Assembly: GCF_002369955.1 (NCBI RefSeq) | Contig: NZ_AP014564.1 | Span: forward strand, 432,893-496,892 | Source: Ichthyobacterium seriolicida | GTDB lineage: Bacteria; Bacteroidota; Bacteroidia; Flavobacteriales; Ichthyobacteriaceae | DNA length: 64,000 bases | Reading direction: 5' to 3' | Part shown: piece after piece, positions 1-64,000 of the stretch | Position numbering within the stretch: position 1 is the first letter of the stretch | Layout of the letters: the number at the start of each line of letters is the position of its first letter | Made by a program: the position numbers and the translations under genes | Notes under the pieces: model-generated | Seen by the model: only the letters and a program-made list of their open reading frames with translations | Told to the model about the DNA's origin: nothing | Databases searched by the model: none

Positions 1-41
1 CCTAACTTATAAAGTTTATTTTTAATTTAGGGTTTATAAGA

Positions 42-1505
42 TTAATGTTTATCCCAAAATAACTTTACACTTAATTTGTCTCCGCCTATGGCATCACTTG
101 CCTTTTTGTAGGAATCTCCATTAAGAGATTGCTCTGAGACTGGATAAGTAAGCCTATAAGGAGGCGCTGTCATACCATGAGGATTTCCTGCTGGAGCTAC
201 TAATTGAGGAAAATCTAATCTCCTCCAATGCAACCAAGCAGAAGCGCCTCTATTGTACATTGCTATCCAAAGCTGAGTGCCTATCTTTTGTTTCCAATCA
301 GAAGAAGTATTGCCGCTAGTAGTATATTGTGCATCTGCTTTTCCTAAATAGGTTGTGGCTTCTTGTTCACTCCCTCCAAAAAATACTATTGAAGCGGTAA
401 CTCCTTTATCATAATGGTCCTTTGCCGATCCAGATAAAAAATTTCTCTCACATGCCTCAGCTAATAACAACTCCACCTCGCTATAATCTAGGACACGAGC
501 TGCTCTATCAGATACTTTAAACTGATCTGTTATATGAGAATATCTGTTGTACTGGCTCTTCGCTCCTATTTCTGCTCCAGAATACTCACTGCTACCTTCA
601 ACTGCTGTGCACAACCTGGAAAGTCTAGGATCCTGATCACTGGTGGTATTACTACTACTATTGGGGAAATCTTTTAAAATATCTACAAGAGTTTTAGCCA
701 TTACATACTCATTCTTCTTGCTAGCTACCAAACCTACATATACTAAATTCTGATGAGGAGAAGTAGATCTGTATTTGTAATAAGCATTATCAGTATTAGA
801 TGTGAATAATCCATACCCATGTGCTTTTACAACTATACTCTTAGCATAAGTTTGATCTACATCTGCCAAAACCATACCCATCCTAAGCATCAGCGATGCA
901 GCAAATTTTTTCCATCCAGAAACAGTAGTGTACATATTGTCGTGTTCATAAGCTCCTGATGTGCTACTGCCTATGCCCTTAATAGCCATATCTAACTTAG
1001 ATATAAGGTCTTTATAAACCGTTTTAGCGTCGTCGTATTTAGGAGTTAAATTTTTAACATCTAAGGCCTCAGAATATGGAATATCACCGAATGTCTCTAC
1101 CAACCTGCTATAAGCAAAAACACTATTTATATCCAAAATAGCCGTTCTAACTTTTTTTGCCTCAGCGCTAACATCTTCAGTTTTTAAAAACTCTTTGGCT
1201 TGATCTAAATTCTTTAATACCTTTCTATAAGTATCTATAAATATCTCTCCAGCTATGTCCTTTTTAGATATGTTATAATTAGACTCATCTGTAGATTCCA
1301 CCTGCTGCCAATGCTGAACCCATAATCTAAATACATTCAGACCCACATCTGTGCTAACCAAATTATCTACAATAGATTTTTGAGCCCTTAAATACAGAGA
1401 ATTAGATGTAGTCTTAGAGAGAGCTCTATAATTATTATTCAAGTCTGTTATCTTAGTACACCCAATGATAAAGACGAATGTTGAAAAAAGTATTATTCTA
1501 CTCAT
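42..1505 (-). CDS. SusD/RagB-like outer-membrane nutrient-binding lipoprotein
   Basis: Surface lipoprotein expected to cap the SusC-type channel encoded 12 bp upstream and to deliver its nutrient. The N-terminus is a lipoprotein signal peptide with a lipobox ending at Cys16 (FIIGC). At 487 residues it has the usual SusD length. The C-terminal end (KLFWDKH) resembles the SusD-like_2 branch, which often handles peptides or unknown substrates rather than starch. Helix-rich TPR-like stretches lie in the first half. The gene is second of a two-gene operon read leftwards after susC. No glycoside hydrolase or peptidase is adjacent, so the substrate cannot be named. The gene looks intact. Family assignment is firm; the subfamily is a judgement from the C-terminal pattern. 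Confidence 0.88.
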   Translation of the reverse strand: MSRIILFSTFVFIIGCTKITDLNNNYRALSKTTSNSLYLRAQKSIVDNLVSTDVGLNVFRLWVQHWQQVESTDESNYNISKKDIAGEIFIDTYRKVLKNLDQAKEFLKTEDVSAEAKKVRTAILDINSVFAYSRLVETFGDIPYSEALDVKNLTPKYDDAKTVYKDLISKLDMAIKGIGSSTSGAYEHDNMYTTVSGWKKFAASLMLRMGMVLADVDQTYAKSIVVKAHGYGLFTSNTDNAYYKYRSTSPHQNLVYVGLVASKKNEYVMAKTLVDILKDFPNSSSNTTSDQDPRLSRLCTAVEGSSEYSGAEIGAKSQYNRYSHITDQFKVSDRAARVLDYSEVELLLAEACERNFLSGSAKDHYDKGVTASIVFFGGSEQEATTYLGKADAQYTTSGNTSSDWKQKIGTQLWIAMYNRGASAWLHWRRLDFPQLVAPAGNPHGMTAPPYRLTYPVSEQSLNGDSYKKASDAIGGDKLSVKLFWDKH

Positions 1506-1517
1506 TATCTATTTTTT

Positions 1518-4500
1518 TTAAAAATTAAGTTTAATATTAACAGCTAATTCTCTAAATGTAGGCAATGACCCCACACTAAACCCTTGAGCATTACCAGCTC
1601 CCATAGAAGCTTCTGGATCAGCATAAGGAAGGTTCTTGTATAATATCCACAAGTTAGACCCCACTAGCCCCAATGTTATCTTTTTGAAATATTCAGTACC
1701 TAAAGGCAAATCATAAGATATAGACATCTCTCTCAATTTTATATAAGAAGCGTCATACACAAATGCTTTATCAGGCAGTGAGCCTCCGAGACTTCCCTGT
1801 GTAACTTCCATCCTAGTAGTATTCTTAGTTCCATCTTCATAAACTCCGGGATTTAGAATACCTCCACCATCTGCTACCTTATCTCTAATATTCTTTCCAT
1901 TTTCATTTGTAAATGATGTCTCCTTGTATAAACCATTTCCTAAACCATATAACATATCTACAGAAAAGATATCTCCACCCTTTTGACAATCAATCAAGAA
2001 AGAAAAAACGAAACCTTCGTAAGAGAAACTATTAGAAAAACCTAATAACCAATCTGGGTTTTGGTTACCTATAACTTTACTAGAACTCTCACTAACCTTG
2101 TATTTACCAGTTGTTTTGTCTACTATCTTAGCTCCGCTTTTGTGATACTCAAAGTCAGTACCATATATAAGACCATATGGAGATCCCTTAGTAGAATGTA
2201 TAGAGACATTGGTTCCTATTTTTCTCTTGTGTAATTTCTCTTTCTTAACTCCTTTTGCCAATGACAGAACTTCACTTCTATTCATAGACCAATTCACAGA
2301 AGAGTTCCATGAAACAAGACCTAAAGAAATGTCCTTAGAACTCAAAGCGATTTCTAAACCTTTATTTGAGAGTTTTCCACCATTAACCATTTTACTGGTA
2401 TAACCAGTAGACGAAGTTGTAGTGACATTACTAATCTGATCCTTTGTCAAATTATAATAGAAAGCCATATCTAAGCCTATCTTATTATCTAATAATTTAA
2501 GATCTAATCCCACCTCATAAGAAGTAGTACTCTCTGGTTTTAATTCTGGATTCTTTTTAGTGTGATGAACACCAGATACTGCCCCCCCATTTTCGGCTTC
2601 AAACATATAGGTGTCTACAATTTTATCAAACTCAGCGGAAGCTCCCACTTGAGCTACATTAACTCTAAGTTTTCCAAATGAAACATGAGGAATATCTATT
2701 AATTCCGTTAATATAACACTGGTAGACATAGAAGGATATACATATAAATTACTGCCTTGGGGAAGAGTAGAGGATTGATCTGCCCTAACTGATAAATCTA
2801 CATAAGCGTACTTCTTGTAGTCTAAAGAAGCACTAGAATACAAAGAATTAGTTCCCAATATAGTATCGTATTCCTTTGGAGGAAGGATAGACTTCATAGA
2901 GTTACGTAAAAAATAGTGTCCAGCTATACCAAGTCCACCATTTGTGTGAGCTCTAGTAAAAGAAGTGTGTTCTCTCTTTACAGTTGTTCCAATCAAACCG
3001 ACAAAAGAGAGATCAGGATTTATATCAGCATCTATATTTAAAATAGCATCGTGATTAAATAATTTAAAGTGACTATCTGCTCTATAATATCCAGATGTAA
3101 CTAAATCGTTAATAACAGCCAACTGCATACTTCTACTCCCTTTTTGAATCCTCATATCGTAATACATATAGTAAGTATCTATGGAGGCTCTAACTAATCC
3201 AGAAACTTTTAGACCTTTTAAATCTATAAACTTGTAATCCAAAGAAGCATTCCCCAACCATCTATTTCTGTAATCTGTAGGATAGTTTTCATACCTCTCA
3301 AAATATATGTTGTTCCAATAACTAGGATGAGGCTTATCACCATTTAAAATAAAATTCCAAGAAATATTCTTTTTGTTTTTTTCATAAGCCTCCCTCTGTT
3401 GTTTTAAGTCTACATTGGTAGCCCACAATTGACGAAACATAGTCATATTATTGTCGTCACGCCCCATACGACTCCTACCTATAGCCTTCTGAAGTATATT
3501 ACTAACCGAAACATTAGAAGACAACTTATTTGAAAACTTATAACTAGAAGAAAGAGAAAAATTATCTTTATTTATAGAGCCATTAGGCTCTGAACCTTTT
3601 TCGTTGTGATTAGTATAAGACAATCTGTATGAAGCACTTTCATTTGAACCAGAAACACTAATAGTATTCGAAAGGGTTACTGGAGTTTCGAAATAAGTCA
3701 AAGGATCATTTTCAGCATACTTCCAAACTCCTTTTTTTCTATACTTGTCTTTTCCAGATTCTGAATATGCAGCCCACCAATTATAGACTTTCTTTTTATC
3801 TGAATATTTAGGACCAAAAGAAGCTTGAGTGTTAAATGGCACACCAGCGTTTTTCTCTACAGTATTTAATCCGATAGGGAAATCCACCCAACTATCTTCT
3901 CCATTACTACCCCCTCCGTACTCTTTTTGATACTCAGGAAAAGTACTTTGATCTAAAAAACCAAAAGATGTAGAAGATTTAAAAATCACATTGGCAGATT
4001 TCGTGCCTATATCTCCACCTTTTTTTGTGGTAATCATTATAACTCCATTAGCAGCTTGAGATCCATATAAAACACTAGCCGCAGCACCTTTTAGCACTTC
4101 CACAGATTTTATGTCCTCTGGGTTGATATCTGAAGCTATGTTGCCATAATCTATTGCAGTATGCTTGGTAGTATTCGCGTTTTTAGAATAATTTGAAATC
4201 GGGACACCATCTACAACAAAAAGAGCTTGATTATCTCCTGATAAAGAGGAATTACCCCTTATGATAACATTTGTACTACCTCCCATATTGTTAGTCCTAT
4301 TTATCTTGACTCCAGCTATTTTACCAGAAAGAGAATTAGTAATATTGCCTGATTTAACAACATTAACATCATCTCCAGAAACCTTCTGTACAGAATAACC
4401 AAGAGATTTCTTCTCTTTTTTTATACCCAAAGCCGTGACTACTACATCATCTAATAATTGAGTATCACTATTCATAATAACATCTATTCTATTAGAACCT

Positions 4501-4760
4501 TCAACTTTTACATACTTGGTTTTCATTCCTATAAAAGAAAACTCTAGAACATCACCCCTATTAGCATCTATGGAATATTCTCCATCAAAGTCCGAAGAAG
4601 TTCCAAAATTCTTTCCCTTTATCTTAATAGATACTGCAGAGAGGGTTTCACCATTATCATCAGATGTTATAGTTCCTGAAATTTTCATTTCCTGTGCGTG
4701 AGAAATTTGAAAAAATATAATACCTATTACAATAGGTAATAACTTATTAATCGAATTCAT
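1518..4760 (-). CDS. SusC/RagA-family TonB-dependent outer-membrane transporter
   Basis: TonB-dependent channel that imports a nutrient bound by the downstream SusD partner, powered by an ExbB-ExbD-TonB complex such as the one at 32-34 kb. A signal peptide ends near residue 22 (ISHAQ). It is followed by a carboxypeptidase-regulatory-like beta-sandwich (about 26-95), a plug domain (about 100-245) with the SusC-type stretch LFVVDGVPI and the VLKGAAASVLYGSQAANGVI motif, then a 22-strand-type barrel ending in an aromatic residue (NIKLNF). At 1080 residues it is full length and uninterrupted. It is first gene of the susC-susD operon. The A/T-rich stretch 4761-4959 upstream should hold the promoter, but I see no clear box. 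Substrate unknown. Confidence 0.92.
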   Translation of the reverse strand: MNSINKLLPIVIGIIFFQISHAQEMKISGTITSDDNGETLSAVSIKIKGKNFGTSSDFDGEYSIDANRGDVLEFSFIGMKTKYVKVEGSNRIDVIMNSDTQLLDDVVVTALGIKKEKKSLGYSVQKVSGDDVNVVKSGNITNSLSGKIAGVKINRTNNMGGSTNVIIRGNSSLSGDNQALFVVDGVPISNYSKNANTTKHTAIDYGNIASDINPEDIKSVEVLKGAAASVLYGSQAANGVIMITTKKGGDIGTKSANVIFKSSTSFGFLDQSTFPEYQKEYGGGSNGEDSWVDFPIGLNTVEKNAGVPFNTQASFGPKYSDKKKVYNWWAAYSESGKDKYRKKGVWKYAENDPLTYFETPVTLSNTISVSGSNESASYRLSYTNHNEKGSEPNGSINKDNFSLSSSYKFSNKLSSNVSVSNILQKAIGRSRMGRDDNNMTMFRQLWATNVDLKQQREAYEKNKKNISWNFILNGDKPHPSYWNNIYFERYENYPTDYRNRWLGNASLDYKFIDLKGLKVSGLVRASIDTYYMYYDMRIQKGSRSMQLAVINDLVTSGYYRADSHFKLFNHDAILNIDADINPDLSFVGLIGTTVKREHTSFTRAHTNGGLGIAGHYFLRNSMKSILPPKEYDTILGTNSLYSSASLDYKKYAYVDLSVRADQSSTLPQGSNLYVYPSMSTSVILTELIDIPHVSFGKLRVNVAQVGASAEFDKIVDTYMFEAENGGAVSGVHHTKKNPELKPESTTSYEVGLDLKLLDNKIGLDMAFYYNLTKDQISNVTTTSSTGYTSKMVNGGKLSNKGLEIALSSKDISLGLVSWNSSVNWSMNRSEVLSLAKGVKKEKLHKRKIGTNVSIHSTKGSPYGLIYGTDFEYHKSGAKIVDKTTGKYKVSESSSKVIGNQNPDWLLGFSNSFSYEGFVFSFLIDCQKGGDIFSVDMLYGLGNGLYKETSFTNENGKNIRDKVADGGGILNPGVYEDGTKNTTRMEVTQGSLGGSLPDKAFVYDASYIKLREMSISYDLPLGTEYFKKITLGLVGSNLWILYKNLPYADPEASMGAGNAQGFSVGSLPTFRELAVNIKLNF

Positions 4761-4959
4761 TAACTTAATAATATTTAAAAAAATAAAAAATCACAATCTA
4801 AATATTGCTATTTAGATAGCTTCTAAATAAGCCGCAATTTTACAAAAAAAAATTTTTACAGTTAAAAAAAATATTAGGCTCCTAATTCAATTAATTTTTA
4901 GCTAAAAAAACTCCTTTGAGAAACACAACCAAATAAAATAGATAACATATGTTTGGAAA

Positions 4960-5838
4960 ATGAATGATAATCTTAAGAGAAGATATAATAACAATCTCAA
5001 TAAAAGACAGCGTTCTGGAATATTCATTTTCATACTTATCATAATTTCTATACAGTATTTCCTGTTGTTTGAAGATGATATCTATTCTTTTATTTTTACT
5101 CAAAAAAATCTATCTCAGTTATTGGAATACGAAAAGGATATGATATATGTAGAAAAAAAAGATGAACTTGTAAAAAAGAAAAAATCAAAGTTTTCAAAGA
5201 GGAGAACTAAGAAAAATCTAAGAGAGATACGTTACAGAGAATTCAATCCAAATACCATAAATAAAAAAGAATGGATAGAACTCGGTTTTAGCAATAGACA
5301 AGCCGATGCAATCCTGAAATACAAGAATACAGTAAAAGAATTCAAATCAAAAGAAGACTTGAAAAAAATATTTGTCATATCAAAAGACAAATACAAAAAA
5401 CTAAAGCCTTATATCAAAATAGAAAGAACTCCTTACACGGAGAAAAAAAAGAACATAAATCTGGCTAATGCAAACGATCTTAAAGAGATAAAAGGTATAG
5501 GAAATGTCCTTTCGTTGAGGATAATAAAATTTAGGGACAAATTGGGAGGATTTGCCAACAGAGATGTTTTAAGTAGAGTTTATGGATTAAAAGATTCAGT
5601 TATAGAACTGATAGAGAAAAAATTCACTTTTGATTTTGAACAAATTGAAAAAATAAACATAAACAAAGCTAGTTTGGAACAACTAAATAAATTGCCCATT
5701 CTAAGATTTGAACAATCTAAAGCCATAATTCAATTTAGAGCGGAATACAGAGAATTCCAAAACGTAGAAGAATTGTCTAAATTAGAGGAATTTTCCACCA
5801 AAGATATAAAGGCGCTAAAATTCTATATATCAACCTGA
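4960..5838 (+). CDS. Membrane-anchored helix-hairpin-helix protein
   Basis: Predicted DNA-binding protein tethered to the inner membrane. One transmembrane helix covers about residues 20-37. A charged lysine-rich linker follows, then three ComEA-like helix-hairpin-helix regions at about 94-152, 165-225 and 232-290. The middle one has the clearest hairpin (IKGIGNVLSLRIIKFR); the last includes INKASLEQLNKLP. Similar ~290-residue proteins are widespread in flavobacteria and are usually annotated only as HhH-domain proteins; a role in DNA uptake is possible by analogy with ComEA. It stands alone on the plus strand and converges on the next gene with a 39-bp gap. It looks intact. Confidence 0.8.
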   Translation: MNDNLKRRYNNNLNKRQRSGIFIFILIIISIQYFLLFEDDIYSFIFTQKNLSQLLEYEKDMIYVEKKDELVKKKKSKFSKRRTKKNLREIRYREFNPNTINKKEWIELGFSNRQADAILKYKNTVKEFKSKEDLKKIFVISKDKYKKLKPYIKIERTPYTEKKKNINLANANDLKEIKGIGNVLSLRIIKFRDKLGGFANRDVLSRVYGLKDSVIELIEKKFTFDFEQIEKININKASLEQLNKLPILRFEQSKAIIQFRAEYREFQNVEELSKLEEFSTKDIKALKFYIST

Positions 5839-5877
5839 TAATCTGATGCCAACTGAGATTACTGTATATTCTAAGAA

Positions 5878-6654
5878 TTATTGTAGAGATGAAAGTATTT
5901 CATTCATCTTATCTGTCTCTTCTCTAGCCAATTCTGGATCCACTAAAATCCTGCCACTGTGTTCATCTATTATCATCTTTTTTCTAGCGGCTAATTCTAT
6001 TTTTCTCTGTGGAGGAATAGTGAAAAATGATCCTTCTATAGCATCTCTTTCAATAGAGACAACCGCTAAGCCATTTCTTACCTTGCTGCGTATTCTCTCA
6101 TAAGAGGTCAATAGACGATCGTCTAATAATTTTTTAAACTCTTCTGATTTATCATTGAGGATTTTTTCCTCTTTTTCAGTCTCTTTTAAAATGGTTTTTA
6201 ACTCCTTTTTACTTATCTCGAACTCTTCATTTTTTTTAGCCAAAAGATCAGTTATCAAATCGATATCTTCTTTGGCTTTTTCCTTATTTGAGATATTATT
6301 TTTTATTTTTTTTTCTGCCAGCTCTATCTCTAGAAATTCAAATTCTATCTCTTTGTTGAGAGCCTCATATTCCCTATTATTTCGTATGCCTTTTTGTTGT
6401 TGCTCATATTTTTTTACCATAGATCTATGGGCTTCAATATCTTGCTTCTTTTGACTAATATCTAAGTCTATCTCTTCTATGGAAGTCTGTAATTTTTTTA
6501 TTTTAGTTTGAAAACATGCTATATCATCTTCCAAGTTTTTAACCTCCAAGGGAAGCTCCCCTCTTAAACTCTTTATAGAATCTATTTTACTGTCTATAAA
6601 TTGCAAGTCATAAAGTAATCGTAGTTTTTCTTCTACTGTAATCTGCTTTGTCAT
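5878..6654 (-). CDS. Coiled-coil protein of the C4 zinc-ribbon (zf-RING_7/CdsZ-like) family, lacking the cysteines
   Basis: A 258-residue protein, mostly long coiled coil (about 30-175), with the C-terminal domain typical of this family (SFFTIPPQ, then HSGRILVDPELA). In most phyla this domain carries four zinc-binding cysteines. Here the corresponding positions are Ile/Ser, which from memory is the normal flavobacterial form. The exact role is unsettled; homologues have been linked to translation and ribosome-associated functions. The stop is 3 bp from the start of the Nif3-like gene upstream, and that two-gene order is common in Bacteroidota, so they are very likely co-transcribed. The gene looks intact. 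Confidence 0.78.
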   Translation of the reverse strand: MTKQITVEEKLRLLYDLQFIDSKIDSIKSLRGELPLEVKNLEDDIACFQTKIKKLQTSIEEIDLDISQKKQDIEAHRSMVKKYEQQQKGIRNNREYEALNKEIEFEFLEIELAEKKIKNNISNKEKAKEDIDLITDLLAKKNEEFEISKKELKTILKETEKEEKILNDKSEEFKKLLDDRLLTSYERIRSKVRNGLAVVSIERDAIEGSFFTIPPQRKIELAARKKMIIDEHSGRILVDPELAREETDKMNEILSSLQ

Positions 6655-6657
6655 AGG

Positions 6658-7758
6658 TTAAATAAAGTAATTAACAGGATTTGTCCTCTCCATAGAAATA
6701 TGGGTCGCGAAGGTAGAAAAATTCTGTCTAAGAAAATCAACTATTAAATCTTTGGTAAATTGCTCACTCTCATAGTGACCTACATCCACTATTAAAATGT
6801 TCTTTTCTGCTTGAAAAAAATTGTGATACTTAATATCCGATGATATAAAAACATCAGCTTTTAAGCTTTTAGCTCTTGATATTGCAAAACTTCCAGAACC
6901 GCCTAATACGGCTATCTTCTGCACTTTTCTATTCAAAAAGTCGCTGTGCCTTATACATGGGACATTTAATTTTTTTTTCAACATATCTAAAAACTGATTC
7001 TCTTGCATTGGAAATTTCAAGTTTCCAATCATGCCCATTCCTATATTTTGATAGTAATTATCAAGAGTGAATACTTCATAGGCCACCTCTTCGTAGGGAT
7101 GAAGCTCAAAAAGTGTTTTTAAAATCTTATTTTCAATATGCTTGGGAAATACAACGCTCACACAAGTTTCTGCTTCAACGTGTTGAAGGCCTTTTTCCCC
7201 TACAGTAGGATTGCTATTTTTATTGCCTTTAAATGTTCCCTTACCCTCATGGGAAAAACTGCAATTTTCGTAATTGCCTATACCGCCTGCTCCAGATTGG
7301 AATAAGCCCTCTAATAAAGTCTGCTTATACTCTAAAGGCACATAAGTTACTAGCTTTTTTATCACTCTATTTTTTGGCTGTAATATTTGAGTGTTCTCTA
7401 TTGCTAAAACCTTACATATTTTATGGTTAACTCCTAAAATAGAATTGTCTAAATTAGTATGTACACTGTAAATGGCTATGTCATTCTTAATGGCCTTTAC
7501 TACGATCCTTTGCACATAATCAGAGCCGTTTAATTTTTTAATTCCAGAAAATATTATAGGATGAAATGATATAATTAATCCACACCGCTTATCTATGGCT
7601 TCATCTATAACTTCTTCGGTGGTATCTAAGGTGACTAGTACGTTATCTATCTCTTTGTTTTCATCTCCTACCAATAGCCCCACATTGTCGAAATCCTCTG
7701 AATAATCTATGGGAGCTAACTCTTGTTCTATTTTTTCTGCTATATGCTTTATTTTCAA
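6658..7758 (-). CDS. Nif3-like dinuclear metal-centre hexameric protein
   Basis: Member of the Nif3/YbgI/YqfO family, toroid-forming proteins with a two-metal site whose cellular reaction is still debated (GTP cyclohydrolase-like or repair-related roles have been proposed). The N-terminal half has the metal-ligand stretches SFHPIIF and SVHTNLDN. The C-terminal half has GGSGS and DVGHYESE, where the final His/Glu ligands lie. At 366 residues it belongs to the longer form with a PII/CutA-like domain inserted in the middle (about 125-235). It is located 3 bp upstream of the coiled-coil gene and 13 bp downstream of the PorP/SprF-like gene, so all three may share a transcript. The gene looks intact. 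Confidence 0.87.
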   Translation of the reverse strand: MKIKHIAEKIEQELAPIDYSEDFDNVGLLVGDENKEIDNVLVTLDTTEEVIDEAIDKRCGLIISFHPIIFSGIKKLNGSDYVQRIVVKAIKNDIAIYSVHTNLDNSILGVNHKICKVLAIENTQILQPKNRVIKKLVTYVPLEYKQTLLEGLFQSGAGGIGNYENCSFSHEGKGTFKGNKNSNPTVGEKGLQHVEAETCVSVVFPKHIENKILKTLFELHPYEEVAYEVFTLDNYYQNIGMGMIGNLKFPMQENQFLDMLKKKLNVPCIRHSDFLNRKVQKIAVLGGSGSFAISRAKSLKADVFISSDIKYHNFFQAEKNILIVDVGHYESEQFTKDLIVDFLRQNFSTFATHISMERTNPVNYFI

Positions 7759-7771
7759 TTTTTATGAAACC

Positions 7772-9262
7772 TTATTCGAGTATTTCTTTTACCCATAATT
7801 CTCCTGGATATGTATTATTAAGGCCATTGCTTCTCATCATTTCTGCTTTCTCTCTATCCTTATATTTCCTCAAGAAGACGTAATACCGCTTTAAACTTCT
7901 ACTGTAGAAATAAGATACTTTAAAATTCTTATCTTTTAACATATCATTGAGTCTAATAGCATTTTCCTTGATATTAAAAACACCTACGATAAGGTAATAA
8001 CCATGTTCATTAGGATCTACATTAGGAGCGTATTCATTTTCTCTATCTTCCAATATAACAGTGGATCGTTTCTGTTTGCCTTTTGCTTCTTTACCATTAG
8101 ACTTTTTTGATTTTGTATTATCAGAGTTATTATTTGAATCTGCTATATTCTGTAATTTGCTATTTTCTAATCTATTTCTCAATTCGGCTATACTATCAGT
8201 ATTTAAACCTATTTTCGCTTCCAACTTCGCTAAGAGTTCTAATTCTCTTTTCATTATGATGGAATCTATCTCCTTGAGTTTTTCCTCTTCTTCTTCTTGT
8301 ATAGCCATTTGTTCTTCTTCAGACATTTCAGGTTGGGCATCTGAGAATTTATAAGCTAGTGTAACCTGATGTGAATTACCTAATTCTGAATCCACTGCTT
8401 TTCCGACAATAGGCATTTCAAAGGTATACCCTATAGAAATTTCTTGAGAAATATTTATCCCAGACAATATAGCAAGATTTCCAGGTTCCCTGTATCCTCC
8501 CCCTAACCACATCAATTTATCAACATTTAACACAAGTGACCCTTCGTAATGCACAGGATCGTATATATTGTGCTTGACAAATGCATAAGGTTCTATGTAT
8601 ATGTTTCCAAAGTTCTCTATCTCTGATATTTTTGCCCTGTAATACATATGTGCAGTGTAATGCCTAGTTAAATTTAATTCAGCTGTTTGTTCTGTATTAC
8701 CATCGATAATGTACTCTACACTAGTATTAAACAACTGCGGAACTGAAAACCCTATTTGAAGACCATACACATCGATATTTATTCCTATGTTAAAATCAAA
8801 CTTAGTTTTACCTCTTATATCTGGGACATCTTCACTTCTATTTACATCAGTAACATCAAGTATTCTCAACCTCGACCTATCTATATCTGTACTTATAATT
8901 CCAACAGCCGCTCCCAAAGACACTTTAACATCTTCAGATACTTGTAGCTTAAAGGCGTAATTAGCATATCCAGAATACCTAGACAAAGCGCCTGTCTGAT
9001 CCCTATATAAAAAAAATGAATAGGCAATACTCTTACTATTAGTGGTTCCATCATATGAAACTAAAGATGTTTCGGGCGCTCCAGTAATACCTATCCACTG
9101 ATTCCTGTGGGCTATACTGATAGTAGGGAAGGTCATCCCCGATAGCGAAGGGTTGTATACAAATTGATTGTATTGGTATGATCCAAACAAAGGTATCTGT
9201 TGCCCTAAACAGATAATAGTGCAGCAAGAACAAAACGCAACTATAAATAAATATTTCTTCAT
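7772..9262 (-). CDS. PorP/SprF-type membrane protein with C-terminal SPOR-like domain
   Basis: Outer-membrane beta-barrel protein of the PorP/SprF family, which in Bacteroidota accompanies type IX secretion and gliding adhesins. A signal peptide ends near residue 21. The family hallmark at the mature N-terminus (YQYNQFVYNPSLSGM) is clear, and the barrel runs to about residue 300. Unlike the usual 300-350-residue members, this protein continues with an acidic/Lys-rich coiled-coil linker (about 305-395) and a C-terminal domain of about 80 residues (HGYYLIVGVFN... YYVFLRKY) that looks like a SPOR peptidoglycan-binding fold. That would tie the barrel to the cell wall; the SPOR call is from sequence pattern only. 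The gene looks intact. Confidence 0.8.
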   Translation of the reverse strand: MKKYLFIVAFCSCCTIICLGQQIPLFGSYQYNQFVYNPSLSGMTFPTISIAHRNQWIGITGAPETSLVSYDGTTNSKSIAYSFFLYRDQTGALSRYSGYANYAFKLQVSEDVKVSLGAAVGIISTDIDRSRLRILDVTDVNRSEDVPDIRGKTKFDFNIGINIDVYGLQIGFSVPQLFNTSVEYIIDGNTEQTAELNLTRHYTAHMYYRAKISEIENFGNIYIEPYAFVKHNIYDPVHYEGSLVLNVDKLMWLGGGYREPGNLAILSGINISQEISIGYTFEMPIVGKAVDSELGNSHQVTLAYKFSDAQPEMSEEEQMAIQEEEEEKLKEIDSIIMKRELELLAKLEAKIGLNTDSIAELRNRLENSKLQNIADSNNNSDNTKSKKSNGKEAKGKQKRSTVILEDRENEYAPNVDPNEHGYYLIVGVFNIKENAIRLNDMLKDKNFKVSYFYSRSLKRYYVFLRKYKDREKAEMMRSNGLNNTYPGELWVKEILE

Positions 9263-9760
9263 TGTAATTGTTTTCTTTTAAATCTTATCGTAACCCAGTT
9301 AACAAATTCATTTTAACATCATATATTTTGCATGAGCACCTTAGTTCCGACACCTTCTAAATTAAATTAGAATCATTTACAAAAACATCGAGCTCAACAA
9401 AGTATAGCTTCAGGAATTTTCTAAAAGATTAGACACAAAAAATTAGAGCCTTTTTATGCTGTAAAAAAAACTCCCCTTATTCGAAATACAATCAATAATT
9501 CGGACAACAAAACTAACTCTTAACCTAAGAATGCTGCTCAAAGCGAGCAAATTTAGTTTTTTTAGTTAAGACTTATTAAAAAATATCATAACACTTACTG
9601 ATATCCAAGAAAGAAACGTCTTGGTTTCTATATCTTTTTTTTCGAATTTTCCACATATATCTAAGTTGTCATTTATTTTTTTGGATTAAACCTGTTCAAG
9701 TGATATTATCATAATTTGAACGTAATAAATATCAGTTTTAAAAGAATGATTTGAGGTGCT
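9263..9760. other. Intergenic region upstream of the PorP/SprF-like gene
   Basis: About 500 AT-rich bases with no convincing gene. A small hairpin (AGAAAC, loop GTCTTG, GTTTCT) at 9612-9629 is followed by a run of T and could be a plus-strand terminator, but no plus-strand gene lies upstream. The right edge grades into the IS1595 remnant. Confidence 0.4.
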
Positions 9761-10417
9761 TTAGTTTGACAAAAAGCATTTCGCTACTATGTTAGTGTAA
9801 TTATCTCTATTAACACTCTTTTTGGGTGATAATAAAAACTTGTGTTTATAAATTCCTATAAACCTAAATAATCAGACTTTAAACAGTTCCCAAAAATTAT
9901 CAATTAATTAATGTGATTTGGTCCTTTTGCAAATTCATTTTCACCATGTTTTACTCTATAATGCCCCTTATAACCAAAGTTTACCAAGCCGTCATAAGAC
10001 TTAAACCCATCGGTATAAATTGTACTTTCTTTACTCGCTCTGCTCTCTACAATAGGCATTATTACTTATGATGAACAGTTTTTTACAATTTGTATAAACT
10101 TTTCCCTCTCTTTCTTTAACATACCAAACACTGGAACTTTTCATTCTGATCCTCGCGTCATCTTTTTTCCTCTAGCTCGTTTAGCTCCAAAGTAACTCTC
10201 ATCTAATTCTATTTCCCCTTGATTAAAGAAACTTTCTTCTTCGCATTTTTGAGCAATTGACAAGCGTAATTTGTCAAAAAATTTGTTGATAGTATAACAA
10301 CTTACATTAGTAAGTTCACTAACTTTTTTTCGTTTCGATATCCAGGCAAAATAACTGTAAAATAGACCTAAATTTTGCCTCAGAAATTCTCAAACGAATT
10401 ATACATTCATCTTTCAT
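9761..10417 (-). pseudogene. IS1595-family transposase remnant
   Basis: Translating the minus strand across several frames recovers most of an IS1595 (ISXO2-like) transposase. It starts with MKDECIIRLRIS and continues through SELTNVSCYTINKFFDKL, the catalytic-core stretch GEIELDESYFGAKRARGKK, KVPVFGMLKKE and YTDGFKSYDGLVN to RFIGIYKHKFLL near the end. It is dead: a one-base slip in an A run after ETKK, in-frame stops after GSE and before VIMPIV, and a lost segment after GPNHIN. A short second fragment of the same transposase sits at 28019-28076, beyond the right IS1380 copy. Confidence 0.8.
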
Positions 10418-10511
10418 AGATAATATAAGGGTTTACACGTATGCAAATTTACTTTAAGTTGTCTTGAACCTAACTTTTTATGTTTTCTTTTAAACTTAAA
10501 AGTTCCAATAA

Positions 10512-12123
10512 TTAACCTGGATTATTCACAGTCATATTAAAATAGATTAAACCTGATATTTTTTTCATTAACTTTTTTACTAATCAAACAAAACTCGTCT
10601 TCTTTGTAGTTTTTTTTGCACCATTTTTTAACACGACAATGATCTTTTTTAGTGTTTTTACGTGGTTTTTTAACGACAGAACGCAACTATCCCAAGGTTA
10701 TTCATTTCACAAATAAACAACCGCTACTGGGTAATAATTTCCCGAAATAAACCTTGTAAACAAAAGATTTAGATAACTGGTGATAGATTCGCCTTTTGGT
10801 AATTTTAATCGTTGCTCCTACCTTCAAAAGATAAGTTCTAATTGAACTGATTAACCATTTTTTTGCTACTTCAAATCTTGTTTTCTTTATCTTCTGTTTC
10901 AGTAATAAAAACATTTCATAGGCAAGACTACTCATCATAAGTCGAAAAAAATTAGCAAGAAAACTATGATTTGACAAACGATCAGAAAAACACATATTTT
11001 TAACTTCTTTTATTCTATTTTCACTTGAATCACCTCTTTTAACATAAAAGTCAAAGTAAATTTCTCTAGCATCCTTTTGGGGAAGATCACTAGAAAAATG
11101 CCTTATGTTCATACCTAATCCTGTACTCTCAACTTTAGAATAGCACTGTTGAGGCTTGTGCCAACTCTTGGCTTTGTAAATGAAATTCATAAAATGTTGG
11201 TGCTTTTCTCCATGATGTAGATACATTTTTTTTACAACATTTTTTGACCGAAATACCTTTCTTTTTAAAACTTCATTACTCACTATGCCTGTCATATATA
11301 GTAAATCAAAATCATCTACTAATTGGTAAAAAGGAGCGCAACTAAAGCCGCTATCACTTCTAATAATTATTTCCATCTCTGGGTATCTCTCACGTATTTT
11401 GATAATTATTCGCTTTAAAATACTCACATACCATTTATTAGAATGACTGTTTCCTCGACGGAATACAGGAAGAATAATCTGTCTTGGTGTCTCCATCATG
11501 AAAAAAATAGTTCATTGTACATGAATTTACCATAATAACCGTTAAACATTGACAATTGTTGACTGCCATGAGTTGGATCATCGGTTGAATCTACATCAAT
11601 AACTATTCTCTTGCGACCAGATAAATTTGAAACATATTTGTATAATCATGGATTACAAAACTTAAAAACAGCCTGTTTATCCAAGCTATTCTCAAATCTT
11701 GATATAGTGGGTTGAGAGGCCAAATCACCTTGAAGAACATCTTTTAATAAAGGATCTTTCTGTAAATGATTAACATCATTGGCGTCTTGATAGCCTAACA
11801 TTATCATATAAACCCTTTGTTTTAACTGTTGCTTTCTGGTATAAGTAACAAATCTAGAGTCTCGGGCATCAGGCAAAAGTTTACTGTAATAATCAATCAA
11901 CTTATGATCTCGTTCTAGTTTTTCAAGCATGATTAAGGATCCATCAGAGCTAATTTCTGATGATGAAAAAGTTAACTCAACAGATTTTCTCCCTCTATAA
12001 AATAATGTGTTTTTATTCCTCATTTTTGGGCTATATCTAAAGTGGTGATTTTTTGATTAAAACCTTTTAAAATTAACACTTTATACCCAATGTTGAAAGG
12101 TAACTATGAATAATCCAGGTTAA
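10512..12123 (-). mobile_element. IS1380-family element, left copy (inactive)
   Basis: A ~1.6-kb element bounded by the inverted termini TTAACCTGGATTATTCA (10512-10528) and TGAATAATCCAGGTTAA (12107-12123). The flanking TTAA on each side is either the target duplication or part of the repeat. It holds one broken transposase gene. The right copy at 26410-28014 is near-identical and in opposite orientation; the two face outwards around a 14-kb segment. Confidence 0.85.
10702..12023 (-). pseudogene. IS1380-family DDE transposase, broken (left copy)
   Basis: The N-terminal part is open from 12023 to 11646 (MRNKNTLFYRG...; SQPTISRFENS). A TGA then replaces the Trp codon present in the right copy. 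The second part contains the catalytic block IVIDVDSTDDPTHGSQQL and FFHDGDT, then changes frame by an extra base before IILPVFRRGNSHSNKW (open frame 11499-10702, which includes IIIRSDSGF). These motifs are characteristic of the IS1380 family (DDE group 1). The +1 frame change after FFHDGDT is also present in the right copy, so it predates their separation or is tolerated by frameshifting. At least one further lesion makes this copy non-functional. Confidence 0.85.
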
Positions 12124-12219
12124 ATCGTTTATTTTCGAGCAAATATATCTCGATCTGATTTTTTTTTACTCAAACCGCTATTATTTACTGCCGCGTTAGT
12201 ATAAATGTAAAAAAAAATC

Positions 12220-12227
12220 TAATTTTG
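12220..12227 (+). promoter_or_regulatory. Candidate -7 box for the collagen-like gene
   Basis: TAATTTTG matches the Bacteroidota -7 consensus TAnnTTTG exactly and lies 18 bp before the first ATG. The same box lies in the same place before the opposite gene (26308-26315). No strong -33 TTTG is visible, only a weak TTAG about 20 bp upstream. Confidence 0.45.
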
Positions 12228-12245
12228 TTGCTTTAGCTAATATAT

Positions 12246-15200
12246 ATGCCAATATTTTTAGATCATATGAAAAGAAGACTGGTGTTTTACTTTGGATTTA
12301 TACTTTTTTCATTTCTAAGTATAGATTCTATTTCTAAAAATTTTCCTGATAAGTTGAGTTATCAGTTAGTGATTAGGAAAGATGATAAATTGTTAAAAGA
12401 ATCTACAGTTAGTATTCGTATTTCTATATATTTTTTAAATGGAAAGATAGAAGATGTTGTATACTCTGAAGTTCATTGGAATGTTAAAACAGCTAAGAAT
12501 GGCTTAGCTACTCTAAATATAGGAGAAGGTATTAGATCTGAAGGATTTTCAGATTCAAAATTGTCTGATTTGTCATGGTCTGAGTATTCATATTATATTA
12601 AATCAGAGATAGATCTGACTGGTAAAAATGATTATAGCAATGCTCTTATAAAAAAGAGTCAAATGCTTAGTGTCCCTTATGCATTTTATTCTGCAAATAG
12701 CCCAAAAACAAATGTTATAGATAATTTGAGATCTAGAGTTGTATCAGCTGCTCTATCTGCTAGTCAAGGAAGGGTTTTAGAAGAGAAAAAATTAGACAAA
12801 ATAGATATTGCTGATAATTTAGATGGAGGGGTTGGTAAAGTTTTATCAGCGCATCAAGGATATCTGCTTAAGCAGATGATAGACATAAAGGCAGAAAGAG
12901 GTCCCCAAGGTGAAAGAGGTGAAACAGGTGAAAGAGGTGAAAGAGGAGCCCCAGGGGCAGAAGGAAAACAGGGCGAGCCTGGTAAAGATGGTAATCCAGG
13001 CCCTGCAGGAGAAAAGGGACCAGCAGGACCAAGAGGAGACACTGGTGCTCAAGGTAATACAGGTCCTCAAGGGCTAAAAGGTGAAGATGGAGCACCAGGT
13101 AGAGATGGAGTAGGAGGGGAAACCGGCCCGGCGGGCCCCCCAGGCGCTACAGGTCCAGCAGGTGCGACAGGTGCGGCAGGTCCTCGAGGGGAAAAAGGAG
13201 ACACAGGAAACACAGGGGCAGTAGGGCCAGCAGGTGCTGCTGGTAAAGATGGTGCAGCAGGTGCAGCAGGTCCTCAAGGTAACCAAGGCATTCCTGGTGC
13301 TAAAGGAGAGCAAGGTCCAATAGGACCAGCAGGAGCAAAGGGTGAAACAGGAGCGCAAGGAGATCAAGGGCCTCGAGGGGAAAAAGGAGACAGAGGTCCA
13401 GCAGGTGATAGAGGAGAACGAGGTGAAACAGGAGCAGTAGGGCTAAAAGGAAAAGATGGTCAAAAAGGTGACCAAGGAGAACAAGGGCTAAAGGGAGATA
13501 CTGGTCTAACAGGACCTCAAGGTCCAGCAGGCGCAAAAGGTGCTGATGGCGCTACAGGGAAAGCAGGACCAGAAGGACCTAGGGGTGAAAAAGGCGAAGC
13601 AGGAACAAACGGGATAGACGGAGCAACAGGTCCAGCGGGACCACAAGGTCCTCCAGGTAACCCAGGGGCAGAAGGAAAACAAGGCCCTCAAGGGCCAAAA
13701 GGTGATAAGGGGGATCCAGGACTTACAGGGCGTCAAGGTGACCAAGGAGCAACAGGCCCTCCAGGGCCAGCAGGGGCTCAAGGTAACCCAGGTAAAGATG
13801 GCAAGGATGGTGAACCAGGTCTACAAGGTCTAACAGGCCCTAAAGGAGAACAAGGCCCAGCAGGCCCTCCAGGTGCTGATGGCGCTCAAGGACCAATAGG
13901 TCCAACAGGTATCCAAGGCCCTCCAGGTGCAAAAGGTGATACAGGCCCACAAGGAGTCCCTGGGCAACAAGGTCCAGCAGGTGAAAAAGGTGCTGATGGC
14001 GCTCCAGGGAAAGAAGGTCCTATAGGACCAATAGGGCTTCAAGGTCAAAAAGGGCCAGCAGGAAAACAAGGTATTCAAGGTCCTGCAGGTGAAAAAGGAG
14101 AAAATGGTCAAATAGGCCCAGTAGGTCCAACAGGATCACAAGGCCCTCAAGGGGTAACAGGAGCCCCAGGGCCAGAAGGGAAAGTAGGACCACAAGGGCC
14201 AGTAGGTCCAGCGGGTTCCGAAGGTCCTGCTGGTAAAGATGGTGTAGATGGCAAGCCTGGTCTAGCAGGTGATAAGGGAGATCCAGGACCAGCAGGGCCA
14301 CAAGGTCCAGCAGGTGTGACAGGTGCGGCAGGTCCTAAAGGAGATCCAGGACCAGTAGGGCCACAAGGTGCGACAGGTGCGGCAGGTCCAGCAGGTCCAA
14401 AAGGCCCAGTAGGAGAAAGAGGGCTTCAAGGTGAAAGAGGAGCAGAAGGGCCCGTCGGGCCTCCAGGTAAAGATGGTGCTGCAGGAGCAGCAGGACCAAC
14501 AGGGCCAGTAGGTCCTAAAGGTACCCCAGGTAAAGATGGTGTAGATGGCAAGAATGGCGAACCAGGTTTACCAGGTCCACAAGGTCTAACAGGCCCTAGA
14601 GGAGAGCAAGGTGAGGCAGGTATACCTGGTATACCTGGTCAAATAGGCCCGGAAGGGCCAAAAGGAGAACAAGGACCTCCTGGCAAACCAGGTGACAAAG
14701 GTGAACCAGGTAACCCTGGCGAAACAGGGCCTCCAGGGCCTCCAGGGCCACAAGGAAAACAAGGTATTCCAGGGCCAGTCAAAATTATAGATAATTTAGA
14801 TTCTAATGAAAATGCAAGTGCCTTATCAGCTAATCAGGGGAAAATCCTAGATGAAAAAATAAAAAAAGCACATACGCTTATAAGACCGGAGGGAGAAACT
14901 AATATTATAACTAAATGGTCTGGTAAAGACGGTAATGGAACCAGTGGAGGCAGTGGTAGTAATAATGTTTTTTTAAGCATAGGATCTGGTAACACAATAA
15001 CTAGAGGAGCAAGCAACACAGCTGTTGGTTATGAATCCCTAAAAAATATCACCTCTGGAAGCTATAACACTTCTGTTGGCTCATTGTCTCTTAAAAGTAA
15101 TACTACTGGCAATAATAATACTTCAGTTGGCAATAGTTCTCTAAAAAATAATACTAGTGGCAAACAAAATGTTTCAGTTGGCGATAGTTCTCTCGAAAAA

Positions 15201-16568
15201 AATACTACTGGCTCCTATAATATTTCTGTTGGCAAGTATTCTCTCAGAGAGAATACCACTGGCACACAAAATGTTTCAGTTGGCGATAGTTCTCTCGGAA
15301 AAAATACTACTGGCACCCATAATGTTTCAGTTGGCGATAGTTCTCTCGAAAAAAATACTATTGGCTACAATAATGTTTCGGTTGGCGCATCGTCTCTTAA
15401 AAATAATGATGGTAATTTTAATGTTTCAGTTGGCACTGGTTCTCTCGAAAAAAATACTATTGGCTCCTATAATGTTTCGGTAGGGTCACATTCTTTAAAT
15501 AATATACTTAAAGGAAATAAAAATGTAGCTATAGGATCTTATGCTGGATTTAAAAATAGTTCAGATTCTATAGAATCAAATAATTCTATCTTCATAGGAT
15601 ATAGTGCTAAAGCGAAACAGAATCCCAGCATAAATGAGATAGTTATAGGGACTGAAGCGGAAGGAGAAGGAGACAATACTGTAACCATTGGTAATAATAA
15701 TACTACTAAAACTTATTTAAAAGGTCAAGTTTATCTAGATGGATTTCTTCAAGAGGCTCTAAAAGCTGTATATTTTTATAATATAGCTAGTTATTATTTG
15801 AACTATGATAATATCGATAAAAATTTAAACTATGATGTTTCTCTGTATGCAAAGAAATGTATTGCAACAGAGCAAAAGTTTTTAGCTGTATCGGATAAAC
15901 GTATCAAGAGTATAAAGGGTATCTCAGATAGAAGAGAAGATTTAAAGAAACTCTTGGATATAGAGATCACAGATTATACTATGATAGACAGTATAGAAAA
16001 TGGAGTTAGACCATTTAAAAAAGTAATAGCTCAGCAGGTAGAAAGTATAGTTCCAGAGGTCATAAATATAAATAGAGGTATTATCCCTAATGTATATGAA
16101 TTGGCTAAATCAATGAGCGTTTCTAATGAAGGAAGTACTATCACGACAAACAAGGTTCACAATTTTTCTGTTGGAAATCTTGTTAAGGTCATTATAGAAA
16201 ATGATGGAGAAAGATCTGTAAAAGTAAAGAGAGTTATAGATTCTAATACGTTTTTAACAGAAGAGGTTTTAGATTCTGAAAATAAGGTTTTTATTTATGG
16301 TAAAGAAGTAGACGACATGCGATCAGTAGATTACGATGGACTTACCACTTTAAATATTTCAGCTACTCAAGCTATTTATGAAGAGTTTCTTTCTACTAAG
16401 GAAAAACTTTCCGCTACTGAGGAAAAACTTTCCGCTACTGAGGAAAAACTTTCCGCTACTGAGGAAAAACTTTCTAATTCTCAAAAGAAGTTAGATATTC
16501 TAATAAAGGCACTAAGTAATACAAATATTCTCAGCGAAAAAGACATCAAAACTTTAACAAAAGAATAA
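12246..16568 (+). CDS. Collagen-like surface fibre with phage-tail-fibre modules
   Basis: Large exported fibre protein, 1440 residues. A second ATG at 12267 (MKRRLVF) gives the better signal peptide and may be the true start. Order of parts: signal peptide; N-terminal domain to ~215 containing an LSASQG tail-fibre-type linker; about 209 apparently uninterrupted Gly-X-Y triplets (219-845), rich in GPAG, GEKG and GDKG; linker with [14 protein letters not shown] (~855-870), a module found in phage tail fibres; ten 17-residue repeats of type NTSVGxxSLxxNTTGxx (~924-1092); a Peptidase_S74-like chaperone domain from SDKRIKS (~1217) through [13 protein letters not shown]; and a C-terminal coiled coil of 7-residue repeats. 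A trimeric, self-assembling surface fibre is likely. Adhesion or immune mimicry is inference. It converges on purB and is paralogous to 21884-26289. Confidence 0.88.
15016..15520 (+). repeat. Ten 17-residue (51-bp) beta-repeat units
   Basis: In-frame repeats within the collagen-like gene with consensus N-T/V-S-V-G-x-x-S-L-x-x-N-T-T-G-x-x. The type is common in Bacteroidota proteins carrying a C-terminal tail-fibre S74 domain and is likely to form a trimeric beta-helix. The paralogue at 21884-26289 carries about nine units with different variable residues. Confidence 0.8.
16397..16480 (+). repeat. 21-bp tandem repeats encoding coiled-coil heptads
   Basis: A 21-bp unit encoding EKLSATE occurs three times almost perfectly, plus a degenerate fourth. 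Its seven-residue period fits a coiled-coil stalk. Slippage would alter length in frame. The paralogue has a diverged version (22000-22160). Confidence 0.8.
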
Positions 16569-16609
16569 TAATCAAGTTCTATACTATTAGTCTTTGAAAG
16601 ACATCATTT

Positions 16610-17953
16610 CTAATAGATGCCAGTGTAATTGATAGGACTTATGTTTTTTAGCTCCTCCTTTACTTTATCTGAAACATCTAAATTCTCTATGAACGAATTT
16701 ATACTCTCTTTACTTATAATTTGTCCTCTACTAATTTTTTTGAGTTCTTCATAGGGATTAGGATATCTCTCTCTGCGTAAAATAGTTTGAATAGCTTCGG
16801 TAATTACCATCCAATTATTTTCTAAATCTAGAAGTATTTTATTTTCGTTTAACAATAATTTGTTTAACCCTTTAATAGAAGATAAAATGGATATTATAGT
16901 ATGAGCAAAAGGGACCCCCACATTTCTAAGAACAGTAGAGTCAGTCAGATCTCTCTGCAATCTAGATATTGGCAATTTGGCTGATAAGTGTTCGAATATA
17001 GCATTTGCTATCCCTAAATTGCCTTCTGAATTTTCAAAGTCAATAGGATTTATCTTATGAGGCATTGCAGAAGAACCGACTTCGTTTTTAATGACCTTTT
17101 GATCGAAATAACCCATAGATATATAAGTCCATATATCTCTGTTTAAATCTATTATTATATTGTTTATTCGTTTTAAATTATCCAATAAGGCAGCTAGATG
17201 ATCGTAATGTTCTATTTGAGTAGTCGGCTTAGACCTGTGCAAGCCTAGAGTTTGGCTTATAAAGGCATCTGCAAAGTTATCCCAGTTGTAATTTGGATAG
17301 GCTACTCTATGAGCATTCATATTGCCAGTAGCTCCACCAAATTTAGCTGCATAGGGAATGTGCCTTAATAACTTTAACTGTTCTTCTAAACGAACGTAAA
17401 AAACCGAAACCTCTTTACCTAATACAGTAGGAGATGCTGGTTGGCCATGTGTGTGAGCTAACATTGGAACGTTTTTCCAGTCCACACTTATTTTTTTTAA
17501 TGTTTCTATCAAATCATTCAAAAGAGGTAGGTACACATCTTCTGTAGCCCGCTTTATAGATAATGGAATAGCTGTATTATTTATATCCTGAGAAGTCAAT
17601 CCAAAATGTATAAACTCCTTGTAATCTGACAGACCTAAAAAATCGAACTTTTCCTTTAAGAAATATTCTACAGCTTTAACATCGTGATTAGTAATCTCTT
17701 CTATCTCTTTTATCCTTTTTGAATCTTTAATAGAAAATGAATCCAAAATAGATCTTATATCGCCTGTCTTTTCATTTGGAAAACTCTTCAATTGAGGCAG
17801 AGGTATCTCCGTTAGAGCTATGAAATATTCTATTTCCACATACACTCTATATTTTATTAGAGCTTCTTCGGAAAAATATTTTCTTAGTTTTTGGGTCTTT
17901 AATCCATAGCGACCATCTATAGGGGAGATAGCATTAAGGGCTGTTAAATCCAT
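16610..17953 (-). CDS. purB: Adenylosuccinate lyase
   Basis: Catalyses two beta-eliminations in purine synthesis: SAICAR to AICAR plus fumarate, and adenylosuccinate to AMP plus fumarate. The fumarase/lyase-superfamily signature is present (GSSAMPHKINPIDFENSEGN, about residues 290-310), as are the N-terminal ISPIDGRY motif, TSQDINNTA and HTHGQPASPT with the catalytic His. Length 447 residues is normal, and the gene is intact. It stands alone on the minus strand, converging with the collagen-like gene (41-bp gap), and has a good -7 box at 17995-18002. A core gene inside the accessory island shows that the island is not a simple foreign insertion. Confidence 0.96.
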   Translation of the reverse strand: MDLTALNAISPIDGRYGLKTQKLRKYFSEEALIKYRVYVEIEYFIALTEIPLPQLKSFPNEKTGDIRSILDSFSIKDSKRIKEIEEITNHDVKAVEYFLKEKFDFLGLSDYKEFIHFGLTSQDINNTAIPLSIKRATEDVYLPLLNDLIETLKKISVDWKNVPMLAHTHGQPASPTVLGKEVSVFYVRLEEQLKLLRHIPYAAKFGGATGNMNAHRVAYPNYNWDNFADAFISQTLGLHRSKPTTQIEHYDHLAALLDNLKRINNIIIDLNRDIWTYISMGYFDQKVIKNEVGSSAMPHKINPIDFENSEGNLGIANAIFEHLSAKLPISRLQRDLTDSTVLRNVGVPFAHTIISILSSIKGLNKLLLNENKILLDLENNWMVITEAIQTILRRERYPNPYEELKKISRGQIISKESINSFIENLDVSDKVKEELKNISPINYTGIY

Positions 17954-17994
17954 TAAAATACAGGTTGAAGTAATCTTTAAATACTGAAAAACGA

Positions 17995-18002
17995 CAAAAG
18001 TA
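17995..18002 (-). promoter_or_regulatory. Candidate -7 box for purB
   Basis: On the minus strand this reads TACTTTTG, an exact TAnnTTTG match about 42 bp upstream of the purB ATG. A TTG 15 bp further upstream is slightly too close for an ideal -33 element. Confidence 0.4.
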
Positions 18003-18163
18003 AAAAAAATATATCTCCAAGGTGATTTGACATTATTTTTTGAGTTTCTCCTCTGCTCTGTAGTGTTGTATAAATATTAATACCTCAGTTCCCCTGTTTC
18101 AAATCCTTATATTTCATTGTAAAAGCTGATGAATAATCATAAAAGATGCAACTTAATTAGAAG

Positions 18164-19140
18164 CATTTATTCCTTTAAATAGTACTTATAGGTTCTTTAT
18201 TTTACAATATCGTAGCTTACAAGGGTGATATCTCTTGAGGGGCAAGTCAACTTTCACTACTCATGGCTACAGCTGTAAGGGTAGCTATAGGATTCAGACA
18301 TGAGATAAGTTTGGATAAGATAATTTCAGATATAGAAAAAAGTATATCCTCTGTCTCTAGTACCATCATAATTTTATTTATCATAGATTCTCTTTCTGCA
18401 ACTTGGATGATAAGTGGAATAGTTCCTACTATGATTTATTACAGTCTAAGGATTATAAACACCCAATTGTTTCTAGTCACCTCTGTCATTATGTGTTCAT
18501 TGGTGTCGGTATTCGTAGGGAGTTGGAGCTCATGGACTACTATTTCCACTATTGGGTTGACTATGTTGGGAATAGGGAAAGTCTTAATTTTCCCAGAAGA
18601 AATGACCGCTGGAGCTGTAATATCTGGAGCTTATTTTGGCGATAAGACGCCTCCCAGAGACTATAAATTTAGCTTCTGTCGTAACTAAAACAGACCTATT
18701 TTCTCATATAAGATATATGATGTATACATCTGTTCCCTCTATTGCAATTACTATTGTATTATTTTTGGTAATCGGATATTGTTATGGCGATTATTACGTG
18801 CCTGCAAATACAGAAGACTTTATAGAGGCTTTAGATAGTGCATTTAATAATGAATTATTAAACGGATTACTTTCAACTAGCGGAATGAAAGGGGGTGTTA
18901 AATGCAGTATGGTTAATAATAATGGTTATATCATTTGGAGGAATGATGGAGAGCATAGGAGCATTGGATGCCATAACTAATGCTATTTTAAGAAGAATTA
19001 AAAATACTCCATCTCTTTTTGCTGCTACGACGGGGACCTGTCTGTTTTTAAATATCACAGCGTCAGATCAGTACTTATCTATATTGATATCTGGCAAGAT
19101 GTATAACAATTCCTTCAGGGAAAGAGGGTTATCCTCTCAA
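18164..19140 (+). pseudogene. nhaC: NhaC-type Na+/H+ antiporter remnant
   Basis: Read across frames this gives most of an NhaC antiporter: IVLIGSLFYNIVAYKGD, then GASQLSLLMATAVRVAIGFRHEI, SWSSWTTISTIGLTMLGIG, VISGAYFGDKTPP, TINLASVVTKTDLFSHIRYMMYTSVPS, and after another break SFGGMMESIGALDAI and LFLNITASDQYLSILISGKM. Lesions include a stop after GDIS, a frameshift near 18660, more near 18880-18900, and loss of both ends. The 3' end is cut at ERGLSSQ and joined to a panB fragment, so a deletion removed whatever lay between. It would once have exported Na+ in exchange for H+ across the inner membrane. Confidence 0.8.
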
Positions 19141-19796
19141 AAAATGTGATGGCTGGGCGAAACTACATTACCTATTACACTAGATCAGATGATATATCAC
19201 GCTTGCTCTGTGGTGAGAGCCTGTAAAAGAGCCTTAATGATGGGGATTTACCTTTGGGATCTTATCAAGGAAATCCCCAAGAAGCCCTTAGCTATAAGAA
19301 TTATGAAAGAGACAGGGCACATTCCATAAAATTAGTTAGAAGGAAGCAAAGACATTTTAGAATCTGTCAATAGAATAGTAAACGCAGGGATTCCTGTGAT
19401 GGGACACCTAGGTTTAACTCCCCAATCTATATATAAATTAGGAACATATAAAGGTGAGGGAAAAAGAATTAGAGGAAGCCAAACAGCTCATAGAAGATGC
19501 AAAAGAACTCTAGAAAGTTGGATGTTTTGCAATAGTTTTAGAAAAAATTCCATCGGAACTGGCAAAAAAGAGTAGCCGAGCAAATCAGTATTCCTGTAAT
19601 AGGCATAGGAACAGGCAAACACGTAGATGGCCAGGATTTTGGTAATCCACGATATGTTAGGAATAAACAATAAATTCAATCCAAGATTTTTAAAAAAAAT
19701 ACCTGTCTCTGTATGAAAGAGATGAGCAATACAATATCAACTTATGTAACAGAGGTAAAAGAAGATGTTTTTCCAAGTGAAGAAGAATCTTACTGA
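19141..19796 (+). pseudogene. panB: Ketopantoate hydroxymethyltransferase remnant
   Basis: The first step of pantothenate synthesis, now dead. Multi-frame translation gives ETTLPITLDQMIYHACSV, the near-signature [60 protein letters not shown] and HDMLGINNKFNPRFLKK, ending at a TGA at 19794-19796. These are unmistakable PanB blocks in the right order. The N-terminal quarter is missing and at least five frameshifts are spread through the rest. It abuts the nhaC remnant directly. If no other panB exists, the organism would need pantothenate or ketopantoate from its host. Confidence 0.85.
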
Positions 19797-20129
19797 GCAA
19801 TATTAATCATCCTATCCAACACGGGCTACCCCTTAAAATGCCTAAACAAAAAATTGCATGTTTTTTGTTAGTCATAATTTGACTCTATTTCCAAAAATAA
19901 ATTAAAAAAAACCTGAGTTCAATTAATAATTGCTTAGGGTAGAGATATGTCTAAAATGTTTTAAAAATTCATCTTTTAAAAAATCTTCTTTTTTCCTTTT
20001 CTGTATAGAGTTTTAATTGGTTTTTAAAAAAAATATCTAGGTTTTTTTATATCCTAAATGTAAACTTTACACACTTTACGCTATAGTGCCCTTACAGATG
20101 GTTTTTCTAAACAAGAAAACTGATTTTAT
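19797..20129. other. Intergenic region with an IS982-like end
   Basis: No gene seen. From about 19911 the sequence AACCTGAGTTCAATTAATAA closely resembles the left terminus of the IS982 remnant (20761), suggesting a solo end left by a former copy. The rest is A/T runs leading to the greA 3' end. Confidence 0.4.
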
Positions 20130-20603
20130 TTATCTATCTATTTGAATAATTTCAAGAGTAATAATTCCATTTGGGACTGTTATATCTACCTTATCTCCGA
20201 CTTGTTTCCCAAGAAGGCTCTTGCCTATTGGAGAGCTTATAGATATCTTTCCTAAAGATATATCTGCTTCGCCTTCGGTAACTAAAACGTAGTCCATCAC
20301 TGCATCGGTATTTGTATTTTTTACTTTTACTTTAGAAAGTATCAATACTTTAGAATTATCTAATTGGGATTCATCTATTAATCTAGCTTCCGAAAGAGTC
20401 TGTTCTAGTTTAGATATTCTTAACTCCAACAAGCCTTGTGCTTCTTTGCTCGCGTCGTATTCAGCGTTTTCTGAGAGATCACCCTTGTCCCTCGCCTCTG
20501 ATATTTGATTGGATATTTTAAGACGCTCTACACTCTTTAACCTGTGTAACTCTTTTTTTAATTCTTCCAATCCCTTTTTTGTGTAGTAGGAAACTTTTGA
20601 CAT
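20130..20603 (-). CDS. greA: Transcription elongation factor GreA
   Basis: Rescues backtracked RNA polymerase by stimulating transcript cleavage through the secondary channel. The coiled-coil finger carries the acidic tip DLSENAEYDASKEAQ, with the two essential acidic residues. The C-terminal FKBP-like domain contains ISSPIGKSLLGKQVGD. I start it at 20603 (MSKVSYYTKKG), which gives 157 residues, the family norm. An in-frame ATG at 20645 would add 14 hydrophobic residues not found in GreA. Monocistronic, flanked by IS982 debris on its upstream side. Intact. Confidence 0.95.
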   Translation of the reverse strand: MSKVSYYTKKGLEELKKELHRLKSVERLKISNQISEARDKGDLSENAEYDASKEAQGLLELRISKLEQTLSEARLIDESQLDNSKVLILSKVKVKNTNTDAVMDYVLVTEGEADISLGKISISSPIGKSLLGKQVGDKVDITVPNGIITLEIIQIDR

Positions 20604-20682
20604 AACAAAATTAAGATAGTTGATTTTTTTTTTGAGAAAAAACACACTTTTTTCCGCAAAAAGTCAGAAAAACATAAACGGA

Positions 20683-20690
20683 CAAATATA
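20683..20690 (-). promoter_or_regulatory. Candidate -7 box for greA
   Basis: The minus strand reads TATATTTG, an exact TAnnTTTG match about 80 bp upstream of the chosen greA start. A convincing -33 TTTG at the right spacing was not found. Confidence 0.35.
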
Positions 20691-20760
20691 TTTTTAATTT
20701 TTAAAACACTAAAAAATATTTTCACAATATAAGTCTGACTATATATATTTTTTAAGTTAA

Positions 20761-21441
20761 AACCTGAATTTAATTAATAAACCAAATTAAGACAGGCATT
20801 ACCGACGATTGGGTATTTGACAGAGGGTTTTTTAGGCGAAAAGCTGTAAGAGCGATAAGTCCAGAAATAATATTGGTTAGAAAATTAGCAAAACTTCTAT
20901 GTCTAGAATGTTCTATCTGACAAATATTTTTAAGCTGATCATTGATGGTTTCTATGATTGATCTCTTTCTGAGTATTTAAATACCTTATTTCTACTTATT
21001 CTTTTATTGTTACAAACACGAATCGGAGTGGAATATACAAATGAAATTCTGGTACATTTTCCTAAACAGAATGTCTTTAACAACAAGGTAAGAGGTAATA
21101 AATTTTGTTGCATTAATCCCACAAATCTGTTGTATGATAAGGTTTTAGGGAATTCTTTAATCATGTGTTTTTGTGAAAAATTCAAATAAAAATGCTTGAA
21201 ATTTCTCAGCTGCTGTGTTGAAAATGGGCGTTTTGATTTATTCCCCAAAAGTGCTTTATCAATAACTTGAGAATATTTTTTACAGAATTCATCAACTAAA
21301 CAAAATATTTCTGTGATTTTCGAGCAAGTTATCATGCCTGTTTTTTTTAGAATTAAAACGTTGAATTTTAGAGCGTTAAATTAATCTAAAACCATTGTTT
21401 TTATTTAATTATCCTAAGTGATTATTATTCGAACTCAGGTT
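20761..21441 (-). mobile_element. IS982-family element with internal deletion
   Basis: Terminal repeats AACCTGAATT (20761) and AACTCAGGTT (21432-21441) bound a broken transposase. The N-terminal part, open from 21335, reads [19 protein letters not shown], then [18 protein letters not shown] and [18 protein letters not shown]. After a jump the C-terminal part follows ([33 protein letters not shown]). The middle of the catalytic domain, roughly 100 residues, is gone, giving 681 bp instead of about 1 kb. It directly abuts the stub of a third collagen-like gene. Confidence 0.78.
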
Positions 21442-21763
21442 AATAAGAGTTTTTTGACCATGATAAATCAGACAATTTTGAACCTGAAAATCCTTGAGAC
21501 CTAATACCTTCTCCTACCTTTAGAGTAGCTAAGCCATTCTTAGCTGTTTAACACTCAAATGAACTTCAGAGTATACAACATCTTCTATCTTTCTATTTAA
21601 AAAATATATAGAAATACAAATACTAATTGTAAATTCCTTTAATAATTTATCATCCTTCCTAATCACTAAATGATAACTCAACTTACCAGGAAAATTATTA
21701 GAAACAGAATCTATACTTAAAAATGAAAAAAAATATAAAGCCAAAATAAATCCTTCTACTCAT
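21442..21763 (-). pseudogene. 5' stub of a third collagen-like surface gene
   Basis: The minus strand encodes a degraded copy of the N-terminal domain shared by the two collagen-like proteins: [42 protein letters not shown], then in another frame sequence matching LATLxxGEGIRS and KLSDLSWS. Breaks occur in the signal peptide and after YSEVH. It stops at the right terminus of the IS982 remnant; no collagen part is found beyond, so the 3' part was deleted. It shares orientation with, and lies just downstream of, the second collagen-like gene. Confidence 0.75.
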
Positions 21764-22869
21764 AGTTTTATACTAATACAAATTGTTATAGATACATAGC
21801 TAGTAGAGATAACACTTTTTCTTTTTAATGTGCTAACGTAGTAGTTCTATACATCGAGCCTAGGATCTTAGTTTATCTTGAACTTACTTTGTCAAAACTT
21901 TTATATCTTCCTTATTAAGGACATCTGATTTACTTAATACCTTAACTAAAATATCTAATTTATTTTCAGTATTAGAATAGCTTCTCTTTAGTAAGAGAAA
22001 ATTCTTTTTCATCAGTATAAGCTTTTCTTTAGTAACAGAAAGTTCTTTTTCATTAGTAGAAAGCTTTTGCTCAGCAACAGAAAGTTTTCTTTCATTAGTA
22101 GAAAGCTTCTGCTCAGTAGCAGAAAGTTTTTTCTTAGTAGAAACAAGCTCTTCATAAATAGCTTGGGTAGCTGAAATGTTTAATGTAGTAAGACCATCGT
22201 AATCTACTGATCGTAAATCGTCTACCTCCTTACCATATACAAATATTTTATTTGGAGACACCTCATCTCCTAATTCTACCACAAAAGTATTAGCATTTCT
22301 TATCTCTTTAACTTTAACAAAACTCTCTCGGTCATCATCCAAAACTAATTTTACCATGTCTCCCTTAGAAAAACCATGTGTTTTTTTTGTAGTAATTGAT
22401 GTAGTATTATTTGTATTATCTATTGATTTAGATGATTCGTAGACGTTAGGAATTACACCATTACTCTTTTGTACAAGATCTGGAATAATAGTTTCTATTT
22501 GTTGAGCTATTATTTTTTTAAAAAATCTGCCACTATTTTTAATGCTATCTCTCATAGTATAATCTGTGATCTTTATATCTAAAAGTTTCTTTAAATCTTC
22601 TTTTTTATCTGATATGCTTATTATGTTCTTGAGACGTTTGTCAGAAGTGATTTGCGTACCTTTTGCATAAAAATATCCTTCTGTACGAACATCGCCTTCT
22701 AAATAAATATTAGTAGTGCTTGTATTTCCAATAGTTACAGTATTATTTCCACGCCCTACCGCGTTAGTCCCTATAACTATCTCGTTAATACTATTATCTA
22801 GTAACGCTTTGGTATTATACCCTATGAAAATAGAATTGTTTGATTTATTGAGAGTCCTTGTTGAACCAG

Positions 22870-23380
22870 TATTATTAAATTCGCTGCCAGCATTACTTCC
22901 TATAGCTATATTTTTATTACCTGTATTATTATTGCTTAGAGAATTTGAGCCAACAGAAGTATTATCAACGCCAGTATTATTCCATTTGAGAGAATTAGTG
23001 CCAACAGAAGTATTATTCTTTCCAGTAGAATTTGTTGTGAGAGAATACGTGCCAACTGAGGTATTATTAACGCCAGAAGTATTAAAAAATAGAGAATTAT
23101 AGCCAACTGAAATATTATTTTCTCCAGTAGTATTCCATTTGAGAGAATTAGTACCAACAGAAGTATTATTCTTTCCGGTAGAATTTGTTGTGAGAGAATT
23201 ATAGCCAACTGAAATATTATTTTCTCCAGTAGTATTCCATTTGAGAGAATTAGTACCAACAGAAGTATTATTAGTGCCAGTAGTATTACTTTCAAGAGAC
23301 AATGAGCCAACAGAAGTGTTATAGCTTCCAGAGGTGATATTTTTTAGGGATTCATAACCAACAGCTGTGTTGCTTACTCC
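22870..23380 (-). repeat. Nine 17-residue beta-repeat units
   Basis: Same unit type as 15016-15520 but with alternating variants (NTSVGTNSLKWNTTGEN and NISVGYNSLTTNSTGKN), suggesting expansion of a two-unit block. Limits approximate. Confidence 0.75.
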
Positions 23381-24116
23381 TCTAGTTATTGCGTGACCAG
23401 ATCCTATACCTAAAAAAACATTATAATCTCCATTGCCTGCAGTGGTTCCATTACTGCCTCCACCAGACCACTTAGTTATAATATTACTGTGAGTCTCTGT
23501 TTTTATAAGCGTATGTGCTTCTTTTATTTTTTGATCCAAAATCTTACCTTGATTAGCTGATAAGGCACTTGCCTTGTCAGCAGAAGTTAACTCATCTATA
23601 ATTTTCACTGGCCCTGGAGGACCTGGAGCGCCATTTTTACCAGCAGGACCTTGCTTTCCCTTTTCACCTTTAGGCCCTGCTACACCTGCTGGCCCTGTTA
23701 AGCCTCGTTTACCCTGTGGTCCTGCTGGCCCCCTTTCACCTTTTTTCCCATTTACACCATCTTTACCTGCAGGCCCGACGGGTCCTTCTGCTCCTCTTTC
23801 ACCTTGGTCTCCTTTAGCTCCAGGGGGTCCTGTTGGTCCTTGAAGACCTTGGATGCCGTCTTTCCCGTTAATGCCAGCTTTACCAGTAGGACCTGCTGGT
23901 CCTGGATCTCCCTTATCACCTGCTAGACCTGGCTTGCCATCTACACCATCTTTACCTGGGGTACCTTGAGGACCTACTGGCCCTGGGGCTCCTGTGTCAC
24001 CTTTTTTCCCTTGCTCTCCTTTAGCTCCAGGCGTTCCTGCTGGTCCTTCTGGGCCTCTTGCTCCATCTTTACCTGCTGCTCCATCTGCTCCATCTCTACC
24101 AGCAGGACCTTCTGGT

Positions 24117-24910
24117 CCCATTGGGCCAACATCACCCTGAATACCTTGAGGACCTGCTGGTCCTGCTGGTCCTATTGGACCTTGCTCTCCTCTGTCTCCT
24201 TTTGGTCCTGGGTCACCTTGTTTGCCATCTGGCCCTGCTTCACCTTTTTCTCCTGCTGGACCTGTTTCACCCCGAAGCCCTGTTGGCCCTGGAGGGCCTT
24301 GTTTCCTTCTTTACCCGCTGCTCCATCTGCTCCATCTCTACCAGCAGGTCCTTGGACTCCTGGTTTGCCATCTTCGCCTCTGACACCTTGAGCACCAGTG
24401 TCTCCTCTTGGACCTGTTTCGCCTCGCTCGCCTCTTTCTCCTGTTGGACCCGCTGGTCCTTGTTCTCCTCTTTCTCCTTTTTCCCCTTGCTCTCCTTTAA
24501 CTCCAGGCGTTCCTGCTGGCCCTTGATTTCCTGTTGCTCCTTGAATACCTTGCTCACCTCTGTCACCTGCTATACCTTGTGGTCCTGTTTCTCCTGCTGG
24601 ACCTGCTGGTCCCATTGGGCCAACATCACCCTGAATACCTTGAGGACCTGCTGTTCCTGCTGGTCCTATTGGACCTTGCTCTCCTCTGTCTCCTTTTGGT
24701 CCTGGGTCACCTTGTTTGCCATCTGGCCCTGCTTCACCTTTTTCTCCTGCTGGACCTGTTTCACCCCGAAGCCCTGTTGGCCCTGGAGGGCCTTGTTTTC
24801 CTTCTTTACCCGCTGCTCCATCTGCTCCATCTCTACCAGCAGGGCCTTGGACTCCTGGTTTGCCATCTTCGCCTCTGACACCTTGAGCACCAGTGTCTCC
24901 TCTTGGACCT
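24117..24910 (-). repeat. ~300-bp direct repeat, 494-495 bp offset, in the collagen region
   Basis: 24117-24415 and 24611-24910 are almost identical, including the codons for [22 protein letters not shown] and [12 protein letters not shown]. The offset is 494 before and 495 after the missing T. 495 bp is 55 collagen triplets, so the duplication keeps the frame. The one-base lesion lies in the promoter-distal unit. Confidence 0.75.
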
Positions 24911-26307
24911 GCTGGACCTGTTTCACCTTGAAGCCCTCTTTCTCCTGTTGGACCCGCTGGTCCTTGTTCTCCTCTGTCTCCTTTTTCCCCTTGCTCTCCT
25001 TTAGCTCCAGGTGTTCCTGCTGGTCCTTCTGGGCCTTGATTGCCATCTGCTCCATCTTTACCTGCAGGTCCTTCTGGGCCTCTTGCTCCAGCTGGACCGA
25101 CTGCCCCTGTAGCGCCTGGGGGTCCTACCGGGCCGGTTTCCCCTGCTACTCCATCTCTACCTGGTGCTCCATCTTCACCTTTTAGCCCTTGAGGACCTGT
25201 ATTACCTTGAGTACCAGTGTCTCCTCTTGGTCCTGTTGCCCCTGTGTCTCCTTTGTCTCCTTTAGGACCTGCTTCACCTGCTGGACCTGGATCACCTTGT
25301 TTTCCTGCTAGACCCGTTAATCCTATAGGACCTCTTTCTGCCTTTGCGTCTATCAATTTCTTGAGTTTATACCCTTGATGCGCTGATAAAACTTTTTTAG
25401 CATCATGACTCGAAGTACTCAGGTCATCTATGACTTCTAATTTTGATTTTTTTAATTCTTCAATTTCAAAAATAGCTTTATCTTGTTCCCTTTTCTGACT
25501 TTCTAGAACTTTACCCTGCTCAGCCATTTTGCTTTCTAGCTCTTTCTTCTGTTGGGCTATATTCCCCTTTTGACTAATTAAATCTTCCTTTTGTTGAGAT
25601 ATTTGTTCATCATGAATAGTTAACCTTTCAGAAAAATCTTTCTCATATTTATTTACCCTTTCATAAAGTTCTTTCCCCTTATTAGCTGATAAAACTTTAC
25701 CAATCCCTCCATGAAAATTATCAGCAATATTTATTTTGTCTAATTTTTTCTCTTCTAAAACCCTCCCTTGACTAGCAGATAGAGCAGCTGATACAACTCT
25801 AGATCTCAAATTATCTATAACATTTGTTTTTGGGCTATTTGCAGAATAAAATGCATAAGGGACACTAAGTATTTGACTCTTTTTTATAAGAGCATTGCTA
25901 TAATCATTTTTACCAGTCAGATCTATCTCTGATTTAATGTAATATGAATACTCAGACCATGATAAATCAGACAATTTTGAGCCTGAGAATCCTTGAGATC
26001 TAATACCTTCTCCTATCTTTAGAGTAGCTAAGCCATTCTTATCTGTTTTAACATTCCAATGAACTTCAGAGTATACAACATCTTCTATCTTTCCATTTAA
26101 AGAATATATAGAAATACGAATACTAACTGTAAATTCTTTTAATAATTTATCATCTTTCCTAATCACTAACTGATAACTCAACCTATCAGGAAAATTATTA
26201 GAAACAGAATCTATACTCAAAAATGAGAAAAATATAAACCCAAAGTAAAACACCAGCTTCTTTGTCATCTGATCTAAAAATATTATCATATAACTAACTT
26301 ACGGTAA

Positions 26308-26315
26308 CAAAATTA
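26308..26315 (-). promoter_or_regulatory. Candidate -7 box for the second collagen-like gene
   Basis: The minus strand reads TAATTTTG, the mirror of the box at 12220-12227 and an exact TAnnTTTG match, 18 bp before the ATG at 26289. Confidence 0.45.
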
Positions 26316-26409
26316 CTAAAACTTTACACTTATACTAACATGGTAGTAAATAATAGCGGTTTGAGTAAAAAAAATCAGATCGAGATATATTTGCTCGAAA
26401 ATAAACGAT

Positions 26410-28014
26410 TTAACCTGGATTATTCATAGATATATTGTTAATATTAGGCATAAAGTGTTAATTTTAAAAGGTTTTAATAAAAAATTCACCACTTTAGATA
26501 TAGCCCAAAAATGAGGAATAAAAACACATTATTTTATAGAGGGGAAACTTCTGTTGAGTTAACTTTTTCATCATCAGAAATTAGTTCTGATGGATCTTTA
26601 ATCATACTTGAAAAACTAGAACCAGATCATAGATTGATTCATTATTACAGTAAGTTTTTGCTTGATACTCGAGACTCTAGATTTATTACTTATAGCAGAG
26701 GGCATCAGTTAAAGCAAAGGGTTTATATGATCATGTTAGGCTATTAAGACGCCAATGATGTGAATCATTTACAGAATGATCCTTTATTCAAAGATGTTCT
26801 TCAAGGTAATTTGGCCTCTCAACCCACTATATCAAGATTTGAGAATAGCTTGGATAAACAGGCTGTCTTTAAGTTTTGTTATGCGTGGTTATACAAATAT
26901 GTTTTAAGTTTATCTGGCCGCAAGAGAATAGTTATTGACGTAGATTCAACCGATGATCCAACTCATGGCAGTCAACAATTGTCAATGTTTAACGGTTATT
27001 ATGGTAAATTCATGTACAATGAACTATTTTTTCATGATGGAGACACCAAGACAGATTATTCTTCCTGTATTCCGTCGAGGAAACAGTCATTCTAATAAAT
27101 GGTATGTGAGTATTTTAAAGCGAATAATTATGAAAATACGTGAGAGATACCCAGAGATGGAAATAATTATTAGAAGTGATAGCGGCTTTGGTTGCGCTGC
27201 TTTTTACCAATTAGTAGATGATTTTGATTTACTATATGTGACAGGCATAGCGAGCAATGAAGTTTTAAAAAGAAAGGTATCTCGGTCAAAAAATGCTGTA
27301 AAAAAAAATGTATTTAGATCAGGGAGAGAAGCACCAACATTTTATCAGTTTCAGGTACAAAGCTAAGAGTTAGCATAAGCCTCAACAGTGCTATTCTAAA
27401 GTTGAGAGTACTGGATTAGGTATGAACATAAGGCATTTTTCTATTAATATTCCTCAAAAGAATGCTGGAGAAATTTACTTTGACTTTTATGTTAAAAGAG
27501 GTGATTCAAGTGAAAATAGAATTAAAAAAGTTAAAAATATGTGTTTTTCTGATCGTTTGTCAAATCATAGTTTTTTTTTTGCTAATTTTTTTCGACTTAT
27601 AATAAATAGTCTTGCCTATGAAATGTTTTTATTACTGAAACAGAAGATAAAGAAAACAAGATTTGAAGTAGCAAAAAAATGGTTAATCAGTTCGATTAGA
27701 ACCTATCTTCTCAAGGTAGGAGCAACGATAAAAATTACCAAAAGACGAATCTATTACCAGCTATCTAAATCTTTTGTTTACAAGGGTTTATTTCGGGAAA
27801 TTATTACTCAGTAACGGTTGCTTATTTGTGAAATGAACAACCTTGGGATAGTTACGTTCTGTCGTTAAAAAAACACTAAAAAAGATCATTGTCGTGCTAA
27901 AAAATGGTGCAAAAAAACGACAAAGAAGAAGGATTCTTTTCTATTGACAAAAAAGTTAATTAAAAAATATCACGTCTAATCTATTTTAATATGACTGTGA
28001 ATAATCCAGGTTAA
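26410..28014 (+). mobile_element. IS1380-family element, right copy (inactive)
   Basis: Bounded by TTAACCTGGATTATTCA (26410-26426) and TGAATAATCCAGGTTAA (27998-28014), 1605 bp, opposite in orientation to the left copy. TTAA flanks both ends. Confidence 0.85.
26511..27814 (+). pseudogene. IS1380-family DDE transposase, broken (right copy)
   Basis: Same protein as the left copy, with partly different damage: CAA to TAA after MIMLGY (~26745); the shared +1 frame change after FFHDGDT (~27043), where RQIILPVF continues in another frame; and a further frame break near 27310-27365 before MNIRHFS. The catalytic block IVIDVDSTDDPTHGSQQL is intact here, and the Trp codon that became a stop in the left copy is still TGG. 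Neither copy can encode a full transposase without frameshifting. Confidence 0.85.
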
Positions 28015-28160
28015 AGGGATTTTCTTCTTCGCATTTTTGAGCAATTAACAAGCATTTTTGCCAAACAAATTATTAATCTAACTCAGGTTTTAAAATTAAC
28101 ACCTCATATCAAATATTGAAATATAATCATAAATAATCTGGGTTAAGTTGTCTTGAACCA
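28015..28160. mobile_element. Insertion-sequence debris
   Basis: 28019-28076 matches the IS1595 transposase around QKCEEES (compare 10225-10285). 28079-28146 resembles the 5' end region of IS1380 (compare 12061-12123) with terminus AATAATCTGGGTTAA. TTAAGTTGTCTTGAACC (28144-28160) also occurs beside the IS1595 remnant at 10453, so an IS1595 copy seems to have been invaded and eroded. Confidence 0.55.
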
Positions 28161-28575
28161 AAAAAAACAAAAAAAACTTCTTAGGTTTGCTCTACAAGTC
28201 TATTTTCCAAAAGTGGTATAGCTGCTTGTTTTCTTTTAAAGCCTTTAAATAAGCTACTTAAAATGCGTTTTAGTACAGTTAGATCATCTTATTAAATCCC
28301 CTCATAGAAACTGTTTAGAAAAAAAAACACTTCGGGTGGCGAGCCTTCCACAAAAAAAGAAGGGCAGAGTATTTATTCACACACTTCCCCACGAGATAGT
28401 GTCAAAAATCAATCCTCTTTCTCCTCTCCCAAGACAGGAGAGAAAATTAAATTCTGGCTAAATCAGTAGCAATTGTTTGAATTAGGAGAGTTTTTTCAAA
28501 AAAATATTTCAGTTAGAGAATTTATCAATTAGTAATTACGATAATTGTTATGCCATACTGATCAATAATCAGCTA
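28161..28575. other. Intergenic region, possible decayed minus-strand gene end
   Basis: No intact gene. About 33 codons are open on the minus strand (roughly 28285-28183, DDLTVLKRILSSLFKGFKRK... to a TAA) and could be the tail of a lost gene; I do not recognise it. The rest is AT-rich with short G/C hairpin-like stretches near 28335-28450. Confidence 0.3.
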
Positions 28576-29280
28576 TTATGGAATAAATTCATCTATACCG
28601 ATAGCATCTTTAATATAAAAACCCCCTACTCTAGTGCGCCTTAAAGATGTCAGATAAGCTCCTGATTTTAGTTCTTTCCCAAAGTCATTAGCTAAGGAAC
28701 GGACATAAGTCCCCTTGCTGCAAACCACTTTAAAAGATATAAAAGGCATTTTTATTTGCGAGATTTCAAAAGAAGAAATACATATTTCTCTAGATGGGAT
28801 ATCCACAGCTATATTATTTCTGGCAAAATCATATAATTTCTTGCCATCCTTTTTTATAGCAGAAAAAATAGGAGGAATCTGTGATTGCTTACCTATCATT
28901 TTCTTAGCCGTATCTATAATAAGCTCTTCTGAAATGTGATCTGTATGGAAAAAGGCATCTTCATTAGTCTCGCAGTCATAAGAAGGAGTAGTAGCGCCTA
29001 ACTTTAATTGCCCTAAATACTCTTTATCGCTATTCTGTATTTCTGAAATACTTTTAGTTCTTTTGCCAGTACATACTACCAATAAGCCAGAAGCCAACGG
29101 ATCTAAAGTACCTGCATGCCCTATCTTTATTTTTTTTATATCAAAAAACTTCTTTATAGAATATCTCAGTTTATTTACCACATCAAAAGATGTCCAATTA
29201 AGAGGTTTATCTATCAGTATAGTTTGTCCACTCTGATATTCTTCTAAAGTCACTGTGACGTTTTTTACTTTATATGCCAA
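28576..29280 (-). CDS. truB: tRNA pseudouridine-55 synthase
   Basis: Converts U55 of the T-loop of most tRNAs to pseudouridine. The catalytic motif GHAGTLDPLASGLLVVC holds the essential Asp (about residue 58). The N-terminal KPLNWTSFDVVNKLR and the later CSKGTYVRSLANDFG are classic TruB motifs. At 234 residues it is the compact bacteroidete form without a long C-terminal PUA domain. Its start overlaps the end of the upstream lipoprotein gene by 16 bp, so they are probably translationally linked. Intact. Confidence 0.95.
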   Translation of the reverse strand: MAYKVKNVTVTLEEYQSGQTILIDKPLNWTSFDVVNKLRYSIKKFFDIKKIKIGHAGTLDPLASGLLVVCTGKRTKSISEIQNSDKEYLGQLKLGATTPSYDCETNEDAFFHTDHISEELIIDTAKKMIGKQSQIPPIFSAIKKDGKKLYDFARNNIAVDIPSREICISSFEISQIKMPFISFKVVCSKGTYVRSLANDFGKELKSGAYLTSLRRTRVGGFYIKDAIGIDEFIP

Positions 29281-29984
29281 GTGATCTGACTGCTAGAACT
29301 TAGCTCTATATCGACTGGACCTATGTTTTCATTAATGTTTTTAGACATTTCAGCAGTTAATGTGCCAAAACTTTGATTTTTATTATGGCGTGATGTCATA
29401 TCAGGATTGACAATTATATCAATTGCTCTTAGAAGAGTGACCCCCATATTTTCACTTATAATCCTAGCTTTCTTATTGCTTTTTTCTACAAGTTTTTCTA
29501 TCAAAACCTCTTCTATCTTATCCATATCAGAAATCGTGAAGCTAAGAAAGAGAGAAGCTTCTACTCCGCTATTTCCAAATAAATCGAATATTTTTTTCAT
29601 ATTATCTTTGCTATAAGCAACACTGAGAATTAAGTTTTGTGAAGCACGATATCCCACAACTCTTTTCTTTGAATTATAATAACCGTATTCGAATTCCTCC
29701 CTAATAGAGAAATTCTGAATTTTTAAAGACTCTTTTTTAAAATTGTTTGATAAGAATATCTCCATAAGCTTGTCAACCCTCTCTTCTACAACCCTAGCGG
29801 CGGAAGAAGAATTCCTATTGACATTGAAAATATCGAAGTTGACTACGACCAAATCAGCGGGAAAATTCATCTTAATTGTCTCGGATATAGTCATAGTATT
29901 CTTATTTCTCTCATTTTGAGAAACTCGTCCGCAAGAGACCATTATCAGAATTACTAATATTGATAAAATCGATTTAAACTTCAT
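29265..29984 (-). CDS. SIMPL-domain (DUF541) lipoprotein
   Basis: Secreted lipoprotein of 239 residues with a signal peptide and lipobox ending at Cys18 (MVSC), followed by a SIMPL/DUF541 domain (about 28-235). Typical features are an N-terminal strand after TMTISETIKMNFPADLVVV, long helices with VVGYRASQNLILSV, and an NMGVTLLRAIDI region. The biochemical role of the family is not established; some members associate with stress or cell-envelope functions. It overlaps truB by 16 bp. The 65 bp upstream are followed by the acyltransferase remnant, so its original operon partner has decayed. Intact. Confidence 0.75.
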   Translation of the reverse strand: MKFKSILSILVILIMVSCGRVSQNERNKNTMTISETIKMNFPADLVVVNFDIFNVNRNSSSAARVVEERVDKLMEIFLSNNFKKESLKIQNFSIREEFEYGYYNSKKRVVGYRASQNLILSVAYSKDNMKKIFDLFGNSGVEASLFLSFTISDMDKIEEVLIEKLVEKSNKKARIISENMGVTLLRAIDIIVNPDMTSRHNKNQSFGTLTAEMSKNINENIGPVDIELSSSSQITWHIK

Positions 29985-30049
29985 GATTGACCTTGTAATA
30001 TTTTTTAAAAAAAATGTTCGAGCAAAGTTAATCTTTTTAGTATAGAATA

Positions 30050-30560
30050 TTACTCCAATATCTTATTCCACCTCTGTACTCTTAACCCTATATTCCTGTA
30101 TGTGAAATTGGAAATTAAAATGACCGTATAGGTGACAATAAATAATATCACACTGTGAGTAAAGCCGCTTACATCCATTGATGAGACTAATCTTCCATCA
30201 ATTATACTAAAGTTATTTTTTGCTAAAACCCCTGCCGAAAGAGAAACTGAAATAAATGCTAAACAATTGAATATCCCCATATTTATCATGTATATAGAAT
30301 AGGATCATTTTCCTAGACTTTTGAAAAAGTTAAACTTCAAAATACGAGAGATAATTCCCGATTCAAACGCAAAAAGAGAGATTACAAAAGGGAATAAGAC
30401 AGTCATAAATATCCTTTTATAAATGACCTTTTATCAGCAGTGTTGGATTGAAGAATCCAAATTACTAAAAATAAAGATGAAGTTTCTAATACACTTCCAA
30501 ACAAAAAAGACTACTAGGGATCTGTAAAGAAAAAATAAACTAATTACGCGTATGAGGATG
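30050..30560 (-). pseudogene. Acyltransferase-3 (OafA/YrhL-like) remnant
   Basis: Minus-strand pieces resemble the C-terminal membrane region of acyltransferase-3 proteins: GSVLETSSLFLVIWIL in one frame, then VLFPFVISLFAFESGIISRIL, FFKSLGK, an in-frame TGA, SYSIYMIN, and an open stretch to 30050 ending ISNFTYRNIGLRV. The LGxxSYSIYxxx and YRxI pattern is typical of enzymes that O-acetylate cell-surface sugars. The N-terminal two thirds are absent. The open part alone would appear as a 79-residue hypothetical protein. Confidence 0.55.
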
Positions 30561-30671
30561 TTAAATTCCTAAAACAAGAAAGTCTTTACTATTAACTTTT
30601 TTAAAAAAAAGAGGGGGAGGGGGATAAATTCTATATTTCAGCTATTCTAAATATATAGAACTCTAAAGGAG

Positions 30672-30746
30672 TGGGCGATATAGGATTCGAACCTATGACC
30701 CTCTGCTTGTAAGGCAGATGCTCTGAACCAACTGAGCTAATCGCCC
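30672..30746 (-). tRNA. tRNA-Val (anticodon TAC)
   Basis: The minus strand folds into a full cloverleaf: acceptor GGGCGAT/ATCGCCC, D arm with AGTTGGTT, anticodon stem TCTGC/GCAGA with loop CTTACAA (anticodon TAC, reading GTA/GTG), T arm ATAGG-TTCGAAT-CCTAT, and discriminator A. CCA is not encoded. Confidence 0.95.
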
Positions 30747-30815
30747 CTATAACTAATACCTATGGCGGTCTCAGCTCAGGAATTCTGCAAAGTTAATACT
30801 TTTTTCATAACTGCG

Positions 30816-32054
30816 CTAAATTATTTCTGAAACTATAAATGTACTGCCACCTATATATATAAAATCGTCTTTATCGGCTATGTTTTTAACATATTCATAA
30901 GCTGTACGAACATCTTTGTAGACATTTCCAGATATTCCCTTTTCCATAAATTTACCTTGCAACACTTTACTGTCTAAAGCCCTATTTATATTAGCTTGTG
31001 TAAAGCTGTAGCTAGCATCTTTTGGAAATAATTCTACTATAGGAACTATGTCTTTATCTTCTACAAAACCAAGTATAAAGTGAAGCTTAGCTTTTTTATT
31101 TCTCTCAGCATCTATCTGCTTTAGGACAAGGGAAAGACCATCTAAATTGTGAGCTGTATCACAATATGTGATGGGAGAATCACTCATAATCTGCCATCTG
31201 CCCATAAAGCCTGTATTTCTAATAACATTAGATAAACCTCTTTTTACAGAATTTGTGTCGATATTAAAATGCTTTTTTAGTATTTCAACGGTCTGCAGAA
31301 CTGTCTTTTTATTGTGAACTTGATAATGACCTTTTAAATCAGAAGTATAATCTATTGTATCGCTTTTGCTTTGATCTGCAAAATATATAGGAGCTTTTTC
31401 TTCTGTACTTTTTTTTATGAAAACATCTCTAATATCCTCCTGTGTTTGACCTATTACAATTGGAGTATGCGGTTTTATAATTCCAGCTTTTTCCCAGGCT
31501 ATTTCAGCTATACTATTGCCTAGATAATGAGTATGATCAATACCTATATTGGTAATTACCGAGACCAAGGGATTTACAATGTTAGTAGAATCTAAACGTC
31601 CACCCATACCTACTTCAATAACGGCAATATCTACTTTTTGATCACTAAAATATTGAAAAGCCATGGCCACTGTCATCTCAAAAAATGAAGCATTGTATTT
31701 TTTAAATGTCACCTTGTTTTTTAAGATGAACGACATTACATAATCCTTTGGAATCATTATTCCATTTATCTTTATGCGCTCTCTGAAATCCCTTAGATGA
31801 GGTGAAGTATACAATCCAACTTTATAACCACATTCTTGTAAGATAGAGGACAACATATGACAACAAGATCCCTTTCCATTTGTACCTCCAACATGGATAC
31901 TTTTAAAATTTTCTTGAGGATTATTTAAAGTAGATGTTATAGATATTATATTTCTTAAATCTATCTTTGAATAAGCTTTTATTCCATCGGTTTGATATAC
32001 AGGTAATTGATTGAAAACCCAATCTAATACCTCTTTATATTCTATCTCATTCAC
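30816..32054 (-). CDS. folC: Bifunctional folylpolyglutamate/dihydrofolate synthase
   Basis: Adds glutamate to dihydropteroate and to folates using ATP; a Mur-ligase-like cytoplasmic enzyme. The P-loop HVGGTNGKGSCCHML (about residues 51-65) and the metal/ATP motif VIEVGMGGRLDSTN are clear, and the C-terminal ligase domain contains CDTAHNLDG. Length 412 residues is normal. Its first codons overlap the tonB 3' end by 8 bp, making it the last gene of exbB-exbD-tonB-folC, an order common in flavobacteria. tRNA-Val lies 70 bp downstream. Intact. Confidence 0.95.
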   Translation of the reverse strand: MNEIEYKEVLDWVFNQLPVYQTDGIKAYSKIDLRNIISITSTLNNPQENFKSIHVGGTNGKGSCCHMLSSILQECGYKVGLYTSPHLRDFRERIKINGIMIPKDYVMSFILKNKVTFKKYNASFFEMTVAMAFQYFSDQKVDIAVIEVGMGGRLDSTNIVNPLVSVITNIGIDHTHYLGNSIAEIAWEKAGIIKPHTPIVIGQTQEDIRDVFIKKSTEEKAPIYFADQSKSDTIDYTSDLKGHYQVHNKKTVLQTVEILKKHFNIDTNSVKRGLSNVIRNTGFMGRWQIMSDSPITYCDTAHNLDGLSLVLKQIDAERNKKAKLHFILGFVEDKDIVPIVELFPKDASYSFTQANINRALDSKVLQGKFMEKGISGNVYKDVRTAYEYVKNIADKDDFIYIGGSTFIVSEII

Positions 32055-32811
32055 TTATAGTGAAATTATAAATTATCCTACCTTCTTGATTTTGACCAGT
32101 GTTCTTTTTATCCTTGGAGAATAAAGTTTTCAAAGCAGCCTCTTCTGCTCTCTTCAAGAGACAAGGAGACAAAGTAGTACTGCCTTTTACACCAGGATCT
32201 GCATGAGTAACCACACCTTGGCTATTCACTAATATCTTAACTATAACTTTGCCCTCTTCATCACAGTCGTAATTAGGCATAGGTCTGCTCAGTGGAGCCC
32301 TATCTCCCAATTGATAATTACCATAATTTTTGCCAGATGTTTTATTGAAATTAGAAGAGTCAAAGTTATCACCTATATTATCTTTATCAACAATATCACT
32401 ACCTTTACTATCGCCTTTCCCTACCTCTTTGCTATTCATTATTTTGTCTATAGCAGAGAGTGTTTTTTTAGAAGGCTTTTTCTCTTTTTTCTCCTCTTTT
32501 TTCTTTTTGGGTGATATCTCTTTCTTTTTAATAGCTATATCTTTTGTGATGTGCTCACTAGTCATAACTTTTTCTTCCTTTGAGATCTCCTCGGTTATTT
32601 GTTCTGGGTTAACTTTTTTTGGAGAGCTAGATGTCTTTTTCTTGGGCTTGCTATACGATGGCTCAGAAAATTTTATAGCTATTACAACACTACTATTTGC
32701 AGGCGAACCTTGATGAGTGAAATCAAAAAAAAACAAAAATAAAAAGACCAAACTATGAAACGCTAGGGTAGCAAACGCTGCATATCGCTTATGATTTTTT
32801 TTTTGACTCAT
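32047..32811 (-). CDS. tonB: TonB-type energy transducer
   Basis: Periplasm-spanning protein passing proton-motive force from ExbB/ExbD to outer-membrane transporters such as the SusC homologue here. There is one N-terminal membrane anchor (about 13-30), then a long Lys/Pro/Ser/Glu-rich region with KKKKEEKKEKK runs (about 50-125), and a C-terminal TonB domain (about 180-254: GKVIVKILVNSQGVV, AALKTLFS, GRIIYNFTI). 254 residues. It lies 1 bp downstream of exbD and overlaps folC by 8 bp. The domain is short and the overall call rests on layout plus C-terminal pattern. Confidence 0.85.
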   Translation of the reverse strand: MSQKKNHKRYAAFATLAFHSLVFLFLFFFDFTHQGSPANSSVVIAIKFSEPSYSKPKKKTSSSPKKVNPEQITEEISKEEKVMTSEHITKDIAIKKKEISPKKKKEEKKEKKPSKKTLSAIDKIMNSKEVGKGDSKGSDIVDKDNIGDNFDSSNFNKTSGKNYGNYQLGDRAPLSRPMPNYDCDEEGKVIVKILVNSQGVVTHADPGVKGSTTLSPCLLKRAEEAALKTLFSKDKKNTGQNQEGRIIYNFTISE

Positions 32812-32812
32812 A

Positions 32813-33208
32813 TCATTTGGTGCGGACCGCTAGAATGACTTTATATTTATTTCTATTTGCAATGTCCATTATCTCGACTAAATTCTTTACAGGAACATTC
32901 TCTTCGGCTCTAATGGCAAGATTAGGCTCTTTCTCTGAGAGAAAAATCTTTTTTAATTCTGATTCTATATTTTCACGTCTAACAAGGGTTTTATCTATAT
33001 AGTATTCCAAATTATTAGAGATGCTTACAGAGACCATTCTGTTTTCTAAATTCTTGCCGCTGACTGCTTTAGGCAGAATTAAATCTATGGCATCGGTAGT
33101 TACCAAAGTGGAAGTAAGCATAAAGAATATGAGTAATAAAAAGACTATATCGGTCATAGACGACATAGCAAACTCAGCACTGACTTTATTTCTGCTCTTT
33201 AAATTCAT
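32813..33208 (-). CDS. exbD: ExbD/TolR-type biopolymer transport protein
   Basis: Subunit of the inner-membrane proton-driven motor. The single membrane helix (about 15-40) holds the proton-carrying Asp in SMTDIVFLLLIFFMLTS. A small periplasmic domain follows (about 60-131). 131 residues is normal. It sits 12 bp after exbB and 1 bp before tonB in one operon. Intact. Confidence 0.93.
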   Translation of the reverse strand: MNLKSRNKVSAEFAMSSMTDIVFLLLIFFMLTSTLVTTDAIDLILPKAVSGKNLENRMVSVSISNNLEYYIDKTLVRRENIESELKKIFLSEKEPNLAIRAEENVPVKNLVEIMDIANRNKYKVILAVRTK

Positions 33209-33220
33209 CGTGGTGAAAAT

Positions 33221-33928
33221 CTAAGAAGGCTTGTTTAGCAAGTCTAAAAACTCAGTGGTATTTGCTTCCATTTTATGTATAACCTTGTCTGTTTTTACAA
33301 CTAAAAAATTATACAATACGTATGCAAAGATTCCTACTATCAAACCAGCTATCGTGGTTGTCATAGCTGTATATATTCCCTTTGATAGCATTTGCACATC
33401 TACATGTCCTCCAGAAACTGACATTTCGTGAAAAGCTAATACCATCCCTATAACAGTTCCTAAAAACCCTATCATAGGCCCGACACCAGCTATGGTAGCC
33501 AATATGCCTATATTTTTTTCTAGATTGTATATCTCTATCTTACCGACATTTTGGATAGATGCCTCTATATCTTTAAGAGGTTTATTAATTACTGATATGC
33601 CTTTTCCTATCATCCTAGATACGGGGCTATCTATTTGCTTACACAAGATATCTGCAGAATCTATTCTGTCGTTAGATACCAAATCTTTTATATTATTTAT
33701 AAAATTAGGATCTATTTTTCCAGCCGATTTTATAGCTAAAAACCTCTCTACAAAAACATAAATAGTTATAATCGATAGAAGAAATAGAACAAATATTATG
33801 GTTCTACCTCCAATGCCTCCACTAGTAATTAAATCGATAACGGACAAAGTATTATCTGGAGCATCTAGAGCTGGCACAGTAGTATCTTGACCAATTTTAT
33901 CATGTAATATCAATGATAGAAAAATCAT
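33221..33928 (-). CDS. exbB: MotA/TolQ/ExbB proton-channel protein
   Basis: Inner-membrane channel subunit that works with ExbD. There are three membrane helices: about 42-62, 138-165 and 175-200. The conserved GVGPMIGFLGTVIGMVLAF stretch and the final helix with TTIAGLIVGIFAYVLYN are standard. 235 residues. It is first in exbB-exbD-tonB-folC, so the operon promoter should lie in 33929-34020. In flavobacteria this cluster energises TonB-dependent import. Intact. Confidence 0.92.
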   Translation of the reverse strand: MIFLSLILHDKIGQDTTVPALDAPDNTLSVIDLITSGGIGGRTIIFVLFLLSIITIYVFVERFLAIKSAGKIDPNFINNIKDLVSNDRIDSADILCKQIDSPVSRMIGKGISVINKPLKDIEASIQNVGKIEIYNLEKNIGILATIAGVGPMIGFLGTVIGMVLAFHEMSVSGGHVDVQMLSKGIYTAMTTTIAGLIVGIFAYVLYNFLVVKTDKVIHKMEANTTEFLDLLNKPS

Positions 33929-34300
33929 TTAAGCTTGTTTTTTTAAAGTTATTTTTTTAGACTAATTCCAATTGCGCGAATGTACGTCAAAATATAATGT
34001 TTAGAAAAAAAGAATAAAGTCAATTGTTTTTATTCTATAATCTCCTTTTAGAAAGCTGTAAATCAAACTATGTCTAAATATCTACTGTCACTTCCTTAAC
34101 ATCCTTCAAGCTTTTTGGAGCTTCCTCCAAGTGTATAGCAGTTCTTAATGATATTTTATCATTTGGAGTTTTCGCAATAGTGAAAATAGAATCGAAAATA
34201 ATAGAGATAAAGTTACAGGAACCTCCTTAATTTTTTTTATCATTGTTTAAAAATTTTAATGGGTTAAACGGTAACACAAACATATATATATTAAAAAAAA
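33929..34300. other. Divergent intergenic region with an unidentified gene remnant
   Basis: This separates the leftward exbB operon from the rightward beta-barrel gene and must hold both promoters. On the minus strand about 50 codons are open from ~34225 to a TAG at 34074-34076 (NFISIIFDSIFTIAKTP ... RTAIHLEEAPKSLKDVKE). That reads like the tail of a real protein rather than random sequence. I do not recognise it; a decayed former neighbour of the ton operon is plausible. Confidence 0.35.
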
Positions 34301-36610
34301 ATGATTACAGGCATTATCCTTATGAAATTTATGTTCTTTCCTCCGAAAGAAGAATCAGTAGAACTGAAAGTAAAAGTTACTAATTCTTTTAATACCCCCT
34401 TATATGATGTAAATTCTTCCTTGATTGGAAAAGATACCACATACAATAGAAAAAGTGATAAAAAAGGGTTTTTAATTTTCAAAAAATTAAACAAAGGAGA
34501 ATATGAACTTTTATTAACTAGTGATGGTTATGAAAATAATTCAATCTCACTCGATCTAGTTAATGATACGGTTATTTCAGTAGAAATGCAACAAGCCTAT
34601 TCATATAAATTAGATGAGATACATCTAGAGGACGAAATAAATAATTATTACAACAAAGAAAAAAGAGCTTTTGTATTCAAAATGGATAAAGAAAATGAAA
34701 AAATTTATGGAATGAGTACAGATGAACTGTTAGAAGATAACCCTATAATCCACAAAGATGGGTTAGGAAAAATAAAGACTCTCGGTAAAGATGCAACTAT
34801 ATTTATAGATGGTGAGAAAATTGCTCTCTCCGAGGAAGAGTTGATACAACACTTAAAATCTGTGCCTGCTATAGACATAGAAGAGATAGAAATAATTCCG
34901 AATCCAAGCGCTTATTATGGTGTAAATAATCCTGTTATTAAGATAAAGACTAAGGTTATAAAGAAAGGGTATAGCCTTACAAATAAGATAGAAACGGGTT
35001 ATTTTACTTATCCTAGAATTAGAAATGATTTTTCATCTTCTCTAAAAATAGGTAAACATCAATTTGACTTAAAGTCTTCTATTGATTATGATAAAAGAGC
35101 TGTAGTGTCAAAAACGACTAGCAAGCTAAAAGGGGAAAGCATAACGGAATTAAATTCTACTAATGAACTAGAAGAACTTGCTTATTCAGGAGGGTTGAGA
35201 TATAAATTAATTCCGACAAATAATCAATTGCTCATAGCGAAGGTAGATTATACTTACTTTCCTTATGAAGATAATTCATCTAAATATGATTTAAATAGTT
35301 TTAAAGGAGATAATAGTATATACAGGAAAAATAATTTTTTTTACACAAAAAACCGTTCTAAAATGTTCTTTAATTATACAATAGAAACCGAAAATAGTAA
35401 TCTAAGGATTAGTCTTGTGTATAACAATAGAGAAAATAAGGATAGAAAAAATGGAATAACTCAAACAAGAAGTATTTCAAATTATATGCTAAAAGCGTAT
35501 GGATATAGTAATTACTATCATCTGAATAATTCTATTTCGTATGAAATACGACCTTTAAAAGAAATAAGTTTTTCTACGACATTTGAATATTTAGTATTTA
35601 ACACAAGTACAGAAAAAAAATATTACCCCTTGAATGTAGAAGCATTAGAAGTGGACAATAAAATTCTAACAAATACATTTAAGTATAAAGAGGAAACATT
35701 TCTTAGTCATCTAGGTTTCATTTGGGATATAGCTAGACCTCTGACTTTAAATGCTAAACTTGGTATAAAAAATAGTTTTGTTAGTGAACAAACACATAAG
35801 TATAAAAGAAATAACCTAATACTAGAACCTAGTATATCACTACAGTATATGAAAAGCATGTCTAATATTTTTGGTTTATCTTTTGATAAAATAGTAATTC
35901 ATCCTACTTTTGATAAACTTAATTCCACTGGGAATATAGAGGGGCCTAATTTTGAATATGAGCAGGGGAAAGTAGATCTTCTCAATATTAAAATTTATGA
36001 ATTATCATCATATTGGATTTTTAGGAATAAAATGACTGTATTTTCTTCTCTTTCTTTGGTTAGGGATTATATCGCGCAATCCAATATAGTTAGAGGAATT
36101 AGAATTATAAAAACATATAGAAACACAGAAGATATATATACGCTAAGTTTAGGATTAATGTATAATGATTATAAGATTATTAAAAATCTATATTTAGATA
36201 TCGCTGTAATATCAAACCCCTCTATATACCTTGGGGAGGTTCAATTTTTAAGTATTATCAGCAATAGGTTAAAGTATAAAAACAAATTTGTTAATCTAGA
36301 ATTGTATAATAGTAATTATTTTGGTGGAATGTTAGATAACAAATTGAAGGTTTTTGATTTAGGATTGAATATCTACAAGAAATATGGTAGTATATCATAT
36401 AGTTTGGAGATTAGTAATATTTTAAGAAACAGAATAAATACCATTATTTATGATAATTTAAACTCGTTGCATTTTGATGAGTTTAGGTTTAATGATAACT
36501 TTGGTATACATTTACGCTTAGTATTCACTATTGAAAATGATAAAATAAATAAAAATGACAAATTTCAGCCAAAAAACTATAGAGACAAAACTCAGTCTAT
36601 TATTAGGTAA
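34301..36610 (+). CDS. Outer-membrane beta-barrel protein, TonB-dependent-receptor-like
   Basis: 769 residues. The start carries a short hydrophobic stretch, then a carboxypeptidase-regulatory-like beta-sandwich (about 20-95: LYDVNSSLIGKD, KKGFLIFKKLNKGEYELLL). A plug-like domain follows (about 105-220) with IFIDGEKI and IEEIEIIPNPSAYYGVNNPVIKIKTK, the pattern of the OMP_b-brl_3 family, and then a long barrel. Such proteins occur throughout Bacteroidota; ligands are unknown. The N-terminus looks short for a signal peptide, and a start further upstream is not available. It overlaps the next gene by 56 bp, so the pair is translationally coupled. Intact. Confidence 0.82.
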   Translation: MITGIILMKFMFFPPKEESVELKVKVTNSFNTPLYDVNSSLIGKDTTYNRKSDKKGFLIFKKLNKGEYELLLTSDGYENNSISLDLVNDTVISVEMQQAYSYKLDEIHLEDEINNYYNKEKRAFVFKMDKENEKIYGMSTDELLEDNPIIHKDGLGKIKTLGKDATIFIDGEKIALSEEELIQHLKSVPAIDIEEIEIIPNPSAYYGVNNPVIKIKTKVIKKGYSLTNKIETGYFTYPRIRNDFSSSLKIGKHQFDLKSSIDYDKRAVVSKTTSKLKGESITELNSTNELEELAYSGGLRYKLIPTNNQLLIAKVDYTYFPYEDNSSKYDLNSFKGDNSIYRKNNFFYTKNRSKMFFNYTIETENSNLRISLVYNNRENKDRKNGITQTRSISNYMLKAYGYSNYYHLNNSISYEIRPLKEISFSTTFEYLVFNTSTEKKYYPLNVEALEVDNKILTNTFKYKEETFLSHLGFIWDIARPLTLNAKLGIKNSFVSEQTHKYKRNNLILEPSISLQYMKSMSNIFGLSFDKIVIHPTFDKLNSTGNIEGPNFEYEQGKVDLLNIKIYELSSYWIFRNKMTVFSSLSLVRDYIAQSNIVRGIRIIKTYRNTEDIYTLSLGLMYNDYKIIKNLYLDIAVISNPSIYLGEVQFLSIISNRLKYKNKFVNLELYNSNYFGGMLDNKLKVFDLGLNIYKKYGSISYSLEISNILRNRINTIIYDNLNSLHFDEFRFNDNFGIHLRLVFTIENDKINKNDKFQPKNYRDKTQSIIR

Positions 36611-37091
36611 TTTTAAAGTAAAAGTTGCTGTTTTATTATTAGCTCCTTTTTTTGTATACTCCCAAGAATCAAAAAAAGATGAATTAGAAAAAGATGTAAA
36701 AGAATTTGTAGAATTAATATCCAAAAATCATATTGATAAATTTAAGGAGAGTATTTCATCCGATTATCTAGAAGCTATGGATAGAATAAATTTTTCTATT
36801 GAAGGTTTTTTTGAAAAAATACCTCAAAAAATATTAGGATTTGAAGAGATATCAGAATCTGGAAAAGAATTTCTACCCGTAGAAGATAAGGATAAATACG
36901 AAAATGTATTTTTAGTAAATCCTAATGATAGGAAAGTAAAGCATATAATTGCTAAAGTGAAGACTGATAAGGATAACATCAGTTATTACATAGCTTTTAT
37001 TATAACAGAAAATAAAAAAATATTGTCGTTTTTAGTTCATGATGCAAAAGAAGTTCTGAATGATTTTTTAGAGCAGGCAGGAATTAAATAG
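36555..37091 (+). CDS. Small secreted protein of unknown function
   Basis: 178 residues. The N-terminus is long for a signal peptide: about 20 polar residues, then VAVLLLAPFFVYSQ with likely cleavage near residue 37. The mature part is charged, with alternating helices (KDELEKDVKEFVELISKN) and strands (YYIAFIITENKKILSF), somewhat like DUF3887/NTF2-like secreted folds, but I do not recognise a family. It begins inside the barrel gene upstream, so a shared role at the envelope is likely. A strong hairpin follows at 37114. No alternative start codon lies closer to the hydrophobic core. Confidence 0.65.
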   Translation: MTNFSQKTIETKLSLLLGNFKVKVAVLLLAPFFVYSQESKKDELEKDVKEFVELISKNHIDKFKESISSDYLEAMDRINFSIEGFFEKIPQKILGFEEISESGKEFLPVEDKDKYENVFLVNPNDRKVKHIIAKVKTDKDNISYYIAFIITENKKILSFLVHDAKEVLNDFLEQAGIK

Positions 37092-37113
37092 ACACTAAAA
37101 GAGATTGTAAAGG

Positions 37114-37145
37114 AAGCTGTCTCAAAACCGAGGCAGCTTTTTTTT
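37114..37145 (+). terminator. Rho-independent terminator (or IS1182 end)
   Basis: AAGCTGTCTC, loop AAAACC, GAGGCAGCTT, then a run of T: a 10-bp stem with one G-T pair, 23 bp after the secreted-protein gene. GCTGTCTCAAAA also resembles the terminus of some IS1182 elements, and an IS1182 scrap starts 60 bp downstream, so it may be both. Confidence 0.7.
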
Positions 37146-37207
37146 GTTTAAAAGTGTAGTTTTTTACCTGTTAGTTTATCTCACTAACTGATTGATAATC
37201 AAATAGT

Positions 37208-37332
37208 ATGAATACAAATTTCAGGGACTACAACCAAGGACAAAATTGGCTTTTTCCACCTAGTATCGAAGAATTAATTCCTGCAAATCATCCTGTGCGA
37301 GTTGTCAATGGTGTGATTGAGCAGATGATGGA
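37208..37332 (+). mobile_element. IS1182-family transposase, N-terminal scrap
   Basis: The ATG at 37208 opens a frame reading NFRDYNQGQNWLFPPSIEEL and IPANHPVRVVNGVIEQM, the typical N-terminus of IS1182 transposases. Similarity fades before the 3' end of mnmE (37379). Another scrap of the family lies at 42688. Confidence 0.75.
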
Positions 37333-37378
37333 TACTTTACAGGACAGTGTCCTTTTACTTAGGTGCTTTTAGGCATAC

Positions 37379-38764
37379 CTATTTGCCGATACAGAAGTTT
37401 TGGAATATGTTGCCCAACAAATCTTCATTGGTGACTTCCCCAGTTATTAGCCCTAAGTTATTTAAGGCACTTCTAATATCTAGAGCTATTAAATCTTGTG
37501 GGAAACCTTCATTGAGCCCTTTCTTTATCATATCTATGGAATCGCCAACCCTCAAAAGAGATTCGTAATGCCTGATATTAGAGATTACAGTTGAACCGCT
37601 TTTTAACATATCCTTATCAACAAAGGCTCTCAATAATTTAGGTATTTGATCTATTCCTTCTTTGTTTTTTGCAGAGATATACAAGACATTATCAAAATCT
37701 ATTAACTCGCTTTGTAGTTGTTTTTTATCAACTACTAAATCTATCTTATTTGCTAATACTATCAGTATTTGAGATTTTAATTGCCTCTTTATATCTAATA
37801 TTTTCTCTTTTTTCTCTTCTATATCATCAGTAGAATCTAAAACGTAGATGACTATTCTAGAGACATCTATCTTCTCAAAAGTTTTTTGTACTCCTATTTT
37901 TTCTATCTGATTTTCGGTCTTTCTTATTCCTGCAGTGTCTATAAATCTAAAACTTATGCCATCTATTACTAACTCATCTTCTATTACATCTCTAGTAGTG
38001 CCTGCTATATCTGACACTATGGCTTTCTCTTCGTTGAATAAGGCATTCAACAAGGTTGATTTCCCAGAATTAGGAGCTCCTACTATGACTACATTAATAC
38101 CGCATTTTATGGCATTGCCCAATGAAAAGGAATCTATAAAACTCTTAGTCTTGAGCTCTATTACATTTAATAAATCTAATAGCTCTGATCTATCGGCAAA
38201 TTCCACATCTTCTTGGGAAAAATCTAATTCTAATTCTATTAAAGACGCAAAGTTTATCAGTTTTTGCCTCAGTTGTTTCAAGTCATTAGAGAACTCTCCT
38301 CTCATTTGTTGTAGAGCCGTTTGATGCGCCAGTTGATTTTCAGATGATATCACATCTGCCACCGCTTCAGCTTGAGAAAGATTCATTTTCCCATTTAAAA
38401 AAGCTCTTAAGGTAAATTCTCCTGGTTTTGCCAATGATACTCCTCTATCTATAAAGAGCTGTATTATTCTCTGTTTTATATAGGTAGATCCATGACAAGA
38501 TATTTCTACTACATTTTCTCCTGTATACGATTTAGGCGCTCTAAATATCGATATTAATACTTCATCTATTATGTCTTCACCTTGTTTTATCAACCCTAGA
38601 GATATGGTGTGTGTAGGTCTATCACATAATTTCTTGTGACCATTAGAAGGATGAAAAACTTCGTCTGTAACCTTTATAGCATCTGGTCCTGAGAGGCGTA
38701 TTACCGCTATGGCTGCTATTCCAGGGGCTGTAGATACAGCTATGATGGTATTAGAATCGATCAT
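37379..38764 (-). CDS. mnmE: tRNA uridine-5-carboxymethylaminomethyl modification GTPase
   Basis: With MnmG it makes the cmnm5 modification of U34 in tRNAs reading two-fold degenerate codons. The N-terminal tetrahydrofolate-binding domain (about 1-118) starts with TIIAVSTAPGIAAIAVIRLSG. The G domain has G1 GAPNSGKSTLLNAL, G2 TTRDV, G3 DTAG and G4 NKID. The C-terminus ends FCIGK with the invariant Cys. 461 residues, intact. It is 6 bp downstream of ychF and probably co-transcribed. An IS1182 scrap lies immediately beyond its 3' end. Confidence 0.96.
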   Translation of the reverse strand: MIDSNTIIAVSTAPGIAAIAVIRLSGPDAIKVTDEVFHPSNGHKKLCDRPTHTISLGLIKQGEDIIDEVLISIFRAPKSYTGENVVEISCHGSTYIKQRIIQLFIDRGVSLAKPGEFTLRAFLNGKMNLSQAEAVADVISSENQLAHQTALQQMRGEFSNDLKQLRQKLINFASLIELELDFSQEDVEFADRSELLDLLNVIELKTKSFIDSFSLGNAIKCGINVVIVGAPNSGKSTLLNALFNEEKAIVSDIAGTTRDVIEDELVIDGISFRFIDTAGIRKTENQIEKIGVQKTFEKIDVSRIVIYVLDSTDDIEEKKEKILDIKRQLKSQILIVLANKIDLVVDKKQLQSELIDFDNVLYISAKNKEGIDQIPKLLRAFVDKDMLKSGSTVISNIRHYESLLRVGDSIDMIKKGLNEGFPQDLIALDIRSALNNLGLITGEVTNEDLLGNIFQNFCIGK

Positions 38765-38770
38765 AAGAGT

Positions 38771-39862
38771 TTATACATTAAATCGGAAATTCATAATATC
38801 GCCGTCGCATACTACGTATTCTTTTCCTTCTATATGGAGCTTGCCAGCTTCCTTACAGGCTAGCTCAGATCCTAACGATATAAAATCCTCATATTTTAGG
38901 ACTTCTGCCTTTATAAAGCCTCTTTCAAAATCTGTGTGAATGACTCCTGCCGCTTGTGGAGCTGTATATCCTTTTTTTATGGTCCAGGCTCTTACTTCTT
39001 TTTTTCCAGCAGTGAAATAAGTCTGAAGGTTTAAAAGGGAATAAGCCGAACGTATCAATTTATTTATTCCTGGCTCTTCTAAGCCTAAATCACTTAAAAA
39101 AATATCTCTCTCTTCGGTGTCTTCTAACTCAGATATTTCGGCCTCTGTCCCTACGGCTACGACTAATATTTGGGCATTCTCATCTTTGACACTCTCTCTG
39201 ACCTTATCTACATATTTATTGCCAGATTTAGCAGAAGACTCATCCACATTACATACGTAGATCACAGGTTTACTAGTTAAGAGCATCATATTGTTGATAA
39301 AGTCTATTTCGTCTTGAAGAGCTTCTACACTTATAGCTGAAAGACCACTCTCTAGTGCTTCTTTGTACTTGTTTAGTATGGCCAATTCCCTATTGGCTTC
39401 TTTATTGCCTGTTCTAGCGTTTTTTTGTGTTTTAACCAGAGCTTTTTCTAGGGTTTCCAAGTCTTTAATCTGAAGTTCTGTATCTATAATCTCTCTGTCT
39501 CTAATAGGATCTACAGAGCCATCTACATGTATTATATTGTTGTCATCGAAGCATCTCAAAACGTGTATTATGGCATTTGTCTCTCTTATATTAGATAAGA
39601 ATTTATTTCCTAGGCCCTCTCCCTTGCTAGCTCCTTTTACCAAACCTGCGATGTCTACAATTTCTACGGTAGCTGGTTGTATTTTTTCAGGTTTAACTAT
39701 TTTTTCTAATTCATAGATGCGAGCATCTGGAACATTTATTATTCCAACATTAGGATCTATAGTGCAAAAAGGAAAATTATCTGATTTTACCTTAACCTTT
39801 GATATACAATTAAAAAGAGTTGATTTTCCCACGTTTGGGAGTCCTACTATACCACACTTCAT
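38771..39862 (-). CDS. ychF: Ribosome-binding ATPase YchF
   Basis: Obg-family P-loop protein that binds ribosomes and prefers ATP. It has GLPNVGKSTLFN (P-loop), DIAGLVKGASKGEGLGNKFL, and NVDE in place of the GTP-selective NKxD, which explains the ATP preference. A coiled-coil insertion (about 130-200) and a C-terminal TGS domain (about 275-360, ending VVCDGDIMNFRFNV) complete it. 363 residues, intact. It lies upstream of mnmE. Confidence 0.96.
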   Translation of the reverse strand: MKCGIVGLPNVGKSTLFNCISKVKVKSDNFPFCTIDPNVGIINVPDARIYELEKIVKPEKIQPATVEIVDIAGLVKGASKGEGLGNKFLSNIRETNAIIHVLRCFDDNNIIHVDGSVDPIRDREIIDTELQIKDLETLEKALVKTQKNARTGNKEANRELAILNKYKEALESGLSAISVEALQDEIDFINNMMLLTSKPVIYVCNVDESSAKSGNKYVDKVRESVKDENAQILVVAVGTEAEISELEDTEERDIFLSDLGLEEPGINKLIRSAYSLLNLQTYFTAGKKEVRAWTIKKGYTAPQAAGVIHTDFERGFIKAEVLKYEDFISLGSELACKEAGKLHIEGKEYVVCDGDIMNFRFNV

Positions 39863-39983
39863 AGTTGTTTTTGTGTTTTAAAAAATTACGGCAACAAAGG
39901 TAAGTATTTGTCATATGCTATGCCATGAGTTGAAAGATCCGAAATCTATACTAGAACACCTAGTATTTCAACAACGGTAGTAA

Positions 39984-40520
39984 TCAGCTATGTGATGAAA
40001 AATCTTTGAAAAAATTCCATATGGAGATTCCTGCACTTATAGATACGTTCAAAGAGTGTTTAGTTCCATATTGTGGGATTTCTACGCAATAATCACATAC
40101 ATTTATAACTTTTTGATCTACCCCTCTCACTTCATTTCCGAATATAAAAGCAAATTTTTCATCTTTGATCACCTTCATCTGATTCAGATTCAAACTGTCC
40201 TCTACCTGTTCTATGGCTATTGCAGTAATGTTTTGTCTCCTTAGCTCATCTATTAGTTCTACAGTATCTTTTTTGTATTCCCACTCCACAGAATCGGTAG
40301 CTCCCAAAGCTGTTTTATGAATATCTCTATTTGGAGGAACAGGAGTTATTCCACACAGATATATTTTCTCTACTAAAAAGGCATCACAAGTGCGAAAGAT
40401 AGAACCTACATTATTTGCACTTCTCACATTATCTAAAACTATTATCAAAGGAATCTTTTCAGAAGATTTAAAAGACTCTACAGTCTCCCTTTTTAACTCT
40501 GAATTTTTTAGTTTCCTCAT
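39984..40520 (-). CDS. SpoU/TrmH-family RNA 2'-O-methyltransferase
   Basis: 178-residue SPOUT enzyme. Motif 1 is VLDNVRSANNVGSIFRTCDAF, with the conserved Asn and Arg. Motif 2 is FIFGNEVRGV and motif 3 is IPQYGTKHSLNVSISAGI, which form the SAM-binding knot. It lacks an RNA-binding N-terminal domain, like the short flavobacterial TrmH-type proteins. Target (tRNA Gm18 or another nucleotide) is not decided by sequence alone. It lies 3 bp after rnr and probably shares its transcript. Intact. Confidence 0.9.
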   Translation of the reverse strand: MRKLKNSELKRETVESFKSSEKIPLIIVLDNVRSANNVGSIFRTCDAFLVEKIYLCGITPVPPNRDIHKTALGATDSVEWEYKKDTVELIDELRRQNITAIAIEQVEDSLNLNQMKVIKDEKFAFIFGNEVRGVDQKVINVCDYCVEIPQYGTKHSLNVSISAGISIWNFFKDFSSHS

Positions 40521-40523
40521 AAT

Positions 40524-42503
40524 TCAAACTAATTCGAGGGTTATATGTCTTTTGCTCAAATTCGTTTTAGTCACCAAGACCTCTACTTCATCGCCCAATT
40601 GATATACCCTGTCGTTGTTTACTCCTACTATTCTATAGTTCTCTGAATCTAGTCTGAATCGCCCAGGCTTAATACTATCTATCCTCACAAGGCCCTCGCA
40701 ATGATTGTCTTTCATTTGAACGTAAATTCCCCAGTCTGTAACTCCAGTTATGATGCCTTTAAACCTCTTTCCTGTGAATTTGTGCATATACAAAACCTGC
40801 ATGAATTTAATAGTATCTTTCTCTGCCTTATATGCTAATATCTCTCTTGCAGAGCAATGTTGACACATATCTTCATATTCTTTGGGGCTTACCGAAGAGC
40901 CTTTATCTAAATAGTGTTGTAATAGACGATGAGCCATTATATCTGGATAACGTCTTATAGGAGAGGTAAAGTGACTGTAATAATTAAAAGACAATCCATA
41001 GTGTCCTATATTTTCAGTGCTGTATTTAGCCTTGCTCATAGAGCGCATGACTAATGTCTCTATCATATTTGCCTCAGCCTTACCCTTTATATCGCTCAAC
41101 AACTTATTCAAAGAGGCATTGAGTTTTTTTTTAGATTTTATATCTATGCTATAGCCAAATTTCTTCACTATTCTAGATAATTCTTCTATTTTGATAGAAT
41201 CTGGTTCGTCGTGAACTCTATATACAAATGTCTTTTTATGATTTTTATTGTCTTTGTTTATAAAAGTAGAAACGCTCTTATTAGCCAAGAGCATAAATTC
41301 TTCTACTAGATGATTAGACTCTTTGCATTCTTTTAGGTATACGGACGTGGGAAATCCCTCTCTATCTAAATTGAATTTAGCTTCACCTTTATCAAAGGAA
41401 ATAGATCCTTTTGATATGCGTTTTTCTCGCATTATTTTAGCTACTTTATTCAAATACAATATCTCTTTGTTGAAGTCTCCTTTCCCTGTCTCTATCACCT
41501 CCTGAGCCTCTTCATAAGTAAAACGCCTGTTGGAATTTATCACAGTTCTACCAAACCATTGATTTTTTACATTGGCATTTTCATCTATTTGAAATATAAC
41601 AGAAAAAGTGTATTTCTCTTCATCAGGCCTAAGTGAACACACCTTATTAGACAAAATTTCTGGAAGCATGGGAACCACTTTGTCTACTAAATAGACAGAT
41701 GTGCCCCTTTTATATGCTTCTTTATCTAATAAGGTATTTGGCTTAACATAATGCGATACATCAGCTATATGAACTCCCACCTCCCAAATGCCCTTGTCTA
41801 TCTCTTCAACAGATATGGCATCGTCGAAATCTTTAGCGTCTACAGGATCTATAGTGAAGGTATCTACAGACCGCATATCTCTTCTCTTTGAGACTTCTTT
41901 GTTTAATATTTTATCGTTTATGGCATTGGCTTGCCTCTCTACTTCTTCTGGAAATTCATAAGGCAATTCGTATTCTTCTAAAATGCAATTTATCTCTACT
42001 TTATTTTCTCCTGAAGCTCCTAATACCCTTGTTACCTCTCCCTGTATTTTTTTTGATCCTATAGCCCAGTTTGTGATGTTTACCACTACTTTGTCTTTGT
42101 CCTTGGCTTTGTCTGTCTTATCCAAAGGAATAGATATATCTGTTAATATTTTTTTTTCGCTCAATACTACCCAAGCCGACTTGTCTTTTATTCTTATGGT
42201 TCCTACAAAAGATGTTTTATTTCTATTTACAATATCAGTAATCTTACCTTCCAATCTGCCTTGTTTGTTTACTTTGTGAATATAAACTTTTACTTCATCG
42301 TTATTGAAGGCTTTTAAAGCGTTGTGTTTTTCAGAAACGAATACATCTTTTACTGTGTCTTGGCTAACTATATAACAACTTCCTGTGGAAGTCATATCTA
42401 CTCTCCCTGTTATATATTTTCCGAGTAAATTGTCAGTGTGTTTTTTCTTTGATCTCATTATTTCTTTTTTGTAAAATACGGATTTGATTATTCTTTTCAA
42501 CAT
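40524..42503 (-). CDS. rnr: Ribonuclease R, short N-terminus
   Basis: 3'-5' exoribonuclease that degrades structured RNA. Cold-shock-type domains (about 28-180) precede the RNB catalytic domain, with TIDPVDAKDFDDAISV carrying the metal-binding aspartates, and a C-terminal S1 domain (about 575-655). 659 residues or, from the alternative ATG at 42458 (MRSKKKHTDN), 644. Typical relatives are about 70 residues longer, with a winged-helix domain before the first cold-shock domain; here that part is missing and an IS1182 scrap lies upstream. The core enzyme should still work. It is first of rnr-trmH-like. Confidence 0.93.
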   Translation of the reverse strand: MLKRIIKSVFYKKEIMRSKKKHTDNLLGKYITGRVDMTSTGSCYIVSQDTVKDVFVSEKHNALKAFNNDEVKVYIHKVNKQGRLEGKITDIVNRNKTSFVGTIRIKDKSAWVVLSEKKILTDISIPLDKTDKAKDKDKVVVNITNWAIGSKKIQGEVTRVLGASGENKVEINCILEEYELPYEFPEEVERQANAINDKILNKEVSKRRDMRSVDTFTIDPVDAKDFDDAISVEEIDKGIWEVGVHIADVSHYVKPNTLLDKEAYKRGTSVYLVDKVVPMLPEILSNKVCSLRPDEEKYTFSVIFQIDENANVKNQWFGRTVINSNRRFTYEEAQEVIETGKGDFNKEILYLNKVAKIMREKRISKGSISFDKGEAKFNLDREGFPTSVYLKECKESNHLVEEFMLLANKSVSTFINKDNKNHKKTFVYRVHDEPDSIKIEELSRIVKKFGYSIDIKSKKKLNASLNKLLSDIKGKAEANMIETLVMRSMSKAKYSTENIGHYGLSFNYYSHFTSPIRRYPDIMAHRLLQHYLDKGSSVSPKEYEDMCQHCSAREILAYKAEKDTIKFMQVLYMHKFTGKRFKGIITGVTDWGIYVQMKDNHCEGLVRIDSIKPGRFRLDSENYRIVGVNNDRVYQLGDEVEVLVTKTNLSKRHITLELV

Positions 42504-42687
42504 AAGAGACAGCTTTTAAAACTATAAGAAATAGACTAGAAAATATGTATTATAAATAAAGGCGGAAGATATATAATACTACTTTTGATTTAGTTGAAAA
42601 AAGTTGAAAAAAAATAGCACGCTAAGTTAGTTTTTTTTATTCTCAAAGTTTGGTTATAACTTTCAGTGTCACACTGAAAAATTATTT

Positions 42688-42915
42688 TTGTACAGACAAG
42701 ATACTATGAATAAAAACAAAAAAATATGTCATTTTTTATTTACACCCTTTAAGGGATGTCATTACAATCAAACTTTGAGCGTATATGAGGCACAAAATTG
42801 TCAAGGTTGTTCAATACGAACGCTTTGCCATAAATCAAAGCACAATATAAGGATAGAACGTAACCATCATCTTGAAAGACAAAAGAATATAATGCTTAAC
42901 AGACTTCAACAGTAA
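42688..42915 (+). mobile_element. IS1182-family transposase, C-terminal scrap
   Basis: The open frame contains YEAQNCQGCSIRTLCHKSKHNIRIERNHHLERQ in essence: the CxxC...C zinc-like motif and IERNHHLE of the IS1182 C-terminal domain. Both flanks have decayed. The remaining bases of the 42504-43098 gap hold nothing else I can support except an AT-rich hairpin at 43065-43101 beside the accD stop. Confidence 0.75.
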
Positions 42916-43098
42916 TGAAGGGTGAAATAAAAGCAAAAAAACAACTTCCTTTTAAAAGGAAACTAAAATGTAGCGCTAAATACCAAAAATTTAAAAACCG
43001 CCTGGTTTAATTAATCATACGGCTTCTTTGTTTGATTACTTTTTATAATCATATTTTGTACAAATGAAAATTAAAGCCTATTGAAATAGTTTTAATTT

Positions 43099-43962
43099 TC
43101 ACGCTTTTTTACTGTGGTAAACCATATTTAAAAAGTCATTGACTTTCTTTTTTAAAAGAGGTCTTTCCACTATAAAATCTAAGAATCCGTGCTCTAGCAA
43201 AAACTCTGAAGTTTGGAAGCCTTCTGGCAAATCCCTTCCTATGGTTTCTTTTATCACCCTAGGCCCTGCAAAACCTATCAATGCACCAGGTTCGGCTATA
43301 TTTATATCTCCCAACATGGCAAAAGAAGCACTAATCCCTCCAGTTGTAGGGTCTGTGAGAAGCGACACATAAGGTATTTTGTTTTTGGCTAAAATGGCCA
43401 ATTTAGCAGAAGTCTTTGCCATTTGCATCAGTGAAAAAGCAGCTTCCATCATTCTGGCGCCTCCAGACTTTGAAATCATCATAAAGGGTATTTTATTTTG
43501 TATTGAATAATCTATACCTCTTGATATTTTTTCTCCTACAACCGACCCCATAGATCCTCCTATAAAAGAAAAATCCATACAGGATATTACTAATCTATTT
43601 CCTTGAGATTTGCCTACTGCTGTTCTCACGGCGTCTTTTAGACCTGTATTTTTTTGAGTGACCTTTAGTCTGTCCTTATATTTTTTTTTGTCTTCGAATT
43701 TCAAAGGATCCTTAGAACTCATATTGACATCTAGTTCTTCAAATTCATTGTTATCGAACATAATTTCAAAATACTCCTTGCTATTTATCCTAACATGATA
43801 TCCATCTTCAGGACTTACGTAGAAATTTTTTTCTAGCTCTTCGGTATCTATGATCTTCCCGCTAGGAGTCTTGTACCAAAAACCTTTTGGCATATCTTTC
43901 TTTTCACCAGTGGGAGTAGTTACACCTCTTTTCTTTCTCTTAAACCAATCTATAGTACTCAT
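43099..43962 (-). CDS. accD: Acetyl-CoA carboxylase carboxyltransferase beta subunit
   Basis: With AccA it transfers carboxyl from carboxybiotin to acetyl-CoA, giving malonyl-CoA for fatty-acid synthesis. The crotonase-like core shows [45 protein letters not shown] and [10 protein letters not shown]. The N-terminal zinc ribbon of the E. coli enzyme is replaced by a Cys-free version ([19 protein letters not shown]), which from memory is normal in flavobacteria and supports the class assignment. 287 residues, intact, monocistronic. Confidence 0.96.
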
Positions 43963-43987
43963 GACTTTATGTTTAAAGTAGTATTAA

Positions 43988-44545
43988 TTACTTCCATTTT
44001 ATATTACAACCCATACTAGGTTTTTGTTGTTTGTCTTCTATGGTTTTACCTATCAACAAATAGTCTAAAGCCATTCTTAGATCTCTTCCCGTTATAGGTG
44101 TTTCGCTCTCTGGTCTAGAATGGTCTAACTGTCCTCTATAGACTAATTTCAAATCATTATTAAAGAGGTAAAAGTCAGGAGTGCAAGCAGCTTGATAAGC
44201 CCTAGCTACATCTTGTGTTTGATCGTATAAATAAGGAAATGGATAGCTGTTTTGGTCAGCTACTTCTTTCATTAATTCAGGAGAATCTTGAGGATAGTTT
44301 TCAACGTCATTAGATGAGATAGCTATAAAGCCGATGCCTTTTTTTATATAGTCATTAGATATGGAAACTATTTCTTCATTTATGTGTATCACAAAAGGGC
44401 AGTGATTACATATGAACATTATCACAGTTCCTATTTTGCCTTTTAATTCATTCAAGTTTAGATTCTTACCAGAAACAGTGTCTAATAAATCAAAATAAGG
44501 TGCCTCCACACCCAAAGGCAACATGTTAGATAAGGTTTTAGCCAT
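43988..44545 (-). CDS. Thioredoxin-like (AhpC/TSA-type) redox protein
   Basis: Thioredoxin-fold protein with the redox site NHCPFVIHINEE, a CPF arrangement with one Cys before Pro, typical of bacteroidete thioredoxin-family proteins resembling peroxiredoxins. Other landmarks are FIAISSNDVENYPQDSPELM and ACTPDFYLFNNDLKLVYRG, which holds the second conserved Cys and the cis-Pro region. I start at 44545 (MAKTLSNM), giving 185 residues; the ATG at 44578 adds 11 residues of no family character. No signal peptide, so cytoplasmic. Likely peroxide or disulfide reduction. Intact. Confidence 0.85.
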   Translation of the reverse strand: MAKTLSNMLPLGVEAPYFDLLDTVSGKNLNLNELKGKIGTVIMFICNHCPFVIHINEEIVSISNDYIKKGIGFIAISSNDVENYPQDSPELMKEVADQNSYPFPYLYDQTQDVARAYQAACTPDFYLFNNDLKLVYRGQLDHSRPESETPITGRDLRMALDYLLIGKTIEDKQQKPSMGCNIKWK

Positions 44546-44637
44546 GATATTAAATATTTCGGTCCCCAAATATAACATATATATTGCATCACATTTTTAT
44601 TGAAAATATCATAATTTTATACCCTTAAATCTTATGT

Positions 44638-45516
44638 ATGGAAGTACCTATACAAAGGGTAACCCTTCCTCTTTTTTCGCTTAGAGGAGTAAATGTATTT
44701 GTAAAGAGAGAGGATCTTATACATCGGTATATTTCGGGTAATAAATACAGGAAATTGAAATACAATATGCTCTTTGCAGAAAATGAGAAATATAATAGAA
44801 TATTGAGTTTCGGAGGGGCTTTCTCCAATCATATTTTGGCTCTTGCTTATGCTTGTAAAGAGAAGAATATTTCTTCTGTGGGAGTCATCAGGGGTGAAGA
44901 GCTAGCAGATAAAAGACCAGATGAATTGAATTCGACTTTGAGGTTTTGTTTGGAGTGTGGTATGAAACTACACTTCATAGATAGAAAACAATATAGGGAT
45001 AAGTACCATGAGGATTTTATTCTTAGCTTAAGAAATACATTTGGGGAATTTTATTTGCTTCCAGAGGGGGGCTCTAATAATTTAGCGGTTAAAGGATGTG
45101 AGGAGATATTAGACAGTAGAACAGATAAATTCGATGTGATTTTTTGTGCTGTGGGCACAGGCGGCACTATATCTGGAATTATAAATTCTGCTAAGAAAAA
45201 TCAAAGAGTGATTGGCATTCCAGTCTTAAGAGGAGCGAATTTTTTAGAGGCAGAGATATGTAAATATTTAAACGAAGATGTATGCCAATGGTCTTTGAAT
45301 TACAACTACTCATTTGGTGGATATGCCAAGTGTGATAAAAGGTTGTTGTCGTTTATAGAGTTAATAGAAAATAAAACTTCCATACCTTTGGAACCCGTTT
45401 ATACAGGCAAGGTTTTATACGCTATTTTCGATATGATAGAGAGGAATATATTCAGCAGAGGCACTGATATATTGATGATTCATACTGGAGGATTGAGGAG
45501 CAAAAACGATTTTTAA
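44638..45516 (+). CDS. PLP-dependent ACC deaminase/D-cysteine desulfhydrase-like enzyme
   Basis: Fold-type II PLP enzyme. The substrate/PLP region reads VFVKREDLIHRYISGNKYRKLKYN, with the Schiff-base Lys in SGNKYRKL. SFGGAFSNHI follows, then the phosphate-binding Gly-rich loop VGTGGTISGI. 292 residues is short for the family (about 300-330) but all motifs are present. Reaction is uncertain: such proteins deaminate 1-aminocyclopropane-1-carboxylate or eliminate sulfide from D-cysteine. First of a run with the glucosaminidase gene (9-bp gap) and hemL. Intact. Confidence 0.88.
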   Translation: MEVPIQRVTLPLFSLRGVNVFVKREDLIHRYISGNKYRKLKYNMLFAENEKYNRILSFGGAFSNHILALAYACKEKNISSVGVIRGEELADKRPDELNSTLRFCLECGMKLHFIDRKQYRDKYHEDFILSLRNTFGEFYLLPEGGSNNLAVKGCEEILDSRTDKFDVIFCAVGTGGTISGIINSAKKNQRVIGIPVLRGANFLEAEICKYLNEDVCQWSLNYNYSFGGYAKCDKRLLSFIELIENKTSIPLEPVYTGKVLYAIFDMIERNIFSRGTDILMIHTGGLRSKNDF

Positions 45517-45525
45517 AATATATAT

Positions 45526-46476
45526 ATGATTAATATTACTAAGAAAGGGGTATTTTGTTTTTTGTATTGTAATTTGTTGTTCTCACAAAATTTTCAAGAT
45601 AGGAAAGACTATATAGAGAAATACAAGATTATAGCTATTGAAGAGATGATTACCTATGGGATTCCCGCTAGTATAACTCTAGCACAAGGCGTTTTGGAGT
45701 CAGGTAATGGAAAGAGTGAATTGTCAAATAAATCTAACAATCATTTTGGAATAAAGTGTCATACTTCTTGGGAAGGAGAAAAAGTATATCACGATGATGA
45801 TGAAAAAGGTGAATGCTTTAGAAAATACAAACATCCATGGACTTCATATAGAGATCATTCAGAGTTTTTGGTTAGCAGAAGTAGATATGCTTTTTTATTC
45901 GATTTAGATATTGATGATTATAAAGCTTGGGCTCATGGCTTGAAAAAAGCAGGTTACGCTACAGACCCTAAATACGCTAAAATACTCATCAAAATCATAG
46001 AAGATGAGGAGTTATACAAATACGACAGTATGACTCTAACTGAGGTAGAGAAAAATCAAGTAGCAGCTATCATCAGGGGTGCTGAAAGTGCTGAAAGTGA
46101 TGAGAGTATGGAACATACTTTTAAATATGGAAGTAAAAGTATAAACGGTATTAAATATGAAGTGATCTCTTCTGCTAATACTTTGGGTTCTATTTGCAAA
46201 AAACATAACCTACCAGAGTATGCCATTTTAGATTACAACGATCTTTCGAGTTCAGAAGACTTGAAAGACGGAATGAATGTTTTTTTATCTAGAAAGAAAA
46301 TAAAAGTAGAAAATGGTGTAAACACTTACGTTATAGGAGGGTCAGAGAGTTTATATGAAGTTTCTCAAAAACTTGGAATTAGGTTGAGATGGTTAGAAAA
46401 GAGAAATAATATTTCTAAAGATTCTAAGTTAAATAGAGGAGACGTTCTATATGTTAGAGATTTTAAGGAGAGTTAA
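45526..46476 (+). CDS. Exported glucosaminidase with LysM domains
   Basis: Peptidoglycan hydrolase. Signal peptide about 1-21 (CNLLFSQ), then a FlgJ/LytG-type glucosaminidase domain (about 28-165) with the catalytic Glu in [17 protein letters not shown] and [19 protein letters not shown] and GYATDPKYA. Two LysM-like cell-wall modules follow (about 206-258 and 265-315; the second starts [20 protein letters not shown]). 316 residues. Such enzymes trim glycan chains during growth and division. Located 9 bp after the PLP gene and 11 bp before hemL, so probably one transcript. Intact. Confidence 0.9.
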
Positions 46477-46487
46477 TTATAAATATC

Positions 46488-47765
46488 ATGCATACTAAAA
46501 GCAATAACCTTTTTAAAGAAGCTAAAAGATTTATACCTGGTGGGGTAAATTCTCCTGTGAGAGCTTTTAAAGGTGTAGGAGGCAAGCCTGTTTTTATAAG
46601 AAGGGCAAAGGGGGCTCATCTCTATGATGAAGATGGAAATGTCTATATAGATTATATAAATTCTTGGGGCCCTATGATTTTGGGTCACGCTAGTGAATCA
46701 GTTATAAACGCTATTACCGAACAAGTTAGGAGAGGAACATCATTTGGAACTCCAACAGAGATAGAAGTCGAGATAGCCAAGTTGATAATAGAGATGTGTC
46801 CTTTTATAGATATGATACGAATGGTCAATTCGGGCACGGAAGCTTGTATGAGTGCTATTCGTTTGGCAAGAGCTTATACAAACAGGGATAAGTTTATAAA
46901 ATTTGAAGGTTGTTATCACGGGCATTCAGACTCTTTTTTAATTAAGGCTGGCAGTGGAGCCATGACTTTTGGAACTCCAAGTAGTCCAGGTGTTACATCG
47001 TCTACATCTAAAGATACTTTATTAGCTACTTATAATGATATAGGAAGTGTAAAGAGGTTAATAGAGGAATATAAAAATCAAATAGCGGCTATTATTTTGG
47101 AGCCAGTGGCTGGGAATATGGGATGTATTCCTCCAGTTGATAATTTTTTAAGTCAGCTTAGGGAATTGTGTGATCAAAACAATATAGTCTTGATTTTTGA
47201 TGAAGTAATGACAGGTTTTAGATTGTCTAAAGGGGGAGCTCAGGAGTTTTTTGGAGTCAAAGCAGATTTGGTAACCTACGGAAAGATTATAGGAGGCGGT
47301 ATGCCTGTTGGTGCTTTTGCAGGCAAATCAGAAATAATGAATTGTGTTTCTCCTGTTGGAGATGTTTATCAAGCTGGCACTCTATCTGGGAACCCTATGG
47401 CTATGATAGCCGGATATACTGTTTTAAAGGAGTTGTCAGACAATCCAGATATATATAAAAACATAAATGAAAAGACAGCTAAACTTGAGAGTGAGTTTAT
47501 AAGTATTCTATCTAGAAAAGATATTCCTTTTAGGATAAACAGAGTGGGATCTATGATTAGTATATTCTTCTGTGAAGAAGAAGTAGAAAGCTTTAATTCT
47601 GCTAACACGGTTGACACTAAAGTTTTTAATAAGTTTTTTCATCATATGTTGTCCAATGGTGTGTATTTGCCTCCTTCTGCTTTTGAGACCTGGTTTATAT
47701 GCAATGAATTGTCCAATACAGATATAGAAAAAACTGTAGAAGCAGTTGATAGTTTTTCTCTTTAA
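46488..47765 (+). CDS. hemL: Glutamate-1-semialdehyde 2,1-aminomutase
   Basis: Makes 5-aminolevulinate from glutamate-1-semialdehyde, the committed supply for haem synthesis by the C5 pathway. Class-III aminotransferase fold: N-terminal [12 protein letters not shown], substrate-binding [21 protein letters not shown] aspartate in [11 protein letters not shown], and the Schiff-base lysine in [16 protein letters not shown]. 425 residues, intact. It ends the three-gene plus-strand run and converges with the lipoprotein array. Confidence 0.96.
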
Positions 47766-47921
47766 ATAATACAGTCTGTAACTAGATCTGTCTTTTATAG
47801 TTCTTCCTCACTACATATTAATGTGACTTTGGGTATGACGAGCCTTTTCTGTGTCATAAGTTTTTCTTGAAATTTTGTGTCACTGTTTTTTTTTAAATCA
47901 ATAAAAAAAACAGTAAAAACA

Positions 47922-47954
47922 AAACAGACAGCCATAATAACTGACTGCCTGTTT
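47922..47954 (-). terminator. Terminator of array gene 1
   Basis: AAACAGACAG ... CTGCCTGTTT stem with an A/T loop. On the minus strand it is followed by a T-rich tail. The same hairpin occurs after every gene of the array. Confidence 0.75.
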
Positions 47955-47986
47955 AGAGTTGAATAAGTATAATTGGAATTTATTTA

Positions 47987-50900
47987 CTAATTACTCGTTT
48001 GAACCTTAACCCAATAATGCCCTGCTACATTACTTCCACTACTTTCTTTAAGAGTATATTTTACTTCTTTCCCATCAGAAAAATCTTCTCCATTGTTAGG
48101 ATCTAGAGTATAAGAAGAACTACTACTACTATCCAAACTAAGTGTTAAATTACTAAGATCAGTACCTGTAGGCACAGTAATACTTATAACTCTGGTAGTT
48201 GCATTAATATCAACAGCGCTTGGAGTAATCTCGGTACTACTGCTATTTGTAAGTTTTAAACTATCACTACTAGCTATAGTTTTAGTAGAATCATATATAT
48301 AAACTTCATAAGTCTTTGTTGTAGTGCCATTTTCAGCTCTTATTGTATACTCCTTTGGAGCATCATAAGTAAATGATTGAGCTCCAGTTGGAGAAGTTAC
48401 AGTAGCATAATCTGATTTTTCTATAGTAGGAGTCTTACTACCTGTAGCAGCAGGCACAACTATTCTGCCTTTACTGCCACTACCAGTAACGGTCTCTGTA
48501 ATATTACCTTCATCAGTATTAATTGTAAATTTTGTAATCTGCGCTTCAGTTGAAGGTGTTCTAGTTACAGTAATTTTATACTCTTTATTAAGATCTGCAT
48601 AAGTAGAATTTTTTACTGTATAAGTAAATTCGCTACCCAAAGTAAATTGCTGAGCACTCACACTAGGAGTGATAGTAGTATTGGTGGCATCTCCAAAATC
48701 AATTGTAGGAGTTAGAGTTACTGTATTAGTGCCATCTGATGAGGTCTTCTCCACCGTAGCAGGAACTGTTATAGCTATAGCTCCAGTATCGTGGTTAATA
48801 CTTGTTGCGCTTATTTCAGTAGTTATACCTGTATTGCCACTAGTAGCAAATTTAAAAGAACTAATATAAGGTCCTTTAACTACCGTTACGGTATAAACTC
48901 TTTTAGAACCTGTATCAGTTTTTGTTAAAGTAAATGTATTATTGTCAGTAGTACTAATATCTCCAGATACTGCTGCACCACTAGGTGGATCTAAACTACA
49001 ACCATCAGGAAAAGTTATAGTAGGAGTTAATCCTGTTAAATTAAATTCATTTTCATTATTCTTAGGAAATTTTAACAAGATAGTACCAGTGTTATCAGAA
49101 TCAGCATGAGTTAATGTAGCTTGAACTTCTTCTTTAATGCCTTTTCCAGTAGTAGCTGGTATTTTAAAGCTTCCTAATTTTGGCGCCAATTCTTTAGTTA
49201 CAGTTACTTGATAGGTCTTTTCTACACCATTAGCTGTTACTTTATATTGTACAGGAGTTTTTTCATTAAAAGTCTCAGGAGTTCCAGTAGCAGGGACAAC
49301 AGTAACACCATTTTCAACTTCAATTGTAGGAGTTAGAGTTTGACTTAAGTCTACAGTGCTAGGAACGGTTATGGCTATAGCTCCAGTATCGTGTTTGATA
49401 CTTGTAGCGCTTATATCAGTAGTTATACCTGTATTAGTTCCACTACTAGATGTTTTAAATTTAAAAGACTTAATAGAAGGGCCTTTAACTACCGTTACGG
49501 TATAAACTCTTTTAGAACCTAAAGTAGTTGTTAGAGTAAATGTATTACTGCCAGTAGTACTAATATCTCCAGTTACTGCTGCACCACTAGCTGGATTTAC
49601 AGTATACCCACTACTTCCATCAGGAAAAGTTATAATGGGTGTCAATCCTGTTAAAGAGATATCAGTATCCATATCCTTAGGAAATTTCAGCAATATAGTA
49701 CCAGTATTAGAGTCTTCAGCATGAGTTAATTCAGCCACAACATTATTTTGAATACCATTTGTTTGATTAGCTGATATTGTAAAGTTTTTCAACTGTGGCG
49801 CTGCTTCTTTAGTTACAGTTACTTCATAAGTTTTTTCTATACCATTAGCTGAAACTTTATATTGAACAGGGGTATTTTCATTAAAGGTCTGAGTAATTCC
49901 AGTAGAAGGGACAATAGTAACATCACTTTCAACTTCAATTGTAGGAGTTAGAGTTTGACTTAAGTCTACAGTATTAGGAACTATTACTGTTATATTATTA
50001 TTAGCGTGATTAATAACTCCATTTACAGTGGTACTTATACCGGTATTAGCACTCACTACACTAGCAGCTTCAAACTTAAACGACTTAATAAACGGCCCTT
50101 TAACTGCTGTTATAGTATAAACTCTTTTAGAACCTGTATCAGTTTTTGTTAGAGTAAATGTAGCGCTGCTAATCTCTCCAGTTACTCCTGCACCACTAGC
50201 TGGACTTACAGTACAACCAGTAGAAACTTCTATAGTAGGGGTTAATCCTGTTAAATTAAATTCATTTTCATTATTCTTAGGAAATTTTAACAAGATAGTA
50301 CCAGTGTTATCAGAATCAACATGAGTTAATTCAGCCACAACGTTATTTTGAATACCATTTGTTGGATTAGCTGTTATAGTAAAACCTGTCAATTTTGGCG
50401 CCAATTCTTTAGTTACTGTAACCGCATAAGTTTTTTTTATCCCATTGGCTGTTACTATGTAATTAACAGGGCTGCTACTAGTAAACTGCTGAGATTGCGC
50501 ACTAGCAGGCTCAACTGTAGTAGTACTGTCTCCTAACGTAATTGTAGGTGTTAGACTATTATTTAAGTTTACAGTGCTAGGAACGGTTACTGTTATATTA
50601 TTATTAGCGTGATTAATAACTCCATTTACAGTGGTACTTATACCCGTATTAGTACTCCCGCCACTAGTAGTTTCAAATTTAAAAGAGCTAATAAACGGCC
50701 CTTTAACTGCCTCAACAGTATAAACTCTTTGTGACCCTGTATCAGTTTTTGTTAAAGTAAATGTATTACTACCAGTAGTACTAATATCTCCAGATACTAC
50801 CGTGCCACTAGCTGGGCTTACAATACAACCAGTAGGAACTTCTATAGTAGGAATTAATCCTGACAAACTAATTACAGTAGAAGCACTCTTAGGAAACTTT

Positions 50901-51778
50901 AATATTATTTTACCAGTGTTAGTGTTGTCAGAAAGATACTCGAATGTAGCTTCAACTTCTTCCGTAATACCTTTTCCTGTATCAGCTGGTATTTTAAAGC
51001 TTTCTAATTTTGGTCCTTCTTCCTTAGTTACAGTTACTTTATAAGTTTTTGTTGTACCATCTTGAGCTGTTACAGTATATTCCTCTTCTGAACCAGATGT
51101 AAAAGTTTTAGCTTCTTCATTTGCTGGACTAACTCTAGCTCCAGAACTTATCTCTATAGTAGGCTTAAGATCTGCTAAATCAGCAATATTTGGAACTATT
51201 AATGATATGGTAGCTTCTCCACTTTCTGACTTTATTATAATTCCAGTTATGTCTTTTACAAGACCCTTACCATTATTTTTTTCATCATTAATAAATTTAA
51301 ATGAACTAATAGCGCATTCATTAGATGAACCTTTGGTTATATATACTTTGTATTCCTTAGCTGTTCCATCTTTAGCTGTTACAGTAAAAACTTTTTTATA
51401 ACGTTGAAGAGAAGGTGTTTCTGAAGACTCCTCAGAAGACTCCTCAGAAGATTCTTCAAGTTCAAAATTAACTTCATCTCCACTAGCAGGTGATATGCTA
51501 TATCCTTCAGAAAGTTTTATATCAAACTTTAATCCAGTTAAAATAGCCGAATGAGGAACTGTTAACGATACAGTATAATCAGCAGTATCTATATCACAAG
51601 TTATATCAGAAACTAATCCTTTTTCAGGGTTTTCAGATTCAATTAGGGAAATAGACTCTATGCCTACTCCTATACCTAAATTATTATCATAACCTTTATT
51701 CTTTTCACAAGAAAAAATAAACACAGATAACAACACAAAAGAAAAAATTATACTCTTCACAAAAGAAAATGTCTTCAT
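47987..51778 (-). CDS. Giant repeat lipoprotein, type I with four double modules (array gene 1)
   Basis: 1263-residue surface lipoprotein: lipobox ending at Cys24 (FIFSCEKN), an N-terminal beta-sandwich (about 38-150) with an acidic Ser/Glu linker (ESSEESSEE), then a second sandwich (about 155-252). Four copies of an A+B pair follow (residues 255-459, 460-659, 660-864, 865-1073) and a C-terminal pair (about 1074-1263). A modules read APKLxxFxIxA...GLTPTIEVP, CxVSPASG, SKRVYTV. B modules start YISSFKF and end KTYxVTVTKE. The pattern fits DUF5018-like Ig folds of Bacteroidota, whose function is unknown; binding or antigenic variation is inference. Repeats between modules are strong at DNA level. 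Confidence 0.82.
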   Translation of the reverse strand: MKTFSFVKSIIFSFVLLSVFIFSCEKNKGYDNNLGIGVGIESISLIESENPEKGLVSDITCDIDTADYTVSLTVPHSAILTGLKFDIKLSEGYSISPASGDEVNFELEESSEESSEESSETPSLQRYKKVFTVTAKDGTAKEYKVYITKGSSNECAISSFKFINDEKNNGKGLVKDITGIIIKSESGEATISLIVPNIADLADLKPTIEISSGARVSPANEEAKTFTSGSEEEYTVTAQDGTTKTYKVTVTKEEGPKLESFKIPADTGKGITEEVEATFEYLSDNTNTGKIILKFPKSASTVISLSGLIPTIEVPTGCIVSPASGTVVSGDISTTGSNTFTLTKTDTGSQRVYTVEAVKGPFISSFKFETTSGGSTNTGISTTVNGVINHANNNITVTVPSTVNLNNSLTPTITLGDSTTTVEPASAQSQQFTSSSPVNYIVTANGIKKTYAVTVTKELAPKLTGFTITANPTNGIQNNVVAELTHVDSDNTGTILLKFPKNNENEFNLTGLTPTIEVSTGCTVSPASGAGVTGEISSATFTLTKTDTGSKRVYTITAVKGPFIKSFKFEAASVVSANTGISTTVNGVINHANNNITVIVPNTVDLSQTLTPTIEVESDVTIVPSTGITQTFNENTPVQYKVSANGIEKTYEVTVTKEAAPQLKNFTISANQTNGIQNNVVAELTHAEDSNTGTILLKFPKDMDTDISLTGLTPIITFPDGSSGYTVNPASGAAVTGDISTTGSNTFTLTTTLGSKRVYTVTVVKGPSIKSFKFKTSSSGTNTGITTDISATSIKHDTGAIAITVPSTVDLSQTLTPTIEVENGVTVVPATGTPETFNEKTPVQYKVTANGVEKTYQVTVTKELAPKLGSFKIPATTGKGIKEEVQATLTHADSDNTGTILLKFPKNNENEFNLTGLTPTITFPDGCSLDPPSGAAVSGDISTTDNNTFTLTKTDTGSKRVYTVTVVKGPYISSFKFATSGNTGITTEISATSINHDTGAIAITVPATVEKTSSDGTNTVTLTPTIDFGDATNTTITPSVSAQQFTLGSEFTYTVKNSTYADLNKEYKITVTRTPSTEAQITKFTINTDEGNITETVTGSGSKGRIVVPAATGSKTPTIEKSDYATVTSPTGAQSFTYDAPKEYTIRAENGTTTKTYEVYIYDSTKTIASSDSLKLTNSSSTEITPSAVDINATTRVISITVPTGTDLSNLTLSLDSSSSSSYTLDPNNGEDFSDGKEVKYTLKESSGSNVAGHYWVKVQTSN

Positions 51779-51930
51779 GTTTTTTTAAAAAAAATAATTA
51801 ATTACAACCTGTCAATCACCTTGAATATCAAAGCATTAACCACAAATTTTAGCATAATTCTTTCCCCTAAAGACAAAGAATTAAATATCCTAGCTAATAT
51901 AGTAGCAATTATTTGAATCTCCGCTTTTTT
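51779..51930 (-). repeat. Conserved leader upstream of array gene 1
   Basis: About 150 bp nearly identical before all four leaders visible here. On the minus strand it has TTTG, 22 bp, then TAAAATTTG, a near-miss to the TTTG/TAnnTTTG promoter pattern, so it probably holds the promoter. Confidence 0.6.
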
Positions 51931-51940
51931 ATATGAACAA

Positions 51941-51973
51941 AAACAGACAGCCATAATAACTGACTGCCTGTTT
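51941..51973 (-). terminator. Terminator of array gene 2
   Basis: Stem AAACAGACAG/CTGCCTGTTT. It lies between array gene 2 and the leader of gene 1, so each gene is probably its own transcript. Confidence 0.75.
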
Positions 51974-52007
51974 TTTTTAGAGTTGAATAAGTATGGAAAT
52001 TATTTAT

Positions 52008-54914
52008 TTAACTGGCTGATCCAGAAACCTCTATCTTAACCCAATAATGACCTACTACAGTACTGCTACTAGTTTCAGTAAGTTTATACTTTACTTCCTT
52101 TCCCGCAGAAAAATCTTGCCCATCTGTAGGGGCTAGAGTATAAGAACTACTACTATCCAAACTAAGTGTTAAATCAGTTAAACTTGTCCCAGCAGGCACA
52201 GTAATACTTATAACTCTGGTATTTGCATTAATATTTTTAGAATCTGGAGTAATATCAGTGCTGGCGCCACTAGTGCTGCTGTCTGTTATTTTAAGTTTAT
52301 CAGCAGTTAGAACCTTAGTAGAATCATATATATACACATCATAAATCTTTGCTGCTGTAGAAGTATCTTCAGCTCTTACTGTATACTCCTTTGGAGTATC
52401 ATAAGAAAAAGTTTGAGCATTTGCTGGAGTTACAGTAGCATATTCTGATTTTGTTATGCTAGGAGTTACTGAACTTCCTGGAACACTAGTCACAGGCACA
52501 ACTATTCTGCCTTTATCACCAGTGCCAGTCTCTGAAATATTACCTGAATGTCCTGATTCTATTTCAAATGATTTAATTACAGCTTCTGTTGAAGGTGTTC
52601 TAGTTACAGTAACTTGATAAGTCTTTTGCATCCCTTCTTTACCTGTCACTATATACTGAACAGCTTCGCCAGATGTAAATTCTTGAGGTACCCCACTGGC
52701 AGGAGAAGAACTGGCAGTAGTAGCATCATCCCCTCCAAATTCAATTGTAGGAGTTAGAGTTACTTTATTTTCACTTGAGTTCCTTGCTACTGCACTAGGA
52801 ACTGTTATGGTTATAGCTCCAGTATTATGATCAATACTTGCTGCACTATCAGAACTTATGCCTGTATTGCTAGTACCAAATTTAAAAGTCCTAATAAATG
52901 GCCCTTTAACTGCCGTTACAGTATAAACTCTTTTAGAGCCTAAAGCTGTTGTTAGAGTAAATCTAGCGCTGCTAATATCTCCAGATACTACTTGGCTGCT
53001 AGGTGAATCTATACTGCAACCAGCAGGAACCCCTATAGTAGGTGTTAATCCTGTTAAAACAATATCAGTATTACGGCCAGCTTCTTTATGATCAAACTTT
53101 AATTTTATTATTCCGGCATCAGAACCTTCCTCATGAGTTAGGTCAGCAGTTACCTCATCTTTAATACCTTTTCCAGTAGTAGCTGGTATTTTAAAGCTTC
53201 CTAATTTTGGCGCCGCTTCTTTAGTTAAAGTTACAGTGTATGTTTTTGTATATCCTGGCAAATACTGATTTGGAACATCTAATGTTAAAGTATTACCACC
53301 ACTACCAGTAGTGAAATTCAACTCAGAAGTAACATAATCCGAGGCAATATTACTTCCAGTAATAGAAGCTTTTAAACTTGTTACGTTAACTATATTAGCA
53401 ACTGTGATAGTTATATTATTGCCTGAAACTGAGCCGTCATATTTAGTTATGCTAGAAGGGAAAGCCCCATCTGAATTATTACTACTTTCAAACTTAAAAG
53501 CACTTATTTTTGGTTCTTTATAAACTTTTACAGAATATACTTTCCTTCCACCAGCAGTACCTACTGCACTATATTTCACAGAACCATCATGAGAATTGCT
53601 GAAATCATTAGAAGAAGTGTTAGCATCATCAGTACTAGATTCTCCTTTATATACTTGAATGCCAGAAGGAGTACTAGCTGTAACAGTTGGAGTTAATCCA
53701 GTTAAATCTGCATCATGAGGAACTTTAAGAATTATCTCCCCTTCAGATCCCGTAGAATTATGCTTAATTTCAACTACAGGAGTTCCAAGGTTTTTATTAC
53801 CATTTCCAGATTTAGTAGTATCAAATGCGAAACTTTGTATTCTAGGCTCAGCGTTTTGAGTTGCTGTAACTGTATATACTTTAGTAAAATCTGTAGCTGA
53901 AGAATTAGAAGATGTTACTGTGTACTGAACATTAGAACTAAAATTTGTCTGAGCAGAATGAGTAAACTCAGATTTAGTGTTCTCGCCCACTGTAATTGTA
54001 GGAGTTAAACTAGGTAAAGTGACACCACTAGGAACTATTAGTTTTACGGTGCCAGCAGTGTGATCTATATTTCCTATTACTTCACTGATTATTCCTGTAT
54101 TAGCAGTTCCCTCAGCAGGATTAGTTTCAAATTTAAAGGCACTAATATAAGGTCCTTTAACTACATCAACAGTGTAAACTCTTTTAGAGCCTAAAGCAGT
54201 TTTCAAAGTGAATTCTTTTCCATTAATATCTTCAGATATTATCCCAGCAACTGGATCTAAAGTGTGATTATCCGGAATGGTAGCAGCAACAGCTAGTTCA
54301 GTTAAATTAATAGCAGTTCCTGTATAAGGAATTTTTAATAAAATCTTACCTGTAGCAGTGTCAGTGGCATCAGTTATAAGAGCAGTCACCTCACTTTTAA
54401 TGCCTTTACTTTCATTAGCTGATATTTTAAACTCAGTCAATTTCGGTGCTGATTCTTTAGTTATATAAACAGTATACTCTTGAGACTTATCACCCTTTGT
54501 TACAGTAAATACCTTTTTGTAACGTTTAGAAGAAGATTCCTCAGAAGGCGTTTCAGAAGCTTCCTCAGTAGACTCTCCAGAAGGTTTTTCAACAAGTTCA
54601 AAATCAACTTCTTCACCACTAGAAGGTGATATGCTATATCCTTCAGAGAGTTTTATATCAAACTTTAATCCCGTTAGAATAGCCGAATGAGCAACTGTTA
54701 ACGACACAGTATACTCAGCAGTATCTATCTCACAAGTTATATCAGAACCTAATCCTTTTTCAGGGTTTTCAGAATCAATTAGGGAAATAGACTCTACGCC
54801 TGCAACTATACCTAAATTATTGTCATAAACTTTATTCTTTTCACAAGAAAAAATAAACACAGATAACAACACAAAAGAGAAAATTATACTCTTCACAAAA
54901 GAAAATGTCTTCAT
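52008..54914 (-). CDS. Giant repeat lipoprotein, type II (array gene 2)
   Basis: 968 residues, same signal peptide and Cys24 lipobox as gene 1 and a similar N-terminal domain, with a linker rewritten as PSGESTEEASETPSEES. The body differs from type I: one A (APKLTEFKIS), one B (YISAFKF), then two modules seen only in type II (EPRIQSFAF and EPKISAFKF), then A (APKLGSFKIPATTGKG, shared with gene 1), B (FIRTFKF) and the common C-terminal pair. The second A is nearly identical to gene 1's last A module, suggesting exchange between types. Function unknown; envelope-exposed by lipobox. Intact. Confidence 0.8.
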   Translation of the reverse strand: MKTFSFVKSIIFSFVLLSVFIFSCEKNKVYDNNLGIVAGVESISLIDSENPEKGLGSDITCEIDTAEYTVSLTVAHSAILTGLKFDIKLSEGYSISPSSGEEVDFELVEKPSGESTEEASETPSEESSSKRYKKVFTVTKGDKSQEYTVYITKESAPKLTEFKISANESKGIKSEVTALITDATDTATGKILLKIPYTGTAINLTELAVAATIPDNHTLDPVAGIISEDINGKEFTLKTALGSKRVYTVDVVKGPYISAFKFETNPAEGTANTGIISEVIGNIDHTAGTVKLIVPSGVTLPSLTPTITVGENTKSEFTHSAQTNFSSNVQYTVTSSNSSATDFTKVYTVTATQNAEPRIQSFAFDTTKSGNGNKNLGTPVVEIKHNSTGSEGEIILKVPHDADLTGLTPTVTASTPSGIQVYKGESSTDDANTSSNDFSNSHDGSVKYSAVGTAGGRKVYSVKVYKEPKISAFKFESSNNSDGAFPSSITKYDGSVSGNNITITVANIVNVTSLKASITGSNIASDYVTSELNFTTGSGGNTLTLDVPNQYLPGYTKTYTVTLTKEAAPKLGSFKIPATTGKGIKDEVTADLTHEEGSDAGIIKLKFDHKEAGRNTDIVLTGLTPTIGVPAGCSIDSPSSQVVSGDISSARFTLTTALGSKRVYTVTAVKGPFIRTFKFGTSNTGISSDSAASIDHNTGAITITVPSAVARNSSENKVTLTPTIEFGGDDATTASSSPASGVPQEFTSGEAVQYIVTGKEGMQKTYQVTVTRTPSTEAVIKSFEIESGHSGNISETGTGDKGRIVVPVTSVPGSSVTPSITKSEYATVTPANAQTFSYDTPKEYTVRAEDTSTAAKIYDVYIYDSTKVLTADKLKITDSSTSGASTDITPDSKNINANTRVISITVPAGTSLTDLTLSLDSSSSYTLAPTDGQDFSAGKEVKYKLTETSSSTVVGHYWVKIEVSGSAS

Positions 54915-55030
54915 GTTTTTTTAAAATAATTAATTACAACCTGTCAATCACTTTGAACATCAAAGCATTAACCACAAATTTTACCCTAATTCTTTACCAT
55001 AAAGAATTAAATGCCTTAGCTAAGATAGTA
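54915..55030 (-). repeat. Conserved leader upstream of array gene 2
   Basis: Slightly shortened form of the array leader, including the TAAAATTTG box; small indels relative to genes 1 and 3. Confidence 0.55.
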
Positions 55031-55061
55031 GTAAATATTATGTCGGTCAATAAAAAAATAA

Positions 55062-55095
55062 AAATAGACAGCCATAATAACCTGACTGCCTGTTT
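55062..55095 (-). terminator. Terminator of array gene 3
   Basis: AAATAGACAG/CTGCCTGTTT hairpin, one base different on the left arm from the others; T-rich tail on the minus strand. Confidence 0.7.
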
Positions 55096-55137
55096 TTTTT
55101 AGAGTTGAATAAGTACAGAAATTATTTATTTCTAAGC

Positions 55138-58100
55138 TTATTCAGCAACCGCTATCTTAACCCAATAATAACCCTTTACATCATTATTCTCCTTAAGAGT
55201 ATACTTTACTTCTTTTCCATCAGAGAAATCTTGCCCATTGGTAGGCTCTAAAGTATAAGAAGAAGAACTACTACTATCCAAACTAAGTGTTAAATCAGTT
55301 AAACTTGTCCCAGAAGGCACAGTAATAATTATAACTCTGCTATTCTCAGTAATAACTTTAGAACTTGGAGTAATCTCAGTACTGCCATTTGCTACTTTCA
55401 AACTATCAGGAACTATAACATTATTAGAATCATATATGTATACTTCATAAGTTTTTTGTGTACTAGTATTTTCAGCTGTTACAGTATATTGTTTTGATTC
55501 ACTGTAAGAAGAAAAAGTTTCAACTTCATTTGGAGTTACAGTAGCATAATCTGATTTTTCTATAGTATAACTTGTTGAACTTGTTGGAAGACTAGATACA
55601 GGCACAACTATTCTGCCTTTATCACCATTGCTATTGCTAGGGTGTATAATATTATCTTGGGCTCCTGACTCTATTTCAAATTTTGTAATCTGAGCTTCAG
55701 TTGAAGGTGTTCTAGTTACAGTAATTTTATACTCTTTATTAAGATCTATATGAGTAGAATTTTTTACTATATACTTAAATTCACTATCCAAAGTAAATTG
55801 CTGAGCAGTCACACTAGGAGTGATAGTAGTATTGTTGGCATCTCCAAAATCAATTGTAGGAGTTAAAGTTACTGTATTACTACTCCCACCTGAACCCTTC
55901 TTAACAGAACCAGGAACTGTTATGGTTATAGCTCCAGTATCATGGTTAATACTTGTTGCACTTATTTCAGTAGTTATGCCTGTATTGCCACTATTACCAA
56001 ATTTAAACGACTTAATAGAAGGGCCTTTGACTGCCTCAACAGTATAAACTCTTTTAGAACCTGTATCAGTTTTTGTTAGAGTAACTGTATTACTGCCAGC
56101 AGTACTAATATCTCCAGTTACTGCTGCACCACTAGCTGGATTTACAGTATATCCACCAGTATTAGGCTCGATAGTAGGAGTTAATCCTGTTAAATTAATA
56201 TCAGTTCCTGTATAAGGAATTTTTAATAAAATCTTTCCTGTAGCTGCATTAGAATCATTAGTTATAACAGCAGCTACATCAGTTTTAATACCCTTACCAG
56301 AATTAGCGTTTATTAAAAAACTTGATAAAACTGGCGCTGCTTCTTTGGTTACAGTTACGATATAGACTTTACTAAAGTCTGTATGAGTAGAATTTTTTAC
56401 TGTATACTGAACAGACTGGTTAAATACTTTTGCAGAAGCAGCAGGTTCAACGGTAGAAGTAGTATCATCTCCTAATGTAATTGTAGGAGTTAGAGTTTGA
56501 CTTAAGTCTACCGCGCTAGGAACTGTTATAGCTATAGCTCCAGTATTATGATCAATACTTGTAGCACTTATATCAGTAGTTATACCATTCGCGTTATTAG
56601 CGTTTGCTTTAAACTCAAACTTACTAATGTAAGGCCCCTTAACTGCCGTTACAGTATAAACTCTTTTAGAACCTAAAGTGGTTGTTACAGTAAATGTATT
56701 ACTACCAGTAGTACTAATATCTACAGATACTGCCGTGCCACTAACTGGACTTACAGTATAACCACTACTTCCATCAGGAAAAGTTATAGTAGGTGTTAAT
56801 CCTGTTAAATTAATATCAGTTCCTGTATAAGGAATTTTTAATAAAATCTTTCCTGTAGCTGCATTAGAATCATCAGTTATAACAGCTTCAACATTATTTT
56901 GAATACCATTTGTTGGATTAGCTGATATCGTAAAGCTTTTCAACTGCGGCGCTGCTTCTTTTGTTACAGTTACTTTATAAGTCTTTTCTATACCATTAGA
57001 TGTTACTTTATAATTAAATTCGCTACCCAAAATAAATTGCTGAGCAGTCACACTAGGAGTGATAGTAGTATTGGTAGTATCTCCAAACTCAATTGTAGGA
57101 GTTAGAGTTACTGTATTATCACTTGATCCCTTTGCTGCCGTACTAGGAATTGTTATAGCTATGGTATTGTTAGCGTGACTAATAACTCCATTTACAGTGG
57201 TACTTATACCCGTATTAGTACTCCCGCCACTAGTAGTCTCAAATTTAAAAGAACTAATATAAGGTCCTTTAACTGCTTCAACAGTATAAACTCTTTTAGA
57301 ACCTGTATCAGTTTTTGTTAGAGTAAATCTAGCGCTGCTAATATCTCCAGTTACTGCTTGACCGCTAAGTAGATCTACACTACAACCAGCAGGAACTTCT
57401 ATAGTAGGGGTTAATCCTTCTAAATCAATAGCAGTTCCTGTATAAGGAATATTTAACAAAATTTTACCCGTAGCAGACCCTTGCTCATGCTCAAATGTAG
57501 CAGTTACCTCATCTCTAATACCCTTATTATTATCAGCTGGTATTTTAAAGCTTTCTAATTTTGGTCCTTCTTCCTTAGTTACAGTTACTTTATAAGTTTT
57601 TGTTCTACCATCTTGAGCTGTTACAGTATATTCCTCTTCTGAACCAGATGTAAAAGTTTTAGCTTCTTCATTTGCTGGACTAACCGTAGCTCCAGAACTT
57701 ATCTCTATAGTAGGCTTAAGATCTGCTAAATCAGCAATATTTGGAACTATTAATGATATGGTAGCTTCTCCACTTTCTGACTTTATTATAATTCCAGTTA
57801 TGTCTTTTACAAGACCCTTACCATTATTTTTTTCATCATTAATAAATTTAAATGAACTAATAGCGCATTCATTAGATGAACCTTTGGTTATATATACTTT
57901 GTATTCCTTAGCAGTTCCATCTTTAGCTGTTAAAGTAAAAACTTTTTTATAACGTTGAAGAGAAGGTGTTTCTGAAGACTCCTCAGAAGATTCTTCAAGT
58001 TCAAAATTAACCTCATCTCCACTAGCAGGTGATATGCTATATCCTTCAGAAAGTTTTATATCAAACTTTAATCCAGTTAAAATAGCTGAATGAGGAACTG

Positions 58101-58317
58101 TTAATGATACAGTATAATCAGCAGTATCTATATCACATGTTATATCAGAAACTAATCCTTTTTCAGGGTTTTCAGATTCAATTAGGGAAATAGATTCTAT
58201 GCCTACTCCTATACCTAAATTATTATCATAACCTTTATTCTTTTCACAAGAAAAAATAAACACAGATAACAACACAAAAGAGAAAATTATACTCTTCACA
58301 AAAGAAAATGTCTTCAT
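55138..58317 (-). CDS. Giant repeat lipoprotein, type I with three double modules (array gene 3)
   Basis: 1059 residues. The first ~250 residues are almost the same as gene 1, with one fewer four-residue SEES step in the acidic linker. It then has three A+B pairs (A starts GPKLESFKIPADNN, APQLKSFTISAN, APVLSSFLINAN) and the common C-terminal pair. It is 204 residues shorter than gene 1, which is one A+B pair. Some modules match gene 1 or gene 5 better than their own neighbours, as expected from recombination. Cys24 lipobox intact. Function unknown. Confidence 0.82.
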   Translation of the reverse strand: MKTFSFVKSIIFSFVLLSVFIFSCEKNKGYDNNLGIGVGIESISLIESENPEKGLVSDITCDIDTADYTVSLTVPHSAILTGLKFDIKLSEGYSISPASGDEVNFELEESSEESSETPSLQRYKKVFTLTAKDGTAKEYKVYITKGSSNECAISSFKFINDEKNNGKGLVKDITGIIIKSESGEATISLIVPNIADLADLKPTIEISSGATVSPANEEAKTFTSGSEEEYTVTAQDGRTKTYKVTVTKEEGPKLESFKIPADNNKGIRDEVTATFEHEQGSATGKILLNIPYTGTAIDLEGLTPTIEVPAGCSVDLLSGQAVTGDISSARFTLTKTDTGSKRVYTVEAVKGPYISSFKFETTSGGSTNTGISTTVNGVISHANNTIAITIPSTAAKGSSDNTVTLTPTIEFGDTTNTTITPSVTAQQFILGSEFNYKVTSNGIEKTYKVTVTKEAAPQLKSFTISANPTNGIQNNVEAVITDDSNAATGKILLKIPYTGTDINLTGLTPTITFPDGSSGYTVSPVSGTAVSVDISTTGSNTFTVTTTLGSKRVYTVTAVKGPYISKFEFKANANNANGITTDISATSIDHNTGAIAITVPSAVDLSQTLTPTITLGDDTTSTVEPAASAKVFNQSVQYTVKNSTHTDFSKVYIVTVTKEAAPVLSSFLINANSGKGIKTDVAAVITNDSNAATGKILLKIPYTGTDINLTGLTPTIEPNTGGYTVNPASGAAVTGDISTAGSNTVTLTKTDTGSKRVYTVEAVKGPSIKSFKFGNSGNTGITTEISATSINHDTGAITITVPGSVKKGSGGSSNTVTLTPTIDFGDANNTTITPSVTAQQFTLDSEFKYIVKNSTHIDLNKEYKITVTRTPSTEAQITKFEIESGAQDNIIHPSNSNGDKGRIVVPVSSLPTSSTSYTIEKSDYATVTPNEVETFSSYSESKQYTVTAENTSTQKTYEVYIYDSNNVIVPDSLKVANGSTEITPSSKVITENSRVIIITVPSGTSLTDLTLSLDSSSSSSYTLEPTNGQDFSDGKEVKYTLKENNDVKGYYWVKIAVAE

Positions 58318-58445
58318 GTTTTTTTAAAAAAAATAATTAATTACAACCTGTCAATCACCTTGAATATCAAAGCATTAACCACAAATTTTAGCCTAATTCT
58401 TTCCCCTAAAAGACAAAGAATTAAATATCCTAGCTAATATAGTAG
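58318..58445 (-). repeat. Conserved leader upstream of array gene 3
   Basis: Nearly identical to the leader of gene 1 for over 100 bp, differing mainly by an extra A. Confidence 0.6.
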
Positions 58446-58475
58446 TGATCATTGTGTTGGTCAATAAAAAAATAA

Positions 58476-58509
58476 AAACAGACAGCCATAATAACCTGAC
58501 TGACTGTTT
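58476..58509 (-). terminator. Terminator of array gene 4
   Basis: AAACAGACAG/CTGACTGTTT hairpin with a weaker pairing in the middle than its sisters; T-rich tail on the minus strand. Confidence 0.65.
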
Positions 58510-58540
58510 AGGTTGAATAAGTATAATTGGAATTTATTTA

Positions 58541-61426
58541 CTAACTACCCGTTTGAACTTTAACCCAATAATGCCCCACTACACTGCCACTAGTTTCAGT
58601 AAGTTTATACTTTACTTCCTTTCCCGCAGAAAAATCTTGCCCATCAGTAGGAGCTATACTAAGATTAGAAGTATCGGTTAAACTAAGTATTAAATTATTA
58701 AGATCAGTACTTGTAGGCACAGTAATAGTTATAACTCTGCTATTCTCAGTAATAACTTTAGAACTTGGAGTAATCTCAGTACTGCCATTTGCTACTTTCA
58801 AACTATCAGGAACTATAACATTATTAGAATCATATATGTATACTTCATAAGTCTTCGTTGCAGTATTATCCTCAGCTCTTACTGTGTACTCCTTTGGAGC
58901 ATCATAAATAAATGCTTGAGCATCTGCTGGAGTTACAATAGCATAATCTGACTGTATTATACTGGGAGCCTTAGTGACTGCAGCCGTCACAGGCACAACT
59001 ATTCTGCCTTTATTATCTGTAGCTCCAGAAACAGTCTCTGAAATACTACCTGATTGCCCTGATTCTATTTCAAATTTTGTAATCTGTGCTTCAGCTGAAG
59101 GTGTTCTGGTTACTGTAACATCATAAGTTTTTGTCATTCCATCTGCACCTGTTACTTTATAGCTTTTAGCTACGCCAGATGTAAACTCCTGAGAAACTCT
59201 AGTATTAGGAGAAACAATAGTAGTAGCATCTCCTCCAAATTCAATTGTAGGAGTTAGAGTTACTTTATTTTCACCACTTGAAATCTTCTTAACAGAACCA
59301 GGAACTGTTATAGCTATAGCTCCAGTATTGTGGTTAATACTTGTTGCACTTATTTCACTACTTATACCTGTATTAATGCCACTACTAGCAGTTTCAAATT
59401 TAAAACTACTGATATAAGGCCCCTTAACTGCTGTTAAAGTATACTCTGAGGTAGAACCTAGAGTAGTTGTTAGAGTAATTTTACTATTCCCAGTAGTGAT
59501 ATCTTCCGATATTTCATTAGCAGGAGTTAAAGCAACTACTGTACTGGCGGTGCTAGTATAACTTAACCCCGCTAAATTAAATTCATGCTCATTATTCTTA
59601 GGAAACTTCAACTTTATCTTTCCACCCTTTCCATCACTATCAGGATGCTCAAATGTAGTAGTTACAGAATTTTCTGCTATACCTTTACTGGTATCAGTAG
59701 TTATTGTAAACCCTGTTAACTGTGGCGCAGACTCTTTAGTTAAATTAACTGTATAGGTTTTAGTAAAACTAGATAAATGTTCATTCTGAACTGTAATAGT
59801 TGCAGAATAAGAAGAAGCAGAATCACTAGTAGGGGTAAAAGTTATATCTATAGGATTAGTAGCATTAATATTATCCCCAGTAATAGAAGCTTTTAAATTA
59901 GTTACGTTAACTGTATTAGCAACTAAAACACTTATATTGTCGCCTGAAACTGAGCCGTCATATTCAGTTGGGCTACTAGTAGGGAACCCATCAACTCCTG
60001 AATTCTGACCCTGTTCAAACTTAAAGCTTTTTATAGCTGGCTCTTTATAAACCTTTACATTATAAACCTTTCTTCCTCCAGCAGGACCTACTGCACTGTA
60101 TTCTTTAGGAGTATTGTGAGAATCTGTAAAATTATTGCTAGAATTAGCATCATCAGTACCAGTTGCCCCTTTATATACTTGAGTGCCAGCTAAAGCAGAA
60201 GTGTTAGCTGTAACAGTTGGAGTTAAATCACCAATCTCTACATTATGAGGAACTTTAACGATTATCTCTCCTACGTTATTCCCAGAGTTATGATTAATTG
60301 TAACGTCTACACTATTTCCAATATTTTTACCAGTATTAGAACTATCACTAAATGTAAAACTCTGTATCTGAGGTTCAGCGTTTTGAGTTACAGAAACTGT
60401 ATATACTTTAGTAAAATCAGTAACTGAAGGATTAGAAGACGTTACTGTATACTCAACATTAGAATCAAAATCTGTCTGACCAGAGGGAGTAAAATCAGTT
60501 TGCGTGTTCCCTCCCTCTTCGATTGTAGGAGTTAAACTAGATAAAGTTACACCATTAGGAACTGTTACAGTTATAGTGCCAGCAGTGTGATCTATATTTC
60601 CTGTTACTTCAGTAGTTACCCCAGAATTTGATGCTGGAAATTTAAAGGTACTAATGTAAGGCCCTTTAACTGCTTCAACAGTGTAAACTCTTTTAGAACC
60701 TAAAATAGTTTTCAAAGTGAATTCTTTTCCATTAATATCTCCAGATATTGTCCCAGCAACTGGATCTAAAGTGTGATTATCTGGAATGGTAACAGCAACG
60801 GCTAGTTCAGTTAAATTAATAGCAGTCCCTGTATAAGGAATTTTTAATAAAATCTTGCCTGTTGCAGTGTCAGTGTCATCAGTTATAACAGCAGATATCT
60901 CTGTTTTTATTCCTTTAATAGTATCAGCTGATATTTTAAACTCAGTCAACTTCGGTGCTGATTCTTTAGTTATATAAACAGTATACTCTTGAGACTTATC
61001 ACCCTTTGTTACAGTAAATACTTTTTTATAACGTTGAGGAGAAGGTTTTTTAGCAGATTCCTCAGAAATCTCATCAGTAGCAGCTTCTTCCTCAGAAGAC
61101 TCTTCAAGTTCAAAATCAACTTCATCTCCACTAGCAGGTGATATGCTATATCCTTCAGAGAGTTTTATATCAAACTTTAATCCCGTCAAAATAGCCGAAT
61201 GAGGAACCGTTAACGATACAGTATACTCAGCAGTATCTATATCACATGTTATATCAGATCCTAATCCCTTTTCAGGATTTTCAGATTCAATTAGGGAAAT
61301 AGACTCTACGCCTGCAGCTATACCTAAATTATTATCATAAACTTTATTCTTTTCACAAGAAAAAATAAATACAGATAACAACACAAAAGAGAAAATAATA
61401 CTCTTCATAAGAGAAAATATCTTCAT
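58541..61426 (-). CDS. Giant repeat lipoprotein, type II (array gene 4)
   Basis: 961 residues with the same module order as gene 2: A (APKLTEFKISAD), B (YISTFKF), the two type-II modules (EPQIQSFTF, EPAIKSFKF), A (APQLTGFTI), B (YISSFKF), then the C-terminal pair. The signal peptide differs slightly (MKIFSLMKS) but keeps Cys24. The stretch encoding DSNNVIVPDSLKVANGS near the C-terminus is shared exactly with gene 3 rather than gene 2, a mosaic. Function unknown. Intact. Confidence 0.8.
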   Translation of the reverse strand: MKIFSLMKSIIFSFVLLSVFIFSCEKNKVYDNNLGIAAGVESISLIESENPEKGLGSDITCDIDTAEYTVSLTVPHSAILTGLKFDIKLSEGYSISPASGDEVDFELEESSEEEAATDEISEESAKKPSPQRYKKVFTVTKGDKSQEYTVYITKESAPKLTEFKISADTIKGIKTEISAVITDDTDTATGKILLKIPYTGTAINLTELAVAVTIPDNHTLDPVAGTISGDINGKEFTLKTILGSKRVYTVEAVKGPYISTFKFPASNSGVTTEVTGNIDHTAGTITVTVPNGVTLSSLTPTIEEGGNTQTDFTPSGQTDFDSNVEYTVTSSNPSVTDFTKVYTVSVTQNAEPQIQSFTFSDSSNTGKNIGNSVDVTINHNSGNNVGEIIVKVPHNVEIGDLTPTVTANTSALAGTQVYKGATGTDDANSSNNFTDSHNTPKEYSAVGPAGGRKVYNVKVYKEPAIKSFKFEQGQNSGVDGFPTSSPTEYDGSVSGDNISVLVANTVNVTNLKASITGDNINATNPIDITFTPTSDSASSYSATITVQNEHLSSFTKTYTVNLTKESAPQLTGFTITTDTSKGIAENSVTTTFEHPDSDGKGGKIKLKFPKNNEHEFNLAGLSYTSTASTVVALTPANEISEDITTGNSKITLTTTLGSTSEYTLTAVKGPYISSFKFETASSGINTGISSEISATSINHNTGAIAITVPGSVKKISSGENKVTLTPTIEFGGDATTIVSPNTRVSQEFTSGVAKSYKVTGADGMTKTYDVTVTRTPSAEAQITKFEIESGQSGSISETVSGATDNKGRIVVPVTAAVTKAPSIIQSDYAIVTPADAQAFIYDAPKEYTVRAEDNTATKTYEVYIYDSNNVIVPDSLKVANGSTEITPSSKVITENSRVITITVPTSTDLNNLILSLTDTSNLSIAPTDGQDFSAGKEVKYKLTETSGSVVGHYWVKVQTGS

Positions 61427-61555
61427 GTTTTTTTAAAAAAATAATTAATTACAACCTGTCAATCACTTTGAATATCAAAGCATTAACCACAAATTTTAAC
61501 CTAATTCTTTCCCCTAAAGACAAAGAATTAAATATCTTAGCTAAGATAGTAGTAA
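61427..61555 (-). repeat. Conserved leader upstream of array gene 4
   Basis: Same leader family; ends about 50 bp before the terminator of gene 5. Confidence 0.55.
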
Positions 61556-61604
61556 AATTCTAAATTAGAATTATTTTTAAGTAATAATAAATACAGAAAA
61601 AACA

Positions 61605-61637
61605 AAACAGACAGCCATAATAATTGACTGTCTGTTT
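61605..61637 (-). terminator. Terminator of array gene 5
   Basis: AAACAGACAG/CTGTCTGTTT, a perfect 10-bp stem, T-rich tail on the minus strand (TTTTGTTTTTTC). Confidence 0.75.
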
Positions 61638-61666
61638 TTTTAGAGTTGAATAAGTACGGAAATTAT

Positions 61667-64000
61667 TTATTTCGCAGCTGGTTCAGCAACCGCTATCTTA
61701 ACCCAATAATGACCTACAGCATTGCTGCTGCTACTCTCTTTAAGAGTATATTTTACTTCTGCTCCACCAGAGAAATCTTGAGCGCCAATAGGCTCTATGC
61801 TAAGCCCAGAAGAAGCACTAGTCAAAGTAAGTGTTAATGTCTTTAATTCATCATCAGTAGTACTAGAAGGAACAGTAACAGTTATAACTCTGCTATTCTC
61901 AGTAATAACTTTAGAACTTGGAGTAATCTCAGTACCATCAGATTTTGTTACTTTCAAAGTATCACTATCAGTTATAGTTTTAGCTTTATCATATATGTAA
62001 ATTTCATAAGTTTTTTGTGTTTTAGTATCCTCAGATGTTACTGTATATGTAACTGGATTATCATAAGTAAATGATTGAGCTCCAGTAGTTGGAGAAGTTA
62101 TAGTAGCATAATCTGATTGTGTTATATCAGGAGTTGTGTTTGCTGGAGCAGTAGTCACAGGCACAACTATTCTTCCTTTATCATCAGTGCCAATCTCTGA
62201 AATGTTACCTGAATGTCCTGATTCTATTTCAAATGATTTAATTACAGCTTCAGTTGAAGGTGTTCTAGTTACTGTAACATCATAAGTCTTTTGCATCCCT
62301 TCTTTACCTGTCACTATATACTGAACAGCTTCGCCAGATGTAAACTCCTGAGAATTTCCACTAGCAGGCTGAATATTCAGAGTAGCGTCTCCTCTAAACT
62401 CAATTGTAGGAGTTAGAGTTACTTTATTCTGACCATCTTTCTTCACTGAAGCAGGTACCGTTAAGGCTATGGTATTATTTTCATGGTTAATTTGTCCTGT
62501 CACTTCGGTGTCTATACCCGTATTAGTACTCACACCACTAGTAGTTTCAAATTTAAAAGAACTAATATAAGGTCCTTTAACTGCTTCAACAGTATAAACT
62601 CTTTTAGAACCTAAAGCAGTTGTTAGAGTAACTGTATTACTGCCAGAAGTACTAATATCTCCAGTTACTGCTGCACCACTAGCTGGATTTACAGTATATC
62701 CACCAGTATTAGGCTCGATAGTAGGCGTTAATCCTGTCAAATCAATATCATTGTGATGAGTAGCAACTTTATGTTCAAACTTCAACTTTATTGTTCCAGT
62801 AGCGGCGTTATCGGCACCATCATGAGTTAATGTAGCTTCAACTTTATCTTTAATACCGTTTTCAGACTTAGCCGCTATTTCGAACTTTGTCAATTTTGGC
62901 GCCAATTCTTTAGTTACAGTTACTTCATAAGTCTTTTCTATACCATTAGATGTTACTTTATATTGAACAGGAGTATTTTCATTAAAGGTCTGAGGAATTC
63001 CAGTAGAAGGGACAACAGTAACACCACTTTCAGCTTCAATTGTAGGAGTTATAGTTTGACCTAAGTTTACCGTATTAGGAACTATTACTGTTATATTATT
63101 ATTAGCGTGATTAATAACTCCATTTACAGTGGTACTTATACCCGTATTAGCACTCACGACACTACCAGTTTCAAATTTAAAAGAACTAATATAAGGCCCT
63201 TTAACTGCCTGTACAGTATAAGTTCTTGTAGAACCTGTATCAGTTTTTGTTAGAGTAAATCTGGCGCTGCTAATATCTCCAGATACTGCTTTACCACTTT
63301 CTGGACTTACAGTACAACCAGTAGGAACTTCTATAGTAGGTGTTAATCCTGTTAAAGAGATATCCGTATCCCTATCCTTAGGGAGTTTTAACAATATAAT
63401 CCCAGTATTAGAGTCTTCAGTATGAGTTAATTCAGCTTCAATGTTATTTTGAATACCATTTGTTGGATTAGCTGTTACATTGAACCCTGTCAATTTTGGC
63501 GCCAATTCTTTAGTTACAGTAACTTTGTAAGTTTTTGTTGTGCCATCCTGAGCTGTTACAGTATATTCGACTTCTGAGCCAGATGTAAAAGTTTTGGCTT
63601 CTTCATTTGCTGGACTAACTCTAGCACCAGAACTTATCTCTATAGTAGGCTTAAGACCTGTTAAATCAGCAATATTTGGAACTGTTAACGAGATAGTATT
63701 GCCGCTTTCTGACTCTGTTATAGTTTCCGTTATGTCTTTTACAAGGTTCTTACCATTATTTTTTTCATTAATAAATTTAAATGAACTAATAACGCATTCA
63801 TTAGATGAACCTTTGGTTATATATACTTTGTATTCCTTAGCAGTTCCATCTTTAGCTGTTAAAGTAAAAACTTTTTTATAACGTTTAGGAGAAGGTGTTT
63901 CTGAAGACTCCTCAGAAGATTCTTCAAGTTCAAAATTAACTTCATCTCCACTAGCAGGTGATATGCTATATCCTTCAGAAAGTTTTATATCAAACTTTAA
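61667..64000 (-). CDS. Giant repeat lipoprotein, type I with two double modules (array gene 5, 5' end outside window)
   Basis: The minus frame is open from 61667 to the window edge without a stop, 778 codons; I checked codons back to 64000. It misses roughly the first 85-90 residues (signal peptide and start of the N-terminal domain). Visible parts: end of the N-terminal domain with the ESSEESSE linker, the second sandwich (NECVISSFKFINEK), two A+B pairs (APKLTGFNVTAN, APKLTKFEIAAK) and the C-terminal pair. Estimated full length about 860 residues, again one pair less than gene 3. Function unknown. Confidence 0.78.
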   Translation of the reverse strand, partial: LKFDIKLSEGYSISPASGDEVNFELEESSEESSETPSPKRYKKVFTLTAKDGTAKEYKVYITKGSSNECVISSFKFINEKNNGKNLVKDITETITESESGNTISLTVPNIADLTGLKPTIEISSGARVSPANEEAKTFTSGSEVEYTVTAQDGTTKTYKVTVTKELAPKLTGFNVTANPTNGIQNNIEAELTHTEDSNTGIILLKLPKDRDTDISLTGLTPTIEVPTGCTVSPESGKAVSGDISSARFTLTKTDTGSTRTYTVQAVKGPYISSFKFETGSVVSANTGISTTVNGVINHANNNITVIVPNTVNLGQTITPTIEAESGVTVVPSTGIPQTFNENTPVQYKVTSNGIEKTYEVTVTKELAPKLTKFEIAAKSENGIKDKVEATLTHDGADNAATGTIKLKFEHKVATHHNDIDLTGLTPTIEPNTGGYTVNPASGAAVTGDISTSGSNTVTLTTALGSKRVYTVEAVKGPYISSFKFETTSGVSTNTGIDTEVTGQINHENNTIALTVPASVKKDGQNKVTLTPTIEFRGDATLNIQPASGNSQEFTSGEAVQYIVTGKEGMQKTYDVTVTRTPSTEAVIKSFEIESGHSGNISEIGTDDKGRIVVPVTTAPANTTPDITQSDYATITSPTTGAQSFTYDNPVTYTVTSEDTKTQKTYEIYIYDKAKTITDSDTLKVTKSDGTEITPSSKVITENSRVITVTVPSSTTDDELKTLTLTLTSASSGLSIEPIGAQDFSGGAEVKYTLKESSSSNAVGHYWVKIAVAEPAAK

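Follow-up and report, generated by a model that had tools for sequence, protein, structure and literature searches.

Gene A of Ichthyobacterium seriolicida, a probable collagen-shafted member of a large family of MAT-like surface fibres

What is the function of a chromosomal gene that joins a long collagen to modules of phage tail fibres? This question is raised by gene A, an open reading frame on the forward strand (12246-16568, 1440 amino acids) of the Ichthyobacterium seriolicida JBKA-6 chromosome, of which a stretch of 64,000 nucleotides, referred to as the window, was analysed. Strain JBKA-6T is a gliding fish pathogen of the Bacteroidota and represents the sole recognised species of its family (PMC5331501). 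We judge it probable (roughly 0.7) that gene A, with its collagen shaft, belongs to a large and recombining family of trimeric surface fibres whose tips bind fish surfaces and/or vary antigens. These fibres resemble the mosaic adhesive trimers (MATs) of Bdellovibrio bacteriovorus HD100, a 21-member family with S74 domains in 13 members (Caulton et al. 2024, PMC10769870). The model is based on the observed architecture, copy number, 31 intact dyads, a conserved-variable-conserved pattern and mosaic paralogs. The parts of gene A are as follows.

12246-16568, forward: collagen-shafted S74 fibre gene A (open reading frame, Pfam, repeat count)
12267-12335, forward: putative Sec signal peptide (sequence, paralog alignment)
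12336-12689, forward: MAT-like N-domain (LSYQ...SVPYA), Ig-like beta sandwich, presumed cell anchor
12747-12899, forward: LSASQG / LSAHQG linkers of the Phage_fiber_rpt PF22337 type (Pfam, sequence)
12900-14780, forward: collagen shaft, unbroken, amino acids 219-845
14781-14885, forward: ALSANQG linker, best PF22337 stretch at amino acids 847-876 (Pfam)
14943-15560, forward: 17-residue beta-repeats, xTSVGxxSLxxNTTGxxN (motif spacing; phage tail-spike relatives)
15726-15839, forward: hypervariable tip between TYLKG and SLYA, presumed receptor-binding surface (paralog alignment)
15891-16235, forward: S74 chaperone/protease core with Ser1216 and Lys1221, motif SDKRIK, predicted cleavage before Ser1216
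16335-16520, forward: C-terminal coiled coil (sequence, AF2)

The original prediction had described about 209 uninterrupted Gly-X-Y triplets between LSASQG and ALSANQG linkers, followed by beta-repeats of 17 residues, an S74 domain and a coiled coil, all behind a signal peptide. As an observation on gene A this collagen and S74 fibre was confirmed, and the interpretation given to it was right in outline if incomplete. The collagen run consists of exactly 209 triplets, including one GVG; when these residues were shuffled 2000 times, the longest run was 8. Pfam analysis returned Collagen (4.4e-95), Phage_fiber_rpt in two stretches (1.4e-23) and Peptidase_S74 at amino acids 1216-1272. For the latter (PF13884), scores of 24.0 (C-terminal fragment) and 26.5 bits passed the gathering cut-off of 22, the whole protein scoring 21.2. 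The xSVG motif of the beta-repeats recurs every 17 residues, with a few spacings of 16 or longer, and AF2 predicted a helix of 62 residues for the C-terminal coiled coil. The signal peptide is putative and was assigned by eye; the second ATG (Met8) is probably the start codon, since most paralogs begin there.

Gene A belongs to a family that occupies a considerable part of the genome. On the single contig of 1,921,407 bp we counted 31 S74 domains (29 via Pfam search and 2 more via motif) and 32 N-domains plus decayed remnants, the S74 open reading frames totalling 112.9 kb or 5.9% of the chromosome. Most members are clustered (0.90, 1.05-1.07, 1.36-1.40, 1.45, 1.61 and 1.64-1.66 Mb), and two subfamilies can be distinguished, a collagen type that includes gene A and a mostly non-collagen type. 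Some 30 relatives outside the window had been overlooked at first, as had two features within the window itself, paralog B (26289-21884, reverse) and the remnant of a third N-domain. Together with the arms of an inverted repeat discussed below, the latter features are listed here.

24172-26289, reverse: 5' part of paralog B with signal peptide, N-domain, coiled segment and collagen, ending at a frameshift within the collagen
21884-24121, reverse: 3' part of paralog B with collagen, beta-repeats, S74 of the other subfamily (chimera) and coiled coil
21440-21750, reverse: decayed remnant of a third N-domain
10512-12850, no strand assigned: left arm of a 2.35-kb inverted repeat, with DDE_Tnp_1_4 transposase remnant, promoter, signal peptide and N-domain of gene A
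25685-28014, no strand assigned: right arm of the inverted repeat, with N-domain of paralog B, promoter and transposase remnant

The genome of JBKA-6T was partly assembled from 454 data (PMC5331501), so the frameshift in paralog B may be a sequencing error. Several members beyond paralog B are split or truncated, which could mean decay instead of use, or again 454 sequencing error. At 53 kb of the genome, an N-domain is followed by a very long collagen in a frame that stops soon after the post-collagen linker, without S74 (L070:1026-4037); this is either a truncated copy or one with a different ending. Adjoining the decayed third N-domain of the window, a DDE_Tnp_1_3 transposase fragment was found at 20952-21335. 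A membrane transporter gene at 18263-19149, NhaC-like by eye, is broken into several overlapping frames and represents a pseudogene or a sequencing error; the piece of it that was tested gave no Pfam match. Further, a tandem array of four to five large repeat proteins at 47987-63505 forms a second expanded surface family of the window. Most of them start with MK(T/I)FSF(V/M)KSIIFSFVLLSVFIFSCEKNK and are lipoprotein-like, with a weak DUF5018-related match.

Across 392 sampled Bacteroidota genomes, the N-domain was detected in 106 and S74 in 113. Counts in this survey were capped per genome; uncapped counts were made for ten high-count genomes of the sample and reached maxima of 17 S74 and 10 N-domains, in genomes of 3.5-7.2 Mb. 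With such maxima elsewhere, the copy number in I. seriolicida is exceptional within the sample, and species beyond it may equal this number. PorP/SprF, considered as a conserved partner, gave no match near the genes of the relatives.

The original prediction had also asked whether the C-terminus is cut off, and had named the Ser/Lys pair that catalyses S74 self-cleavage as the feature to look for. This pair is present in gene A (Ser1216/Lys1221, the lysine at +5), and the surrounding motif SD[KR]R.K was found in 31/31 paralogs with its Ser, Asp, Arg and Lys invariant throughout. Equivalent dyads with the same spacing are S911/K916 in endoNF and S587/K592 in MyRF (PMC8326128), and the S74 motif of MATs is SDxxxK (PMC10769870). 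Given an intact pair that is invariant in all 31 paralogs, cleavage is the default expectation. Sequence conservation around the serine points in the same direction. For 12 collagen-type paralogs, mean identity fell from 82% in the N-domain to 23% over the 70 residues that precede the serine and rose again to 79% over the 110 that follow, the aligned tips being bounded by conserved TYLKGxV and SLYA..SI.T motifs. A conserved-variable-conserved pattern that breaks at the serine is as expected if cleavage exposes the tip, and on this basis the answer to the question of C-terminal cleavage is very probably yes. Judging from this alignment, the 70 residues before the cleavage serine would mark a receptor-binding tip. 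Structural modeling of the C-terminal 363 amino acids as a single chain yielded a mean pLDDT of 65 and a pTM of 0.32, with the S74 core poorly modelled. A PDB fold search with this model had a best E-value of 0.018, its short matches being mostly small beta-barrel domains. When the S74 profile was searched against PDB sequences, it returned 6F45 only (E 0.001), the distal subunit of a phage long tail fibre.

The paralogs are mosaics at the DNA level. Gene A and the copy at 391-396 kb share 586 identical bp covering signal peptide, N-domain and linkers, their tips being 56% identical as DNA, and two otherwise different family genes have in common an identical tract of 324 bp over tip and S74. 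In paralog B and the gene at 1656-1660 kb, a collagen-type N-domain is joined to the S74 of the other subfamily. Further, the two arms of the inverted repeat (10512-12850 vs 28014-25685) are 92.6% identical and point inward, with a segment of about 13 kb between them. Their arrangement predicts that an inversion between the arms would swap everything after the N-domain between gene A and paralog B.

Such shuffling could be taken as the main purpose of the family, which would then be an antigenic-variation reservoir serving immune evasion, with adhesion secondary and with gene conversion, frameshift switching and inversion between the two arms of the window as possible routes. The identical tracts between dispersed paralogs, the inverted repeat over promoter and N-domain of A and B, the split copies and the variable tips are all consistent with this. 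Antibody-mediated killing of I. seriolicida in amberjack has also been reported, according to the title of a reference in PMC9804302. We nevertheless regard immune evasion as the main role to be unlikely, since its basis is a single genome of the species and since ligand diversity could by itself account for variable tips, as has been argued for MATs. Comparison of upstream sequences for a common switch revealed no shared invertible promoter, and no obvious hypermutable tract was found either.

The neighbours of gene A are housekeeping or surface genes, plus transposase remnants, and a plasmid match was sought for the adjacent DNA and not found. The remnants beside A and B, as well as the split and decayed copies, would fit a second alternative in which the fibres are ordinary matrix or gliding-associated scaffolds, expanded via IS-driven duplication under relaxed selection and forming no recognition repertoire. 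Neutral decay would, however, not be expected to leave a dyad invariant in 31/31 copies and an S74 core 79% identical next to a divergent tip, which makes this explanation rather improbable.

The relation of gene A to phages differs between its parts. The PHROG tail-fibre families phrog_819 and phrog_5073 align across the collagen into the beta-repeats, tail-fibre matches reach S74, and tblastn with the C-terminal part finds tail spikes and fibres of phages at about 28-44% identity. As these families span both modules and the C-terminal part matches tail spikes, collagen joined to such beta-repeats also exists in phages. The idea of a fibre built from tail-fibre parts thus holds for collagen, beta-repeats and S74 (Pfam, PHROG, tblastn) and fails for the N-terminal anchor, which is cellular and has no phage match. 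Consistent with the original prediction, no phage structural genes were found in the window, and searches of the whole genome for phage sheath and Baseplate_J families were negative.

The N-domain of gene A is beta-rich and comprises about 120 amino acids. The Bdello_MAT_N model (NF053851) was matched by 29/29 paralogs (best 7e-11) and by 26/26 members of a Bacteroidota-wide N-domain alignment (best 2.3e-15). Gene A itself scored 30.4 bits and did not reach the curated cut-off of 60, so the protein is described here as a MAT-like homologue and not as a MAT. Pfam gave no match for the N-domain of gene A and weak, scattered ones for its relatives. Neither 50,697 phage records, where no match was obtained, nor a scan of viral contigs yielded a confirmed relative. 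The AF2 model (pLDDT 75, core about 90) is Ig-like, and its fold search against PDB and viral structures returned nothing below 1e-3, in agreement with the lack of a PDB homologue described for the MAT N-domain (PMC10769870). Judged by these profile matches, the N-domain is of cellular type, widespread in Bacteroidota and a homologue of the one in Bdellovibrio MATs. That gene A could be the tail fibre of a prophage, tailocin or extracellular contractile injection system is rejected as highly improbable in spite of the PHROG and tail-spike matches and of the diverse receptor-binding domains of injection-system tail-fibre genes described in PMC12923769, because a putative signal peptide and an N-domain with no confirmed relative in phage records or viral contigs are found among housekeeping neighbours in a genome without contractile-tail families.

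Automatic annotation leads to yet another name. Gene A reaches 415 bits with the SclB model NF038329 (cut-off 325), which would make it an LPXTG-anchored collagen adhesin. We rejected this identity since the score of this Gram-negative protein comes from the collagen alone; no LPXTG is present in its sequence. This collagen artefact is a source of wrong automatic names. The Lcl model stayed below its cut-off (319 vs 500). Regarding export, Pfam detected no T9SS sorting domain (Por_Secre_tail) on the gene A protein, and one other carrier in the genome. Bdellovibrio is not known to possess T9SS. As its MATs reach the surface without this system, an export route separate from T9SS is, by analogy, likely for gene A.

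For the MAT-like fibre of gene A, we infer export, a trimeric state, actual cleavage, anchoring at the cell and a ligand in the following manner. The chain would pass Sec and then trimerise from its C-terminus via coiled coil and S74; because Sec needs an unfolded chain across the inner membrane, trimerisation and cleavage would take place in the periplasm or outside. S74 would cut before Ser1216 and leave together with the coiled coil, uncovering the variable tip. The latter would be carried on the beta-repeat stalk and collagen shaft, which the conserved N-domain would anchor to the cell. Around 31 such tips may bind surface molecules of the fish host and/or vary the antigenic surface. Extended to the whole genome, the proposal becomes tentative, and we place it slightly under even odds: about 6% of a 1.9-Mb genome would encode shuffled, self-capping, collagen-shafted MAT-like fibres that shed a phage-derived protease cap and reveal interchangeable tips for surface recognition and/or antigenic variation. 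It would be the same system that serves prey recognition in Bdellovibrio and is kept at low copy across Bacteroidota.

This would give a poorly understood aquaculture pathogen a candidate main surface recognition system whose cleavage site and tip region are predicted exactly and, if the repertoire is antigenic, would have a bearing on the success or failure of vaccines. With 31 intact dyads and tips hypervariable up to the serine, what S74 release achieves on cellular fibres becomes directly testable. Three fields studied apart, bacterial collagens, self-cleaving S74 chaperones of phages and the MAT fibres of a predator, are joined here.

Among known systems, SclA/SclB of Streptococcus and Lcl of Legionella are surface adhesins that likewise have a long bacterial collagen as their shaft. 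The likeness is limited to collagen, as these proteins lack S74 and gene A lacks LPXTG. The S74 domains of phage K1F endosialidase, the T5 L-shaped fibre and MyRF share with gene A the Ser-Lys dyad at +5, a C-terminal coiled coil and an upstream beta stalk. Unlike them, gene A is cellular, lies behind a signal peptide and has a beta-rich insertion that separates the core from the coiled coil, and Arg897 of endoNF has no evident equivalent in it. Closer relatives are Bacteroidota proteins named collagen-like or 'tail fiber domain-containing', which have the same N-domain and collagen with 19 (L055), 16 (L069) and 92 (L039) triplets. L055 and L069 also carry beta-repeats and the S74 motif, so the combination of N-domain, collagen and S74 is not unique; L039 consists of N-domain and collagen. 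Compared with I. seriolicida, these relatives mostly occur in 1-3 copies per genome, and collagen is shorter among those sampled. Bdellovibrio MATs are displayed on the surface, the S74 of one member self-cleaves at its serine, and another, non-S74 member binds glycans (prey) through its tip (PMC10769870). The words collagen and Bacteroid* do not appear in the main text of that paper. Gene A differs from MATs in its collagen shaft and LSAxQG linkers, and its host differs from Bdellovibrio as a non-predatory Bacteroidota fish pathogen with 31 copies in 1.92 Mb. Both have a signal peptide, a beta-rich N-domain of about 130 amino acids, a long fibre with a variable tip, an SDxxxK S74 end (present in 31/31 paralogs) and a large family, in I. 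seriolicida a multi-copy one with conserved base (82%) and diversified tip (23%). Gene A is thus a collagen-shafted variant of known MAT/S74 fibres, notable for its expansion and tip pattern in a pathogen.
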